Source: Heterohyrax brucei
Lineage: Eukaryota; Chordata; Mammalia; Hyracoidea; Procaviidae
Assembly (NCBI GenBank): GCA_028571685.1
Contig: CM053154.1
Coordinates: forward strand, 15,656,001-15,720,000
Length of the DNA: 64,000 nt
Reading direction: 5' to 3'
Shown here: in pieces, positions 1 to 64,000 of the stretch
How positions within the stretch are numbered: the first letter of the stretch is position 1
Layout of the letters: the number at the start of each line of letters is the position of its first letter
Made by a program: the position numbers and the translations under genes
The notes under the pieces: generated by a model
The model's database searches: none
Seen by the model: only the letters and a program-made list of their open reading frames with translations
What the model was told of the DNA's origin: nothing

Positions 1-979
1 GAAACCCTGTAGGTTTTTGCTGGATTTCTCAGGAGAAACAATATGATGCAGAGACAGTGGCATGACACATTCAAAGCTACGAAGAAGAAGAACTTCCAAC
101 CAAGAATTATATATCTTGCAAAACTATCTTTCAAATATGAAAATGAAGTTAAGACATTTGCAGATAAACAGAAGCTCAGAGACTTTGTAAAAACCAAACC
201 AGAACTACAGGAAACACTGAAAGAATCTCTTGGCTTAGGAAGAACAAAGCCACAAACTTCATATTTTAGAAGAAAACACAGGACACATCAGCCAGAAACC
301 TACTCAGTTAGATAAGGCTCCAAACTCAATCAAAGCTGTAATAGGGAAAGAAATAATCCAGTGATCATATCATGAAAACTATGATGTCATCATATTAAAA
401 AGAGGAATGTACTACAGTGGCTATAGTCCTTGCAGGTGGAGAGGAAGTTGATAAGACTGACAGTAATTAAAATTGGGTTTATACACAGTTTATTAAGTGG
501 GATCATAGGGGCAGCTGTAAAGCACAAATAAGATGCAGTGTATCAAATCAAGAAACGTAATACAGGAGTCTCAACAACCACAAAACCAACTCTGAAAAAG
601 CTGAAAACTCAACTCACAAAGAAGAATGTCCCAGAACATATTAATAAGAACAACAGAGAAAACATCAGCACAAAAGTAAATATATCAAAATTACAGCACT
701 AAACGCATACCTATCCTACTTGACGGCACTTGGCTTGGCATCAATAATTACACTGAATGTGAACAGACTGAACCCTCCAGTAAAGAGACATCATGTGACA
801 TCTTCGATCAAAAGACACGACTCATCCACATGTTGCCTACAAGAAACTCACCTTAGACTTAAAGATATGAACAAACTGAAAATTAAAGGGTGGAAGAATA
901 TATATCAAGCTAACAATGAACAAAAAGAGCAGGTGTGGCAATTCTAATCTCAGATAAAATATATTTTAATGTTCCATTT
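1..979 (+). mobile_element. L1 LINE fragment (ORF1 end to ORF2 start)
   Basis: Positions 43-315 encode the C-terminal part of L1 ORF1 (QPRIIYLAKLSFKYENEVKT, then DKQKLRDFVKTKPELQE). After about 400 bases, 740-960 encode the start of ORF2, the endonuclease (ITLNVNRLNPPVKRH, CCLQETHLRL). It breaks off around 979 and the 5' part lies outside the window. Confidence 0.8.
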
Positions 980-1235
980 CTAGAAAGGGCAGGAAGACAC
1001 AGCCATTGCTCACAAAACCTGGAGGTGCAGCCTGCTGGCTGATGAGATCTCATTTTTTTTTCCTTCTTCAAACCTCCACATGAACACGTCATTCCTTGGA
1101 GATATCTCTTGTTTTTAAGAGTTCAAGGACATCAGCTTCCCCTGACACATTTGAAACCATGCAGTCCCCAGGATCCAGGTCCTGGGCCCACTTCCCAGCA
1201 GGCTCCAGAGGAATCAACCTTAGACAAGAGTGTCC

Positions 1236-1410
1236 TCCAGTGAGGTCCTCTAGTGGTCCAAATGGTTTGGCAGTTTCAATCCACCCAGCAACACCATGGA
1301 AAAAAGGCTTGATGATCTTCTTCTGGAAAAATTACAGCCAAGAAAGCCCTATGAGACACAGTTCTACTCTGGCACACATGGGGTTGACATGAGCAGAATC
1401 AACTTGAGGA
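1236..1410 (+). repeat. AfroSINE
   Basis: Diverged copy; recognisable from the box-B-like GGCAGTTTCAATCCACCCAG, the GATGATCTTCTTCTGGAAAA block and the CACACATGGGGTTGACATGA tail. Confidence 0.7.
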
Positions 1411-2392
1411 CAATTGATTTAATTTGGGTTTTGGTCCTCTAATGGGGACATGGAAGAATGACCCTGGGCATGTGCCCATCCTGTATAGAACCCCCGACTG
1501 GCCTAGCCTGGCTTTTGTGTGTTTTAATCGAAGGAGCCGAGTTATCTATTGACTGCCTAGCTGGGCAGACTCTGCCCTCTCTGAGTCAGGTAGGGAGACT
1601 CTTAAAGAGGTCATCCAGTCTTAGGAGAGAAGTCTGCAAATTTAGCTTCGGTGTCACTCTGCCATCCCACCCTCCCTACCTGGGGAATGACATTCCCTGG
1701 GGCCTGAGCTAACCTTCAAATCTCTAGACCATCAGTGGCTAAACGCCAAGGCTGCTATTTCCAGAAGTCCCCACTAAGATTGTCGTACAGGCCAGAGTAG
1801 GGGTCCAGGGATGGCAGCAGGGGGGTGTTTCTGCTTTGGGGAACAGTGCTCTGGTCCTCTTAGGTGACTACCCCCGCCCACGTCTTTCCCTCCAGCTGCC
1901 CCTTCCCTCCTGCTCAAGGCTCCTGGTGGCACAAAAGGGAGACAAGGAGCTCACAGACTGAGATCCACAGACACTGCCACCTAGCTCTCTGCCCTTGCCT
2001 CAAATTTACACCATTCACTAACATTGATTTTTCTATCCAACTAGTATCTTGACATTTCTCCGGTCTTCCTACTTGCAAATGTAGCTAGTCTCTAGTGCAT
2101 GCTTATAACCTTGTACCCCTCAGATATTACATCATGTTGATCTCTGTCATATTTATCCTTGAAGGCAGGGTCATGTCTCTGAATCCTCCACAGATCATGC
2201 TGAGGACACCAGTCAAGTGCCCATGATGGAAGGGTTGGATGCTCTCTGTCAGCAGCTTGCTTGCCTGCTTAGGGAGGAAGGGAGGTTTTCTTGGCATTTC
2301 TGCTTTAGCTATAACTGCTCTTCTGGGATGAGTTTTCATTACCAATGTGAGCCAACGAGCACCCTTAGACACAAGCCAGCAAAGATACATAC
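1410..2392. other. No gene recognised left of PNLIPRP1 exon 12
   Basis: The last PNLIPRP1 exon (expected motif FCSEDTVRE...TLTPC) was sought on the minus strand here and not found. The stretch is moderately GC-rich with no clear repeat. Confidence 0.5.
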
Positions 2393-2561
2393 TCTGTCGC
2401 CTCTTCTCCCTTTTGCATGATGATCTTGGCTGCACCCACTTTTGGGAAGGTTGGATTCATCATGTTGTTATTCCAGAGAAACTTGGCTTTCGCAATTGTT
2501 CCAACATCAAGTTTTGCATCAAATTCATCGGAATGGGTTGAGCCTGATATCAGAATTCCCC
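2393..2561 (-). pseudogene. PNLIPRP1: PNLIPRP1 pseudogene exon 12, frame shifted by one
   Basis: Reads [20 protein letters not shown] then [20 protein letters not shown] and ending KGEEAT. It is 169 bases, against 168 for human, with an extra G in the run after the acceptor. Donor GTATGT. No exon 13 was found between here and position 1. Confidence 0.9.
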
Positions 2562-3146
2562 CTGAGATAGAGAAATAGAAACAAGGTCAAATGATGGTTC
2601 AAGGTCATGTCACTTTTTTCTGCCCTAGATTAACAATAGTTATTTTTCCCAGTTAATTCCCCCTAAAAGAATGAAGAAATAGAAAAGTCAGGTATGTGCC
2701 TCAAACTGCTATCTAAAGAGTTTCTTCAAACTCGTGTTACTTTGTCCTTAATAAGCTACATAGAAAAATATATAATCTCTTCATATGAGTCAGATCCGAC
2801 TCGATGGCACTTGGTTTGGCTGGCTCATATTACTTTATATTTTTTGGAAAAATTATTCATACAGTAATAAAGTTAGCTATTTAGTTTAACACATAAGTGC
2901 ATATCACTTTACTAATCAGAAAACATGATATCTGTGGTAATACTAATTTTTTAAAAAAGTGACACGCTAAAAAAGAACAGAATACTTGTGTTTATAACAG
3001 AAGAAAAAATATTAGCAATAGTCCACCATCAGCTTTGGTGCTGACAGTAAAGGATTAAAAATCAATTGACATAAATGCACAGATTTGCTCCTTGAAAGCT
3101 GTGTACTTTGTCAAATGAGCTATAACACTAAAACAGGAAATTTTTC

Positions 3147-3255
3147 CTGAAGATGTCATACTGGCGAGTGTTTCCTTTATTTCCAAACAAACCAACTTTA
3201 ATTTGCCCAGTGACTGCTTTTCCGGACAGTGTTACAGAAACCCCTTATCTCTAGC
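3147..3255 (-). pseudogene. PNLIPRP1: PNLIPRP1 pseudogene exon 11, two stops and lost donor
   Basis: 109 bases. The usual RWRYGVS reads R-TAG-R-TAA-GVS (TAG 3251-3253, TAA 3245-3247), then [20 protein letters not shown] and ending YDIFR. The donor reads GAAAAA in place of GT, so normal splicing to exon 12 is not expected. Confidence 0.92.
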
Positions 3256-3429
3256 CTGTACAAACAGTTGTAAGGGCTCGAATTATTCCCACACAAAAGA
3301 GGTGTCACAAGCTCTAGATTCCTGTCCCTGCCCTTATACCGAAGTATCAGAATGTAAGGAGTTCTATTCATTGGTACATAATTCAAGACCTGAAGGGGAA
3401 ACACATACCTACTGTCTCTTCCTCCAAGG

Positions 3430-3612
3430 ACCATGGAAGTGCAGTGGTCAAGCACTTGGCTGCTAACCAAAGGGTCCATTGGTTGCAAGCCCCCAGTAGG
3501 AACACAGGAGAAAAAACCTGGAGATCTGCTCCAATAAAGATTATAGACCAGAAAACCCTATGGGGCTGTTTTGTCCTTCTGGGTCCCAACTTGACGGCAC
3601 ACAGCTGTAGCA
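3430..3612 (+). repeat. AfroSINE in PNLIPRP1 intron 10
   Basis: Head GCAGTGGTCAAGCACTTGGC, middle CTGGAGATCTGCTCC, tail ACTTGACGGCACACAGC. It lies about 180 bases upstream (in gene direction) of the damaged exon 11. Confidence 0.8.
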
Positions 3613-3664
3613 GTGTGTTTCTCCAGAACCATGCTACCAGGATAGGTGCAACTAGCTAGTCAAG

Positions 3665-3850
3665 GTTGTTTAAATTCAAATTAAATCACATTCAGAGCAG
3701 AGCTCCTCTGTGACACTAGTCATATCTGAAGTGCTGAATTGCCACCCATGGCTGGTGGCTACCATATTGGACAGCGCAGAGCATGTCCATCATAGTAAAA
3801 GTTTCTTTTGGACAGCTGTGCTCTAGAATGACATCACTGAGCTCAAGCGC
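3665..3850 (+). repeat. Possible hAT-type non-autonomous DNA transposon relic
   Basis: AATTCAAATTAAATCACATT followed by GGCTGGTGGCTACCATATTG and GGACAGCGCAGAGCATGTC resembles the widespread mammalian short MER elements with a TTGGACAGC end. Family assignment is from memory. Confidence 0.4.
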
Positions 3851-4033
3851 TAAGAGAAGAAACAAGAGCGTGTCTCCACATCTGGAAAGGCAGCCCACAG
3901 AGTGCAGTGCAACGAGTGTCTGAGGGGCAGGACTTACGTCTTCTCTTCACACCACTAGGGCCTTGGGCAGTCTCTGCGCCGAGCAGGTACTCAGTCCTCA
4001 CTCAGACTGACACCTTGAGTTCTGCGCTTATGC

Positions 4034-4350
4034 TCTGCACACACACATACATACACACACGTGCAGAGATGAACACATATTCACATACATATTTATGGAT
4101 GCTTGCATCCACAAACACACACACAAAGCTGCACCCATACACACAAATACACCTTCCATCATCGAACAAAGTTAAATATTGATGTACTGAAAAGAAAAAT
4201 ACATACATTCACACACACACAAAAATATACACACAAATCTACACATATACACACATAAAAAACACATGCAAATAAACACACATATATACACACGCACACA
4301 CAAGTGTACGTACACATATAGCCAGCCTCACATACACATACAAGCACACA
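4034..4350 (+). repeat. Impure CA microsatellite
   Basis: About 300 bases of interrupted ACAC/ACATAC runs with substitutions throughout. Long open frames on both strands here are low-complexity artefacts. Confidence 0.9.
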
Positions 4351-4439
4351 CACATCCTCAGAGACATTGTCCTTATCCCTCTGTGAGCCCAGAGCCTGGT
4401 GCCCTGTCCCACTGTGCTACAATAGCAGCCTGCTAGTAG

Positions 4440-4600
4440 CTAAGCCCAACGTACTTCTAATTGCTTGCTTGGTCTCTGTCTTCTCGGCTAGAATATAAAT
4501 TTCATGAGTACAGTGCCTTGTTCTCCTCCACACTCCCTGTGTCTAATGTAGTCTGTGGTCCATAAATAAATGTTGGTGGGGGAATGAATACATGGATTTG
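4440..4600 (+). repeat. L2 LINE 3' end relic
   Basis: The typical L2 tail order is visible: GAATATAAATTTCATGAGTA, a CTTGTTCTCC...CTGTGTCTAA stretch, then CATAAATAAATGTTGG. Confidence 0.55.
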
Positions 4601-4935
4601 AATGTTTAATTTGTTGTTGTTAAAATATGGCCAAGTATTTCACGTAGCACTATACCAGTGGAAGGATTGATTAACCAATGTCATCTTTAAAAATTACATA
4701 TGTTTTATATATAGTGATGAAACTATTCTATATCTTGATTGTCATGTCGTTTTACAGTATTCATTTGTCAAAACTCATAGAACTATACTCTAAAAAAGGA
4801 TGACTTTTGCTGTATATAAATTATACCTCAATAAATCTGACTTTAAAAAGCTTATGAGACATGTATTATATTTATGTGGTCGTATAAATATACACACTCC
4901 CTGTTTTTACAGTATAGCCTCTAAGGAGCTACTGT

Positions 4936-5125
4936 GAGACCAGTACCAAGAACCATCAAGACATTTCTGACTCATGGTAACCCTGTGTGTGTCAGAGTGG
5001 AACTACTCCATAGGGTTTTCAATGGGGTATTTTTTGGAAATACATTGTCAGATCTTACTTCTGGGTAGATTTGGACCTTCAGATTCTTAATTAGCCTCTG
5101 AATGCTTTACTGTTTGCATCACCAT
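4936..5125 (-). repeat. AfroSINE, diverged
   Basis: Minus-oriented: CTGACTCATGGTAACCCTGT, then GTGGAACTACTCCATAGGGT and TTAGCCTCTGAATGCTTTAC correspond to tail, body and head of the family. Confidence 0.7.
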
Positions 5126-5175
5126 GGGACAAAGTGGTATAAAGTGGCCCAAATATGTCCCATCTCTATCCTATG

Positions 5176-5342
5176 CGCAAACCCTGGTGACATAGTCATT
5201 AAGTGCTACATTTGCTAACCAAAAGTTTGGCAGTTTGAATCTACCCAGCGCTCCTTGGAAACTCTACAGGGTAGTTCTACTCTGTCCTGTAGGATTGCTA
5301 TGAGTCAGAATCGACATGATAGCAGTGATTTGGTTTGGGTTT
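5176..5342 (+). repeat. AfroSINE, near full length
   Basis: From CAAACCCTGGTGACATAGTC through TTTGCTAACCAAAAG and CAGCGCTCCTTGGAAACTCT to the tail ATGAGTCAGAATCGACATGA. Confidence 0.9.
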
Positions 5343-6207
5343 CTATCCTATGCCCTCTTCTATTCAATGAGGTTTTGAGAGAAATCTTACCCACTCCAAA
5401 CACATTATCATCCTCCGACACCAGGGCAGCCTCTGAGTATCAGGAAACCACAGGACAAGGGATGGCAGAACAGGGAGACTGGCAAAGAGATGGCACCAAA
5501 CAAATGTTTGCTGAGTGAATAAAAGAACTGGAGGTGGGGTGGGGGTGGGAGGCAGCAGACAGTCTTGAAAAGGGGTAGTCTTAGAAATGAACTGTAGAGT
5601 AATGAAAAGCTAGGATAGGTGGCCCCAAAGCCGTACAGATTGTCATCATCCCATTAATTACACACTTTCTTCTATTTATTTAGTGCCATGGATGTGAAAT
5701 GGGGGGATACAGACTATCATTTGTCTTAAATGGGATAGTTTGGGTAGATGTGACCTTTGATGTATCAAACCATGATATAAAAAGTCATAGCTTGGGGCCA
5801 CTAAGATTCTCCTGATAAGGGTGATGGAAAAACTGAGAAACAGATAGAAATGATGGTTGCACAACATGAGGAAAGTCATTAATGGCATGAATTGGACATG
5901 TAAAAAATGTTCACTTGGCCATTTGGAAGGGTACGTATCTACTCACATAAAATAAGTGAAAAAAAATACAGTTCACAGAGTGATGGAGCCACAAGCCAAG
6001 GGATGTGGTTAGCCACCTGAAGCTGGAAGAGGCAAGAAACAATTTCCCCTTCAAGCCCTTGGAGGAAACACGGCATTGTCAACTCCTGGATTTGGCTCAG
6101 TGATGTTGATTGGGGACCTCTGGAATAAATGTGTGTTATTTTGAGTTAAAAGAAAATGAAGTTCAGATGTGTTTAAACGCTGCTTAATTGAGTTCTCTAA
6201 GATAATC

Positions 6208-6280
6208 TAAAGCCAAAGCCAAATGCTGTCTAGTCGGATCCAACTCATGGCGACCCTGTTGCGGGGGAGGGGGGGGGTCG
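6208..6280 (-). repeat. AfroSINE/RTE tail fragment
   Basis: Only the 3' portion: GTCGGATCCAACTCATGGCG followed by ACCCTGTTGCGGG. It lies about 100 bases past the PNLIPRP1 exon 10 donor. Confidence 0.55.
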
Positions 6281-6373
6281 GTCCACAAGTAAGTCAGGCT
6301 GAAGGAAAACCCTTCATCTGTAACAGAAGCGAAACGGTCTCCACACGGAGAGGAAGCCAAAGCCACAACTTAC

Positions 6374-6503
6374 GAGCAAAATTGCTGGCATCTCCTGCGT
6401 TCAGGAAGAATTTCTGATGCTCATCACTTGTGTTGCTGCCAAATGTATCAGCATAGTGACCCATCTGGGGGCAACCTTCAGCTGGACAGGGGAAGCACTT
6501 GTT
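6374..6503 (-). pseudogene. PNLIPRP1: PNLIPRP1 pseudogene exon 10, open
   Basis: 130 bases reading [20 protein letters not shown] and [12 protein letters not shown]. Acceptor and donor (GTAAGT) are canonical. Confidence 0.92.
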
Positions 6504-7239
6504 CTAAGAAAAAGACAGAGCAGAGATGAATGCGCAGAAACTCAGTTTTCCTAAAGCTTGGGTTTGCTCATTTGTAACAAAAAGGAGGTCGGAATCGACT
6601 GTCTCTAAATCACCTTCTTCCAGGGCAGTGGTACCCCACCCTGACGCACATCACATTGGAGTTATCGGAGAGCCTACAAAGAACGGATGCTCCGGCCCGG
6701 GCTTATAGCAGTCATATCTTCCACTAAGTGGTGTGCTGATAACTGTTGAACAGTGGCTTTCTAGGGGGAAAAAAGTCCTTAGTGCAGCATTTGCCCATGT
6801 CTGTGCTATAAATGCTCTCACCGTGGCCCATTTCAAGCTATCAACATGGAATCACTGAATGGAGACCTGGGAAGCCAGACAAAGTCCAGGAATACTCTGG
6901 CACCTTGTTTCCTCCATGTGCCTCCTAGTTACTGACTCAATAAGGCACAAGCTCCCAGCCTGGCATGTCACACCTCACATCTGTCTTCCCTTCTCTCTGA
7001 ACAGCTTTCTGGTGGCTGTCACCCATTCTCCTGTTCCTGCTCTGCCCTGGCCAGAAATGTGCGCCCTCACTTTCTAAACTCGCCCTTTCTCCAAGCTAGA
7101 TACAGATGTTTCCTCTTGCCAGCTTTTCTCTCTGCTCAGTCTTCCTCTTATACATGGCCCATCTGGAATTTTAGCCCCTTCTGTAAAGTCGTTGTGTGTT
7201 TGTATTTGTGTTTGTTTTAGCCCCACTCTACAGGACAGA

Positions 7240-7385
7240 AGGAACACCGATGGCACAGTTATTTTAGTACTCAGCTGTTATTCAAAAGGTTGGCAGTTCA
7301 AACCCACCAGGGGCTGTCTTTGGGGCAGTTCTACTCTGTCCTGTAGGGTTGCTGTGAGTTGAAATGCATTCAATAACTGCAGGTA
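7240..7385 (+). repeat. AfroSINE, partial
   Basis: TTCAAAAGGTTGGCAGTTCA, then CAGTTCTACTCTGTCCTGTA and GGGTTGCTGTGAGTTGAAAT mark the body and tail; the head is diverged. Confidence 0.8.
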
Positions 7386-7531
7386 CAGACCATGAGCTCT
7401 GAGAGATACTAACCAACATGTAGGATGTAGTCAAGAAAACTTAACGGGGGTGTAGTGCAAACCCCAAACACAGCAGGACAATAGCCTCACAGTGGGACCA
7501 TGCCGGTGGCACAAGCAAGACAAGGGCTTAC

Positions 7532-7650
7532 AGGCATGAAGTCCTTATAGGAAGCGCATGGGTAGATCACAAACCTGTCAGGGTTGAGGATGCTCTCTGA
7601 GTAGTACTTATAGCTTCGTAAGTGGTTGCAAGCCACAAAATCCCGGGTTC
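7532..7650 (-). pseudogene. PNLIPRP1: PNLIPRP1 pseudogene exon 9, open
   Basis: 119 bases reading [20 protein letters not shown] then [20 protein letters not shown]. The catalytic-position His is kept. Donor GTAAGC. Confidence 0.92.
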
Positions 7651-7774
7651 CTAGGGGACAAGACTCAGGAAGTCAGCCAAGGAGCTCAAGGGGCTGTGGC
7701 AGTTTTTCTGCCACTCTCTCCAGGGAGGATGTTTCTACAGAGGGACCATATTTCCAGAAATTTTGCCATGAACA

Positions 7775-7962
7775 TTTATGTACTTGACTACTAGCCGATA
7801 GGTTGATGGTTCGAACTCAACTGGAGGCATCTCAGAAGACAGGCCTGGCGATCTTCTTCTAAAAAGCCAGAACCTTGAAAACGCTATGGAGCAGCTCTAC
7901 TCTGCACACATGGGCTGCCATGAGTCAGATTCAACTCAATGGTGTTTTTTTTTTTTTTTTTA
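7775..7962 (+). repeat. AfroSINE with T-rich tail
   Basis: Variant with the internal block GACAGGCCTGGCGATCTTCT and CACACATGGGCTGCCATGAG, ending in a run of about 18 T. Confidence 0.8.
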
Positions 7963-8249
7963 ATTAGGTGACTTATAGCTACCAATTAATTGTTGAAATT
8001 ATACCTTTAATCACCAGTTTTGTAATTCTTTATTAAATGTACACTCCGCAACACCTAAAACTATTTAGAGAAACTATAAAAATCAGTAGAACTAAGACAT
8101 GGCAAATGATGTGTGTATGTTTTTCAGAAATAAAGCCCAGAAGAGGGAATTGCATATGTTTAGTGAGTAGTGTCTCTTTTGTTTTTGAGGTCAGCAGCAG
8201 AGAGGAGGTTGTTCAACCAGGCCAGCGATATCCTTTGCTGTGGCTTTAC

Positions 8250-8369
8250 CTGTCCAGATGCCATCAAGATCTATGATCTGTGACAATGTATTCTTCTGAT
8301 ACCTGAGCATCTCCTCCCCTCTACTGGGGAAAAAGTCCACGTGCCCCACCAGCTGGCTCATTCCAAAAC
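8250..8369 (-). pseudogene. PNLIPRP1: PNLIPRP1 pseudogene exon 8, open
   Basis: 120 bases reading [20 protein letters not shown] then [23 protein letters not shown] is replaced by MLRY, so the lid disulfide Cys is lost. Donor GTAAAG. Confidence 0.9.
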
Positions 8370-8475
8370 CTAGAATGTTTGGAACAGCAGTGAATTGATC
8401 ATCATCCAGGGTCTCATGTTACAGTACAAATGCAGAGGCTCACAGCCAGAGCATGGGATGGGGGGTGGGGCTCAC

Positions 8476-8584
8476 CCAAGAATGGGATTGGGGTTGGGGG
8501 GACTGTGTCTGTGTGAATCACATCTACAAAGACAGTGTGAGAGGGGTCGAGGTGAACCTCTCAGGGGTACAGATGGTCTCAACG
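8476..8584 (-). pseudogene. PNLIPRP1: PNLIPRP1 pseudogene exon 7, degraded
   Basis: About 109 bases against 120. The catalytic LDP segment is not recognisable. TPEEV lacks one base (GAGAG for GAGGAG). The end still reads [19 protein letters not shown] with two extra residues. Donor GTGAGC is kept; the 5' edge is a best guess at the nearest AG. Confidence 0.75.
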
Positions 8585-8754
8585 CTGCTCACAAGAAGTT
8601 GATAGAGGCGGGCGGACGCTCAAGGACACTTTGATTTGCTTGAGTGAGGACTTTTTCTACATCAGATTCCCTAATCATGTGTATTATCTTCATTCCTAAA
8701 ATCCTCTTTTGTTCAAGTCTGAAAAAAAAAAAAAAGAAGAGAGAGCAAAACACA

Positions 8755-9030
8755 CGGTACCACAGTTAAGAGCCCAGAATCTGGGGCTCGGTTACCTGGG
8801 TTCCCATCTCCTCTAATCTCTGTTCAGTGCTTCTTGGGCTAGTGTATGATTTTTTCTGCGCCTCCATTTCCCTGTTTATAAAATCGGGTTATAGTAGCAC
8901 CAGTTTGTATGGCTATTAAAAGAGCAAATGAGTTCATACATGTAGCATTGAGCACAGTGCCTTGCACTTTGGGCATTTAAGTAAGGCCAAGCTAAGTGCC
9001 ATCGAAGTAAAGTATTAATTATTATTACTG
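8755..9030 (+). repeat. MIR SINE
   Basis: MIR landmarks in order: GTTAAGAGCCCAGAATCTGG, a GTTACCTGGGTTCC box-B-like stretch, CTCCATTTCCCTGTTTATAA, then GAGCACAGTGCCTTGCACTT. Confidence 0.75.
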
Positions 9031-9179
9031 TATCTTGAGTATATTTTCTTCTTGATAAGGACCCTGGATTTGTCAACAGTTCTTTGAAGGTTTGCTCAGA
9101 GCAACTGAAGATGAAAGGGCAGTTCTTATAGAGACAGAGAGATGTCTGAGCCAAGAGCCAGCAATACAAGGTTTGTATT

Positions 9180-9335
9180 TTTGTTCCAACAACAACCAGT
9201 TGCATGTGTCAACTTAGGCAAGTTGCTCCTTCCTTGAGTCTCAGTGTCTTCAGGTTTGAGGATTAAATGAGAAAATACAAGTAAATCACTCTACACAGTA
9301 TTGGGGATAAATAAGCACTTAATGTATGGTTGTTT
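9180..9335 (+). repeat. MIR SINE, 3' half
   Basis: CTTAGGCAAGTTGCTCCTTC, GAGTCTCAGTGTCTTCAG, GAGGATTAAATGAGAAAATA and ATAAATAAGCACTTAATGTA follow the MIR 3' half. Confidence 0.6.
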
Positions 9336-9344
9336 TTGTTGTTT

Positions 9345-10510
9345 TGTTGTTAGGTGCTGTTGAGTTGGTTCTTACCCACAGCAACACTGTGTACCGTCCT
9401 CACAATCCTTGCTGTGTCTGAGTCCATTGTTATAGCCACTGGGTGAGCCCATCCCATTGAAGGTCTTCCTCTTTTTTATTGACCTTATGCTTTACTGAGC
9501 ATGATGTCCTTCTCCAGGGACTGATAACATCCAAAGTTTATGAGACGAAGTCTTGTCATCTTTGCTTCTAAGGAGTATTCTGGCTGTAATTCAGAGACAG
9601 ATTTGTTCATTCTTCTGGCCGTCCATGGTGTACACTCAATATTCTTCAACAATACCATGGTCCAAAGACATTAGTTCTTCAGTCTTCCTTACGCATCCAG
9701 CTTTCACATGTGGATAAGTGATTGAAAATACCCTGAGTTGAGTCAGGTGCACCTCAGTCTTCAAAGTGACGGTATTTCTTTTCAATACTTCGAGGAAGTC
9801 TTTTGCAGCAGATTTTCCTATCATTTGATTTCCTGACTGCTGTTTCCATGGATGTTGACTGTAGATACATGTAGAATGAATCCTCAACCACGTCAACACT
9901 TTCTCCATTTATCAGGATGTTTTTTATTGGTTCACTTGTGAGGATTTTTATTCTTGATCATCGTCAGCAAGTCCTTCAAGCAAGATCGTGTCATTTGCAT
10001 ATCACGGGTTATCAACGGGTCTTGCTCCAAACCTGATGCCCTGTTCTTCTTCATATAGTCCAGCTCCTTGGATTGTTGGTCAACATGTGGACTGAATAAG
10101 TACGGTGAAAGTAAACAAACCCGATACTCATCCTTCCTAATTTTAGACCACACAATATTCTCTTCTTCTCTTCAAACAACTGCCTCTTGGTCTATGCACA
10201 GATTCTGCATGAGCACAATTAACTGTTTTGGAATTCCCATTCTCTGCCATGTTATCCATAATTTGTTATGATCCACACAGTTAAATGCCTTTGCATAGCC
10301 AACAATACACAGCTAAACACCTTTCTGGTGTTCTCTGCTTTTAGTCAAGATACATCTGACATCAACAATGATACAATGATACCCCTTGTTCCACATCTCA
10401 GCCCAGTTCATAGATGGCTACTGTACCACTATTATTATATATACCTATGCTTTGTTTCTTTTGTTGTTGTTATAGTTAAAGGCTTTCTTTGGATTAAATG
10501 ACTACTTTTG
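9345..10510 (-). mobile_element. RTE-type LINE, 3' portion
   Basis: Minus strand encodes the last part of an RTE reverse transcriptase ORF. Recognisable stretches are the KDLLTMIKNK region near 9935-9960 and the TLKTEVHLTQLRVFSITY block (9715-9775). The element ends at 9345-9360 with the AACTCAACAGCACCTAACAA tail. It occupies PNLIPRP1 intron 6. Frame is interrupted repeatedly, so it is an old inactive copy. Confidence 0.8.
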
Positions 10511-10979
10511 GCTATGATGGTGGCTGGATTTCTTCTACCAGAAGAAGCAGCAAGAAACAATTTTTATATTCTACTCTGCCCTTGATTTCAAAGAGAAGGG
10601 GGGAAAGGAGTGATGGGGACAATACAGTCCTTCCTGAATTGTTTTTTTGCCCACAGTCATACTAGCCTGACTCTGCATTTTCCCGAGAACTCACTCTTGG
10701 GTACCTAGTTACTCTGAGTGGCCCATACTGCCAGAAACTTCCATTTAGAGAGGAGACACCCGAAACAGATGAAGACGCAATGGAGACCAAAGCCACCATG
10801 TGTTCCCTTGCCATGAAGATAGACCATGGGGTTTCCTAAAGTATTCAGTGTGGCCTCTATCCAGGTCTGCCACAGCTGAAGGGGATGGTTTCCTTCAAGG
10901 CAACTTCCAGCTGGCCTATTACTAATATGCAGTGCTATTACTATGGACAAAACCTGGCCCCCTGCTCCTCGGGCTGCAC

Positions 10980-11088
10980 CTGTAATTCTGCTGGGGCCTG
11001 GGGTCCGGCTGCCTGCCTCTCCAGACACGTGGGCTCCCAGGCTGTGACCAATGAGGTACACTTTGGAAGGTGAGTAGCTATAGTTTGT
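10980..11088 (-). pseudogene. PNLIPRP1: PNLIPRP1 pseudogene exon 6, open, serine kept
   Basis: 109 bases, the PNLIPRP1 length (one codon less than PNLIP): [20 protein letters not shown] then [17 protein letters not shown]. The GHSLG motif survives. Donor GTGCAG. Confidence 0.92.
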
Positions 11089-11164
11089 CTGAAGAGGGAA
11101 AATTGCATTTTCAGGACAATTTTTTTTGCCACTCCAGTAATTTTTTTTAATGCAAACCTGAAGG

Positions 11165-11790
11165 TGTTATTCTTTTACTACAAGCCTACCACAGCTCCCA
11201 CTGCCCTCAGGATTAAGTCTAAACTTACAACAGTGGCCTTAACGCTTTGCTGACAGCAAACTGTGATGGAAAAATAGTGCCTGTGGATTAGCTCTAAACT
11301 GCTGATGCTCTATCACAGCTGGCAGTGGAAAGGGTGATGCCCATTAGGAACCACTCAGTGGCGAGACTCCCCCTCCCCAAGTGGCTCCCAGAGCGCGTGG
11401 CCTACTTGCCATAGCTTAGAGATGCCTCTACTGATCTAGCACTTATTTTTCCAGACTCTTCTCCAGCCAAATACTTTGCTGAACTTTCTGGCCCTCAAAA
11501 AGGCAGTCCACTCAAAATCCACTGCTATAGAGTCAAAAAGTCTCACCTCAGGGCATTTCCGTTGTTGTCTATACCTTTAAGCACTAGCCAAGCTAAAATG
11601 ACAAAGTCAACTTTCATTCTCTGACTTGGATGTCTCCCTCTCTGGGAAGACCAGCTTAACCACCTTTCCCCACCCCAGCCTCGGTTACCTCCTCCCCCGA
11701 TATGTTCCGGTGGCACCCTGCACTGCACCCATCATACCCATGATCACACTGTATCCCCCTCACAAGTCTTTGCTGCAAGCACCTTATGAG
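11165..11790 (+). repeat. Possible L2 LINE relic
   Basis: CCCACTGCCCTCAGGATTAA and GTCTAAACTTACAACAGTGG match the L2 3' half; the 11600-11760 stretch rich in CTCCC/CACACTG fits the following part. Very diverged. Confidence 0.35.
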
Positions 11791-12227
11791 GTACCACCTC
11801 AACGCTCCTCTTTACCTCCTAGCTCAATTCTAAAAGTATTGGAGAATAAACAAATGGCCCAGAGCCATAAGGGAGTTACATATGGTGGTGTCAGAGGTGT
11901 TTACCCAAAGTTATTTCATTTAATGACAAAGTTGGAAACCACGTATGATTTTGTGTCCTCAGATATCTCTGGTCTACAGTGACCCCAGGACAAACACTAT
12001 GGGGCATCTCCAACAGATGGAGAAACTACTGACACGATTGTGGCAGAGGAAATGCCCCAATATGCCAGAGTAGTTGGTGCGTACCAACTGTGTCTTCATT
12101 TTCAAACAGAGACCACTTGGGGTTTGGGGTCAGACCAGGTACCCTGGAACTAAACAGCCTGGGACAAACGACTACCTTTCTACTTCTGTGCTCTTTCATT
12201 TCTTTAGTACCTACTTCACCTCTTGGA

Positions 12228-12378
12228 AACCCGAAGTGGTTAGATGCTATGGCTGTTAACCAAAAGGTTGGGAGTTCAGATCTGCCAGGCGCTCCTTGGA
12301 AACTCTATGTGGCAGTTCTTCTCTGTCTCATAGGGCAGCTATGAGGCAGAATCGACTCTACAGCAGTGAATTTACTTA
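12228..12378 (+). repeat. AfroSINE in PNLIPRP1 intron 5
   Basis: GAAACCCGAAGTGGTTAGATGC, GCTGTTAACCAAAAGGTTGG, CAGGCGCTCCTTGGAAACTC and GAGGCAGAATCGACTCTACA follow the consensus closely. Confidence 0.9.
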
Positions 12379-12652
12379 ACCTCCCTTACCTCTCTTGACC
12401 TCTATTATCTTCTATATAAATTAAAGGTGAAACCAGAAGCATCCACCTCCAAGTGTTAGTTAACATTACTATTTTCTTTCCCAGGTATGTTGTTATCAAG
12501 ACTCGTATCAAAGATTTAGAAGAGCTAAGAGAAATATCAGTTATTTCTATTTCTTCTTCAAATATGCAACAACTAGTTCCATCACCACCCAGAAGACACC
12601 AGCACACACTACTTCCACTCAGAAGGTGCCTAATAACCTGCGCTCAACTCAC

Positions 12653-12773
12653 CGAGAGAAGGCTGATCACCTCCCACCACCCTCACACCTTTGGCAGCCT
12701 GCGTGAAGGTGGTTTGGGATCCCTTCTTCCGGTCCACAGAGATGCAGTTCACTTTCTCCACCTAGAACATGTT
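12653..12773 (-). pseudogene. PNLIPRP1: PNLIPRP1 pseudogene exon 5, stop and shortening
   Basis: 121 bases against 135 expected. It opens N-M-F-TAG-V-E (stop at 12762-12764). VNCICVDW reads VNCISVDR, and the end of the exon around VRVVG is cut short, changing frame. An inverted AfroSINE ends about 30 bases from the acceptor, in the branch-point region. Confidence 0.9.
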
Positions 12774-12803
12774 CTGATGTCAGGAGACACCAAGATGTTA
12801 TCA

Positions 12804-12972
12804 TCCCATAGCAAAACTGAACCAGTTGGTGCTGAATCCATTCTGACTCCTAGTGACCCTATAAGACAGAGGAGAATGGTCCCATAGTGTTTCCAAGGAG
12901 AAGCTGGTGAATTTCAACTGCTGACCTTTTGGTTAGCAGCTGTAGCTTGTAACCACTACCCCACCAGGGTGG
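12804..12972 (-). repeat. AfroSINE beside PNLIPRP1 exon 5 acceptor
   Basis: Full-length minus-oriented copy from GAACCAGTTGGTGCTGAATC to CTACCCCACCAGGGT. Its 3' end lies about 30 bases from the exon 5 splice acceptor, within the branch-point region. Confidence 0.9.
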
Positions 12973-13442
12973 TGTAATTGTCATCGGGGCACATGGAATG
13001 ATATCCAGCTAGGGTCAGAAATGGTACTTATAGTCTTCAGATGAGCCCGTTGTCCTCACAGGAGGATGGAGATAAATTTGACTTTGTAAACGAATCCAGT
13101 TGTCACTTTGGAATTATTTCTCAGGGCTAATGCTGTAAGCCAGGCATTGATTCCTGCTCTAGTCTGCAGATTCCTTAAAGGCTGGCATGCTTGTTCTGAT
13201 TTTCAACCAAATTCAATAGGGTTGGTTTTAAAGAGGCGACAGCCAAAAAACAATTGCATCATTTTGTGCTATTTTGAAAAAGGAAAGTTTTAAATGCAAT
13301 CTCTGGCGGCCAGTTGTCTAAATAGCCATTGAAAATTTGACCACTAGAGGTCCTTTCAGTCTCCGGGTAAAACTGCCAGTTTGTGGGCCAGGGCTCATGT
13401 GTCACTCAGGTGAGCACTTGCTAGGTTTGAAGATGTGTAGAA

Positions 13443-13797
13443 AGGAGCCATGGTGGCTTCATGTTGAAGCTCCCAGCTGCTGACTAATGGGCCAGCTACT
13501 CTCAGGAGAAAGATGAGGCAGTCTGTTTCCATAAGGATTCTCCACTGCTGTCAAGTAGATTCTGACTCATAGTGACCCTATAGGACAGAGTAAAACTGTC
13601 CCCGTAGAGTTTCCAAGGGGGGTCTGGTGGATTCAAACTGCTGACCCTTTGGTTAGCGGCTGTAGAACTTAACCACTATACCACCAGGGTTTCTCCATAA
13701 AGATTAGAACCTTGAAAACCCTATGTGGTAGTTCTACTCTGTTCTATAAGGTTGCTATGATTGGAATCAACTGGACGGCAATTTTTTATTTTTTGTT
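13443..13797 (+). repeat. AfroSINE interrupted by another AfroSINE
   Basis: Plus-oriented copy in two parts, 13443-13539 and 13706-13797, split by the inner copy at 13540-13693. The sequence TCCATAAGGATT at 13528 recurs as TCCATAAAGATT at 13694, which is the inner copy's target duplication. Confidence 0.85.
13540..13693 (-). repeat. Inner AfroSINE nested in the one above
   Basis: From CTGCTGTCAAGTAGATTCTG to ACTATACCACCAGGGTTTC. It is bracketed by a 12-base duplication with one mismatch, so it is younger than its host copy. Confidence 0.9.
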
Positions 13798-13811
13798 AAT
13801 GTGTGTGTAAG

Positions 13812-14000
13812 GAGCGGCAGTGGTTAAGAACTGGGCTGTTAACTGGAAGGTGAGCAGTGCAGACCCATCCAGAGACTCCTAGGGAGAAAGACCTGGTGAT
13901 CTGCTCCAGTGCAGATTATCACTTAGAAAACTCCACGGGGCATTTCTACTCTGTTACATTGAGTCTCAAGGAGTTGAAATTGACTTGGTGACCAATAACA
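13812..14000 (+). repeat. AfroSINE
   Basis: GGAGCGGCAGTGGTTAAGAA, GAAAGACCTGGTGATCTGCT and AGGAGTTGAAATTGACTTGG; a variant with the long middle block. Confidence 0.85.
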
Positions 14001-14186
14001 TGGTGTAGGGAGAAGGTAAAGAGGAAGGGAGAGTTTCATTATTTTATAGTCAGGACAACATGATATTTCCTGGAGAAAACCCATACTGCAGATATTTGGG
14101 AAGTACAATTGTGCCAATTTAGAAGAACTAGAGGAATTTTGAAAGACAAATGTCTTCCTGGATGTCCAGGGCTCTGATGCATCCTC

Positions 14187-14727
14187 AGAAGTTCTAAGCG
14201 GGGAACCAGATGGTTCCCAGCTACCACCAGGGATAGCCACGATGGGGCTCACAAAGTTGAGTCTCTCTGGCAACGTGAAAATTAAAAGGGGTGCACTCTG
14301 AGAACCCCACTAAAAGACAGCAGTTGATGGGCTAGAGACCTCGGGGTTTCCCTTGGAGCAAGGCCCGTGTTCCTGATGCTGCCCCTGTCCATAAATCATT
14401 ACTGAGGTCAACTCTTCGGACAGGAATGGATTGGACTCAGCGACACAGAGTGATCATATTGTGTGTGCACTTTATGGATCTATGCATCTACAGGATGTCA
14501 TCCTGCTGACCTGTTACTGGAGGGGGTGAAATAGGTGGAGAGGAGAGGACAGGGGATTGTTAGGAGGATATGACATATATAGAATGAATAGGAGGAGTGT
14601 GCTGTCATTGGGCAGGGAGAGCAGCAGCAGCTGCACATAGGCAGGCATGCAAATTTATAATGGATTGCGCACTTTCACTCAACCACAATAAAATAAGAAT
14701 TAAAAAAATAAAAAAAGAAGTTCTAAG
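14187..14727 (+). mobile_element. Short L1 insertion (3' UTR only) with target duplication
   Basis: 517 bases of L1 3' UTR (14199-14715), matching the 3' UTR of the L1 at 60.9-61.7 kb on the other strand, ending in an AATAAAATAAG signal and an A-rich tail. AGAAGTTCTAAG is at both 14187-14198 and 14716-14727, a 12-base target duplication. It lies in PNLIPRP1 intron 4. Confidence 0.88.
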
Positions 14728-15179
14728 AGGCAGCACACATGACCAACTTTAGTTTAAAATCGTGCTATCAACGCTCATCTCCATTAGTCTTTTTACCTGT
14801 GTGATGCTAACGGTGTTATCATTGCCTCACATTTTTTTTTCTTCTTTTTTTTCACAGCAGCCCTGAGGGCCCTCTTTTACTTATGCTTATAAACCTGAAG
14901 AACCTTGGGTGTAAACTTGTGTAGATAAAGCACTTATTCATGACAGGACACAATAGATACTGAAAGTTATGCATCCAAAAAAACCAAAGCCAAAGGCAAA
15001 ATTTATTTTGTAGATTTTTACTTTTTCCTGTTACTATTAATGACACCCTAGCAGACTGAGTCGTTAAACCAGGAGGGGGGAGGCAGGCTGCTGGGGTAAA
15101 CACCAGTGGCAAAAAAGATAGGTTGGATCAGTGTATGCATGAAAGAAAGGATGATGGCACACTGCGAGCACGTGTGTGC

Positions 15180-15236
15180 CTACATGGGTGTGTGTGTGTA
15201 TGTGTGTGTGTGTGTTTCTGTGTTTCTGTGTGTATG
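15180..15236 (+). repeat. GT microsatellite
   Basis: Interrupted GT run with a TTTCTGTGTTTCTG variant stretch. Confidence 0.9.
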
Positions 15237-15665
15237 TCTGTTCTTCAGCTGTCTGTCCTTCCAACCAACAGGTGCTTGGCTGTATTGTAATTCTGGCACT
15301 TCCTGTTCTTCTAGCTTAGTTACCTGGCCAATCTTAGCTCTTCACATCTCAAAGTAAGCAGTCATAGAAACACACCTCTGACTTTTAGGGCAGGTTCCAG
15401 GTGTGCTGCTGATGACAGATTTGAACACAAATAAAACAGAATCTGTCATGGGAATATGAGATAATCTTACTGCAAATGGAAGTGAATGCTTAGCCTTGGT
15501 TTACCCAGAGATGACAGAAGGGAAGAGCTTGCTCAACCAGCGAATATCACTGCATTGGGTAACTGATATATTCCAGGAATGTGGTCAGGAATTTCTGTTT
15601 TTGTGTAGTTGCACAAATGTGCCTAATATGGACGGAGTCTCTTTGAGTACCTGTGTACAGTTGAT

Positions 15666-15828
15666 GGAATCCTGGTTGTGCAGTGGTTAAGAGCTCGGCT
15701 GCTAACCGAAAAGTCAGCAACTGGAGTCTACCAGGCACTCCTTGAAAACTGGATGGGGCAGTTCTACTCTGTCTATAGCGTAGGTAAGGTGACTATGAGT
15801 TGGAACTGATTGACAGCAGCGAGTTTCA
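15666..15828 (+). repeat. AfroSINE in PNLIPRP1 intron 4
   Basis: GAATCCTGGTTGTGCAGTGG, CTCGGCTGCTAACCGAAAAG, and the tail GACTATGAGTTGGAACTGAT. It lies 100 bases downstream of exon 4 in gene direction. Confidence 0.88.
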
Positions 15829-15927
15829 CTGGTGGAGTTGCTGTCTCTGAGCTTATTTATGAGGGTCTCTTAAAGTGAGGGGCGCACTAGCAGGAAGCAG
15901 AGGAGGCAAGGATTAGAGGGGCTGTAC

Positions 15928-16053
15928 CTCGCACATGTCCGGTGGCCAGCTCTCATTCCCCTTGTCTATGAAACCGTGGATGATGAAGTGGGTTTTCCTG
16001 TCTGTTTGAAAATTCGAAGCCTCGATGGTTGATGACTTAGAGGGAAGGAGAAT
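15928..16053 (-). pseudogene. PNLIPRP1: PNLIPRP1 pseudogene exon 4, open
   Basis: 126 bases (42 codons), no stop: [20 protein letters not shown] then [16 protein letters not shown] and DMCE. Donor GTACAG is weak. Confidence 0.9.
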
Positions 16054-16139
16054 CTGTGACAAATGCAGACGAGAAGCATATTCTCATGGCAGCCTAGTCC
16101 TATCTCTTCCCTTCCCCCATCTCCTCCTATCCTGACCCC

Positions 16140-16500
16140 ATGACCTTTTAAAGTTTAGCACAAAAACCACCACTTCCATGAAACTCTACTTGATCTCCTC
16201 GCTCTCTTGACTCCCCAGCTCAGTAATCGCTGCCTGCACTGGATCTGGGTTACGATCCAGCTAGCCATCTGTGCCAGACTCAGATACTACTGTCTTGCTT
16301 TCTCTATTGGTCTTGTTAGACTGTAAGGTCCTCATCCCGGAGATCAAGATCGTATAGCCAGGCATAATCCGGTAAAGTGAGCCATTGGTCCCTTCAAGCA
16401 AACACTTAGTGAAGACCTATTCTGTCCAGGTCTGTCTAGTAGAGAAAGGGAACACAGAGACGAACAGGCTCTGGCTCTAGGGAACTCACAGTTTACAGGG
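16140..16500 (+). repeat. L2 LINE relics
   Basis: The AAACTCTACTTGATCTCCTC...TTAGACTGTAAGGTCCTCAT order is that of the L2 3' end. CACTTAGTGAAGACCTATTC...GGGAACTCACAGTTTACAGG matches the other common L2/MIR3 segment. Both sit in PNLIPRP1 intron 3. Confidence 0.5.
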
Positions 16501-16554
16501 TAGACCCAGCCCCTTACCCTGTTACAGTTATGTGAAAATGACCTGAGGTCTCAC

Positions 16555-16709
16555 TTGAAAGTTGCTTGGGTTTTCATTGGTCTAGAGTCAGAAGCGGATG
16601 CCAGTCTTCTCTGGGCTCCAGGGCAGAAGTTTCATGGGCAGGATTACAGTCCCAGCCCAGGGCTCCACGTCTGAAAAACACCCAGGGTCAACATGGTAAA
16701 TTTCTTTTC
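16555..16709 (-). pseudogene. PNLIPRP1: PNLIPRP1 pseudogene exon 3, two stops
   Basis: 155 bases, full length, reading [19 protein letters not shown] and [12 protein letters not shown]. The normal FLLYTNEN then reads F-TGA-L-TAG-TNEN (TGA at 16588-16590, TAG at 16582-16584). The first disulfide Cys (KEVCYE) is Tyr. Splice sites are still canonical. Confidence 0.93.
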
Positions 16710-16989
16710 CTAAAGTAAGAGGATAAAGATGCCTATGGCAAAGCTCCCAAGGCCAGGCCCTGGGGTGTGACTGTTCAGTCCTGCTCACTCCTCTGCCTGT
16801 GGGCAGTCTGAAGACAACAGATGGCCCCTCTGCCCTATCTGCTCTTCTTGCTCCTGGTGTCCAGTTACTGGCCTAAGACCACCCCACTGGGCCCCACTGA
16901 GATTCCAACATACCTCTGCTCACAACTTAACAGTCTTGTGTTCCTTTCTAGCTCTTTTGATACACATTTGACTAACATGACAACAACAT

Positions 16990-17190
16990 CATGGTCCATG
17001 TGTGGTGCCAACGGCTGACATGCTCAGCCACTGACCATAAGGTTGGAGGGTTAAGTTCCCCGAGAGGCACCGTGGAAGAAAGGCCTGGTGATCTACTTCC
17101 AAAAAAGCAGCCACTGAAAACCCTGTGGAGCACAGTATTTCTTTGACACACATGGGGTCACTGTGAGTGAATGACAACTGATTAATGTGA
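16990..17190 (+). repeat. AfroSINE in PNLIPRP1 intron 2
   Basis: Diverged copy: GAAAGGCCTGGTGATCTACT, AAAACCCTGTGGAGCACAGT and CACACATGGGGTCACTGTGA are clear. Confidence 0.8.
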
Positions 17191-17518
17191 CAATGGACAT
17201 TAATAATCAACATGCTAACCCAAGCAGATTTCCCACTTGCATTTTGATAATAGCAATGCATGCCTTATCTGGAAAAGACTGGCCTCGGAAACCTAAGTAG
17301 GAAGGCAGGCCACCCAGAAATGTTGTGTAATGGGTCCCCCTCAAGCATCCCAGCTGTTCTTCTAGCCAAAAGACCAGCACTCTACCGCTCTATCCCCCAG
17401 AACCTGGAATTTTCCTAGAGCCGCTGGAAGCCCTGCTGTAGCTAACAAGACTTCCTCTGGTGGCTGCTACAATCTTGGGTTTAAGCCCTTCCTAAGGGGC
17501 AGGACTGGTGTTTCTTAC

Positions 17519-17567
17519 CGCTGGTGGCTCCCAGCAGAAAAAGTGTGATTTTCCAGATTCTCAGCAT
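17519..17567 (-). pseudogene. PNLIPRP1: PNLIPRP1 pseudogene exon 2 (signal peptide)
   Basis: Intact reading MLRIWKITLFLLGATSG, close to human MLIFWTITLFLLGAAKG. Acceptor TATTGCAG abuts the ATG; donor GTAAGA. Confidence 0.9.
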
Positions 17568-17678
17568 CTGCAATAAACACAAACACACTCAGTCTCTGCC
17601 AACATTCCTGGGGCACTAAGGCCATCTTTCCTGGTGTCCCAGTTACTGCTGGTGGGGGCAACAGCAAAGGTGACTTAC

Positions 17679-17706
17679 CTTGTCTGATGTACTAGGTAGT
17701 CCTTCC
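17679..17706 (-). pseudogene. PNLIPRP1: PNLIPRP1 pseudogene exon 1 (leader)
   Basis: Consensus donor CAAG/GTAAGT at 17678/17679, downstream of the TATA-like box; the layout mirrors PNLIP exon 1. The 5' edge is inferred from TATA spacing. Confidence 0.6.
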
Positions 17707-17728
17707 ACTCAGTCAAGCGCCCAGAACA

Positions 17729-17737
17729 CTTTTTATG
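17729..17737 (-). promoter_or_regulatory. TATA-like box of PNLIPRP1 pseudogene
   Basis: CATAAAAAG on the minus strand, about 30 bases before the inferred exon 1. An E-box CACCTG lies about 50 bases further upstream (near 17785), as in acinar PTF1 sites. The promoter looks less damaged than the coding exons. Confidence 0.5.
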
Positions 17738-18627
17738 TTTCACCGTTATCAACTGGACTCCACTTCAAGAGAACAGCAGGTGAGGATAGAATGTGTTGTG
17801 TGGATTTAATATTGTAATCTGTACAAATACAGACATCAAGATTAATAATAGTAGTCAGTCTCTCTGCATGTCTGGGAAGATAAAGGAATGTCTGATTAAA
17901 AAGGAGGGAAATGTCTCTAATTTTGTACCTGTGTGGCTCTGGGTGTGATTTTGAGCCAAGTGGACTTGCCTTTTCAGTATTCTATTTTATTATCAAATAC
18001 TTTACAAGTCCCAATAAAGACCCAGCTGCAAATCATAATAATTGAAGGTAGTATTTCTTGCTTGGAATAGTATGTATGCTCCCAAATACTGGAAAGCTGA
18101 TTATGACAATCTCTCTTTGTTTCCCTTCCTCCTCTGCCCTGTCTCCCCTTCCATTCCCCTCCTCTGTCTTAGGCATACTAGCAATACAGGCAGGTAAGCT
18201 TTGGAGAATTTCCACCAGGACCCAGGCATCCCTTGTTTGCATAATAGCCTCTGGCCACAATGGGTTAACCACCTGTTCCAGTGATCTATTGCCATGTAAA
18301 GAACTGACCCAAAACTTAGTGGCTTAAAGAAACAGCAGTTGTTGTATTGTGATCTCACTGTCATTTTGAATATTTGCTTTCAGGAGCTCCCAAGAGCCCA
18401 TGTCACCAGACTACCTCATGTCTGTTGAGTTTCTCCCAGACCCTCTTAAGTTTCCAACTCTGTCATGTAAGATGTGGCCCCTGAAGCCTTGTCACAGATT
18501 GCTCACATACATGGGCATCTGCAAGCAGCCTGACCAGTTCACACAGCCAGGCAGATAAGCCTTCTCATGACAAACACAAATAGTACCCCACCTCTCAAAT
18601 TAACTATGATCTAATGTCAAATTTCAA

Positions 18628-18828
18628 AGGAGACCTGGTGGCACAGTGGATAAAATGCTTAGCTGTCAACCAAAAAGTTGGAGGTTCAAACTCACCAGTG
18701 GCTCTTAGGGAAAAAGATGTGGCAGTCTACTTCCATAAAGATTACAGCCTTGGAAGCCCTTTGGGGCCAGTTCAACTCTGTTTGAAAGGGTTGCAATGAG
18801 TTGGCACTGACCTGATGGTAACAGTTTA
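18628..18828 (+). repeat. AfroSINE
   Basis: GGAGACCTGGTGGCACAGTG, TTAGCTGTCAACCAAAAAGT and the tail AATGAGTTGGCACTGACCTG. Confidence 0.88.
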
Positions 18829-19026
18829 TGGCAAGGTCTAAGGCATTCATCCTTTTTAGTTACACTACATTGGAGTGCTTAACGTAGGAAGAATCTCAAG
18901 ATAATCAAATGGTGGATAAATTGGTAAACTGCTTGGTAGGCAATGTAGAGGGGTTCCCTGCCTCCCTGACCTCGTATCTTGTTGCTTTCCACTTTGCCCT
19001 CTGCATATAACCACAATGGGCTTCAG

Positions 19027-19135
19027 GGAACATGCCAAGTTCTTCCATGGAACATGCCAACTTCTTCTACGGAACATGCAAAGTGTTCCAGGAACGCGCC
19101 AATTTCTTTCATAGAGCATACCAAGTCCTTCCAAT
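19027..19135. repeat. 22-base minisatellite, five units
   Basis: GGAACATGCCAAGTTCTTCC-type units start at 19027, 19049, 19071 (20 bases), 19091 and 19113, with 2-6 substitutions each. The open minus-strand frame here is a by-product of the repeat. Confidence 0.85.
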
Positions 19136-19184
19136 TAGCATGGTAGGTCCATATCCACCTCATGCCAAGTCCTTCCTCATGTCA

Positions 19185-19470
19185 GGGCCTTTGCACTTAC
19201 TGTCCCTATGATCTGAAACTCTCTCCCCAGACCTCCACTGGCTTGGTTCCTTGTCATTTCTTCAGTGAGGCCCTTACTGACCATCCCTGAAGCCTCTCCA
19301 CTCTAGTCTCCAATCTTGACCCAGACCACTGATCGCCAGGCTCCTGTTCATTGCCTTTGTAAGTATTTGTCAAGATGCAATTATTAGTCTTGTTTATCTG
19401 TTTATTCATTTACAGTCTTTCTTCCTCTGACCTAGAATGTAACTGCATGAGGACAAACTCCTTCCCACTA
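19185..19470 (+). repeat. L2 LINE 3' end relic
   Basis: GGGCCTTTGCACTTACTGTC, TTCAGTGAGGCCCTTACTGA and CCTAGAATGTAACTGCATGA appear in the usual L2 order. Confidence 0.55.
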
Positions 19471-19878
19471 CAAATGGCTAACAATCTACAAGCTGCCTTG
19501 CTACTTGAGACTTTAGAATTTGTCTAGAGAATAGATGCACATCACTAGAGGTAATAAAGTCCCTGAGCATACTGGATTAGTGAATGGTGAATCAGCCTTA
19601 ATCTGACCCCAGCTAGGATGCTTTTTGCCACTCACAAAGTCTGTGAGAATTATTCCTGAACTGGTCAGTTCACCCTGAGGCATCTGTGTATAAGAAAGGT
19701 CAACTGCTGTGTGTGTCGGCAGAATCATCCCATATAGATCTGCCCCAATCTTTTTGCCAACTGTGCTGTATTCTGGTGTGGTGTTGTTAGGTGCCACTGA
19801 GTTGATTTCGACTCATAGAGATGCCACTGAACAGGGTAGAAATGCCCTATAGGATCTCCTAGGCTGTAATCTTTATGG

Positions 19879-20213
19879 GACGCCATAGTGGTACAGTAAT
19901 AAAGAGCTTGGCTGCTAACCACAAGATAAAACAAAAAACCAAAAACCCACAAAACCTTGCATTTGAGTCAATTCCAACTCACAACGACTGTATAGGACAG
20001 AGTAGAACTGCTCCATAGGATTCCCAGTGAGTGCCTGGTGAATCTGAAGCGCCTACCTTTGGATTAGCAGCTGTGTCTGTTACCCAACATGTCACTAAGA
20101 TAGGCAGTTTGAATAAACCAGCTGCTCCTTGGAAATGCTATGAGACAGATCTGCTCCATCTGATAGGGTCACTATGGGTCAGTATCAACTTGATGACTAT
20201 TTTTTTGTTTGTT
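19879..20213 (+). repeat. Middle AfroSINE of the nest
   Basis: Plus-oriented head (GACGCCATAGTGGTACAGTA through GGCTGCTAACCACAAGATA, ending at 19928) and body (20103-20210, GGCAGTTTGAATAAACCAGC onward), split by the inner copy. AAGATA is at both edges of the split. Confidence 0.82.
19929..20096 (-). repeat. Inner AfroSINE of the nest
   Basis: Minus-oriented, from the A-rich 3' tail (AAAACAAAAAACCAAAAACC) through GAGTCAATTCCAACTCACAA to the head GCTGTGTCTGTTACCCAACA. It is the youngest of the three copies. Confidence 0.82.
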
Positions 20214-20736
20214 TAATCTTTACGGATGCAGATTCCAGAACTTTCTCTCAAGCAGACCTGGGGGGTGGGGGTTCAAACTGTAGACGTTTTTGATTAGCAG
20301 CTGAGTGCTTAATCGTTGTGTCACTAAGCGACCTTTATCCTGGTATATGGATGCCCCACTGATGAGCATTTCGTTGTTTCCAGTCTTTGGCTATTAAAAA
20401 CAATTCCTTAATGAATATTCTTACATCTGACCTTTTCCACACGAGTGGGTATATCTGGGGGATAAATTCCAACACGTATAATTTCGAGCACAACATATGT
20501 GTATGTTTAGCGTGTTGCTAGCTGTTGCTGCCACAGAGTTTCAATGGTACACCCCACTATCAGTGATGCCAGTGTTCATGGGCTATCCTCTCCCCCACTA
20601 CCATGCCTTAAACCACAGTGAAGTAGAGGCCATTAGCTGTCTAAACAGATGATTTTTAGAGGTACATTAGTTATAGTTCTTTTGGTTGTAAGCAACAGAA
20701 ATAAATTCTGGCTAGCTAAATTAAAAGATGAAATGG

Positions 20737-21790
20737 ATCTCTTCCAGTCGGTTGGCCAGGTAGCTGTCCTCCAACATTCTTGGCATAGATGAGTAAGTAC
20801 TTTCAGCACTGCATCTGTTTGCGGAAGCATCTCAACTGATATTCGATCATTTCCCGGAGCTTTATTTTTTTGTCAATGCCTTTGGTGTGGCTTTGAGCTC
20901 TTTAGTCAGTACCATTGGTTCCTGATCGTATGATTGAGCGTTCAATCAAGTGATTGAACATTGACTGGTTCTTTCTGGTATAACAACTCTTTGTAGTGCT
21001 TGCATCTTCTTTCAAGGCTTCCTGAGTCTTTTTGTATTTTCCCTGCAGAATCCTTCACTATTGCAACTTGAGTCTTGATTTTTTTCTTCAGTTTTTTCAG
21101 CTTGAGAAGTGCAGAGTGTGTTTTTCTCTTTTGATTTTCTATTTCCGGCTCTTTGCACATATCACTATAATACCTTATTTTTTCTTCTCAAGTTGCCCTT
21201 TGAAATCTTCTGTTCAGTTCGTTTACTTCATCATTACTTCCTTTGGCTTTAGCTGCTCAACATTTGACAGCAAGTTTCAGAGTCTCTTCTAACATCCAGT
21301 TTGGTCTTTTCTTTCTTTCCTGTCTTCTAAATAACTTCTTGCTTTCTTCATGAGTGGTATCTTTGATGTCATTCTACAGTTCAACTTGTCTTCAGTCATT
21401 AGCAGTCAATACATCAAATTTGTCCTTGAGATGGTCTCTAAACTGAGGTGGGATGTAATCAAGGTCTTACTTTGGCTCTCATGGACTTGTTCTATTTTCT
21501 TCAGTTTCAGTCTGAACTTGCATATCGGCAGTTGATGGTCTGTGCTGCAGTCAGCACCTGGTCTTGTTCTGACTGCTGATAAAGAGTTTTTCCATCATCT
21601 CTTTCCATAGTTGTAATTGATTTGATTCCTGTGGATTCCATCTGGTGAGGTCCATGTGTATAGTAGCAATCTGTGCTGGTGAAAAAAAAGGTATTTGCAA
21701 TGAAGAAGTCTTTGGTCTTGCCTCCTCCCAAGAACAGCGATCCAACAGAATGCAGCAATTATTGAACAATGTCATTAATGTCACACACAA
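20737..21790 (-). mobile_element. RTE LINE, inverted 5' segment of a twin-primed copy
   Basis: Read on the minus strand from 21790 leftward, it encodes the linker and early reverse transcriptase part of an RTE ORF (e.g. CSWEEARPKTSSLQ near 21700-21740) and ends at ECWRTATWPTDWKRS near 20745, just before the first RT motifs. The adjacent plus-strand segment resumes about 30 residues later in the same ORF, so both parts come from one insertion. Confidence 0.82.
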
Positions 21791-22895
21791 GTAAAATTTT
21801 GCTAAAGATCCTTCAAAAATGACTGCAACAGTATATTGACAGGAAACTGCCAGAAATTCAAGCAGGATTCAGAAAAGGACATGTAACCTTATCATTGCTG
21901 ATGTCAGATGGACCTTGGCTAAAAGCAGAGAATACCAGGAAGATATTTCCCTGTGTTTCATTGGCTGTGTAAAGGCATTCAGTTGTGTGGATCTTAACAA
22001 ATTATGGCTAGCATTGCAGAGAACGGGAATTACAGAACACTTAATTGAGCTCTTAAAGAGTCTGTATGTGGATCAAGAGGCAGTTGTGTGAATAGAACAA
22101 GGGGACACTGCATGGATTAAAGTCAGGAAATGAGTATGTCAGGCTTGTGTCCTTTCACCATAACTTTCAGTCTGTATGTTGAGCAGATAATCTGAGAAGC
22201 TGTACTGTATGAAGAAGGGTGAGGTGTCAGGATTGTCAGAAGACTCAGTAACAACCTGCGTTATACAGATGATACAGCCTTGCTTGCTGGAAGTGAATAG
22301 GATTTTAAACACCTACTGATGAAGATCAAAGACCAAGGCCTTCGGTATAGATTGCTCCTCAACATCAAGAGAACAAAAATCCTCACAACTGGACTAGTAA
22401 ACAACATCATGATAAATGGAGAAAGGATTGAGGTTGTCAAGGATTTCCTTTTACTTGGTTCCACAATCAATGCCCATGAAAGCAGCAGCAGGCAAGAAAT
22501 GAACAGATGCATTACGTTGGGAAAATATATTGTAAAGGGCCTCTTAAAGTATTCAAAAGTAAAGATGTCACTTTGAAAACTAAGGTGCACCTGACCCCAT
22601 CCGGAGCGCTCCTTCGAAGCAAAGATAGCGAGACTGCTTCTCTTGTACTTTGGACGTGTTTTCAGGAGAGATCAGTCCCTGGAGAAGGAGAGAAGATTAT
22701 GCTTGGTAGAGTGGAGGATCAGAACAAAGGAGGAAGACCCTCAAGAAGATGGATTGACACAGTGGCTCCAAGGATGGGCTTAAGCATAAAAGAAATTGTG
22801 GGCACGGCACAGGAGTGGCCAGTGTTTTGTTCTCTTGCACATAAGGCCACTGGGAGTTGGGACTGACTCAATGGCACTTAACACCAACAAATTTC
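21791..22895 (+). mobile_element. RTE LINE, 3' segment of the same copy
   Basis: Begins ILLKILQK (21798) and IDRKLPEIQAGFRKG, continues through the YTDDTALLAGS catalytic region near 22265 and the TLKTKVHLTPSGALLRSKD block, and ends with the GGRPSRRWIDTVAPRMGLS tail domain and ACTCAATGGCACTTAACACC. Several stops and shifts interrupt it. Confidence 0.85.
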
Positions 22896-23689
22896 AAGAG
22901 ACAGAGATTTATTGGAAAAACATTAAGACATCTCACGGAATCCATGGAACAGTTAAACAGAGAAGCCTGATGAAGCCCCTCAAGAGGGCCACTCTGGAGA
23001 TTTGGGCACAGGTATGTAAAGAACCCCTTCTGCCCTCAGTTAGATTCTGCTACAGATGCTCTGTGCATCTCGTTCAGAATTCTTCATTACCAAGTGATTG
23101 GTCCTGGCTAGACCAGGAGCTGTTCCTGAACTACTCAGCTCTGGGAAGTGGGTCACATTGATAGGACTGACAAGGGTGCCCACCTCACACCCACAGACAG
23201 AGGTGAAGTTGTGAGCCACTGCAAAAGTTGCACAGCAATAAAATAACCATTCTCAACCAGCTGACTCAGTTAGTAAAAAAGTACACAATTCATGGCTGGA
23301 AGCCAGTGAACAGAAGATTTCTTTTAAGTATTATTTGTGTTAATCACACCTTGGAATAAGGAAGAGTTATCAAAGTGAATGACAATGCTGGACACTGGCT
23401 TTCCAGGCTTCCAGTAGCAAAGAAATCTGATCAGCACTGCTATGCTGTTTTATGAAGCAGCCCTATATTTATCAGAATGAGGTGTTTATAAGAAAGTGTT
23501 GTGGTTGTTACCAGGGGACTCAGACACCAGAGACCTGTCTGAGGCTCTTGCCCCTCCTTGATCAAGAACAAACAGGTAAGGCACAAAGAATCTTTCCTCA
23601 AGAGCAAAACTTTATTAAAGAAACTTGCAAGTGGAGAATAGGCGATGCTTACCCACCTCCCTAAACAAAAATTTTATCAGGGCTTATTA

Positions 23690-23778
23690 GAAACCCTGTG
23701 GGGTGGTTCTGCTCTGTCCTATAGGATTCCTGTGAGTCAGAATTGACTCAACAGCAATGTGTTTGGTTTGGTTTATAA
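23690..23778 (+). repeat. AfroSINE, 3' half
   Basis: GAAACCCTGTGGGGTGGTTC to GTGAGTCAGAATTGACTCAA and a GTTTGGTTTGG tail, inserted in the LTR-like DNA. Confidence 0.85.
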
Positions 23779-24246
23779 GTGATCTGGGAAAGGAAAAGTC
23801 TCATGTTTTATTCATATTGGAGGTGGAGGTTTCCAGGAAGTTCTGAGACCAGGGAAATTGGGTTTCACACACCTCTCTGTACAAAATGGATTTGGCAGCA
23901 AAGGGGGCACTTGCAGGGCTTACTATGGGGCCAGGCCAAGTGCCGTCGAGTTGTATGTGCACATATGATCCTTTGAGATCTTAGTTCAAGTCCTGGCATC
24001 AGCTTTATGCTCTAGTGCTCTTCTGCTGTGCTTTCCTGGCCTTACTGTGTATGCCGCTCCCACTAGCACATTCTGATTCACCCTTTTGTATCTGTGGCAT
24101 ATTAATCAATAGTCCTGGTCAGATCACCCTAATACTGTTTATGACATAAGCATCTTTAGGGATTCCTAATTACTGACAGGAACTTACTCGTGTGCTCTTC
24201 CTATCTCACTGTCCCAGGATGTGATTAATTTGGGGGGTCCTTTCAT

Positions 24247-24420
24247 TCCTCCTGGAAAGCATAGCAGTTTAGTGCTGCATCTGCTAACCAAAAGGTTGAC
24301 ATTTCAGATCCGCCAGGTGCTCCTTGGAAACTCTGTAGGGCAGTCCTATGCTGACCTATACAGTTGCTATGAGTCAGAACCAACTGAATGGCCATGGGTT
24401 TGGTTTGGGGTTTGTTTTTT
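24247..24420 (+). repeat. AfroSINE within the LTR-like repeat
   Basis: GTTTAGTGCTGCATCTGCTA, TCCGCCAGGTGCTCCTTGGA and ATGAGTCAGAACCAACTGAA. It splits the left copy of the 120-base repeat; the right copy at 30.75 kb lacks it. Confidence 0.88.
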
Positions 24421-27400
24421 GATTTCCCCTACCATCTGCTTGTAGTTTGGGTTACAAGCTTTACTGAAAGGTGTTTACAGACGCTTCTATGCTCACTGTC
24501 TCTTTCTCCCCAGAGGGATTTCACACACATAACTCTTTCTGCCATGTGGGTGGAAGTCTCATTTCCTGTCCCTTCTTTATGCTGAGTCAGGTTGTTGGCC
24601 TCTCCTGACTGAGTAGAAACCTTTTGTGAACTCTTCTCGTGCCTTATTTGCTTTTGAGGCCTCATTCTGAGAGATAGGTTGGAAACCTTGCTTTGTCATA
24701 AGCCTGGCCTGGAGTTGTTGTAACCTGGGGGAACAAATTTAAGAAGAAGATTAAAGAGGCGAAGTCTGAAAATAAGCAACAAAAGGATTGCAATTAAAGT
24801 TCCTAACAAGGGTAAAAACTTAGTAATTGATGGGCAATGCCCTCTTACCTGAGTCCATATCCTGTTAGCTAATTGTGACTGGGACTTTCTGAGCCACCAG
24901 GCCTTTTACAAGTCTACAGACTGACAACCAGTATAGGAAATATGGTCACATTATGTGTTCTTTGAGTACATTGGGTCTAATGTATGCAAAATATCAGTGA
25001 ATAAAAGCTGAGGATACTTAGTTGTTAGGAACTTCTTTGTTAATCACTGGTACAGGTTTCAGTAATGACAGTCAGGGGACTTTTCATTCGTTCAAATTTT
25101 CTATTCATTGTCAATAGAAAAAGTTAAGAGTGGGAAGCCTTTGTATTCCATTTGAGTGGTTTACGTGAAAGCCTCTCTAAAAGGTATGTTTCAGGATTAT
25201 TTTAGCTATCATCTTAATACCTCAGGATCCAGCTGGTATGTCTTTGTAACTCCATTCGAGCTAGGTCACACCTTCTGTACTCAGGGACAAGGAACAGTGA
25301 CTCTGATATCATTTTCCAAATTATTTTATCCTTTTGAGTGGAGATAAGATATTGATGATCAATACCTGGGTAAAGTTATACTCCTAGATGGTAGCCAATG
25401 CAGGCTCTTTAAGCTGTCTGTGCTGGTTTTCCACCAGACACCATTTGATTCTTCACCAAGTTATTAAACAAGAAAAATATTCTCATCAATTGCATTGTCA
25501 GGGTGTGCGGAATTAATGTACATCAATATTTTAGTCCATGGCCTTCTTTGCCTTTTAGGTATGTAACCAAGTAGCTTGCTGTATAGCACAGACTATAATT
25601 TCTTGGACCAATAAAAAGGATATTCTGTTATCTCATGTCAACTAGGCCTATAAGGTCAGGGATAGCTGCTGTGCTGTCACCCCACAAGCAGCTCAGTCTG
25701 CCATTTGTCCTACAGTGATTGACAAAGTTCTCAAAGACTTTTCCAATTTAATTCTACCATGTGTAGGAATCGGAGCTTGTAGAAATGACCACTTCAACAC
25801 TGAGGGATTTCTTCTGACTCTCATTTTACAATGTATAACAATTTAGCATTATCATTCTAGTAACCACCAGCATCACCACTGTGAATGCTACGTAATCTTA
25901 CAGTTCCTAAGTGTACTGTCCACGCACTTGTCAGGAATCTAAATAAGAGATTGTCCACGTAAGTCTACTGTCAGTCAGAAAAGGATCATCCATATTAGCA
26001 AAGTTAGATCTATCACACAAAACAGACATCCACAAATAGCACACAAAGTTTATCTAGAGAAAACAGAGGTGTATAAAAATTCACATGGGACAAACAAGTT
26101 TTCATTAGAGAACTAATGAATCAGCAAGATAACATAGGATGGCCTAATCCTGTTAGAAGTCTTCAGTTACTCTCTCTGAAATACACCAAGTATTCTTTCC
26201 CAAGGGCAAGCTGCCCCTCTTTACATGTTGATAGTCATGGGTCACTATTTCAGAAGCAGAAACGGAACCTAATGCAAAATGAAGTCCAAGCCATGAGGTT
26301 TCTCTCTTCTAAAAACGTAGTTGATTTAAGACACATGAGTTTCTATTTACTATTTACTGATTTACCTTAAACATAGCTCTCAGTCTGACCTTTGAAGTCA
26401 GTTTCACAAAACAGATTGAGTTCTTCAAAATATACAAGAGCCAGAGCAAAATGACAGTTGTACTAATTTATCTGGATCAAAGTGACTTTAAAACCAGTTC
26501 TCCCCCTTCCCAAAGCTCGAAGTCCAAAAGGGTACCCAAAGACAGTAAGTAGCCCATGTGGGTTACCCCAACCTCCTTTAAAGTCAGAAACCTAGATTCT
26601 AGAAGAATTACATACAAGTCTTTCATGGCTCCCTCTTTTGGATATGACCTTACTATGGAAACTGTGATAAAAAATGTGTACTAAGTAGTAATTTAACACC
26701 ATCTGGTTCATAACATCCCAGACACCATACGGTGAACTAAGAAGTAGAAAAGAAACACTAACAATAATGTTAGGCCAATTGTCTAAAATAACTAAAGAAA
26801 TTATGACTCTAAGTCCTTTGAATAAAGAGACAAATCTCATGAGGTGTTTGTTTATGCAGAAGCAGCAGTGGCAATTGTTTTTCAAATGTCTCAGCAGCAG
26901 CTGCATTCTGTAAAACCTTACTTTGTGTATTAATATAAACACAGCTATAGTTATCTATTAAAGCACAAACTTTCTTGATAGAATAGGAAATCTAATGTTA
27001 TTCTAGTTTATAAAATCATAGCTCAAATTTTAGACACCGGTTATATTTATAATTGCTAAATTTATAGTACAAAGTCTTAATTTGAGAATTACAAAGGTTA
27101 AACCCATCAGTTAGATAATTTAGGAGAAAGGAAAATGGTTTCTTACATACGTAAAGTAGGACCTCAAACCATCAGCAATATTCCCATGTAAAACCCATAG
27201 TATCTTTTCATTTATTCAGTCTCATGTGATTGTTCTCTGTTCTATGTGATTCTGGATCAGCCATGGCCTCCAAACTCATCAGTTTTTATAGAAGAGTTTC
27301 GGAAATCTCAACTTACAGTCCTTTTTACAAGGCTAGTAATTAGTATGTCTTTTTGTTGAGATAGTCTGGTCAAGTGTTTTCAGAAAATCATCCAAGTAAA

Positions 27401-27780
27401 AACTTATTTGTAGATAACAAAACTTAGCACAGCCATGATTCATTTATAAAAGTAAATACCCTCAGTAGCAAAAAGACCCAATAGCACTTAATTACAAGCA
27501 GACTGTAAAGGCAATATAAAATCAAATCTTGTTAAAGAAAACTTTAGACAATAATGTTTCTAAATATAACCATTAATCATATTTTTATAGGACTTTGGTT
27601 ATCATATATAATAATCTTGAGACATAATACCATCTAGTCAGGATCTACCAAGGTTATATATACTAAAATTATCAAGTCTATAGATACTTGAATAGTATAA
27701 AAATAACTTCCTAAGTAAGCAATTTGAATTCCCCAGTGAAAGCATTGGCTTTGATGGTGCTGAATTAAAAAAATATATAT

Positions 27781-29556
27781 AAAGTTATAGAACTACTAAA
27801 AGTCAAACACTTACACTCATTCAAAGACTTTACAAAGAGAATTAAAAGACTGTCTACAGAATGGGAAAAAATATTTGGCAACTATGTATTGGATTGACAT
27901 CTAATTTCCATAATCTACAAGGTACTACAGGATCCCTACAAGAAAAAGAGAAATAACCCAATTAAACAATGGACAAAGGACATGGACAGACACTTCACCA
28001 AAGAAGACATCCAGGCAGCCAAAAGACACATGAAGAAATGTTCGCTATCACTGGCTATTAGAAGAATACAAATTGAAACTACAATAAGATACCATTTCAC
28101 CCCAGTGAGGTTGGTAGTAATCTGAAAAACAGAAAACAACAAGTGCTGGAGAGGCTGCAGAGAGATTGGAACTCTCCTACACAGCTGGTAGAAATGCAAG
28201 GTGGTATAGCCTCTTTGGAAAGAAATTTGGTGCTTTCTTAAAAAACTAGAATCAGAAATACCACCTGATCCAGCAGTCCCACTGCCTGGAATATATCCTG
28301 TAGAAGCAAGGAAAGTCACACAAGCAGATATATGCACACCAATGTTTATTGCAGCATAGTCCACAATAGCAAAAGGATGGAATCAACCTAGATGCCCATC
28401 AACAGATGAACGGACAAACAAAATGTAGTGTATATACACAATGGGACATTGTGCAATGATAAAGAACAATGATGATTTTAGGAAGCATCTCATAACCTGA
28501 CATCAACTGGAAGACATTATGCTGAGTGAAATCAGTCAGTTGCAAAAGGACAAAAATTGTACAAGACCACTATTATACGGACTTACAAAGAACTTGTGCA
28601 CAAAAGGAAAGACTCTTTGATGGCTACAAAGGTGAGAAGGGAGAGAGAGGGCTCTTCATAGATTAGATAGTCGAGAGATATTTGTTTAGGTGAAGGGTGT
28701 GACTGCGCTCAGTAGAAGGCAGGTCAGCATAACTGGACTACAACATAAGCTAAAAGGTTTTCTCAATTCAACCCAACATTTCAAAGGGTAGAGTAACAGG
28801 GGCAGGAATCTGGGGACCATGTTTTCAGGGGACATCAAGGTTAATTGGCCTTAAGTAGCCTTTTGCTAAGAGAGTCTTTTGCACCCCATATTGGTGAGTG
28901 GTGTCAGGGTCTTAAAAGTCAGCAAGCCACCGTCTGAGGAACGTCAACTGGTCCTAATCCACCTGGAACAGATGACGACCGAGAACATCAAAGACATAAG
29001 GAAAGGTGAGCCCAGGAGGCAGAAGGATCCACATGATTGCGATACTATATCAGCATGAAACTGGAAGAACCAGATGGTGCTCGGCCACCACCGAAAACAG
29101 CCCTGACAGGGATACAATGGAGATTTCCTGACATAGCACGAGAAACGAAGGTGTGCAGATCAAGAATTCTAGTAAAAGACCAGAACTGATGGTCCAGTAA
29201 CCTGGAGAGTATTCTGCGACCACAGCCCCTAGACTTGCTGCTGCCCCAGACTGGAAACCAGTACTGAGGTCAACACTTCAGACAAACAACGAACTGGACT
29301 CAGGGACACAGAGTGAGCATGTGGCATGTGTGCTTCATGGTTTCATACATTTGTAGAAGGCTGTCCTACCGGTTTCTTTCTAGAGGGGAGAGGAGAGGGT
29401 GGAGAGGGAGGATACCAGAAGTGAAGGATTAGAAAAGGAGTGTGTTTCACAGGGTGGGGAGAGCAGATAGAATTGCAGAGAGGTAGGTAGGCAAAATTGA
29501 CTTAGATTGTATCCTTTCGCTTAATCATAATAAAACATTAAAAAATAAAGTTACAG
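27781..29556 (+). mobile_element. 5'-truncated L1 with full 3' UTR
   Basis: Starts in the last part of ORF2 (around 27940-28470: [19 protein letters not shown]-type sequence, then HVNLDAHQQMNGQ-type), followed by about 950 bases of 3' UTR and an AATAAAACATTAAAA tail at 29530. AAAGTTATAG (27781-27790) and AAAGTTACAG (29547-29556) are the probable target duplication with one mismatch. ORF2 has stops. Confidence 0.85.
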
Positions 29557-30447
29557 TCTAGTTATTAATTAAGAAATTATAAAATTATGACACAGTGTTA
29601 GGCATTTGCTATATAATATTGGTAAAAACATGAGAGAAAATAGCTAATATACATTTTAACCCAATGAGAATCAGGTACTTCTCTTGATTTTAACCCATGC
29701 CATGTAATTTAATAAATAAAACTTATTCCTGCTTTCCCTGTATAAGAAGACATTGGTAACTTTCCATGAAGTTTCAGCTTTGTTAGAGTTCACTAAAGGT
29801 TAATAGGAGACTATAATTAAGTTGTAAAAGCCTTAGCTTTTCCTTGCCTTCCCCCCCACCCCCTTTAAAAGCCTGTGGCTTGGTTTGAACTCAGAAAACT
29901 TGCTCTAAGTGAGAGCCAAACTGTTTGTTCTTGAGGAAGATTACACAAGGAATAAATTTGACCTTAATTCAGACATCAAAGGTAGTCATTCTTATTATTT
30001 AAAAAGTGAAAAATCCAATTCTTCGTTTTATATTCTAACATTAAAGTTCTTAAAAACCTCATCGACCATAAACTTCTGTCAGACAAAACTTTTGACTGTA
30101 TCAAGTTTCTCCAATAAACCTCTTTTTCTTTAACATTATCCAGGGCAAAAGAACCAGTTGTTTAGTGAGCTGCCCAGAGGTGAATCCTTGGGGATGTTAC
30201 AGACTGCACCCATTTCATATTTCTTTTGCCCTACAAGTAAAGGTTCATTGATTAGGACCTAACATTCTTGGGCCCACACAAACAACACACGTTTTGTCTA
30301 CAGGTACGACTCAATCTTCTAAACACATTTTATAAAAAGTTACAGACTTAAAGTCCACACAGATGAACAGAAACTTCACAAAAACAATAAAGGGTAGAAA
30401 AACAGGTGGCTGGACAGAAGACCAGTGTGAAAGGGAAAAACAGAGAA

Positions 30448-30474
30448 CATGGCCTATAGCCTATAGCCTATAGC
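30448..30474. repeat. Short tandem repeat, three 9-base units
   Basis: The 9-base unit CTATAGCCT is repeated three times in a row. Confidence 0.8.
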
Positions 30475-31584
30475 CCTCTTTAAGAGTTCTCGAGTTGTCT
30501 GTCTTTCTTTGAAAAACACCACACTCATACATCAACGAGCTGATCAGGAGCTCCACCCCACTTGCTGGGATCTGAAGACTTTTCAGTTGGTGGCTCTGGT
30601 GTGGAGACCCTTGCTCCCTGAGATCCAAGTGGAGGCATCGCTTGGTCACTGGGGTCAACATGACCTTTCACACTGGGAACCCTTCTAGACTTTTCAGCAA
30701 TAATTCCGGCCACACCAGCTCTAATCATTGGAAGTGGTAGCGGTTCCCAGGATGTGATTAATCATTGGGTCTTTTCATTCCCCACTACCTGCTTGTAGTT
30801 TCAGTTACAAGGTGTATAGAAAGGTATCTACAGAGGCTTATAGGCTCCCGGTCTTATTGCGAAGGCCTTCAATTTTTACAAAAGTCAAAAGAAAATGAAC
30901 CAAAAAAGGGCTTCTCACTTTTGCTGACAGCAATGAGAGAAAGGCAGTAACTGAAGACCAGAGACTGAAGACTGTGCTGACCCATCACTGGGAAAACCCT
31001 TCTGTGGCCTGGCCTGTTTCACAGTGTGAGTGTTGATGTCATGGAGAAAATTTTTGTTTCATCTCCTTTTATGGACTGACTGTGTCCACATAAAATGTGT
31101 GTCAACTTAGCTAGGTCATGACTCTCAGTATTGTGTGGTTGTCCACCATTCTGAGATCTGATGTGATAATTCTATGTGTTATAAATTTTAACTTCTACGA
31201 TGTTAATTAGATATAATTAGAGGCAATTATGTTAATTAATCAGGATTCAATCTACAGGATTAGGTTGTATTTTGAGTCAATCTTTTTTAAGACATAAAAG
31301 AGAATCAAGAAAGGAAGAGAGGGACCTCATACCACTAAGAAACAAGGGCATGGAATGGAGTTCCTCATTTGGACCAGGGGTCCCTGCACTGAGAAGCTCC
31401 TAGACCAGGGGAAGATTGATGACAAGGACCTTCCCTGAACATTGACAGAAATGAAAAGCCTTCCCTTAGAGGTGGCACATGAAATTTGGACTTCTAGACT
31501 CCTAGATCATGAGAGAATAAAAGTCTATTTTCTACAGCTATCCACTTGTATTATTTCTGTTATAGAAACTCTAGATAACTAATC

Positions 31585-31738
31585 ATTGCTGTCCAGTTGA
31601 ATATGATTAATAGTGACCCCATGAGACAGAGGAGAACTGTCCCATGGGGATTCCAAGGAGCTCTTGATGAATTTGAACTGCTGGCCTTTTGGTTAGCAGC
31701 TGTAGCATTTAACCACTATGCCATCAGGGCTTCCTTCC
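31585..31738 (-). repeat. AfroSINE
   Basis: CATTGCTGTCCAGTTGAATA at the tail side, GGTTAGCAGCTGTAGCATTT and AACCACTATGCCATCAGGGC at the head. Confidence 0.88.
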
Positions 31739-31859
31739 ACCCTTTGGTCCCCTAAAATTTACATCCTTACAACATACAAAACATGTTCACCCCGTCTTAT
31801 CATAGCAAAAGTCTTAAATCAACTCCAAGTCCAAAATTCAAAAATTCATCTTCATCTGT

Positions 31860-33130
31860 GACGTATAGACTACAAGTTATCTGCTTCCAAAGATACAATG
31901 GCAGATCAGGCACAAGCTAGACATTTCCACTACAAATGGGAGAAACTGGAAGGAAGAAGGTATAACAGGGACCAAGTAAGTTAGCGTGTACTGTATTAGC
32001 CCACAGGGCTTGAAAATAATTCTCTGTTCTTGGAGACAATTTACACAATAGCCCTGCCCTCTAGACTCGAGGTACTGGTCATATTTTCTATATTTTGGAT
32101 GGTGGCCCTTAGGCCTGGGCTTCAGCTCTGCTTTCCAGGCCCTCTGGAACAGCAATTCTGCTCACTGAGCTTTAGGTGTATGATTCTCCTTGTACATCTG
32201 AGTGGCAACTCCACCCTTTGATATCTCGGAGGTCCCAATCATACCTTTCTGAGAATGAGGAAGCTCAGTTTCTTGTATGTCTTATCTCTTCAGCTTATTC
32301 TTCCTGATTTCTTAGCCTCTCAGATCCTAGGGCCTCACATTCGCTTCTGACCTACCGGAGCAGGTGTTCCAAAGCTCTATAGCTTCACAGATAATGGCCC
32401 GAAGGCACCCTGCTCCACCAGGAAGCCTCCTGTAAGCAGGTACTCAGCAATCTTGGTCAGTGGGCTGCTGGCTCCAGTACTGTCTCACACTGCTCTCCTG
32501 GTTCTTCTGTTGATGGTTCTCTGCTGCTGCTGCTTCTCCACTGTTGCTGGATTTCTATACATTCAAGGTTTGAAAATTGCTTTCACATTTTAAGTATCTG
32601 TTAGAGCAATACACCACACCAGGTACCAAATCTTGTCTCAGTCATCTAGGGCTGTATAATAGAAATACAAGTATGGCTTTAGTGAGGGGTAGTTTATACT
32701 TTAACAATATAGTAGGCTACAAGTCCAAATTCAGGGTGTCAACTTCAGAGAAGGTTTCCTCTGTCAATTCTAGAGGAAGGTCATTGTCATCAGTCTTCCC
32801 TTTGTGTGGCAGCATCTCAGCAGAGGAACTTCAGGACGAAAGGAGAACTTCTGCTCCTGGAGCTCCTTTCTGGATGGTTTGAAGTCTCTGTGCCCCTCTC
32901 TCTTGCTTTTCTCTTTCATATCTCTTGGTCTGTGGTAAAGCTGTAGAGCTATAGAGCTTTGGAACACTTGCTCCAGTAGGCCAGTGGCTTAAGACACTAC
33001 CTAATTTTATAGATGTTGTCAGTATAACTTCTGGTAACCCATCTCATTAAACTATAGTGACAGAATTTACAACACATGGGAAAATCTCATCAAATGACAA
33101 AATGGTAGTCACACCATATTGGAAATCACG
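31860..33130. repeat. Old interspersed repeat of unresolved family with inverted arms
   Basis: Non-coding, low in open frames. A 40-base segment at 32352-32392 (GGAGCAGGTGTTCCAAAGCT core) is repeated inverted at 32940-32980 (GAGCTTTGGAACACTTGCTC core). The text resembles LTR-type mammalian repeats, but I cannot name it. Confidence 0.35.
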
Positions 33131-33174
33131 GCCCAGCTAAATTGATACACGTTTGGGGGGGGGGGATTAATTCA

Positions 33175-34850
33175 ATACATGACTGTTAGTAATCAGTTTT
33201 TCCATTTTGTTAAAGACTACTATTGGTATCTGGATCAGAATTACATTGTATCTGTAGATCACTTTGGGTAGAACTGAGATTTTCACAATGCTTTGTCTTC
33301 CTATCCATGAGCATGGTAGGTTATTCCATTTTTGTAGAACTCTCGGTTTTATGCAGTAGTGTTTTGTATTTTTCTTTGTATAGGTCTTTTGCATCTTTAG
33401 TTAGATTTATTGAAAAGTATTTTATTTTTTAGGAGCTATTATAAACAGTATTGCTTTCTTGGTTTCCTTTCTGAAGTTCTTGTTGGTGTATAGGAATTCA
33501 GCTGATTTTTGCGTGTTGATCTTATTGATTCCTGTTGAATCTTTCTATCAGTTCTAGTATTTTTCTTGTAGAAACTTTGGTGTTCTCTCTACGTAAAATC
33601 ACTATGAGTAGGACTTGCCTCGACAACAGTGAGTCTTTTTATGTATAAAATAAGATCATCTGCAAATAGGCATAGTGTCGCTTCTTTCTTTCTAATTGGG
33701 ATGCCCTTCATTTCTTTTTCTTGCCTTATTGTTTCAGCTCAATGTTAAATAAGACAGGTGAAAAAGGGCATCCTTGTCTTGTTTCATATTCTCAGGAGGA
33801 ATGTTTTCAGTCTCTCTCCACTGAGAATTATGATGGTTGTTGGTTTTGCACAGAACTAAAAAAACCTGTTGCCATCGAGTCAATTCTGACTCATAATTAT
33901 CTTGGAGAATAGAACGGAACTGCTCCACAGGGTTTCCACAGAGTGACTGGTGGACTCGAATGGCCAATTTTTTGGTTTCTGACCATCGGGCTTCTGGTTT
34001 TCTATAGAAGATCTTTATTTTGTTGAAGATTACTCCTTCACTTCCTATTTTATTAGAGTTTTTTTTCTTTATCAAGATTAGGTATAGGACTCTGTCAAAT
34101 GCCTTTTCTGCATCAACTGAGATGATCATGTAATTCTTTTGTTGTATTTATATGGTAGATTACTTTGATTTTCTGATGTTGGACCATTTGTTTATACATA
34201 GTATGAATCCCACTTGGTCATAGTATATTATTTTTATAATATGATGCTGAATTCTGTTGGACAGAATTTTAAGCATTTTTATGTCTATATTCATAAGAGA
34301 TTTTGCTCTGTAATTTTATTTTATTTTATGTGGTTCGTTGCCTGGCTTTATTATCACTGTATCAGTGTTACGCTGGCTTAATAGAATGAGTTCAAGAGTT
34401 TTCCTTCCTTTTTAGTGTGCTCTAAAAGAGTTTAAATAGTACTAGTGAGATCTCCTCTGAATGTTTGATAGAATTATCAAGTGTGTTATTTATTTTATTT
34501 TATTTTTTAGCTCTCAGTCTCTTGCTATGGTCTGTTCATATCTTCTATCTCAGTTTGTAGTAGTTTAGGCAGATAGCGTGTTTCTAGATATTTGCCCATT
34601 TCCTTTAGGTTCTCAAATTTGTTGGAGTACAATTTTTCTTAGTATTCTGTTATGATCCTTTTTATTTCAGTTGGATCTAACATAAATGGTCTCTATTTTA
34701 TTTTTTATTTGGGTTATTTGCTTCCTCTACTGTATTTCTTTTGTGAGTTTGGTCAATTTGGTTTGTAATTTTGTCAGTCTTTTGAAATGACCAACTTTTA
34801 GTGTGGTTGATTAATGATTTGTGTATATTTTATGTATGTGTTAAAATACA
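33175..34850 (-). mobile_element. L1 ORF2 relic
   Basis: Minus strand encodes reverse transcriptase pieces, with SVDAEKAFDRV near 34080-34125 and the YADD-side region further left (33.7 kb). Interrupted by an AfroSINE at 33852-33986. Stops throughout. Confidence 0.82.
33852..33986 (-). repeat. AfroSINE inside the L1 relic
   Basis: CTGTTGCCATCGAGTCAATT, CTCATAATTATCTTGGAGAA and a truncated head (CCAATTTTTTGGTTTCTGAC). Confidence 0.85.
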
Positions 34851-35172
34851 TCTATAAGTTTATATGTAATGTTTCCAGTTTTGTGAGACAAATAAGATCA
34901 GATTTATAAAGATACTGATAACAGAAAGCAGTAACAATGAAACGAAAAAGAAAATTGGGGTGTTTGACTCATGTCAGAACTGACTTACAACAGTCATTGG
35001 AAGGGAACCCCATGGTAAGTAGGAGACTATCTGTATAACAAAAATCAATAGTCATTTGTAGTCCTCAGACCAACTCTAAATTTTGGATTTTTCATCACTT
35101 TGTCAAAAAGGCTTGTTGAAAATAGTGGACACCGATGACAAAAGAAAAGACTATATTGCTTCGCTGCTAGAT

Positions 35173-35178
35173 TTTATT
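35173..35178 (-). terminator. PNLIP: PNLIP polyadenylation signal
   Basis: AATAAA on the minus strand, 37 bases past the stop codon. Cleavage would be expected roughly 15-25 bases further, giving a very short 3' UTR, as is usual for PNLIP mRNA. Confidence 0.75.
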
Positions 35179-35214
35179 AACAATAAGATTCAGTGGTCAC
35201 ACATCCGCCAACTC

Positions 35215-35278
35215 CTAACATGAGCTGAGGGTGAGCACAACACCCTCCTTCACAGTGTCTTCACTGCAGAATTTGAAC
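35215..35278 (-). CDS. PNLIP: PNLIP exon 13 (C terminus and stop)
   Basis: 64 coding bases after the acceptor TTCACAG, reading [20 protein letters not shown] then TAG at 35215-35217. It matches human FNFCSPETVREEVLLTLTPC, including both C-terminal disulfide cysteines. The preceding intron is 4.4 kb and filled with SINE and RTE copies. Confidence 0.94.
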
Positions 35279-38200
35279 CTGTGAAGAGAAACAACGAAGA
35301 TATCAACTTTTACTGGTACACATTTGGTGTGTTGGTAGCCTCTGCTTTCCTGGCTGAGGGCCACAATCTGTGTCTGAAACCCAAAGTGACTGTGGGAAGA
35401 CTTCTGTAGAAAGGATTGGATTCTCTTTTTCCATTTTATTTTCATATCTGTGTGATAACAGAGAGAGGAGCTATCAATAACTCCCAAGAAAGGACACCCA
35501 AAGGACAGGGAAGGCTGTTTTCTATGTCTTAAAACCTTCCAAGGAACACCTGGAAAGTTGTTGATTAACACAAATGAGCAAGAGCAGGCTAAGTAACACA
35601 ATAAAAAATCAGCCTTGATGTAAAATCTCTGAAGTCTGTTCACCCAGTCTTGATGTTACATTGGCTAATGAAGCTACCAACTACGGACGAACCACTGCAG
35701 TGAGAGGAAACCCTCGGTGGCACAAACAGTTGAACACTTGACTGCTAGCTGAAGAGTTAGAGGTTCAAGCCCACCTGGATGTGCCTTGGAAGACAGGCCT
35801 TGCAATCTGCTTCCAAAAGGTCACAGCCTTGAAAATCCTATGGAGCAGCTCTACTTCCACACATGGGGTCAACATAGTCTAAACTGACTCAAAGATAGCT
35901 AATAATGAGTCAGTTGTCTATTTGTTTCTCATTCCTTGGCCTCCTGGGTCTTTGTTCCCTCTTTCCTCTTTTTAATATGTCTTATTTGGGATTGATTATT
36001 TTTTATGATTTCATTTTACTTCCTTTGTTGGCTGATTAGTTATATTTCTTTATGTTATAGTTGCTTTAGTACTTGTTGGAAACCCTGGTGGTGTAGTGGT
36101 TAAGTGCCATGGCCACTAACCAGAAGATTGGCAGTTCAAACCTGCCAGACTCCTTGGAAGCTCTATGGGGGCAGTTCTGTTCTGTCTGTATAGTCACTAT
36201 GAGTTGGAATCAACTCAATGGCGATGGCTTTTAGTATTTGCAATATGTTTTTAAGTTACTGAACTATACCTTCAAGTGGTAAATTACCAATTCACACATG
36301 ATATAAGAACCTTATCCAGCATACTTCCATTTGCCCTCTTCTACCCTTTATAGTAAGGAGCCCCGGTTAAACAGTTAATCTCTTGGCTGCTAACCAAAAG
36401 GCTGGCAGTTCGAATCCACTAGGTGCTCTACAGGAGAAGGATCATAGTGTTAGGGACAGGGGCAGTCTGTCTTACAGGGACACCATGAGTTGGAATTTAC
36501 TCATTGGGACACAATAGTAAAAACAGCCTTTATGCTATCTTTATCATAAATTTTGTAAGTCCCCAAAATATTAATGCTATATTAAACTGTCAATTATCTT
36601 TTAAAGAGATGTAGTAGTATTCTATCAGATTTTATGTTATTTACTGACTTCATGTTTTTCACTGCTCTTAATTTCTTTCTTAATTCCCAATTTGTATTAT
36701 TTTGCTTCTAACCAAAGATCTTCCTTTAACATTTCTTACAGTGCTGATCTGCTGGTGACGAACTCTAGAAGATTTTGTACGTTTGAAAAGTTTTTATTTG
36801 ATCTTCCTCTTTCAATGTTCTTTTTGTAGGTATAGAATTCTAGGTTAAGAGTTGTTTTGTTTTTTTCTCCCAGCAATTTGATAGCATTGCATCACTTCTA
36901 ATCCTGCATTGTTTTGGACAAGAAATTTACTGTATTTTTTCTTTGTCCTTCCATGTGTTATCTCATTTTCTGGCTGCTTTTAAAATTTTCTCTTTATAAC
37001 TAGTTTTGAGCAATCTGATTTTGATGTGTATGAGTGTTGTTTTCTCCATTTTTCCTGTACTTCTTTTTCTCCCAGATCTGTGGTCCTCTAGTTTTTATCA
37101 AGTTCAAAAGATGTGGGACCATTATTTCCTCAAGTACATTTTTCTGTCTTTCCTGTGCTGGGGACACCAATAACAAGGATGTTAGGTCGCTTGAAATCCC
37201 ATAGCTCACTGATGCAATTTTCATTCTAAAAATGCTTTTTTTTCTTTTTTGTCTCTTTTGAATTTTGGATGGTTCCTATTTTTATGCCTTCAAGTTTCCT
37301 AATCTTTTCTTCTGCAATGTTCAATCTCTTGTTAATTGCACTGAGCGCATTGGTTTTATCTCACCCATTGTAGGTTTCATCTCTAGAATTGCAGTTTGGA
37401 TCTTTAAAACATGTATGTATTTCATGTCTTTATTATTCTGGACAAACGTAGTGTAGGAGTAATAATTGTCATCATTCTAACATCTGTGTCAGTTTTACTT
37501 TGGTTTCAAGAGATTGTCCTCCTCGTTAGAAGTTGTGCTGTCTTGATTCTTTGCATACTTGAGAATCTTTCATTGAGTGGTACACATTGTGAATTTTACC
37601 TTGTCATCTGCTGGATAATTTTGTATTCCTATAACTCTTCCTGAGCTTTGTTCTCAGATGCAGTTATTTGGAAACAGTTTGATCCTTCTGTCTTCCTCAA
37701 TCTAGACTAGTTATTCCTTACTTCTTGAGGTATGCTGCTGTTAGTTGCCATCGAGTCAGTTCCAACTCATAGCAAACCTATGCCCAAGAGAATGAAACAC
37801 TTCCTGGTCCTGCATCGTACCAACAATCATTTTTGTACTGAAGTCCATTCTTGCAGCCACTGTGTCAATCCATCTTGTTGAGGGTCTCCCTCTTTTTTGC
37901 TGACCCTCCACTCTACCAAGCATCATGTTCTTCTCCAAGGACTGATCCCTCCTAACAACATGTCCAAGGTAGGTGAGATGCAGTCTCACTGTCTTTGCTT
38001 CCAAGGAGCTCTCTGGTTGTACTTCTTACAGAACATTCTTTCGGCAGTCCATGGTGCATTCAGTATTCTTCTCCAACATCACAATTCAAAGGCATCAATT
38101 CTATTGTCTTACCTATACCAAGGTAAGACCTTCCTAAATACTCCCCATTTTCCCCTTGAATTACGCATTTTTTCCAATCCAGTTGGTAGAAATAGGTATT

Positions 38201-41200
38201 ATTCTCAGCCCTACAAAAGTATTGGGCACTCTTGCCTCTATTCCTTTCAGACGGATATTTCACTGGCCTCGAACAGTTTTTCCACACACATGCTGATCAT
38301 CACTCTGCTGAACACTCAAGAGCTTTGAAGTGGTTAAGTGCTATCTCTGCTAACCAAAACACTAGCAGTTCAAATCTGCCAGGCACTCCTTGGAAACTCT
38401 ATGGAGAAGTTCTGCTGTGTCCTATGGGGTTGCTAAAAGTTGGAATTGACTCGATGGCAGTAGGTTTGGTTTTGGTTTAGTGTTCTTGCAGCTCTCTCTT
38501 CTCTGGTTCTTTGTCCTATAAAACCTAGTGACCCTGATCTTTCCCAGTTCTGTTTCCCCAACTCAGACAGTCTGTTGGACTCTCTCTGTACTTCTCCCTG
38601 TATCATATTATGGAATTCTCTCAAAGAAGTAAGTTGGGGAAATTGTCAGGCTCGGCTTGCTACTTTCTTGCCTTTTGGGAATTAGAGTCCTTTTGTTGCC
38701 TAATGTTCAGAGTCTTGAAAACCACTGCTTCATATATTTTTTCTGAATTTTTGGTTACTTCAATGGGGCAGGTAAATCTGGTCTCTGTGTCTCCATTTTT
38801 TACAGGCAGCCAAAGTTCCATCATTGGGATTTCCTGAGAACTGAACAATGTTATGACAGAAGTATAGTACTGTGTCTCAGAATTTAGCTTGAGTCACAAA
38901 CTTGAGCTAATATTGATATTTTAATCGTCATCATCAGTTCACCCTTACTTGCAGTTTTCCACATCAGACACTATTTGGCTCTCACGCACACCTAGTCTTG
39001 TTTACTACTTCCGGTTGATTTCCTAGACCTCTAACTTCATTTGCAGGGCCAGTGACGTAGAAGAAGTTAAGTTTTTTCCTGATAATGTGATTGTTAATCT
39101 GATGAACTAGGAAGTTTGGAGAAGATACTGGTCAGCCATTAGTGCAGAAATGGTACAGGTGGAGCAACAGAACAAAACCGTTCCTTTCATGTTAGTCTTA
39201 TGAAACCAGATTCTCAGTCTAATTCTTCATTTGTACTAGTAACGCAAATGAAGAATTAGATTGAGAATGAAATTCCTTATTTGTACTAGATAACATGGAA
39301 ACCCTGGTGGCATAGTGGTTAAGTGTCATGTCTGCTAAGCAGGAGGTTTGGCAGTTCAAGTCTGCCAGGCATTCTTTGGAAACTCTATGGAGCAGTTCTA
39401 CTTTGTCCTGTAGGGTCGCTATGAGTTGGAATTGACTCGACAACCTTGATTTTTTTTTTCTTGTACCAGATAACACATTTATCTAAAATCTATCAAAGTT
39501 GTTTTGATAAAGTTCTAAAGAAACAACAGGAAGTAGCTGTGGCTAGAGTGTTGACGAGATTTAACATAAGGGAGGCTTTCAGTGAGAATAAAATTATAAA
39601 TTGACGCAATACTACAAATCTCTTTGGATTTGAATACATATACTTACTGTTTTCCATCATTTCTTTGTACCACAATCACAGATGCCCCCACTTTGGGTTG
39701 ACTTAGGCTGATCCCACTTTTATTCCAAACAAAGTTGACACTCTGCAGGTTCCCAACATTCACATCTGAGTCAATTTCATTGGAATAAGTAGTATCTGGT
39801 TGGAGAGAGCCCCTGGGATTCAAGAATTAATGAAAAAATATACGAATATACACATAAATAAAAGTATATATATGCTTCGACAACCAGCTTAAAATGTATA
39901 TCTAGCTAAGATAATTGATATTGCATGTCACTTTCACGTAGTAAACAGATGTTAACTCAGTGCTGTTCACTTGTCCTTCATGCCACATCTTATTTTGAAG
40001 TTATTTTTCCATTTATAAACTCTTAAATATGTTCTAGTCACAACTCCCACAGAATGTCATAAATAACAACATCACTATATCATCTTTTCCCTGCAGTTTT
40101 GTGCACAGCTCAATTCTTTACTGATTGTGAGACATCAGACATCAAAGTCACCATCAGTGGCTTTCTCAGAAGCATCAAAAACAAGAACATTGAAACAGAA
40201 TTCTGTAATATATTAAGGTAGGAGATGAAACACTCTTCTCTTTACTTGTATATGGCACAATAGCTCATAGACATAGTAGCGAAGAAACTATAATATAAAT
40301 TTAAAAAACTATACATGAGGATTATTCCAACATTTTAGAAACTCACAGTAATACTTCACTTACTTGAAAACTTGATATTGCTGAGAGCTTCCTTGATCTC
40401 CAGACAAAGAAACTAGTATGGATCCTGAAGCCTTAGATCCTGATGCTGTGACAGTTACACTGTACCTCCAACCTGCATGAAAAAAAAAGTCAGCTTATAG
40501 AGAAGATTCACTGAGAACAGGTGAATTTGGATATTACTACTGTGCAGTAACTCTTCATAAACGTTCTTTTATCCAAATATTCAGGGGACTGGCATTGCAA
40601 GAATCACAAATCTTTCCAAAGTTAGTACATCTTTTTTCAGTCTAAGAGACTGAAAAGCAATCTATTTTGCTTTCAAGTTTTTAATCTAACAGTTCATTCC
40701 TAAATATTATAAGAACCTGCATTAAAAAATTCATCCATTTACTTCATTTTCAGACATCACCAAACTTTAGATTACTGCCATTTTTTGGTCTAGTCTGTAT
40801 TCAACCCTATTCTAGAATTCAAATTTCCACTGCCAGTGGAAATGTATTATTTTCTGACAGAGGGTTCCTTTGATGTTACTCAATAGCAAACTCCCAGTTT
40901 GGCCACTTAGAGCTTGCCTGAGTTTCAGAAACCCTGGTGGCATAGTGGTGAAATGCTACGTCTGCTAACCAAAAGATCAGCAGTTTGAATCTGCCAGGTG
41001 CTCCTTGGAAATTCTATAGGGGTGGGTCCTATGTTGTCTCTAAGGTCACTATGAATTGGAATGGACCTGACAGTGGTGGATTTGGTTTTTGGTGGGCCAA
41101 ATTGGAGAGGAGATAAAGTTTGTCTTTAGTTACTGGAATGCAGTATACCACTGACTCCTATCCACATAATTTTCTTCTGCTTTATGCAAGAAAGGAAACC

Positions 41201-44200
41201 TGGAACTTGTTGCCCATTTCTCACCACCTCCTCTTCCACAGACTCTGCTCTTCTAAATATCTCTCCAATCTGTCAACCTTTCCATTTCCACTACCTCCAG
41301 CATTCCCCTCCTGCATTACATTTCCTGCTGGTGCCATACCTCAGTGTTTTACTCAGTGAAGCTTGACTGAGTACAAAGAGCTTGGAGCAAGGGAAGACTC
41401 TTGAATGCAGCACCAGAATCGAAGGTGAAGCAATTTATTATTTTTTTTAAAATAAATTATTTTGTTTTTGTTATTGTTGAGAATATATACAGCAGAACAT
41501 ACACCAATTCAACAATTTCTACTTGTACAATGCAGTGACATCAATTACAATCTTTGAGATGTACAACCACTCTCACCCTCCTTTCCTGAGTTGTTCTTCC
41601 CCCATTAGCATAAACTCATTGTCCTCCTATCAGTTTATCATCTAATCCTTTGAGCTGCAGTGTCAGTTTAATCCCACATAGATACATCTTTGAAGAGCAC
41701 AGTGCTCATGGGAAGCCATTCACTTTTGTGCTGTTGATAGTTCAGGCCCAAGGCTGTCCTGCCATCTGAACTAGCCATAATCACCTTGGGCACAGCATTT
41801 GAGTGTTTTCTCCACTTTGAAGAAGGGTTAAAGCTTTTTTTATAAAAAGCAATTTTACCAATTTTCAATAGACATGACAAAATTGAAGGTAAGTAAAGTA
41901 CAAACTTACGGGCAAAATTACTGGCATCACCAGTGTTTAGATAAAATATCTGACCCTCCGCACTGGTTTTCAAAGAGTATCTGTCAGCGTAGTGTCCCAT
42001 CTGTGGACAGCCTTGGCTTGGACAGGGGAAGCACTTGTTCTAGTGAAAATCAACGTACAATGAATGAAGATTCTCTTTCCTTCAACAGCACACCTTTCTT
42101 CCACATATTGCTGCAACTTAAGTCTTCTAAAGGTGATTCTGTTCTGATAGTTTTTAGTAGTGTCTCGGTAAAAGTTAAAAATGCTTCTCAGGAAAATGGA
42201 TTATTCACAATGAAAACTCACCAATTTTGCTGTTAAATAACACAATACCAACAAACATATGAAAATCACACATGGGAGAATTTATATTTTCTCTCTTGCC
42301 TCTGAATTGCCCCAGTTGGCTAAGATTTCCGTCTACTTGCAAGGTGGTAAGGATTTCTTTGAGAAGACTTGCAAAGAGAAAGAACAAGAAGTGATATTGA
42401 GTTGCTGACTTGAAAATGGGATCCAGTAAGAAGGCAAACCCAACCTAGTGCCACTGAGTCGATTCTGACTCAAACAGTCAGGCTTTTCTCAATTCTTTTA
42501 GCGCCTATTTATAGTAAAACAAAACACAAAAGACTAAGATATCAGCATCCCCCTACATCCCCCCCCCAAAAAAATCTGTTGCCATCAGGTCGTTCAGACT
42601 CACAGTGATCTTATAGGCAAAGTAGAACTATACCATAGAGTTTTCAAGGAGTACCTAGTGGACTAGAACAGCTAATCTTTTGGCTAGCAGGTGTAGTGCT
42701 CAACCACTAAGCAACCAGGTTTCTAGGACTCTTCCAAGGTAGGAAAAAAAAAATCCCCAGTTGGCCATGAAGGGTTAGTCAAGAGGTTGGAGTCTGGTAA
42801 AGACAGGTATAAGGTAAGAGAATGTCCACTCTTTCTAGATCAAGGATTTGTGAGGAAAAGAGAGGAATCAGGAGCAACAAAGAGTGGAGGAACACATTCT
42901 AATTCCTACTATGGAGGGGTGGGCAAGTAGAGGCAAGAAGTGAACTCTAGGATCAGTGGACCAGTTAACGGATTTGACAAAATCTCAGGGGTCTGCATCC
43001 AGCAGGAAAGAAATGGCCAAAGCTCTTTGAGGGCATTGCCTGAACCAGAAGAATAATAGGCAAGCCGTATACTTCATCCACAGATACCAGCAGTGCTCCT
43101 ACCAGTAAGGTACACAAGGACATTACCAGATTTTGATGGAGTCAAATGACCTTGCACCCATGAACCCCCAGATCTCCCCCTCTGTCACACACACACACAC
43201 ACACTGACCACCACTACCACAACTGCTTTGCCTCAATATAAAATTGGACAAAAGCTGCTGAGGAGTTCAAAGACTGAGAAATCTGCAAGATTGAGATTTT
43301 TTTCCTTATAAAAATGACTAAGCATTACCTAAAAGGACTGCTTATATAATTTAATCTGACTAAGTTTCAAGTAGATGAGATCTAAGGCTCTTTTTGTTAG
43401 TTTTGCCCATTAACTAGTGGACAAGAACTTGGGGAAAGCTATAATGTCCCCATAAATTGTCACCATTTGTAGACTACTGATTATTATATTTTAGGCTCTG
43501 AGGTAAGCAATTAACATACATCATCTCATTAAATCCTCCCACCAAATCTATGGAATCATATCATTATTACTTATATTTACAAATGATGACACTGTCTAAG
43601 AAAAGTTAAGTGTTTTGCCCAAACTCACTCAGCTATTTCATGGTGAAACAAGGATTCATTTCCTCTGTCTTAATCAGGGTGTTGTATTTCCTGGGTAATT
43701 ATGACAGCACCTGATACACTCTTTACCTTTTTTCTTGTTAAATTGCATAGGTTATAAATTTTGGTTTGATAAAATTTGTAGTGAAAAACCAGTTTAATAA
43801 ACAGCAGGCAATAGATATGTCATAGTCAAGATCACCCTTAAGACCCTCAACCTAGATATCTAGAGAACACCAAAGAAGAGGAAAACTCAAAAATATCTTG
43901 GCAAGTATGAGATTACATAGAAATATTCACATACCTGTAACTGTCTAGAACCCTTGGTGGTGTAGTCGTTAAGTGCTATGTCTGCTAACCAAGAGGTAAG
44001 TAGTTCAAGTTTACCAGGCATTCCTTGGAAACTCTATGAAGCAGTTCTATTTTGCCTACAGGGTCACTGTGTGTCAGAGTCAACTTGATGGCACTGGGTT
44101 GAGTAGATATACCTGTCTAGTTTTTAAAGGTCACCATTTAAGAAAAATTTTATGTTTTCATTAGCGTCCTCAAGCCATAGCTCAGATTTTCCTCCATAGA

Positions 44201-47200
44201 ATGTGTCTTATTTAGAATTACATTCAAAATAAGTTTGAAAATTCACCCAACACTAACAGCAGTAATCAAGAAGGAGATAGAAGTAGGCATTTTCAAGCTC
44301 ATTTTACCTCAAATTTCTTAATGCTTTAGCATTATCAATGCATACATAAGATTAAAAGTATAAGTAATTTGGTAGCGATGGAGTAACATTTGTCAACTGC
44401 CCACTAGCTACAGAAAGCCACACCAGTCCTGAGAAGTAATGGTCCTGTGTTCTTCAGGTAGAAGGGAAGGTGTACTTACTGCAGTGAAATCACTGTAAGA
44501 GTCACAAGAGAATCCAGAAAAACCGTCAGGGCTGAGAATGCTATCAGCATAATACTTGTAGCTCCTTAAGTGATTACAGGCCACAAAATCAGAAAGTCCT
44601 TTGAAATCAGACATGATTACACATCAGTGACATTTTATTTTTTCTAACGAGTATTAATTTATGGAGGTCATAAATAGAAATTATTTTTGAAGGGTGTCTG
44701 TGACTTGCAACGCAATCATAATTTACCAGGAACATTTAAGATTATAATAGCTATGTCATGGCTAGATGAAATGGAGAAATAACTTCAGAAGGAAAAGATT
44801 GGTCTGTATAGATATCTAAGTGTAACATCGTAATATATTCCTGATTAAAAACCATGGTAAGTTAACTGCAAATACATTTTCCTTCCAGTGAAGTGGTCAT
44901 GCCCCATTCCTCAGTTAACAGCCTCACAGAATGTTGAGTGTCTTGGCAATACAATTAAAAGTGCTATGTTATATAAAATGTGAGATCTGCATAATGCTGA
45001 GAAATTTAGCGATTTTGGTAATTTTTCCTCCAGGCCATCTCTTTGTACTTGTAATGGTTTTACCTTGCCAGATACTATCTAGGTCAACAATCAGAGAGAG
45101 AATGTTCTTCGTACATCCGGGCATTTCTTCTCCTCCATTTGGGAAGAAATCTAGGTGGCCCACAAGTTGGCTCATTCCAAATCCTGAGGAATTGTAAAAT
45201 AAGAAAAGGTTGATTTAACAGATAGAATTAAATTGATGAGCTGCTGGTCACTCTGGGAAGACAAGTCGAGAAGCTCACCCAAGTTGGGGATTATGGGAGA
45301 AGTATCTGTGTGGATTACATCCACAAACTGGGCATCACTGGGATCCAATCGGACTATTTCGGGTGTGTCCTGAAAGTAAGGTTCGGCTGGATCCAGTCCT
45401 AAAGTAAAAGGGATGTATCATGTTAATATCCACCTGGATTTATGCACTCTCATCTTTCTTCATTAGTTATAGATATGAGGGCTAACACTGGCTATAATTT
45501 GGAGTTGTTCATGAGAAGAAACAAGCTAGGACTTACTCTAGCCAATTTTGGCTTTGAGCAACCCTGAAGGACAGAGTAGAACTGCCCCATAGAGTCTCCA
45601 AGGCTGCACTCTTTACAGAAGCAGACTGTCACATCTGTCTCCCTTGGAGTGACTAGTGGGTTGAAACCACAGACCTTTTGGTTAGCAACCAAGCACTTAA
45701 CCACTGGGCTACCAGGGCTTCATAGTTCTTCTTTACTTTGGTTTTTTTTTTGATAGGAAATTTGCTTTTAGTTTGTTATTTACATTAAAATGACTTTTCC
45801 CCAAACCATAGAATTTGTCTCTACTAATGGATGCTTGGAAACCCTGATGGCATAGTGGTTAAGTACTACAGCTACTAACTAAAAGGTCAGTGGTTCGAAT
45901 CCACCAAGTGTTCCTTGAAAACTTTATGCGGCAGTTCTACTCTGTCCTGTAGGGTTGCTATGAGTTGGCATTGACTCAGTGTTGTTGTTGCTTTTGTTAA
46001 TAGCTGTTTAGTCCCTGGGGACAATGCCTATGAATAGCTGTACTTATAGGGAAACCCCCAGACTCTAGAAGACCCTGGATCCATAAAAGCTATCCCAGGT
46101 TAGAATAATCTCCACTAAATTGTAAACTCCCATGAGGGAAAGAATTTGGACCATTATGGTGGCCACGACCATAGCCTGACATAGCACTTGGCTAAGCTGG
46201 TGACTGTGAACACTTACAGAGTATAGAAAACCCAAAACCAAACCCACTGCCATCAAGTCAATTCTGACTCATAGCAACTCTCTATATAGGACCCAAACAA
46301 AAAAAAAAAACCCATAAAAACACCACTGCTGTCAGGTTGAGTTTTCAAGGAGCAGCTGGTGGGTTTGAACTGCAATCTTTTGATCAGCAGACATAGCACT
46401 TAACCGCTATACAACCAGGGTTTCCAGAGAGGATAGATAGGGAAGATGTTCTGTGAGTCTATACAAATTTATCCAGCAAATAAGTGGATAGACATTCCAG
46501 ATGCCTGTGCCAATCCAAATACAAGCAATTTATTCCAAATATACATGTATTTATCTGTGTATTCCTGAGAATTGGGAGCTTAGATAGAGAAAACAGAGGA
46601 AGAAAATGGTCATTTCCTTAAAATATCCCCCTCTAAGTCTTTTCATAAGATTATGGTGTTGTTTTAGAACCTGGGTATCCTATATGTGATTCCCCCTCAC
46701 CCAGTACATCCAGTTTGAAGTTTTCAAATAATACCTTTTATGTAATTAGCACCAGAAAGAACTGGCAGGCCAGGCCAGGTGAGAGAAACCCAGCCATCAT
46801 TTCCCCACTTTTCAATACACGGAAGCAGCTCTTGGGTATTTGACTAATTTGGGGCTAATAGCAATTCCTACTGAAGTCAAATATAATTCATTGAACGATT
46901 TTGAATTTTTCAATGTTAACTGTATTCACTTTACACTAGGAGACTTGTGCTTTGTTCATGCTTGCAGAGGGAAAGGAAATCCTGGTGGTGTAGTGGTTAA
47001 GTGCTAATGTCAGGCACTCCTTGGAGACTACATGGGACAGATCTACTCTGACCTATAGGGTCATGGTGAGTTGTAATTCACTCGAAGGAAGTGGTTTTGG
47101 CTTTTGGCAAAAGGAAAATAAGTATTAACGAAGACTGTAGGTGTTCTGAAGTCACATTTTAATCACAGGTAGTGTTTATGATTAAATAGGGATCTGTAGA

Positions 47201-50200
47201 CCAAAGAACTGTATCAGTAAAAAATTCCAAAACCTCAGAATCATTGATTTTTTTATCCAGTTTGGAAAATGTGAAAGTCTGTTTCCCCAGGTGAAAAGCA
47301 GGACTGCACCAAATTTCCTTTCTGTCTTCCCTTTTAGATTCCATTGAGGCTAATTTTATATCTTTTACGGCTTTGACCAACCTGTGATTCGTCCAATAGC
47401 CCCTGAGGTCCTTCTTCCAGCCTCCCCGGCAGCATGGGAGCCCAGGCTGTGACCAATGACGTGGACATTGGAAGGTGAGTACCCTAATGCTGACTGTTGG
47501 AAAGGAAATCCCTTTAGAATAGTTTCAAGTATTGCAGGGTTAAAGGTCAATATAGAAGAGGAACCTCCGAAGACTTTAATTGTAAAAAAGACATAGTGTC
47601 TTGTCGAAGCAACTGGTTTTCATACTTTGTTTTTCTTTTTTCATTTTACAGTGTTGAGAGACATCTTAATGGGCCCAATATCAGAGATGATGCAATAAGA
47701 AATCAAATTTTAAAGTAATAACGAGGGCAATTATTGAAGCACCAGGCAAGTTAAATATTTCCTATATTTTTGGTTACCAAGTCAGTTTATCTTGTCATGA
47801 TCATGCTTCTCTGAAATAAGACAAAACAAAACAAAAACTAATTTAATTGTGAAGCTGATGTTTTCATGTCAATTTGGTTTGACAGCTGGTAAAATTCAAA
47901 CAAACACTGGGGGAATGAAACAAAAACAATCTACCTGGCTGCATAGAAAAATTTGTTCAAAAAACAAATTAGTTTTTGAGTTAATGAGTTTGTTGATCAA
48001 GTCCAAATCTAACTTTTTTGCATTTTTCTTTTCAACCAACTCAAGGGAAAGCCAAATCTCAAGCGCGAAATGTCTTTAGCAATTATGTCATCTATAGCCT
48101 CAAAAAACAAATAAGCAAGCAAACAAACAGTATTCAGAGGGCAAGATATATGGGCTCTATATAACCTGGAGGCACTTACCTGAAGAACTCCAACAAAGTA
48201 GGCCACTTCTGCCCCCACAATCCGGACGTTCTGTGAGGCCTGTGAGTATCTGGCTGTGGCCCCTGTATTCCAGTCCACACAGATGCAGTTCACACTTTCC
48301 ACCTGAAACATGTTCTGTTGGAAAAGACACAGATAAATAGGTCAACAATGTACGATCTTTATTAATGGCTAATTGACACAGTTGGGGACTAGGAAAAATT
48401 CGTACCTTGGGTTATACCGTACTATATTCCCTTTTAACCCCAAAGCAATGAACAAAATCTTTGCTCTGTTATGGATATAGAATGACTCCTGAAGTTTAAC
48501 ACTGGTCTCCAAACTGGAGGCATGGCTATAGTGGGAACTGAATTCTTGGGATTTCCACTGCCAAATAGGCATAGAAATTGATCCATGGAAAACTGCACAA
48601 AATATGGCACAATAAGTTGTTTCATTATATCATTTTAAATGTCATTAAGACTAAATTGTCTTGCTCTGGAATGCATGCAAGGATATCGTGTATCTTGTTC
48701 AAAGACTGTATTCTTAGTACCCCAAACCATTCTTGGCACAAAATAGGTGATCAATAAATACCTACTCAGTGAATTAATGGATAAAAGATCATGTTTGGAT
48801 CCTGTAATTCAATATGTTGAAGGTAAGTGTTTTCATGATAGAAAACTAATCGAGTTTTTAGATGAACATGCTTTACTATGCATCACTGAAGACTGATTTT
48901 GTGTGAAAACATAGCCACTAGATAGCCACTGGAATTTTTCTTTGTTAGGGATCAATTATGGCTACAGAAATTACACATATGGCAAGAATTCTGCTTGTTT
49001 GAGTGGGTGTTTATACACACACCACCTTTTTCTGAAAAGAATCTGAGAAAAACAAAGCAATCTTAGATGCCATTTCCAGCTTCCTCGTGGTACAGATGGA
49101 AAAAATCCGAAGTGAAAAACTAATTTACTAATGTCAAATCAAATGCAAGAAAAATATATCTGCTTTTGTGATCTTGGAAATAAATAGTGTATAAGTATCT
49201 AAAAATCTATATTCTTTTGAACTAATGAATCACTTAATTTTTTTTATCTACTGTTATATGGAATTATATCCCTCCAATAATCATCAGCTTTAAATTATTT
49301 TGAAGGCAGTTTTTATGGTTTTACTCTAGTTACTTCTGTACTTGTGAAGCGAATGACCTCTAGCCTGTTTATTTCAATTGTCTTCCAGATCAGTGGATAC
49401 ACTCTGGAGTTGACTCAACTCAGCTTTTGACTTGAATTATAGACAGGTCTGAAATGAAATGGGTTTAAGATGACCTTTATATCCTTTTTCTTGAGTCTTC
49501 TGGTAAAAAGTACTGTGCCTTTGTGACACGGTTGGCTATGAAAACTTAATGAATAGATGAATAAATGAATGAATGCTGAGATTCCTCAAGCACTGGCAGC
49601 TATGAGGAAAAATTCCTCTATTTGATTTTCTGTCTTTTGTTTCTTCATTACTGCAAAGCACGTAGCCAAAAGCAAATTAAAGAAAATGGAATCATTGCTT
49701 GTAGAACACGGTGAACTGACAGAAGTTGGAAGTGAAAGCTTATCCGGTTTTCTGAAATATTGCTGACACAGGAGATCAAAGGTTAACAAGTAAAAGTCAA
49801 GGGAAATGAACTACTCTGAGAAAGATGAGTTAGCTCCTCACATGAGAACTAAAAGCTATTGAAAAAACAAGGTCCCATGATGAGCTGATATGCATCAGTA
49901 TGGCAGCATCTGGTGGTGAAATTTTGAAACATTTCTGCACTTGTTATTAAATAATGGCCACCCAGAGCCACCAGTGGTATAGTGGTTAAGAACTTGGCTG
50001 TTAACCAAAAAAGGCCAGCAGTTCAAGACCACAAGCCTCTCCTTGGAAACCCTATGGGGTAGTTCTACTCTGTCCTGTGGGGTCCCCGTGAGTCCTAATC
50101 CACCTGGCAGCAACAGGAGCCAACAACTTCCTGGCAATGTGACGCTCTCGTTTCTTCCCCCGACCTCACTTTGAGGCCCAGCAGTGCTCGTAAGATCTTC

Positions 50201-52859
50201 CAGCACTATGGGGACCAGCCATTGTCCTGAATGTTTAGGTTCTGTACCTTACCAGTTATTGACTAACACTCCAGAAACATCCTATCCTTCAGAGATTGTC
50301 ATGTCTCACCTCGCACAGGCTGGACGGCCAACTTCCTTCTCCACTGTCTGTAAATCCGTGAATAACAAAGCGAGTTTTTCTACTCTTTTTGAAATTGGAG
50401 CTCCCAATAACAGATGCATCTGCAGTCAGTTCCTGTTTTAAGGTAGAAAAAAGTATTCGATGTCAAGTTTCTTAGGGTATCCAATAGAATTATCTGTACA
50501 TGGAAGGAGGGGATAGGTGGGGAAAGACTACCAGGAAGTGAGATTCTGCTGAGTAAGGATTCTGCCACTACAACCAAGCTATTAACAACCTTCACTAAAT
50601 TGCTGCTTTCTAGTCATCATGAAATTTCTAGTTGTTCCGTATGGACTCATATGTCTGCTGTATAAATGGTATCATGGAAGTAACGCCAAGTTAGGGAACC
50701 TTTTACAGATAAGTTACGTTAAATAAGACTAAAGCTCACTGTCCCAAAAGTCTATAAAATATGTATTCTGCTATGTGATTTGTTCTCTTTGGAAAGTTTC
50801 AATATTCCATTCCCATAATTATATGAAATTTCAGGAACTTAGTTTTAAAGAAAAGGATGTCACCTTGAAGACTAAGGTGTGCCTGACCCAAGCCGTGGTA
50901 TTTTCATTCACATCATATACATGTGAAAACTGGACAGAAAGCAACAAAGACAGGAGAATTGATGCCTTTGAATTGTGGTGTCAGAGAAGAATGTTGAATG
51001 TACCATGGACTGCCAAAAGAACAAACAGATCTGTTCTGGAAGAAGTAAAGTCAGAGCGCTCCTTGGAAGCAAAGATGGCGAGACAGCATCTCATGTACTT
51101 TGGACATGTTGTCAGAAAGGTCAGTCCCTGGAGAAGGACATGATGCTTGGTAGAGTGGAGAATCAGTGAAAAAGAGGAAGACCCTCTTTTTGGCTTAAGC
51201 ATGAAATGTATGCAGCAGGACTGAGCAGTGTTAGGTTCTGTTGTGCACAGTGTTGCTGTGAGTCAGAATTGAGTCAACGGTACATAAGGACAGAAACAAC
51301 TATTCTAAAAACCCTGAGTTCTCTTACTTGGTAGCTGTCTTGGTTCTCGTTGGTGTACAGGAGGAAGCGGGTGTTGACTTCTTCTGGAGACCAGGGCAGG
51401 GATTTGATGGGCCTTTGTGTAGTCCCCGCCCACGGGGAATCATCAGTGAAGCAGCCAAGTCGATCATAGCAGACTTCACTTCCTGCAGTCACCCAGAATT
51501 GTTCCAAGGATATTTGTTTAACTACAACACTGTATTTAATTGTCTCTCTGATTAAATATCACTTAAGTTACACTTTGTGGCAAATTTCCTTCCTGCACAC
51601 CTCAAACACCCTTCCATCTGCACAGCCAAAGAAGAACTTCAGGAAACAGTGCTCTTGATAGAGATAGGGCTGTTCTCCTTCTTTCAACCATGACAGGCTA
51701 GCTGGTCCCATGTCTCTTAGTCCCATGCTAGGACTTGCTTTGGTCTTTCAAATAGAGTGTCTTCCTTAGGTCATGGGTGACTAAGGAAAGAGTGGCCTTG
51801 TAACCCCAGCCCTCATGGAAGGGATGAGGCTCTCAACTTCTTTTAGCCACTTCTGACTTTAGGTTTTAGATGGGAACCTCAAGTTTCCTGTAGGGGATGA
51901 GATTTTTTTTTATCTCTACTCTGGCTGAGCAGTTAGATCTCTGACCTATGTTTGAGGGGCATTCTGGATTCCTGTGATGAAGTTATTCACAAACAACTCA
52001 TAGTTCAACAAAACTCTAGGCTTGAAAGTTACCCCATAGAGGAATAATTCAAGGCGAGAGTTCTCCAGGATAAAGTCTACAGGGATAGTTGGAGTGGGGG
52101 CTACATTTCTTGCCATCTAACTAAATGCCAGGTGCTGGGCAAAATGACATATGTGATTTATCTAATCCCCGTGACAACCCTGTGAGAGAGCAGTTATTAT
52201 TATCCTAATTTTACAGATGAAGGTGCTAAAATACAGAGTGGTTAACGATTTTGTTCACGGTAACACAATTGTAGGTGGTAGACCCTGAGTTTCAACGCCA
52301 CCTTTGACTTCAAGTTAGGTTTCCCAAATTTGACAAATGAAAATGCAAAATACTCAATTGCATTTGAATTTCACATAAACAGAAATATTTTTAAGTGTAA
52401 ATATGTCCCATATTTGTTTTTTATCTGAAATTCAAATTTAATTGTTCATTCTGGATTCCAACCAGCAACTCTGCTCCGAGGGCTTGTCTTCTTTAACAGT
52501 GCCCTCTGCCTCACCGTGCTCCTGACCCTCACAGTGGCTTGGCTTTTCCTCCTGCGGCACCTCTTCAAAGTCTTGAGCAGTGACTGTCTCCCAAACCAAA
52601 GCTAATTCCTTGCTGTGGAGTTGACTGTCACTCATAGGAATCACTTAAATGACAGAGCAGAAATGCCCCATAGAGTGTCCAAGGCTGTAATTTTTACAGA
52701 AGCAGACTGTCACATCTTTCTCCCCTAGAGCAGCTGGTGGATACAAACCACCCACTTTTTTGGTTTAGCAGCTGAGTGCTTTAACACTGTACTCCTAGGC
52801 CTATTTTTCTTACCTGCCACTGCCCCCAGCAGTATCGAGAATACCCAAATCAGCAGCAT
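35215..52859 (-). CDS. PNLIP: Pancreatic triglyceride lipase, complete 12-coding-exon gene
   Basis: Secreted acinar-cell lipase that, with colipase, hydrolyses dietary triglyceride in the gut lumen. Coding exons on the minus strand: 52814-52859, 51328-51482, 50310-50432, 48180-48314, 47382-47493, 45279-45398, 45064-45183, 44480-44598, 41910-42039, 40364-40472, 39648-39812, 35215-35278. They sum to 1398 bases (465 residues plus stop), the same length as human PNLIP, with all junctions AG/GT and phases preserved. Visible marks: 16-residue signal peptide, GHSLG nucleophile elbow (exon 6), catalytic Asp in GLDPAEP (exon 7), catalytic His in [10 protein letters not shown] (exon 9), cysteine-bounded lid (exons 8-9), and a C-terminal PLAT domain (exons 11-13) ending SSC. 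PNLIP rather than a related protein is chosen from AEP after the catalytic Asp, the exon 3 sequence GCFTDDSPW and position upstream of PNLIPRP1. Oddities: lid TRDF reads LSDF, and the N166 glycosylation sequon is absent. The exon model was read by hand. Confidence 0.95.
35704..35905 (+). repeat. AfroSINE in PNLIP intron 12
   Basis: GGAAACCCTCGGTGGCACAA, GGTTCAAGCCCACCTGGATG, CACACATGGGGTCAACATAG. Confidence 0.86.
36077..36235 (+). repeat. AfroSINE in PNLIP intron 12
   Basis: GGAAACCCTGGTGGTGTAGT through GGCAGTTCAAACCTGCCAGA to GAGTTGGAATCAACTCAATG; near consensus. Confidence 0.92.
36358..36525 (+). repeat. AfroSINE in PNLIP intron 12
   Basis: GAGCCCCGGTTAAACAGTTA, GGCTGCTAACCAAAAGGCTG, GCAGTTCGAATCCACTAGGT and the tail CATGAGTTGGAATTTACTCA. 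Confidence 0.88.
36540..37730. other. AT-rich stretch of PNLIP intron 12, probable ancient LINE
   Basis: Pyrimidine-rich text such as GTTCTTTTTGTAGGTATAGA followed by ATTCTAGGTTAAGAG resembles antisense old L1-type sequence. No open frame or family marker firm enough to name it. Confidence 0.35.
37735..38110 (-). mobile_element. RTE LINE 3' end
   Basis: Minus strand encodes the RTE tail domain: [20 protein letters not shown], then [17 protein letters not shown]. It ends at the GTTGGAACTGACTCGATGGC tail near 37745. Located in PNLIP intron 12. Confidence 0.86.
38325..38482 (+). repeat. AfroSINE in PNLIP intron 12
   Basis: TGAAGTGGTTAAGTGCTATC, AAATCTGCCAGGCACTCCTT, and GGAATTGACTCGATGGCAGT with a TAGGTTTGGTTTTGG end. 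Confidence 0.9.
39210..39268. repeat. PNLIP: Near-perfect 24-base hairpin in PNLIP intron 12
   Basis: Arms at 39210-39233 and 39245-39268 are reverse complements with one mismatch, around an 11-base loop (TACTAGTAACG). The left arm's TTCTTCATTTGTACTAG is also repeated directly at 39272-39288 as TTCCTTATTTGTACTAG, next to an AfroSINE insertion. Confidence 0.85.
39282..39476 (+). repeat. AfroSINE with target duplication in PNLIP intron 12
   Basis: SINE body 39297-39455 (GGAAACCCTGGTGGCATAGT to GGAATTGACTCGACAACCTT). TTGTACTAGATAACA before it recurs as TTGTACCAGATAACA after it: a 15-base duplication with one mismatch. Confidence 0.9.
39648..39812 (-). CDS. PNLIP: PNLIP exon 12
   Basis: 165 bases reading [20 protein letters not shown], then [20 protein letters not shown] and ending NDGK. 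It is part of the PLAT domain. The length keeps phase with exon 13. Donor GTAAGT. Confidence 0.93.
40364..40472 (-). CDS. PNLIP: PNLIP exon 11 (start of C-terminal domain)
   Basis: 109 bases reading [20 protein letters not shown] and ending QQYQVF. It opens the C-terminal beta-sandwich (PLAT) domain that binds colipase. Intact donor GTAAGT, in contrast to the PNLIPRP1 counterpart. Confidence 0.92.
40929..41092 (+). repeat. AfroSINE in PNLIP intron 10
   Basis: AAACCCTGGTGGCATAGTGG, CCAGGTGCTCCTTGGAAATT and TGGAATGGACCTGACAGTGG. Confidence 0.9.
41425..41770 (-). mobile_element. L1 3' UTR relic in PNLIP intron 10
   Basis: Antisense text with a T-rich edge followed by CAGCAGAACATACACCAATT and GTACAACCACTCTCACCCTC, similar in layout to the antisense L1 3' end at 58.2 kb. 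Its far edge is 140 bases from exon 10. Confidence 0.5.
41910..42039 (-). CDS. PNLIP: PNLIP exon 10
   Basis: 130 bases reading [20 protein letters not shown] and [10 protein letters not shown]. The closely spaced cysteines of the CFPCP...[10 protein letters not shown] segment are all present. Donor GTAAGT. Confidence 0.93.
42436..42728 (-). repeat. AfroSINE copies (tail fragment plus full copy)
   Basis: A tail-only fragment at 42445-42475 (GTGCCACTGAGTCGATTCTG) and a fuller copy at 42570-42728 from CTGTTGCCATCAGGTCGTTC to CACTAAGCAACCAGGTTTCT. Confidence 0.85.
42730..43480. other. PNLIP intron 9, no feature apart from a short AC run
   Basis: Unique-looking intronic DNA; the only marked feature is a short AC run at about 43187-43204. 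Confidence 0.5.
43490..43680 (-). repeat. MIR SINE
   Basis: Antisense MIR layout: CATCATCTCATTAAATCCTC, TTTACAAATGATGACACTGT, AAGTTAAGTGTTTTGCCCAA, CTCACTCAGCTATTTC. Confidence 0.6.
43948..44105 (+). repeat. AfroSINE in PNLIP intron 9
   Basis: GAACCCTTGGTGGTGTAGTC, TATGTCTGCTAACCAAGAGG, and TGTGTGTCAGAGTCAACTTG. Confidence 0.9.
44480..44598 (-). CDS. PNLIP: PNLIP exon 9 (catalytic histidine, lid closure)
   Basis: 119 bases reading [20 protein letters not shown] then [20 protein letters not shown]. It carries the closing lid Cys and the catalytic His of CNHLRS. Human TRDF reads LSDF here, so Arg256 is replaced by Ser (mature numbering). Donor GTAAGT. Confidence 0.94.
45064..45183 (-). CDS. 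PNLIP: PNLIP exon 8 (first half of lid)
   Basis: 120 bases reading [20 protein letters not shown] then [20 protein letters not shown]. The Cys opening the lid loop is present, and the Trp of the lid (SIW) is kept. Donor GTAAAA. Confidence 0.94.
45279..45398 (-). CDS. PNLIP: PNLIP exon 7 (catalytic aspartate)
   Basis: 120 bases reading [20 protein letters not shown] and [17 protein letters not shown]. The catalytic Asp is in LDPAEP, and Ala and Pro at the two positions that distinguish active PNLIP from inactive PNLIPRP1 are present. Donor GTGAGC. Confidence 0.94.
45540..45722 (-). repeat. AfroSINE in PNLIP intron 6
   Basis: GAGCAACCCTGAAGGACAGA, CACTCTTTACAGAAGCAGAC, and the head TTAACCACTGGGCTACCAGG. 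Confidence 0.86.
45836..45990 (+). repeat. AfroSINE in PNLIP intron 6
   Basis: GGAAACCCTGATGGCATAGT, GGTTCGAATCCACCAAGTGT and ATGAGTTGGCATTGACTCAG. Confidence 0.92.
46228..46425 (-). repeat. AfroSINE in PNLIP intron 6
   Basis: Tail CAAACCCACTGCCATCAAGT, a duplicated tail-like stretch near 46318-46340, then CTTAACCGCTATACAACCAG at the head. Possibly one copy inserted beside another. Confidence 0.85.
46976..47108 (+). repeat. AfroSINE, internally deleted
   Basis: GGAAATCCTGGTGGTGTAGT and GTTAAGTGCTAATGT jump straight to CAGGCACTCCTTGGAGACTA; the box-B region is missing. Confidence 0.88.
47382..47493 (-). CDS. PNLIP: PNLIP exon 6 (catalytic serine)
   Basis: 112 bases reading [20 protein letters not shown] and [18 protein letters not shown]. 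The nucleophile Ser is in GHSLG. The human sequence has A after GHSLG and the sequon NGT where this reads SGA, so the usual N-glycosylation site is absent. The donor ACAG/GTTGGT is weaker than its neighbours. Confidence 0.94.
48180..48314 (-). CDS. PNLIP: PNLIP exon 5
   Basis: 135 bases reading [15 protein letters not shown] and [20 protein letters not shown]. The conserved NCICVDW core strand and its cysteines are intact. Donor GTAAGT. Its length is the yardstick for the shortened PNLIPRP1 copy. Confidence 0.94.
48650..48785 (+). repeat. L2 LINE 3' end relic in PNLIP intron 4
   Basis: TTGGCACAAAATAGGTGATC and AATAAATACCTACTCAGTGA are the hallmark L2 terminus; it starts about 330 bases from exon 5. 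Confidence 0.55.
48800..49960. other. PNLIP intron 4, no feature recognised
   Basis: AT-rich intronic DNA with no clear repeat family, no splice-consistent exon and only short chance frames. Confidence 0.5.
49969..50122 (+). repeat. AfroSINE in PNLIP intron 4
   Basis: CCACCAGTGGTATAGTGGTT, AACTTGGCTGTTAACCAAAA and CCGTGAGTCCTAATCCACCT. It lies about 190 bases from exon 4. Confidence 0.88.
50310..50432 (-). CDS. PNLIP: PNLIP exon 4
   Basis: 123 bases reading [19 protein letters not shown] then [16 protein letters not shown] and ending SLCE. The FVIHGF strand shapes the oxyanion-hole side of the alpha/beta-hydrolase core. Donor GTGAGA. Confidence 0.93.
50845..51292 (+). mobile_element. RTE LINE 3' part in PNLIP intron 3
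   Basis: Plus strand: [57 protein letters not shown], then the [15 protein letters not shown] stretch in a shifted frame, ending GTGAGTCAGAATTGAGTCAA. It stops about 35 bases short of exon 3. Confidence 0.88.
51328..51482 (-). CDS. PNLIP: PNLIP exon 3 (mature N terminus)
   Basis: 155 bases reading [19 protein letters not shown] through [19 protein letters not shown]. Cys4 and Cys10 of the first disulfide are present. The first mature residue is Ser rather than the usual Lys. Donor GTAAGA. Confidence 0.94.
52120..52310 (-). repeat. MIR SINE in PNLIP intron 2
   Basis: Antisense MIR: CTAATCCCCGTGACAACCCT, TTATTATTATCCTAATTTTA, CAGATGAAGGTGCTAAAATA, TTCACGGTAACACAATTG. Confidence 0.6.
52440..52605. 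other. GC-rich island of unknown origin in PNLIP intron 2
   Basis: 165 bases distinctly richer in GC and codon-like in texture than the flanks. Open on the minus strand (acidic, e.g. [20 protein letters not shown]) and also on the plus strand, where it reads a hydrophobic stretch ([19 protein letters not shown]). No splice sites, start or homologue recognised; it could be a fragment of a processed transcript. Confidence 0.3.
52608..52800 (-). repeat. AfroSINE abutting PNLIP exon 2 donor
   Basis: Tail GCTGTGGAGTTGACTGTCAC at the left; head GCAGCTGAGTGCTTTAACAC at the right. The head ends about 13 bases from the exon 2 donor, so the copy occupies the start of the intron. Confidence 0.86.
52814..52859 (-). 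CDS. PNLIP: PNLIP exon 2 (start codon, signal peptide)
   Basis: The acceptor TTCTTCAG directly abuts the ATG. It encodes [16 protein letters not shown]: short n-region, hydrophobic core and small residues before the cleavage site, matching human MLPLWTLSLLLGAVAG. Donor GTAAGA. An AfroSINE sits about 13 bases into the following intron. Confidence 0.93.
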
Positions 52860-53015
52860 CTGAAGAAAGTTAAAAACATGAGTGAGTCTTGACTAAACGA
52901 GCTTTTTTTAAAGAAAAAAAAAAAATTGGAATAACTCAAGTTCAGTGAGACCTAGAGCACTAGAATTCGGGTAAATTCTGATAAATGAGGCCTGGAACAC
53001 ATGTTCCTGACTCAC

Positions 53016-53043
53016 CGTGGCAGTTCTGTCCAGTCCTGCACAC
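53016..53043 (-). other. PNLIP: PNLIP non-coding exon 1 (5' UTR)
   Basis: A consensus donor (CACG/GTGAGT) lies at 53015/53016, about 50 bases downstream of a TATA box. The short leader exon splices to an acceptor placed immediately before the ATG at 52859, as in other pancreatic lipase genes. The 5' edge is set only by the usual 30-base spacing from TATA, so it is approximate. Confidence 0.7.
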
Positions 53044-53064
53044 AACCAGACAGGATGCAAAGGT

Positions 53065-53073
53065 CCTTTTATA
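53065..53073 (-). promoter_or_regulatory. PNLIP: PNLIP TATA box
   Basis: TATAAAAGG on the minus strand, about 30 bases upstream of the inferred transcription start and followed by a donor-bearing leader exon. A strong TATA box is usual for pancreatic digestive enzyme genes. Confidence 0.75.
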
Positions 53074-53182
53074 GGCAGACCTTATCTTTTTCAGTAGTTT
53101 CATGGAAAAGTAGCGTGAGGCGAGAGAAGGTTCCAAGGATGTATTTATAATTTTAATTGTAGATAAACCCAGATTAACAGTG

Positions 53183-53215
53183 AAGGGAAAGTTTTCCACA
53201 GTACATGTGGGAAGA
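53183..53215 (-). promoter_or_regulatory. Possible PTF1-type element upstream of PNLIP
   Basis: Minus strand shows an E-box CACATG (53204-53209) with TTCCCAC overlapping its 5' side and TTTCCC 13 bases downstream (53185-53190), about 110-140 bases upstream of TATA. Acinar genes use bipartite PTF1 sites (E-box plus TTTCCCA at whole helical turns). The E-box is not the optimal CACCTG, so this is suggestive only. Confidence 0.35.
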
Positions 53216-53667
53216 TCACAAAGGGGTCAGCATGAAAAGTTCTCTTCCAATATGATTGCCCAAGTTTCAGAATCACCATAAGTTCATTGCCTCGAAGCTT
53301 CTAGTCTGCCTGTTTTTTAGTTTACAGTTCTCTCTGCAGGTCTGCAGGCATCGGTGAAGTTACATTGTTTTCACGTATTTGAAAACAGCAGACTTGAAAA
53401 CAGCTATTTAAAAGCTTACTGGTTTGTGCCGTTTGGATGTAACCTTGCTTTACCCTCACAAACAGTGAAATAGAGGCAATTCTTCAAGAGAGTTCATTCC
53501 TTCCAGGAAACGAGTTGATATTTTATTTTGATAGTCCATAGAACTAATTTATTTCTCAACAATAGCATGGAGAAAAGAATAAAGGAACTAACAAAAGGAA
53601 TTGGGAGCACTTCCAAGAGCACAAAGGTGGAACCAGCGACCCCAACACTAGGTGAAATTATGAACAC

Positions 53668-53712
53668 AAAGCCAGCCAAGTGCCGTTGAGTCGCATCTGA
53701 CTCATGGCGAGA
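53668..53712 (-). repeat. AfroSINE/RTE tail fragment
   Basis: GCCAAGTGCCGTTGAGTCGC followed by ATCTGACTCATGGCG only, about 600 bases upstream of the PNLIP promoter. Confidence 0.7.
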
Positions 53713-53719
53713 GAAAATA

Positions 53720-54305
53720 AAATTCAACTTGGAAAAAATTAATCTAGAAAAAATCATCTGAAAGAGAAGCATTTGATAGAAAAGAACTGGGATATTTTCA
53801 GTTTGTGATGAATTGCTTAAAGTAAATTTTAAAGAGTCTGCAGTAGAAAACCATCACTTTGAAAGGCTGGAGCCGTTGAGCCTGAAACTATCACAGATAC
53901 TGGGTTGAACCATATGAAATTGCTATTTTTGCAGGTCAGAATGTCCAAATATAATTCAGTTCCCTGACAGAGTTTACAGGTACAGAAAAAACAAAACAAA
54001 ATTATTTATGGATGAAGAAAGCTGGTGAGGGGAAAAGTTAGTATCAGGAGAGAAGGCACAGGGAAGGAATTCCACGGCTGGGATACTGGCAAGTTCCCAG
54101 TTAATTCTTCCTGCCTCAGGAAGTCGCCAGCTCACTGAAGATTGTCTCTACTCCCAATTAGGTTGGTCTTCCCTGTCCCGTCTAAGAACATCTGCCTCGG
54201 AACGTCTTCACTTGAGACCTGTTACAATTAGTTGCGAATCATAAACTCAGAGAACCTGGAGCTCTCTGGGCTTTGTTGTTGTACCTTAGCCTTGACTCCA
54301 GGACT
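53720..54305. other. PNLIP upstream DNA, no feature recognised
   Basis: Single-copy-looking DNA upstream of PNLIP with no gene or clear repeat. Confidence 0.45.
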
Positions 54306-54307
54306 TG

Positions 54308-54532
54308 ATCTACTGTGGTTGCCGGTTGTCTTCCAGTCCATTCAGGCTATGGCGACCCCATGTGTTACAGAGTAGAACTGCTCCATACGGTTCCCGCCAT
54401 CCTTTGGGTGTAATTTTAGCAGAAAAAGATCGCTAGGTCTTTTCTTCTGCAGTACTGCAGGTTAGGTTCCAACTGCCAACCTTTAGGTCAGTGCTGGAGT
54501 GAGAACCATTTGTACCACCTAGGGATCTTAGC
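54308..54532 (-). repeat. AfroSINE, diverged long variant
   Basis: GGCTATGGCGACCCCATGTG, CAGAGTAGAACTGCTCCATA, and the head GTGAGAACCATTTGTACCAC. Confidence 0.75.
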
Positions 54533-55171
54533 TTGATACATTAAAAAAATAAAATAAAACATTGCTGTTGAATCGATTCTGATTTATAGTTGGTCCTTAG
54601 TATGTTCCTGCGGAATGAAGGGACAAGCAATTCATTTTGCATAATTGTTACAGTAACAATCACCTACAAAATCTTACAGGAAAGCACTATGGTTTTATGA
54701 ACACTCTTTCACTCAAACCAGCAAAAATCCAGAAACTTCTAAGGTTTGAGGGCTTGTATCTCTGTATTTGTTCATGGCAATACTCTATTACCCCAACAGT
54801 CATAGTTCATAGGGGTCAGTGCCCTGTTTGGGGTTTACCATGGAGTGAGTAATCCATATTTTGTGTGAATTACCAAACAATTCACACAATATTTCTATGG
54901 TGATGTTTTATTATGGTACAAAATTTAACCTGTAATTAGAGTGACCTTTGTAAAATTCATGACAAAAGTCCCCAAATTCTGAAAGACACCAGAGTTATTG
55001 GCAATTGATTTTGTAAACTGAAATAAGTTCAAATTTTAGAATGTTTCAGGAAGATGTAATTTATTAAACTCTTAGAAAAGCTACAAAGGCCATGGTTACA
55101 AAATCAATGGTTTATCATGTCAACTCTGGATGAATGATTTCCCCTAAATTCAATCCCACTGAACTTTTTAG

Positions 55172-55320
55172 GAGAAAACCTGGTGGTGTAGTGGTAAAAA
55201 ACTATGTCTGCTAACCATGAGGTTGGTAGTTAGAACCTGCCAGGTGCTCCTTGGAAACTCTTACTCTGTTGTGTAGGGTTTCTAGGAGTCCGAATCAATT
55301 CAACGGCAGTGGGTGATAGT
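55172..55320 (+). repeat. AfroSINE
   Basis: GAGAAAACCTGGTGGTGTAG, ATGTCTGCTAACCATGAGGT, CTGCCAGGTGCTCCTTGGAA and GGAGTCCGAATCAATTCAAC. Confidence 0.9.
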
Positions 55321-55740
55321 GGTGCTGGTGGCAAACCCTCTGTTTATGGAGTAGGTGGTAGGGATTACTGGCCTCTTCCTACAGAGAATAGAGTGATACT
55401 CTATTTCCCAACTTCCTTTTCAGGTAGGTGGGGCTACATGACTGAATTCTGGCCAATGCATCTGGAAAGGAAAGGCTGTACATCAGTTCCCATCCTACCT
55501 ATAAGAGCCCATGTATAATCTACATGCCTTCCCTTCTGTGATCAGATGTGGACAGTCACATGTAAGGCTGTATGCTGATGTTGGCAGACCCACAAGATGG
55601 AAAGAACCTGGGCTCCCTGCTTGGAGGAAATCCATCCATCAATCACCCAACCTCTGTTTGGACTTTACCTGAGGAAAAAAATAAGCTTCTGCTGTTTGAA
55701 ACCACTGAAATTGCAGCAACTAACATTTCCTTCATTAATA

Positions 55741-56072
55741 TGAGGGCTGTCAATTAAGTTTGTGAACTTATCCTAGAAAAAGTGCTACATACCTCATTGC
55801 TGAATACCACTATGCTCACCTTCGAAATACTCCCCTTGGGAAGTCATGCACTGCCGTCAGTGCCCTTCAAAGCAATTTTGGAACTCTTTTCCTGGAATGG
55901 CCATCAGAGTTGTGTTGTACTACCCTTGATGTCCTGAATGTCATCAAAACGTTTTCCTTTCAGTACTTCCTTTATCTTCTGGTGAAGAAAGAAGTCACTG
56001 GGGGCCAGATCAGGTGGGTAGGGAGGGTGTTCCAATACAGTTATTTGTTTACTAGCTAAAAATTTCCTCACA
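55741..56072 (-). mobile_element. mariner DNA transposon, 3' half
   Basis: Inverted repeat end GAGGGCTGTCAATTAAGTTT at the left edge. On the minus strand the stretch 55960-56070 encodes the third catalytic region of mariner transposase (VRKFLASKQITVLEHPP, then PDLAPSDFFLHQKIKEVLKG). The 5' half is absent. The frame is broken after GSTTQL. Confidence 0.85.
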
Positions 56073-56285
56073 GACAGCTATACAATTAAGTTTGTAAACT
56101 TGCCACCGTCCACGATGGCCATTCCAGAAAGAGTTCCAAAGCTGCTTTGAAAGGTGGACTAGGCACTGGCATCAGTGCATAGCTTCCCAAGGAGAGTACT
56201 TCGAAGATCACCCTAGTGACAGTCAGCAAGGCGGTATGTAGCACTTAGAACAATTAAGTTCATGGACTTAATTGTCAGAGCTCAT
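56073..56285 (+). mobile_element. Internally deleted mariner (both terminal repeats)
   Basis: Left end ACAATTAAGTTTGTAAACTT and right end AATTAAGTTCATGGACTTAA are inverted copies of the same terminus. Between them lie only the last 140 or so bases of the transposase end (GATGGCCATTCCAGAAAGAG onward), homologous to the opposite strand of the adjacent copy at 55741-55925. Confidence 0.8.
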
Positions 56286-56289
56286 ACAC

Positions 56290-56925
56290 AGTATTTTATT
56301 AATCATGATTAATACTTCAGATATAGAATGTCTAATTCATTTCTCTTGCCAACCCCCAAATTATAAAAATTAATTGTTCAGGTCTTCATTCTGTTTTGGT
56401 GTAATTTTAATTTCAAAGAGCATTTTTCCCCCCTTAGTTCTGCAGGCAATCTGAGGCCATATGAAACTCCAGGGTTTAGTGAAAATTGACCTAAGCTTGC
56501 CTGGGTCCCTGGCTGAGGTAGGGGCACTCCATGCACTGGTTACACAGGAGACTCAAACGCCACAGGTAGATAGATTGGTGCTATTACCCAAACCCTGCTC
56601 TCCACCAGCCTCTGTTGCTTCTCATGCCTGAAATGACTGCAGGTAGAATACAGGCCCCACGGAAGGTAATAGAGCCCTGGCAGTCCTCCTGGCTACCTGC
56701 AGATACTGAGAGCCAAAGTGGGCTCCTGTGTGAAGATAATCCCACATCTCCTCAATTCATGTAGCATTACATGACACTGACTTAGCTTTGACTCTGAAAC
56801 CTTGAACGTTTGAAAATAAAAACCCTAGATTTGGAAGTTTCTAATCCAGTTGACAGAGGAGTTAAATATTGACACACATTTAGTCTTGATTCCAGCAGTC
56901 AGGTGACCTGACTCCAAGCTTCAGC
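56290..56925. other. Intergenic DNA, no feature recognised
   Basis: Mixed-composition DNA with no gene or repeat that I can name between the mariner pair and the tandem duplication. Confidence 0.45.
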
Positions 56926-56928
56926 AAG

Positions 56929-57197
56929 GAAAGAAAGTTTGTGGAACACCTGTGTGGCCAGATAACCAGCATATTAGCTAAAGGGAGTCTTCATTTACTT
57001 AGCCTTCTGAGACATCTGGCCTATCCTTTTAGCCAATTCAGCCTCCAGCCAGGGCCACCAAAGGGGAAGAAAGGCCACGGAACACCTGTTGGGCCAGATA
57101 ACTGACTTGTTCGATAGAATCTCATTTGCTTAACCTTCGGAGAGCCTGGCCTGCCCTCTTCGTCCAGTTCAGCCTACAGCCAGGGCCATCAAGAGTA
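56929..57197. repeat. 136-base tandem duplication, two units
   Basis: Units begin near 56929 and 57065. Matching landmarks 136 bases apart are GGAACACCTGT (56943/57079), GGCCAGATAAC, CAGCCAGGGCCA. Divergence is roughly a fifth to a quarter of positions, so the duplication is old. Confidence 0.85.
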
Positions 57198-57439
57198 GGA
57201 GAGCCTGCTGATGTGAGGAGGCCAAACTGCCCGAGCAAAAGAACACCGCTGTGATCTGGGCCTTGCAATTGCTCCAAACCTTCCGAAGCAACTATCCTGC
57301 AAATGCGGGGGAACTAGTTCATCCTGAAATTATAGTTAGCTCCCTATTACACACGTAGATGGTATGCTGTGTGCATTAGAAGAACAAGCACCCTAAGATT
57401 TTATAGAATTAATTCCTGGTGTTAAGTACATTGTAACAT

Positions 57440-57570
57440 TTTTGCAGTGAATCTCCCACAGAACCTGTGAAGGAGTTAGCTACTCTTCTTATGAGGATAG
57501 AGAAACTCAGAGAAACTTGCCCAGAGCCACACAGTTGGTAAGTGGCAGAGCAGAGTCTGGAAGGGCAAAG
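57440..57570 (-). repeat. MIR SINE
   Basis: Antisense MIR core: GATAGAGAAACTCAGAGAAA, CTTGCCCAGAGCCACACAGT, TGGTAAGTGGCAGAGCAGAG. Confidence 0.7.
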
Positions 57571-58039
57571 CTTCCCATCATCCCCAGATGACTTGTTTGT
57601 GTCCAAGCACAAGAGACTATCTCACCAGACGCTGTGAATCCAGCACGGATCTAAAAACTGGTCAAGAACGGCCACAGCTGGAGGTGTTTTAATGTGCATA
57701 CGTGCTTGTAAACAGTGTGTTTGTTTGGCACATGTGGGTGTGCAACACAAGGTGTCCACTTTCTAAAACACATTTACACACATATTTTTGTTGTGTTGTT
57801 TTATTTATGTTTTGATTCCATACTACTAATGCTGCAAAAGGAAACCTGACCCAACAGATACACAACTTTTGTGAAATTGATTACAGCAACTCTTTCCTTT
57901 CTGGGCTACCATGGTAGCTTTCTAACTGTTCTTCTTGCTCTCAGTCTGTCCTCTCTCTTCCCTGCCAGACAGACAGTTCTAAAATGTGGATTGGTCATAC
58001 CACCATCTTTCTCGAAACCCTGGTCCCTTTCCCACACCC

Positions 58040-58135
58040 CATGCTTTCTAGGTCAACACTGCCCAACAGAAGTGTAATACAAGTCACAAAAATAATTGTA
58101 AAATTTCTGGTAGTCACGTTTAAAAAGTAAAAAAG
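58040..58135 (+). repeat. Possible short DNA-transposon relic
   Basis: ACTGCCCAACAGAAGTGTAA, AATTGTAAAATTTCTGGTAG and TCACGTTTAAAAAGTAAAAA resemble a common mammalian MER-type element; the family is uncertain. Confidence 0.35.
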
Positions 58136-58158
58136 AAAAAAGGTGAAGTCAATTAAAA

Positions 58159-60893
58159 TTTTTTTTTTATTGTGATTTAGGTGAAAGTTTATAAGGCAAA
58201 TTAGTTTCCTGTTCCAAAAATTTATACGCAAATTGTTTTGTGACATCAGTTGCAATTCCTGGAATGTGTCAGCACTCTCCCCCCGCCATTGCTATCCCAG
58301 GTCCCCAGTGTTCATTTATCCAGTTTTCCTGTCTCTTCCTCCCTTCTCGTCGTTGCTTTCAGGCAGGTGTTACCACTTGGCTTTGCATGTGTGATGAAAC
58401 TAAGAAGTACATGCCTCAAGTGCATTATTTTAGCACTGTCTAATCTTTGGCTAGAAACCCTGGCAGCATAGTGGTTAGGTCCTGTGTCTGCTAACCATGA
58501 GATCAGCAGTTCAAATCCTCCAGGCGCTTCTTAGAAACTCTGTGGAGCAGTTCTACCCTGTCCTGTAGGATTGCTGTGATTCGGAATTGACTCAGACAGC
58601 AGTGGGTTAATCTTTGGCTGAAAGATGACTTAGGAAGTAGCTTCATTTCTGAGTTATTAGGGTGTTTGGTGTCCATTGTCTCAGTGGGTTCCTCCAGTCA
58701 CTGCCAGATCAGTAAGTCTGGTCATTTTGGCAAACTTGAACTTCATTCTGTGTTTTACTCCTGGTCTGTCTGGGACCCTGTTTTGTGATCCCTGTCACCT
58801 ACCTGTTGGTGGTGGTAGCCAGGTACCATCAAGATCTGGGCTCAGGCTGGAAGAGCACGTGGTATATGTGGTCCACTAGTCCCTTGGGTTAATATTTTCC
58901 TTGTGTCTTTGGTTTTCTTCATTTACCTTTGATTGAATAGGATAGGACCAATGGACGTATCTTAGATGCCACTCACAAGCTTTTAAGAGCCCAGATACTA
59001 CTCTCCAAAATGGGATGTAGAACATTTTATGAGCTGTGCTATGCCACCTGACCTAGAAGTCCCCTGAGGTGATGGTCTCCAGTCCTTTGTCCCACTAACT
59101 CTTTCCCTCAAGGTATTTGTGTCTAGGAAGCTTCCATGACTTTGCCTTTGTCAAGTTGTGCTGACTTCCCCATATTGTGTGTTGTCTTGCCTTTCACCAA
59201 AGTTAATACTAGTCTATTATTTAGTTAGTGATTTCCTCTCTCTACCTCTACCTTTCCTTGTAATCATCAAAGATTGTCTCTTTTTGAGTGTAAATCTTTC
59301 TTTGCACTGTTGTAATACTGGTCTCATACGGTACTTGTCTTTTCATGACTGACTTATTTCACTTAGCATAACAACCTCCAGATTAATTCATCCACGTTAT
59401 GAGATATTTCATATGTTCACCATTGTTCTCGACCTTTGTGTAGCATCTCATCAGTGTACATACTATACTTTGTATATCAATTCATATGCTGTCAGACACT
59501 TAGACTGTTTCCATCTTTTTGCTATTGTGATTAAGGCTGTGATGAACATGGATGTTTATTCATATGACTGCTCTTATGTCTGTACCGCATACACCTAGGA
59601 GTGGAATTGATGGATTGTACAATATTTTTAGCTTAAAGAAGCATCATATTGTTTCCTGTAATGGTTGTAGCATTTTACATCCCCACCAGTTCCAACCTCC
59701 CTACAGCCTCTCTAACATTAGTTATTTGCTGTACTTTTTTTTTTTTTAGTGCTAGCAATGTGGAGACAAAATTATATCTCACTGTAGTTTTGATTTGCAT
59801 GTCTCTGTAGGCTAACGATCATGAGCATTTCCTCATGTGTCTGCTAGCTACCTACTCGTCTTCTTGGATGAGGTGTCCTTTTCCCATTTTTAATTGGATT
59901 ATTTTTCTTTTTGTTCTTGAGATATTGAACTATTTTACAGATTTTAGAGATTAGACCGTTGTTGGATATGTCATAACCAATTTATTTCTCTGGTCTGTAG
60001 GCACTCCTTTTTACCTTTTTTGAGAAGTCTTTTGATGGGCGTAGGGTCCTTCTGAATTCAAATCAACTTGACAGCATTGTGCTTTTAATGATCATGCATA
60101 TTTAATTTTTAGGAACTCCAGGTTACGTAGTTTATCTTCTGGTGTTTGTGCATTGTTAGTTATAACTTGTATTATATTTATGCCATGCATTAGGCCCCCT
60201 AGTGTTGTCCTTATTTATTCTTCCATAATCTTTTTCATTTTAGCTTTTATATTTAGGTCTTTGATCTATTTTGAGTTAGCTTTTGCATATAGAGTCCTGT
60301 TTCACTTTTATCTAGTTTTGTCAACATTATTTCTTTAAAAAAGACTCTTTTCACCTATTTAGTGGACTTTGGGCCTTTGTCAAAGATCAGCTAACCTTAG
60401 ACAAGTGAATTTATGTCTGGGTTATCAATTCTGTACCGTTCATCAGTGTGTCTGTCGTTGTACCAGTACCAGGCTGTTTTGATGACCATGGCTATATGTT
60501 AGGTTCTGAAATCAGGTAGGTGGTGTGACAGCTCCTATTTTGTTCTTTTTCTTCAGTAATGCTTTGTTTATCCAGGGCTTCTATCCTTTCCATATAAAGT
60601 TGGTGATTAGCTCTTTTACCCCATCAAAGAATGCTGTTGGTATTTGAGTGGATATTGCATCGTATTTGTAGATCGGTTTGGGTAGGATTGGCATGTAGAC
60701 AACGCTGAGTCTACCTATTCGTGATCATTGTATGTTTCTCCATTAATATAGGTCTCTTTGGGTTTCTGGCAATACTGTTTCGTAGTTTCCCTTCCATGGG
60801 TGTTTTATATTCCTGGTTAGGTTTATTCTTAAATATTATGTTAAAGTGCTGTTATAAATAGTGTTGTTTCCCTAATTTCATCTTTGAAATTTC
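58159..60893 (-). mobile_element. Old L1, 3' part (UTR and ORF2), interrupted
   Basis: Starts with a T run (antisense poly-A) at 58159, then antisense 3' UTR and, from about 59340, antisense ORF2 with many stops. It is interrupted by an AfroSINE (58456) and cut at 60893 by a younger L1. It resumes at 62352. Confidence 0.85.
58444..58620 (+). repeat. AfroSINE with target duplication in the old L1
   Basis: SINE 58456-58606 from GAAACCCTGGCAGCATAGTG to CGGAATTGACTCAGACAGCA. TAATCTTTGGCT occurs on both sides. Confidence 0.9.
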
Positions 60894-62351
60894 TTTTTTT
60901 TTTAATTTTTTGTTTAATATAACTGAGTGAAAATGTACATTCTCGTATAAATTTATATACCCACCTATATGCAGCTTCCACTGCTCTCCCTGCCCGGTGA
61001 CAGCACACTATTCCTCTCTGCTCCATACATGTCTCGTTCTCCCAACAGTCTCTTTTTTTTTTTCCCTCCTCTCCACCCACTCTCCTTCCTCCAGCCAGAG
61101 GTCAGCAGGATGACATCCTATAGATGTATAGAACCATAAAGTGCATCCAATATATGGTCACTGCATCACCAAGTCCAATCCACTCCTGTCCGAAGCGTAG
61201 ACCTCTGTTATGATTTATGGTCAAGGGCAGCATCAGGGCGAGGGGCCATGCTCCCAGGGGAACCCCGAAACCACTGGACCATCAATTGATGTCTCTTAGT
61301 GGGGATCTCAGGGTGCACCCCTTTTTATTCTTGTGTTGCCAGTGAGACTCAACTTAGTGAGCTCCATCGCGGCTATCACTGGTGGTGGCCGGGCACCATC
61401 CAGTTCTTCCGGTCCCAAGTCGATGTAGGCACCCACTGATGTGGGTCTCTTTGTCTTCTGGTTGTCTTTCCCCCATGTCATTTTGGTCCTCGGCGAGCAT
61501 CTGTTCCTGCTGAGTTGGGACCATCTGCTGTGCCCTCGGATGGCAGCTTGGCAGCTTTTAAGACCGCAGACGCCACTCACCAACGTGGGGTGCAGAGAGC
61601 CCTCTTAGCAAAACGCTAGTTGTGCCAATTGGCCTCGATTTCACCTAAGAGCATGGTCCCCTGCCCCCTGCCCCAGCTACTCTATCCTTGCAATATTGGG
61701 TTAAGATGGGAGGAGTACTCATGTTATGTTTAAGTCCACTTAATATTGTTCTTGTTTCTAATGTGTGCTATCACTGATTTCACCCAACCAGATACCTAGC
61801 AACTATCTAATCTAAACCCTCACCCCTCCTTCCCTCCCTCCCCTCCCTTGCAGCTGTCAAAGAGTCTTTTCTTCTATACACAAGTCTGTTTTTGAGATCT
61901 TATCGTAGCGGTCTCATACAATATTTGTCCTTTTGTCACTGACTACTTTCACTCAACATAATGTCTTCCAGTTGAAACCAGGTCATAAGATGTCATCGTT
62001 GTTCTTTATCATTGCATAGTGCTCCACTGAGTATATATACCATAGTTTACCTATCCATTCTTCTGTTGTTGGGCATCTGGGTTGATTCCATCTTTTTGCT
62101 ATCGTGGACTGTGCTGCGATAAACATTCTGGTGCATGTGTCCATTGGTGTGAAAGGCCTTGATTCTGTAGGATATATTCCAAGTAGTGGAATTACTGGGT
62201 CAAATGGTATATCAATATCCATTTTTTTAAGGAAGCACCAGATTGCTTTCCAAAGAGGCTGGACCATTTTCAACCCCACCAACAGTGTAGGAGGGTTCCA
62301 CTTTCTCCACAGCCTCTCCAGCATTTGTTGTTTTGTCATCTTTGAAATTTC
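60878..62351 (-). mobile_element. Younger L1 inserted into the old L1
   Basis: 60894-62335: antisense poly-A tract, 3' UTR and the end of ORF2, open over 61983-62339 (MVQPLWKAIWCFLKKMDIDI, then MDTCTRMFIAAQSTIAKRWN). The 16-base sequence TCATCTTTGAAATTTC is at both 60878-60893 and 62336-62351, an exact target duplication. Confidence 0.92.
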
Positions 62352-62625
62352 TATGTTGAGCTCTCCTTTTGCTTTTCTGTTGAATCTTTCTGTTAGTTAC
62401 AGTAGTTTTCTTGTGGAATCTTTGGAGTTCTCCATGTATAGTATCATATTAGCTGCAAGCAGGAGTAGTTTTACTTCTTTCTTTCTAATTTAGATACTAT
62501 CTTCCCTCCTTCCTTCATTCTTTCCTTCCTCCTTCCCCTTCTTCCCTCCCTCTCTTCCTTTTTTTTTGCCCTATTGCTCTATACTACAGTGTTAAGTAGG
62601 AGGGGTGATAAAGGGCATCCTTGCG
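62352..62625 (-). mobile_element. Old L1, continuation
   Basis: Antisense ORF2 resumes (TATGTTGAGCTCTCCTTTTG, CTTGTGGAATCTTTGGAGTT) and ends near GATAAAGGGCATCCTTGCGT. A CCTT-rich microsatellite lies inside it at about 62500-62565. Confidence 0.8.
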
Positions 62626-62629
62626 TGTA

Positions 62630-62664
62630 GTCAGTGTCTTAGGGTTCTGTAGAGAAACAGACCC

Positions 62665-62703
<39 letters not shown>

Positions 62704-62860
62704 ATGAGAGAGAGAGAGAGAGAGATTAATTGATTTACTTCAGAGAATTGTCTCACATAATTGTGGCAACTTATATGTCTGAAATCTGTAGGTCAGGCTT
62801 GCCCCTCAAGCTCCAGAGGTCAGACAACAGGGATTGAAGTCAAGTTCTGGCAAAATTTCT
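62630..62860 (+). repeat. Interspersed repeat around the microsatellite, family unresolved
   Basis: GGTTCTGTAGAGAAACAGAC before the microsatellite and CAGAGAATTGTCTCACATAA, GAAATCTGTAGGTCAGGCTT after it form a known mammalian repeat layout that I cannot name with confidence. Confidence 0.45.
62660..62727 (+). repeat. Compound GT/GA microsatellite
   Basis: About 32 bases of pure GT followed, after AAAATGA, by about 20 bases of GA. The purity suggests it is polymorphic. Confidence 0.92.
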
Positions 62861-64000
62861 ATACTTTCTGTACGTGGAACACACCCCAGAGAGATGAAGA
62901 TAAGTTAAGGATAACCTCAAGACACTGGAAGGCTAGAACACATTAGCTAATATGAGGAGAGCCATATGCCAGTGGAGCTGGTTTGGGGTTAGAGATCCAC
63001 AGTGCAGTTGGGACATGTTAAAGAGTAACGTTTATTAATGTCTAAGTGGAGATGGAGAGCATGTAGTTGTTCTGAACTTTATGAAAGAGGGCCAGCAAGA
63101 AACATAAACTTGCGATACACTGGATTTACTAATAGTTTAGAGCCAGTATATAAAGCCAATAATTCTAGATGCAATCACTTGAAAAGAGATATTCAAACAC
63201 TAAGCCTTGAGACACTACAGTGTTAAAAGCTATGGAAGTTAAGAAAAATCACCAACGACATTGAGAAGGAACATCCGGTCATCACGGGGGAGAACTAAGA
63301 GAAAGTCTTGTCACAGACTCAAAGAGCAGGAAGTGTTCAGAGGTGAGATGGTCAAAAGGCTCACAGGTAAGAGTGATAACTAATTATGGGAAGGGAGGCA
63401 TGAGTGAATACAGCATTTGGCCAAGTGAAGGTTGATTAAGATTGCTGTCTATTGTACTTACAGCGTTCGCTATGTCCTGCAGCACTGAATCGGGGACATG
63501 GATCATTTAGCTGACCACCAACTGGTCTCTGAAACTCAGAATCCTATGCCACACTTTAGCTTGATAATCATACTCTTCCCTGCTGTGAATACAGCTGGTG
63601 TTCTTCCCTACTGATCCCAGCACATCTTTTTCAGTCTGTGTTATGGATCACAAAATAGTCATTAACGGTGGAAACTCAGTGATAAATGAGACAAAAAGAA
63701 AAAAATGTGTCTTCTTCCTTATACCATGTGTGCCAGAGTCCACTTCCTACTCTGCACGTGAATGGGACCAGCCAGCCAAAACATGAGCTAGCTCTCTAGC
63801 ACACTCAGGGTAATAATTTCACATAGTATGACAATGAGTCGTATCCAACTCGACGACACTTGGCTTGGCAGTATGCCAATGACACTATGTAACAATCAAC
63901 AGTATTACTTGATAAGGAAATTTTGCTGATAGTTAATTCCTTTTTTTTCCCCTTTCTGAAAGTGATATCTATCATTATCATTGTGGCTGGTTTTACAGAC
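62860..64000. other. Right edge, no gene recognised
   Basis: Only a short SINE/RTE tail-like piece at about 63833-63870 (GAGTCGTATCCAACTCGACG). PNLIPRP3, the next gene of the cluster in other mammals, does not appear in the window. Confidence 0.45.

Follow-up and report, generated by a model that had tools for sequence, protein, structure and literature searches.

A decayed, unprocessed PNLIPRP1 in a hyrax lies beside a PNLIP-type lipase with an altered colipase face

The PNLIPRP1 gene of Heterohyrax brucei is an orthologous, unprocessed locus of a paenungulate mammal that has decayed to the point where a full-length PNLIPRP1 can no longer be read from it. We found it in a 64,000-nucleotide stretch of DNA (the window), next to an intact PNLIP-type lipase gene that we call gene A. 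We estimate a probability of roughly 0.9 for this account, in which the gene presumably decayed once selection on it ceased, possibly alongside a change in the lipase–colipase pair. Loss of PNLIPRP1 is an already known kind of event; the altered lipase–colipase interface in Paenungulata is the lead. In line with the initial annotation, PNLIPRP1 is without lipase activity, according to a passage of PMC8287333.

The PNLIPRP1 locus (17706–2392) adjoins gene A (52859–35215) on its downstream side and lies on the same minus strand. PNLIP followed by PNLIPRP1 is presumably also the human gene order. Protein-level alignment placed eleven coding exons, II–XII, on the minus strand in their native order, and a plausible non-coding exon I was read by eye upstream of them:

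2392..17706, minus strand: PNLIPRP1 unprocessed pseudogene, exons I–XII of 13 (exon I by eye only)
ends near 17677, minus strand: exon I, plausible, non-coding, with a good GT donor (sequence read by eye)
about 17519..17567, minus strand: exon II, signal peptide MLRIWKITLFLLGATSG, GT donor present (protein alignment; end by eye)
16555..16707, minus strand: exon III, two stops (protein-level alignment)
15928..16053, minus strand: exon IV, open frame (protein-level alignment)
12653..12773, minus strand: exon V, one stop, shortened by about 14 nt with a change of frame (end by eye count)
10978..11088, minus strand: exon VI, open frame, contains the GHSLG motif (alignment)
about 8474..8605, minus strand: exon VII, with an eroded 5' end and a broken frame (alignment)
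8248..8367, minus strand: exon VIII, open (alignment)
7532..7648, minus strand: exon IX, open (alignment)
6375..6503, minus strand: exon X, open (alignment)
3146..3256, minus strand: exon XI, two stops, donor GA not GT (alignment)
2392..2559, minus strand: exon XII, frame +1 (alignment)

The protein-level match in exon II spans 17567 to 17517. That in exon V runs from 12773 to 12642, and the true exon end, judged by eye, is at about 12653. Exon XIII (YSFCSEETVREDVLLTLTPC in anteater) was not found in window bases 1–2380, where the best score was 19, compared with 14–24 in ten shuffles and 71 for the neighbour's own exon; the window end may precede this exon. A search against Rfam gave 0 matches, and four transposon-like open reading frames compared with Pfam gave nothing useful.

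In a tree that included PNLIP and PNLIPRP2 rows, the window copy fell inside the PNLIPRP1 clade together with 13 other placental PNLIPRP1 rows (100/100). Its nearest relatives there were xenarthrans (97/77), as expected for Afrotheria. The copy keeps its native introns while its open frame is destroyed, and the presence of introns rules out a processed retrocopy. Clade membership, syntenic position, introns and nine lesions together uphold the identity and decay proposed in the initial annotation, as well as its account of the native exon order.

These nine separate lesions comprise five in-frame stops spread over three exons, length differences that alter the frame of three exons, and one destroyed splice donor, matching what the initial annotation had described. 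The stops are located in exon III (TGA at 16590–16588, TAG at 16584–16582), exon V (TAG at 12764–12762) and exon XI (TAG at 3253–3251, TAA at 3247–3245). Exon V measures 121 nt up to its GT, counted by eye, whereas its counterpart in gene A has 135. Exon VII no longer has its 5' end or its frame, and contains two extra in-frame codons close to its 3' end; exon XII starts with one G extra relative to the neighbour's phase. At the exon XI donor, GA replaces GT. In addition, tyrosine replaces the first cysteine in exon III and the lid cysteine in exon VIII. Exons IV, VI, VIII, IX and X are still open. A Val/Ala pair following the catalytic Asp renders PNLIPRP1 inactive. In the window copy the start of exon VII is eroded, and V-E-T (GTT GAG ACC) may be read by eye near 8583.

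Among 168 columns that were invariant across 22 other PNLIPRP1 rows (a reference excluding winB, Dama, Moschus and Prionailurus), 21 were changed in the window copy. Leaving out each reference row in turn gave 0–2.7% changed columns in 20 of the 22, the exceptions being Choloepus (8.0%) and platypus (6.6%). The share of changed invariant columns does not by itself establish a pseudogene, however, because the PNLIPRP1 rows of cat, fallow deer and musk deer, which are annotated as proteins, show 8–11%. Assembly or sequencing error would have to account for nine separate lesions as well as replacements in 21 of 168 otherwise invariant columns. Moreover, gene A, which shares the window, is free of lesions, so those of PNLIPRP1 reflect neither chance nor a general assembly problem, and we regard such an error as extremely improbable.

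The neighbour gene comprises the following features:

35215..52859, minus strand: gene A, PNLIP-type lipase of 465 aa, complete, with 12 coding exons
39648..39812, minus strand: gene A exon XII, with codons 400–404 of the colipase contact

All 11 introns between the coding exons of gene A are GT-AG, no premature stop occurs, and the catalytic Ser153, Asp177 and His264 are all present. Exon-level likeness had first suggested PNLIPRP2, but the tree with PNLIPRP1 and PNLIPRP2 rows placed gene A in the PNLIP clade. There it groups with the Elephas and Trichechus “PNLIP-like” proteins, at 95/92 and 100/99 in two trees, a position that marks its bearer as a paenungulate. Forcing the afrotherian PNLIPs into one clade gave an AU p of 0.02, and treating Atlantogenata as one PNLIP clade gave 0.31, both on trees with long branches and a poor backbone. 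Judged from these sequences, gene A may not be a one-to-one orthologue of tenrec and sengi PNLIP. The initial annotation had called this gene an intact PNLIP: this is right for the reading frame, but the colipase face is altered and, on the AU result, one-to-one orthology to tenrec and sengi PNLIP may not hold.

To place the loss in time, we counted 26 changed codons among 173 in the PNLIPRP1 copy, stops included. Under an assumed neutral rate, a rough clock dates the loss to 24–59 My ago centrally and to 15–90 My at the extremes. In a passage of PMC13063843, the hyrax–elephant split is calibrated at least 56 My ago and the paenungulate node at least 59 My. The centre of our clock thus lies close to the earliest splits within Paenungulata or postdates them; to reach back as far as the calibrated dates takes the slowest rate or the upper bounds.

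Three histories are compatible with parts of this evidence. The loss could be specific to the hyrax lineage, at about 25–50 My ago, with other afrotherians having lost PNLIPRP1 separately or merely lacking its annotation. The central clock estimates agree with this history, and there is a precedent, as RXFP2/INSL3 were reportedly lost independently within Afrotheria. Still, it requires that PNLIPRP1 was lost independently several times or that its annotation is missing in several species, and the neutral rate in its favour is an assumption; we hold it tentatively, at clearly less than even odds.

Living paenungulates are plant eaters, which favours a second history, a single loss in the paenungulate stem through adaptation or relaxation linked to a low-fat plant diet. 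PNLIPRP1 of elephant, manatee and dugong was not named among the 120 matches listed of 793, in line with this history. Tenrec, sengi and aardvark are insect eaters, however, and are also without a named PNLIPRP1 among the matches listed, and the clock centre of 24–59 My sits poorly with splits at least 56 and 59 My old. A stem loss tied to diet therefore seems to us somewhat unlikely.

Convergent loss of PNLIPRP1 in herbivorous mammals was reportedly described by Hecker et al. 2019 (PNAS) and Wagner et al. 2022 (J Evol Biol), and the window shows the same gene and the same type of event. Repeated loss in herbivores is also cited in passages of PMC8851862 and PMC7360587, bearing out the initial annotation on this point. 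Nonetheless, no afrotherian PNLIPRP1 was named in the 120 matches listed of 793 in our PNLIPRP1 protein search, in which cluster representatives are named. Of these 120 rows, 42 outrank the first “pancreatic triacylglycerol lipase” row, and none of the 42 names an afrotherian. By contrast, the matches listed in our protein searches named four afrotherian PNLIP rows and four PNLIPRP2 rows, insect eaters included, which weakens the herbivory reading. If insect-eating afrotherians also lack PNLIPRP1, they would not suit a pure herbivore pattern and diet would not be the common cause. The suggestion in the initial annotation of a herbivore loss possibly common to paenungulates is therefore only partly supported, given these matches and the clock. 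With this pseudogene, the known pattern of PNLIPRP1 loss gains a well-documented locus, and for one lineage the herbivory explanation is called into question.

The contrast between named afrotherian PNLIP and PNLIPRP2 rows and no named PNLIPRP1 among the matches listed would also suit a third history, in which PNLIPRP1 was lost or became dispensable in the afrotherian stem, within a general burst of gene loss unlinked to herbivory. A passage of PMC11014510 describes many gene losses in Afrotheria and Paenungulata with a burst in the afrotherian stem, the same clade as the loss in the window; “PNLIP” and “lipase” are absent from its main text. On the other hand, with 26 changed codons among 173, the copy has kept more similarity than would be expected after over 70 My of neutral drift, and the listed rows are cluster representatives only, so absence is unproven. 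We consider so early a loss doubtful.

We next turn to the colipase face of gene A. A passage of PMC7094207 gives the colipase-contact residues as 241, 244, 247, 248, 369, 400, 402 and 404. On sequence comparison, gene A is as in human at 5 of these 8, with Asn at 400, Asn at 404 and Val at 402; its substitutions include Lys400→Asn, Tyr404→Asn and Asn366→Ser. At the Lys400 contact, Asn is found in gene A, elephant and manatee, whereas 76 of 79 other PNLIP-type rows have Lys, the three others being “-like” copies of rabbit, colugo and anteater. Position 404 is Y in 51, D in 12 and N in 11 of 79 other PNLIPs (remainder 5), and 38 of 41 lettered PNLIPRP1 rows have Asn there, so Y404N carries little meaning by itself. 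For these counts, the over-long rows P0001, P0002 and P0166 were dropped, and rows were assigned to PNLIP, PNLIPRP1 or PNLIPRP2 by name and listing rank rather than by tree. The colipase lysine is kept in 42 of 42 PNLIPRP2 rows, those of elephant and dugong included, so colipase binding as such has probably not gone from these animals. In fish lipases, Tyr404→Asn is tied to poor colipase response in a passage of PMC7094207, and gene A has this same change as the colipase-independent fish enzymes. However, the fish lipases in Table 2 of that paper keep a lysine at 400 (398 in one), and gene A, elephant and manatee do not.

As a secreted, inactive lipase fold, PNLIPRP1 may have had an influence on fat digestion that became irrelevant or costly, after which null mutations would no longer have been purged and the gene would have drifted at the neutral rate. 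PNLIPRP1 can bind colipase. Its loss here may accompany a broader change in the pancreatic lipase–colipase pair, given that the colipase face of the PNLIP-type lipase that survives is altered; this altered face points to a common, testable cause of the two findings. Speculatively, the pancreatic lipase–colipase system was rebuilt in Paenungulata: the sole PNLIP-type lipase would have lost Lys400 before the elephant, sea cow and hyrax split (or a divergent tandem copy would have replaced the original), its C-terminal domain would then have drifted fastest in hyrax, and PNLIPRP1, now useless, would have decayed. In a system rebuilt in this way, the supposed role of PNLIPRP1 as a colipase competitor would have vanished once the lipase changed, and digestion of fat and galactolipid would rely on PNLIPRP2 and a lipase needing colipase less.

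Divergence of the lipase itself was assessed in 62 of 80 database PNLIP-type rows plus human and gene A (64 in total), with 50 of the 64 as reference. A separate, smaller PNLIP reference for invariant columns excluded gene A, Elephas, Trichechus, Rabbit2, Cynocephalus A and Diceros. Excess divergence of the C-terminal domain in gene A reached p = 0.00033, as one of 64 tests, and was non-significant in Elephas (p = 0.20) and Trichechus (p = 0.25). A Suricata row, probably chimeric, was more extreme than gene A. Against the larger reference, near-invariant columns were changed at 7 of 191 in gene A, 5 of 191 in Elephas and 12 of 190 in Trichechus. For comparison, the count was 8 of 193 in platypus and 6 of 195 in a bat; among rows outside the reference, two from strepsirrhines had 12 of 188 and 11 of 191. 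Gene A and Elephas overlap these comparison rows, and only Trichechus clearly exceeds the reference rows.

Searching with dog PNLIPRP1 and horse PNLIP as queries (tblastn), we located two lipase genes in the window, both on the minus strand:

52859-35215, minus strand, gene A, a PNLIP-type lipase gene
about 17706-2392, minus strand, gene B, a PNLIPRP1 locus

Gene B is PNLIPRP1, as its joined pieces fell within that group at 100/100 in a 62-row tree, nearest to anteater and sloth (97/77). Counting exon I as non-coding and placing the start codon in exon II, we recovered exons II-XII in order by frameshift-aware alignment against the anteater protein, which bears out for these exons the native order proposed in the initial annotation. 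The lesions proposed there were also confirmed: exons III, V, and XI together contain five in-frame stops, exon V lacks ~14 nt, exon VII is both eroded and shifted in frame, exon XII carries one additional G, and the splice donor of exon XI reads GA. Exon XIII was not found in the remaining 2.4 kb of the window (score 19 vs. 14-24 in ten shuffles); because the last intron of gene A exceeds 4 kb, this exon may sit outside the window. A full-length PNLIPRP1 cannot be read from this locus.

Gene B is altered at 21 of the 168 columns (12.5%) that are invariant among 22 other PNLIPRP1 rows, or at 26/173 with the five stops included. When each reference row was left out in turn, 20 of the 22 showed 0-2.7% changed columns, the exceptions being sloth (8.0%) and platypus (6.6%). 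A cat, a musk deer, and a fallow deer, the last a model flagged as low-quality, were kept outside the reference, and 8-11% of invariant columns are changed in these rows. Assuming neutral rates of 1.2 to 3 × 10⁻⁹ per site and year, the 26/173 count would place the loss at 59 to 24 My, widened to 15-90 My by Poisson limits. The hyrax-elephant split has a calibrated age of at least 56 My (PMC13063843), and on this basis the clock leans toward a loss at about the time of the basal paenungulate splits or later, while being compatible with every timing considered.

Some rows annotated as PNLIPRP1, namely P0134 (Choloepus), P0138 (Prionailurus), P0145 (Moschus), and P0144 (Dama), have 8-11% of otherwise invariant columns changed, and these genes may be relaxed or decaying as well. 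Prionailurus, a cat, is not a herbivore.

With the gene B read-through as query, 5.8 billion proteins yielded 793 matches. Among the best 120, 42 ranked higher than any row bearing the name pancreatic triacylglycerol lipase, and no afrotherian is named in those 42. Among the matches listed in the protein searches were at least four rows each of afrotherian PNLIP (Elephas, Trichechus, Tenrec, Rhynchocyon) and PNLIPRP2 (Orycteropus, Loxodonta, Dugong, Tenrec). The search names cluster representatives only, with candidates limited to 0.55-1.75 of query length, and an absent annotation is no proof of gene loss. Tenrecs and sengis eat insects; if they too have no PNLIPRP1, herbivory would not be the cause common to these losses. 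Repeated loss in herbivores is established in print (cited in PMC8851862 and PMC7360587).

The neighboring gene A had been described as an intact PNLIP. This held for its structure, with 12 coding exons giving a 465-codon frame, GT-AG introns between all of them, and catalytic Ser153, Asp177, and His264 present, but less so for the protein, which is odd in its Asn residues for Lys400 and Tyr404 and its diverged C-terminal domain. By score, the first among the matches listed was Elephas "PNLIP-like" (77%) and the next Diceros (76%); the figure for Trichechus was 70%. These distances are too large for the species to be an elephant, a manatee, or a dugong, and by elimination among paenungulates it is probably a hyrax. 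In the 62-row tree, gene A shared a clade with Elephas and Trichechus (95/92), as it did in a further tree (100/99) on which AU tests were based; these disfavored a single clade of afrotherian PNLIPs (p 0.02) and were compatible with one of Atlantogenata PNLIPs (p 0.31). Either fast evolution of the gene or replacement of the original by a tandem copy could explain paenungulate PNLIP. No second paenungulate PNLIP was named among the 120 matches listed by profile search.

Lys400 and colipase Glu45 presumably form a functionally important ion pair. Lys400 is found in 76/79 other PNLIP-type rows, 41/42 PNLIPRP1 rows (the remaining row has a gap), and 42/42 PNLIPRP2 rows, including Loxodonta and Dugong, whereas gene A, Elephas, and Trichechus all carry Asn400 (3/3). 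Beyond paenungulates, the three PNLIP-type rows without it are "-like" copies of rabbit, colugo, and anteater. These additional copies (P0035, P0051, P0067) have Q, T, and E at this site, hinting at a recurring type of colipase-altered lipase copy. Lys400 and Glu45 are tabulated as partners in PMC7094207, whose Table 2 lists eight human lipase residues contacting colipase; gene A retains five of the eight (241, 244, 247, 248, 369), with Lys400 and Tyr404 replaced by Asn and Ile402 by Val. Judged from sequence, gene A has lost a nearly fixed colipase contact.

The share of sites at which gene A departs from the majority is 39.8% in its C-terminal domain and 22.0% in its N-terminal one, a difference with odds 2.34 and p 0.00033 in one of 64 tests. 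The corresponding excess was not significant in Elephas (21.2 vs. 15.8%) or Trichechus (28.8 vs. 22.9%), so the strong C-terminal drift is specific to the gene A species, and Asn400 is the sign common to the three paenungulates.

PNLIPRP1 is inactive as a lipase (PMC8287333). Its decay and the change in gene A could both reflect altered colipase use by the lipase, in no implied order, and the role of PNLIPRP1 would have gone once colipase competition ceased to matter. Among the titles and abstract openings listed for openly available literature, none addressed Lys400 or the binding of colipase by paenungulate PNLIP, which is weak evidence that an altered paenungulate lipase-colipase contact is new.

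Retrotransposon-like ORF remains of RTE/BovB and L1 type were recognized by eye; Pfam gave no useful match for these four ORFs in the window:

22507-23161, 50775-51143, 33734-34129, and 61983-62493, RTE/BovB-type and L1 retrotransposon-like ORF remains

A dispersed repeat is also present, with as many as 11 copies that resemble the reference copy at 60-77%:

5179-5349, 12220-12390, 24248-24418, 38314-38484, 45839-46009, 58455-58625, and others, dispersed repeat copies

A tRNA-Cys-like call (45840-45914) falls on one of these copies. Afrotherian SINEs are tRNA-derived, and given this overlap the repeat is probably a tRNA-derived SINE family.
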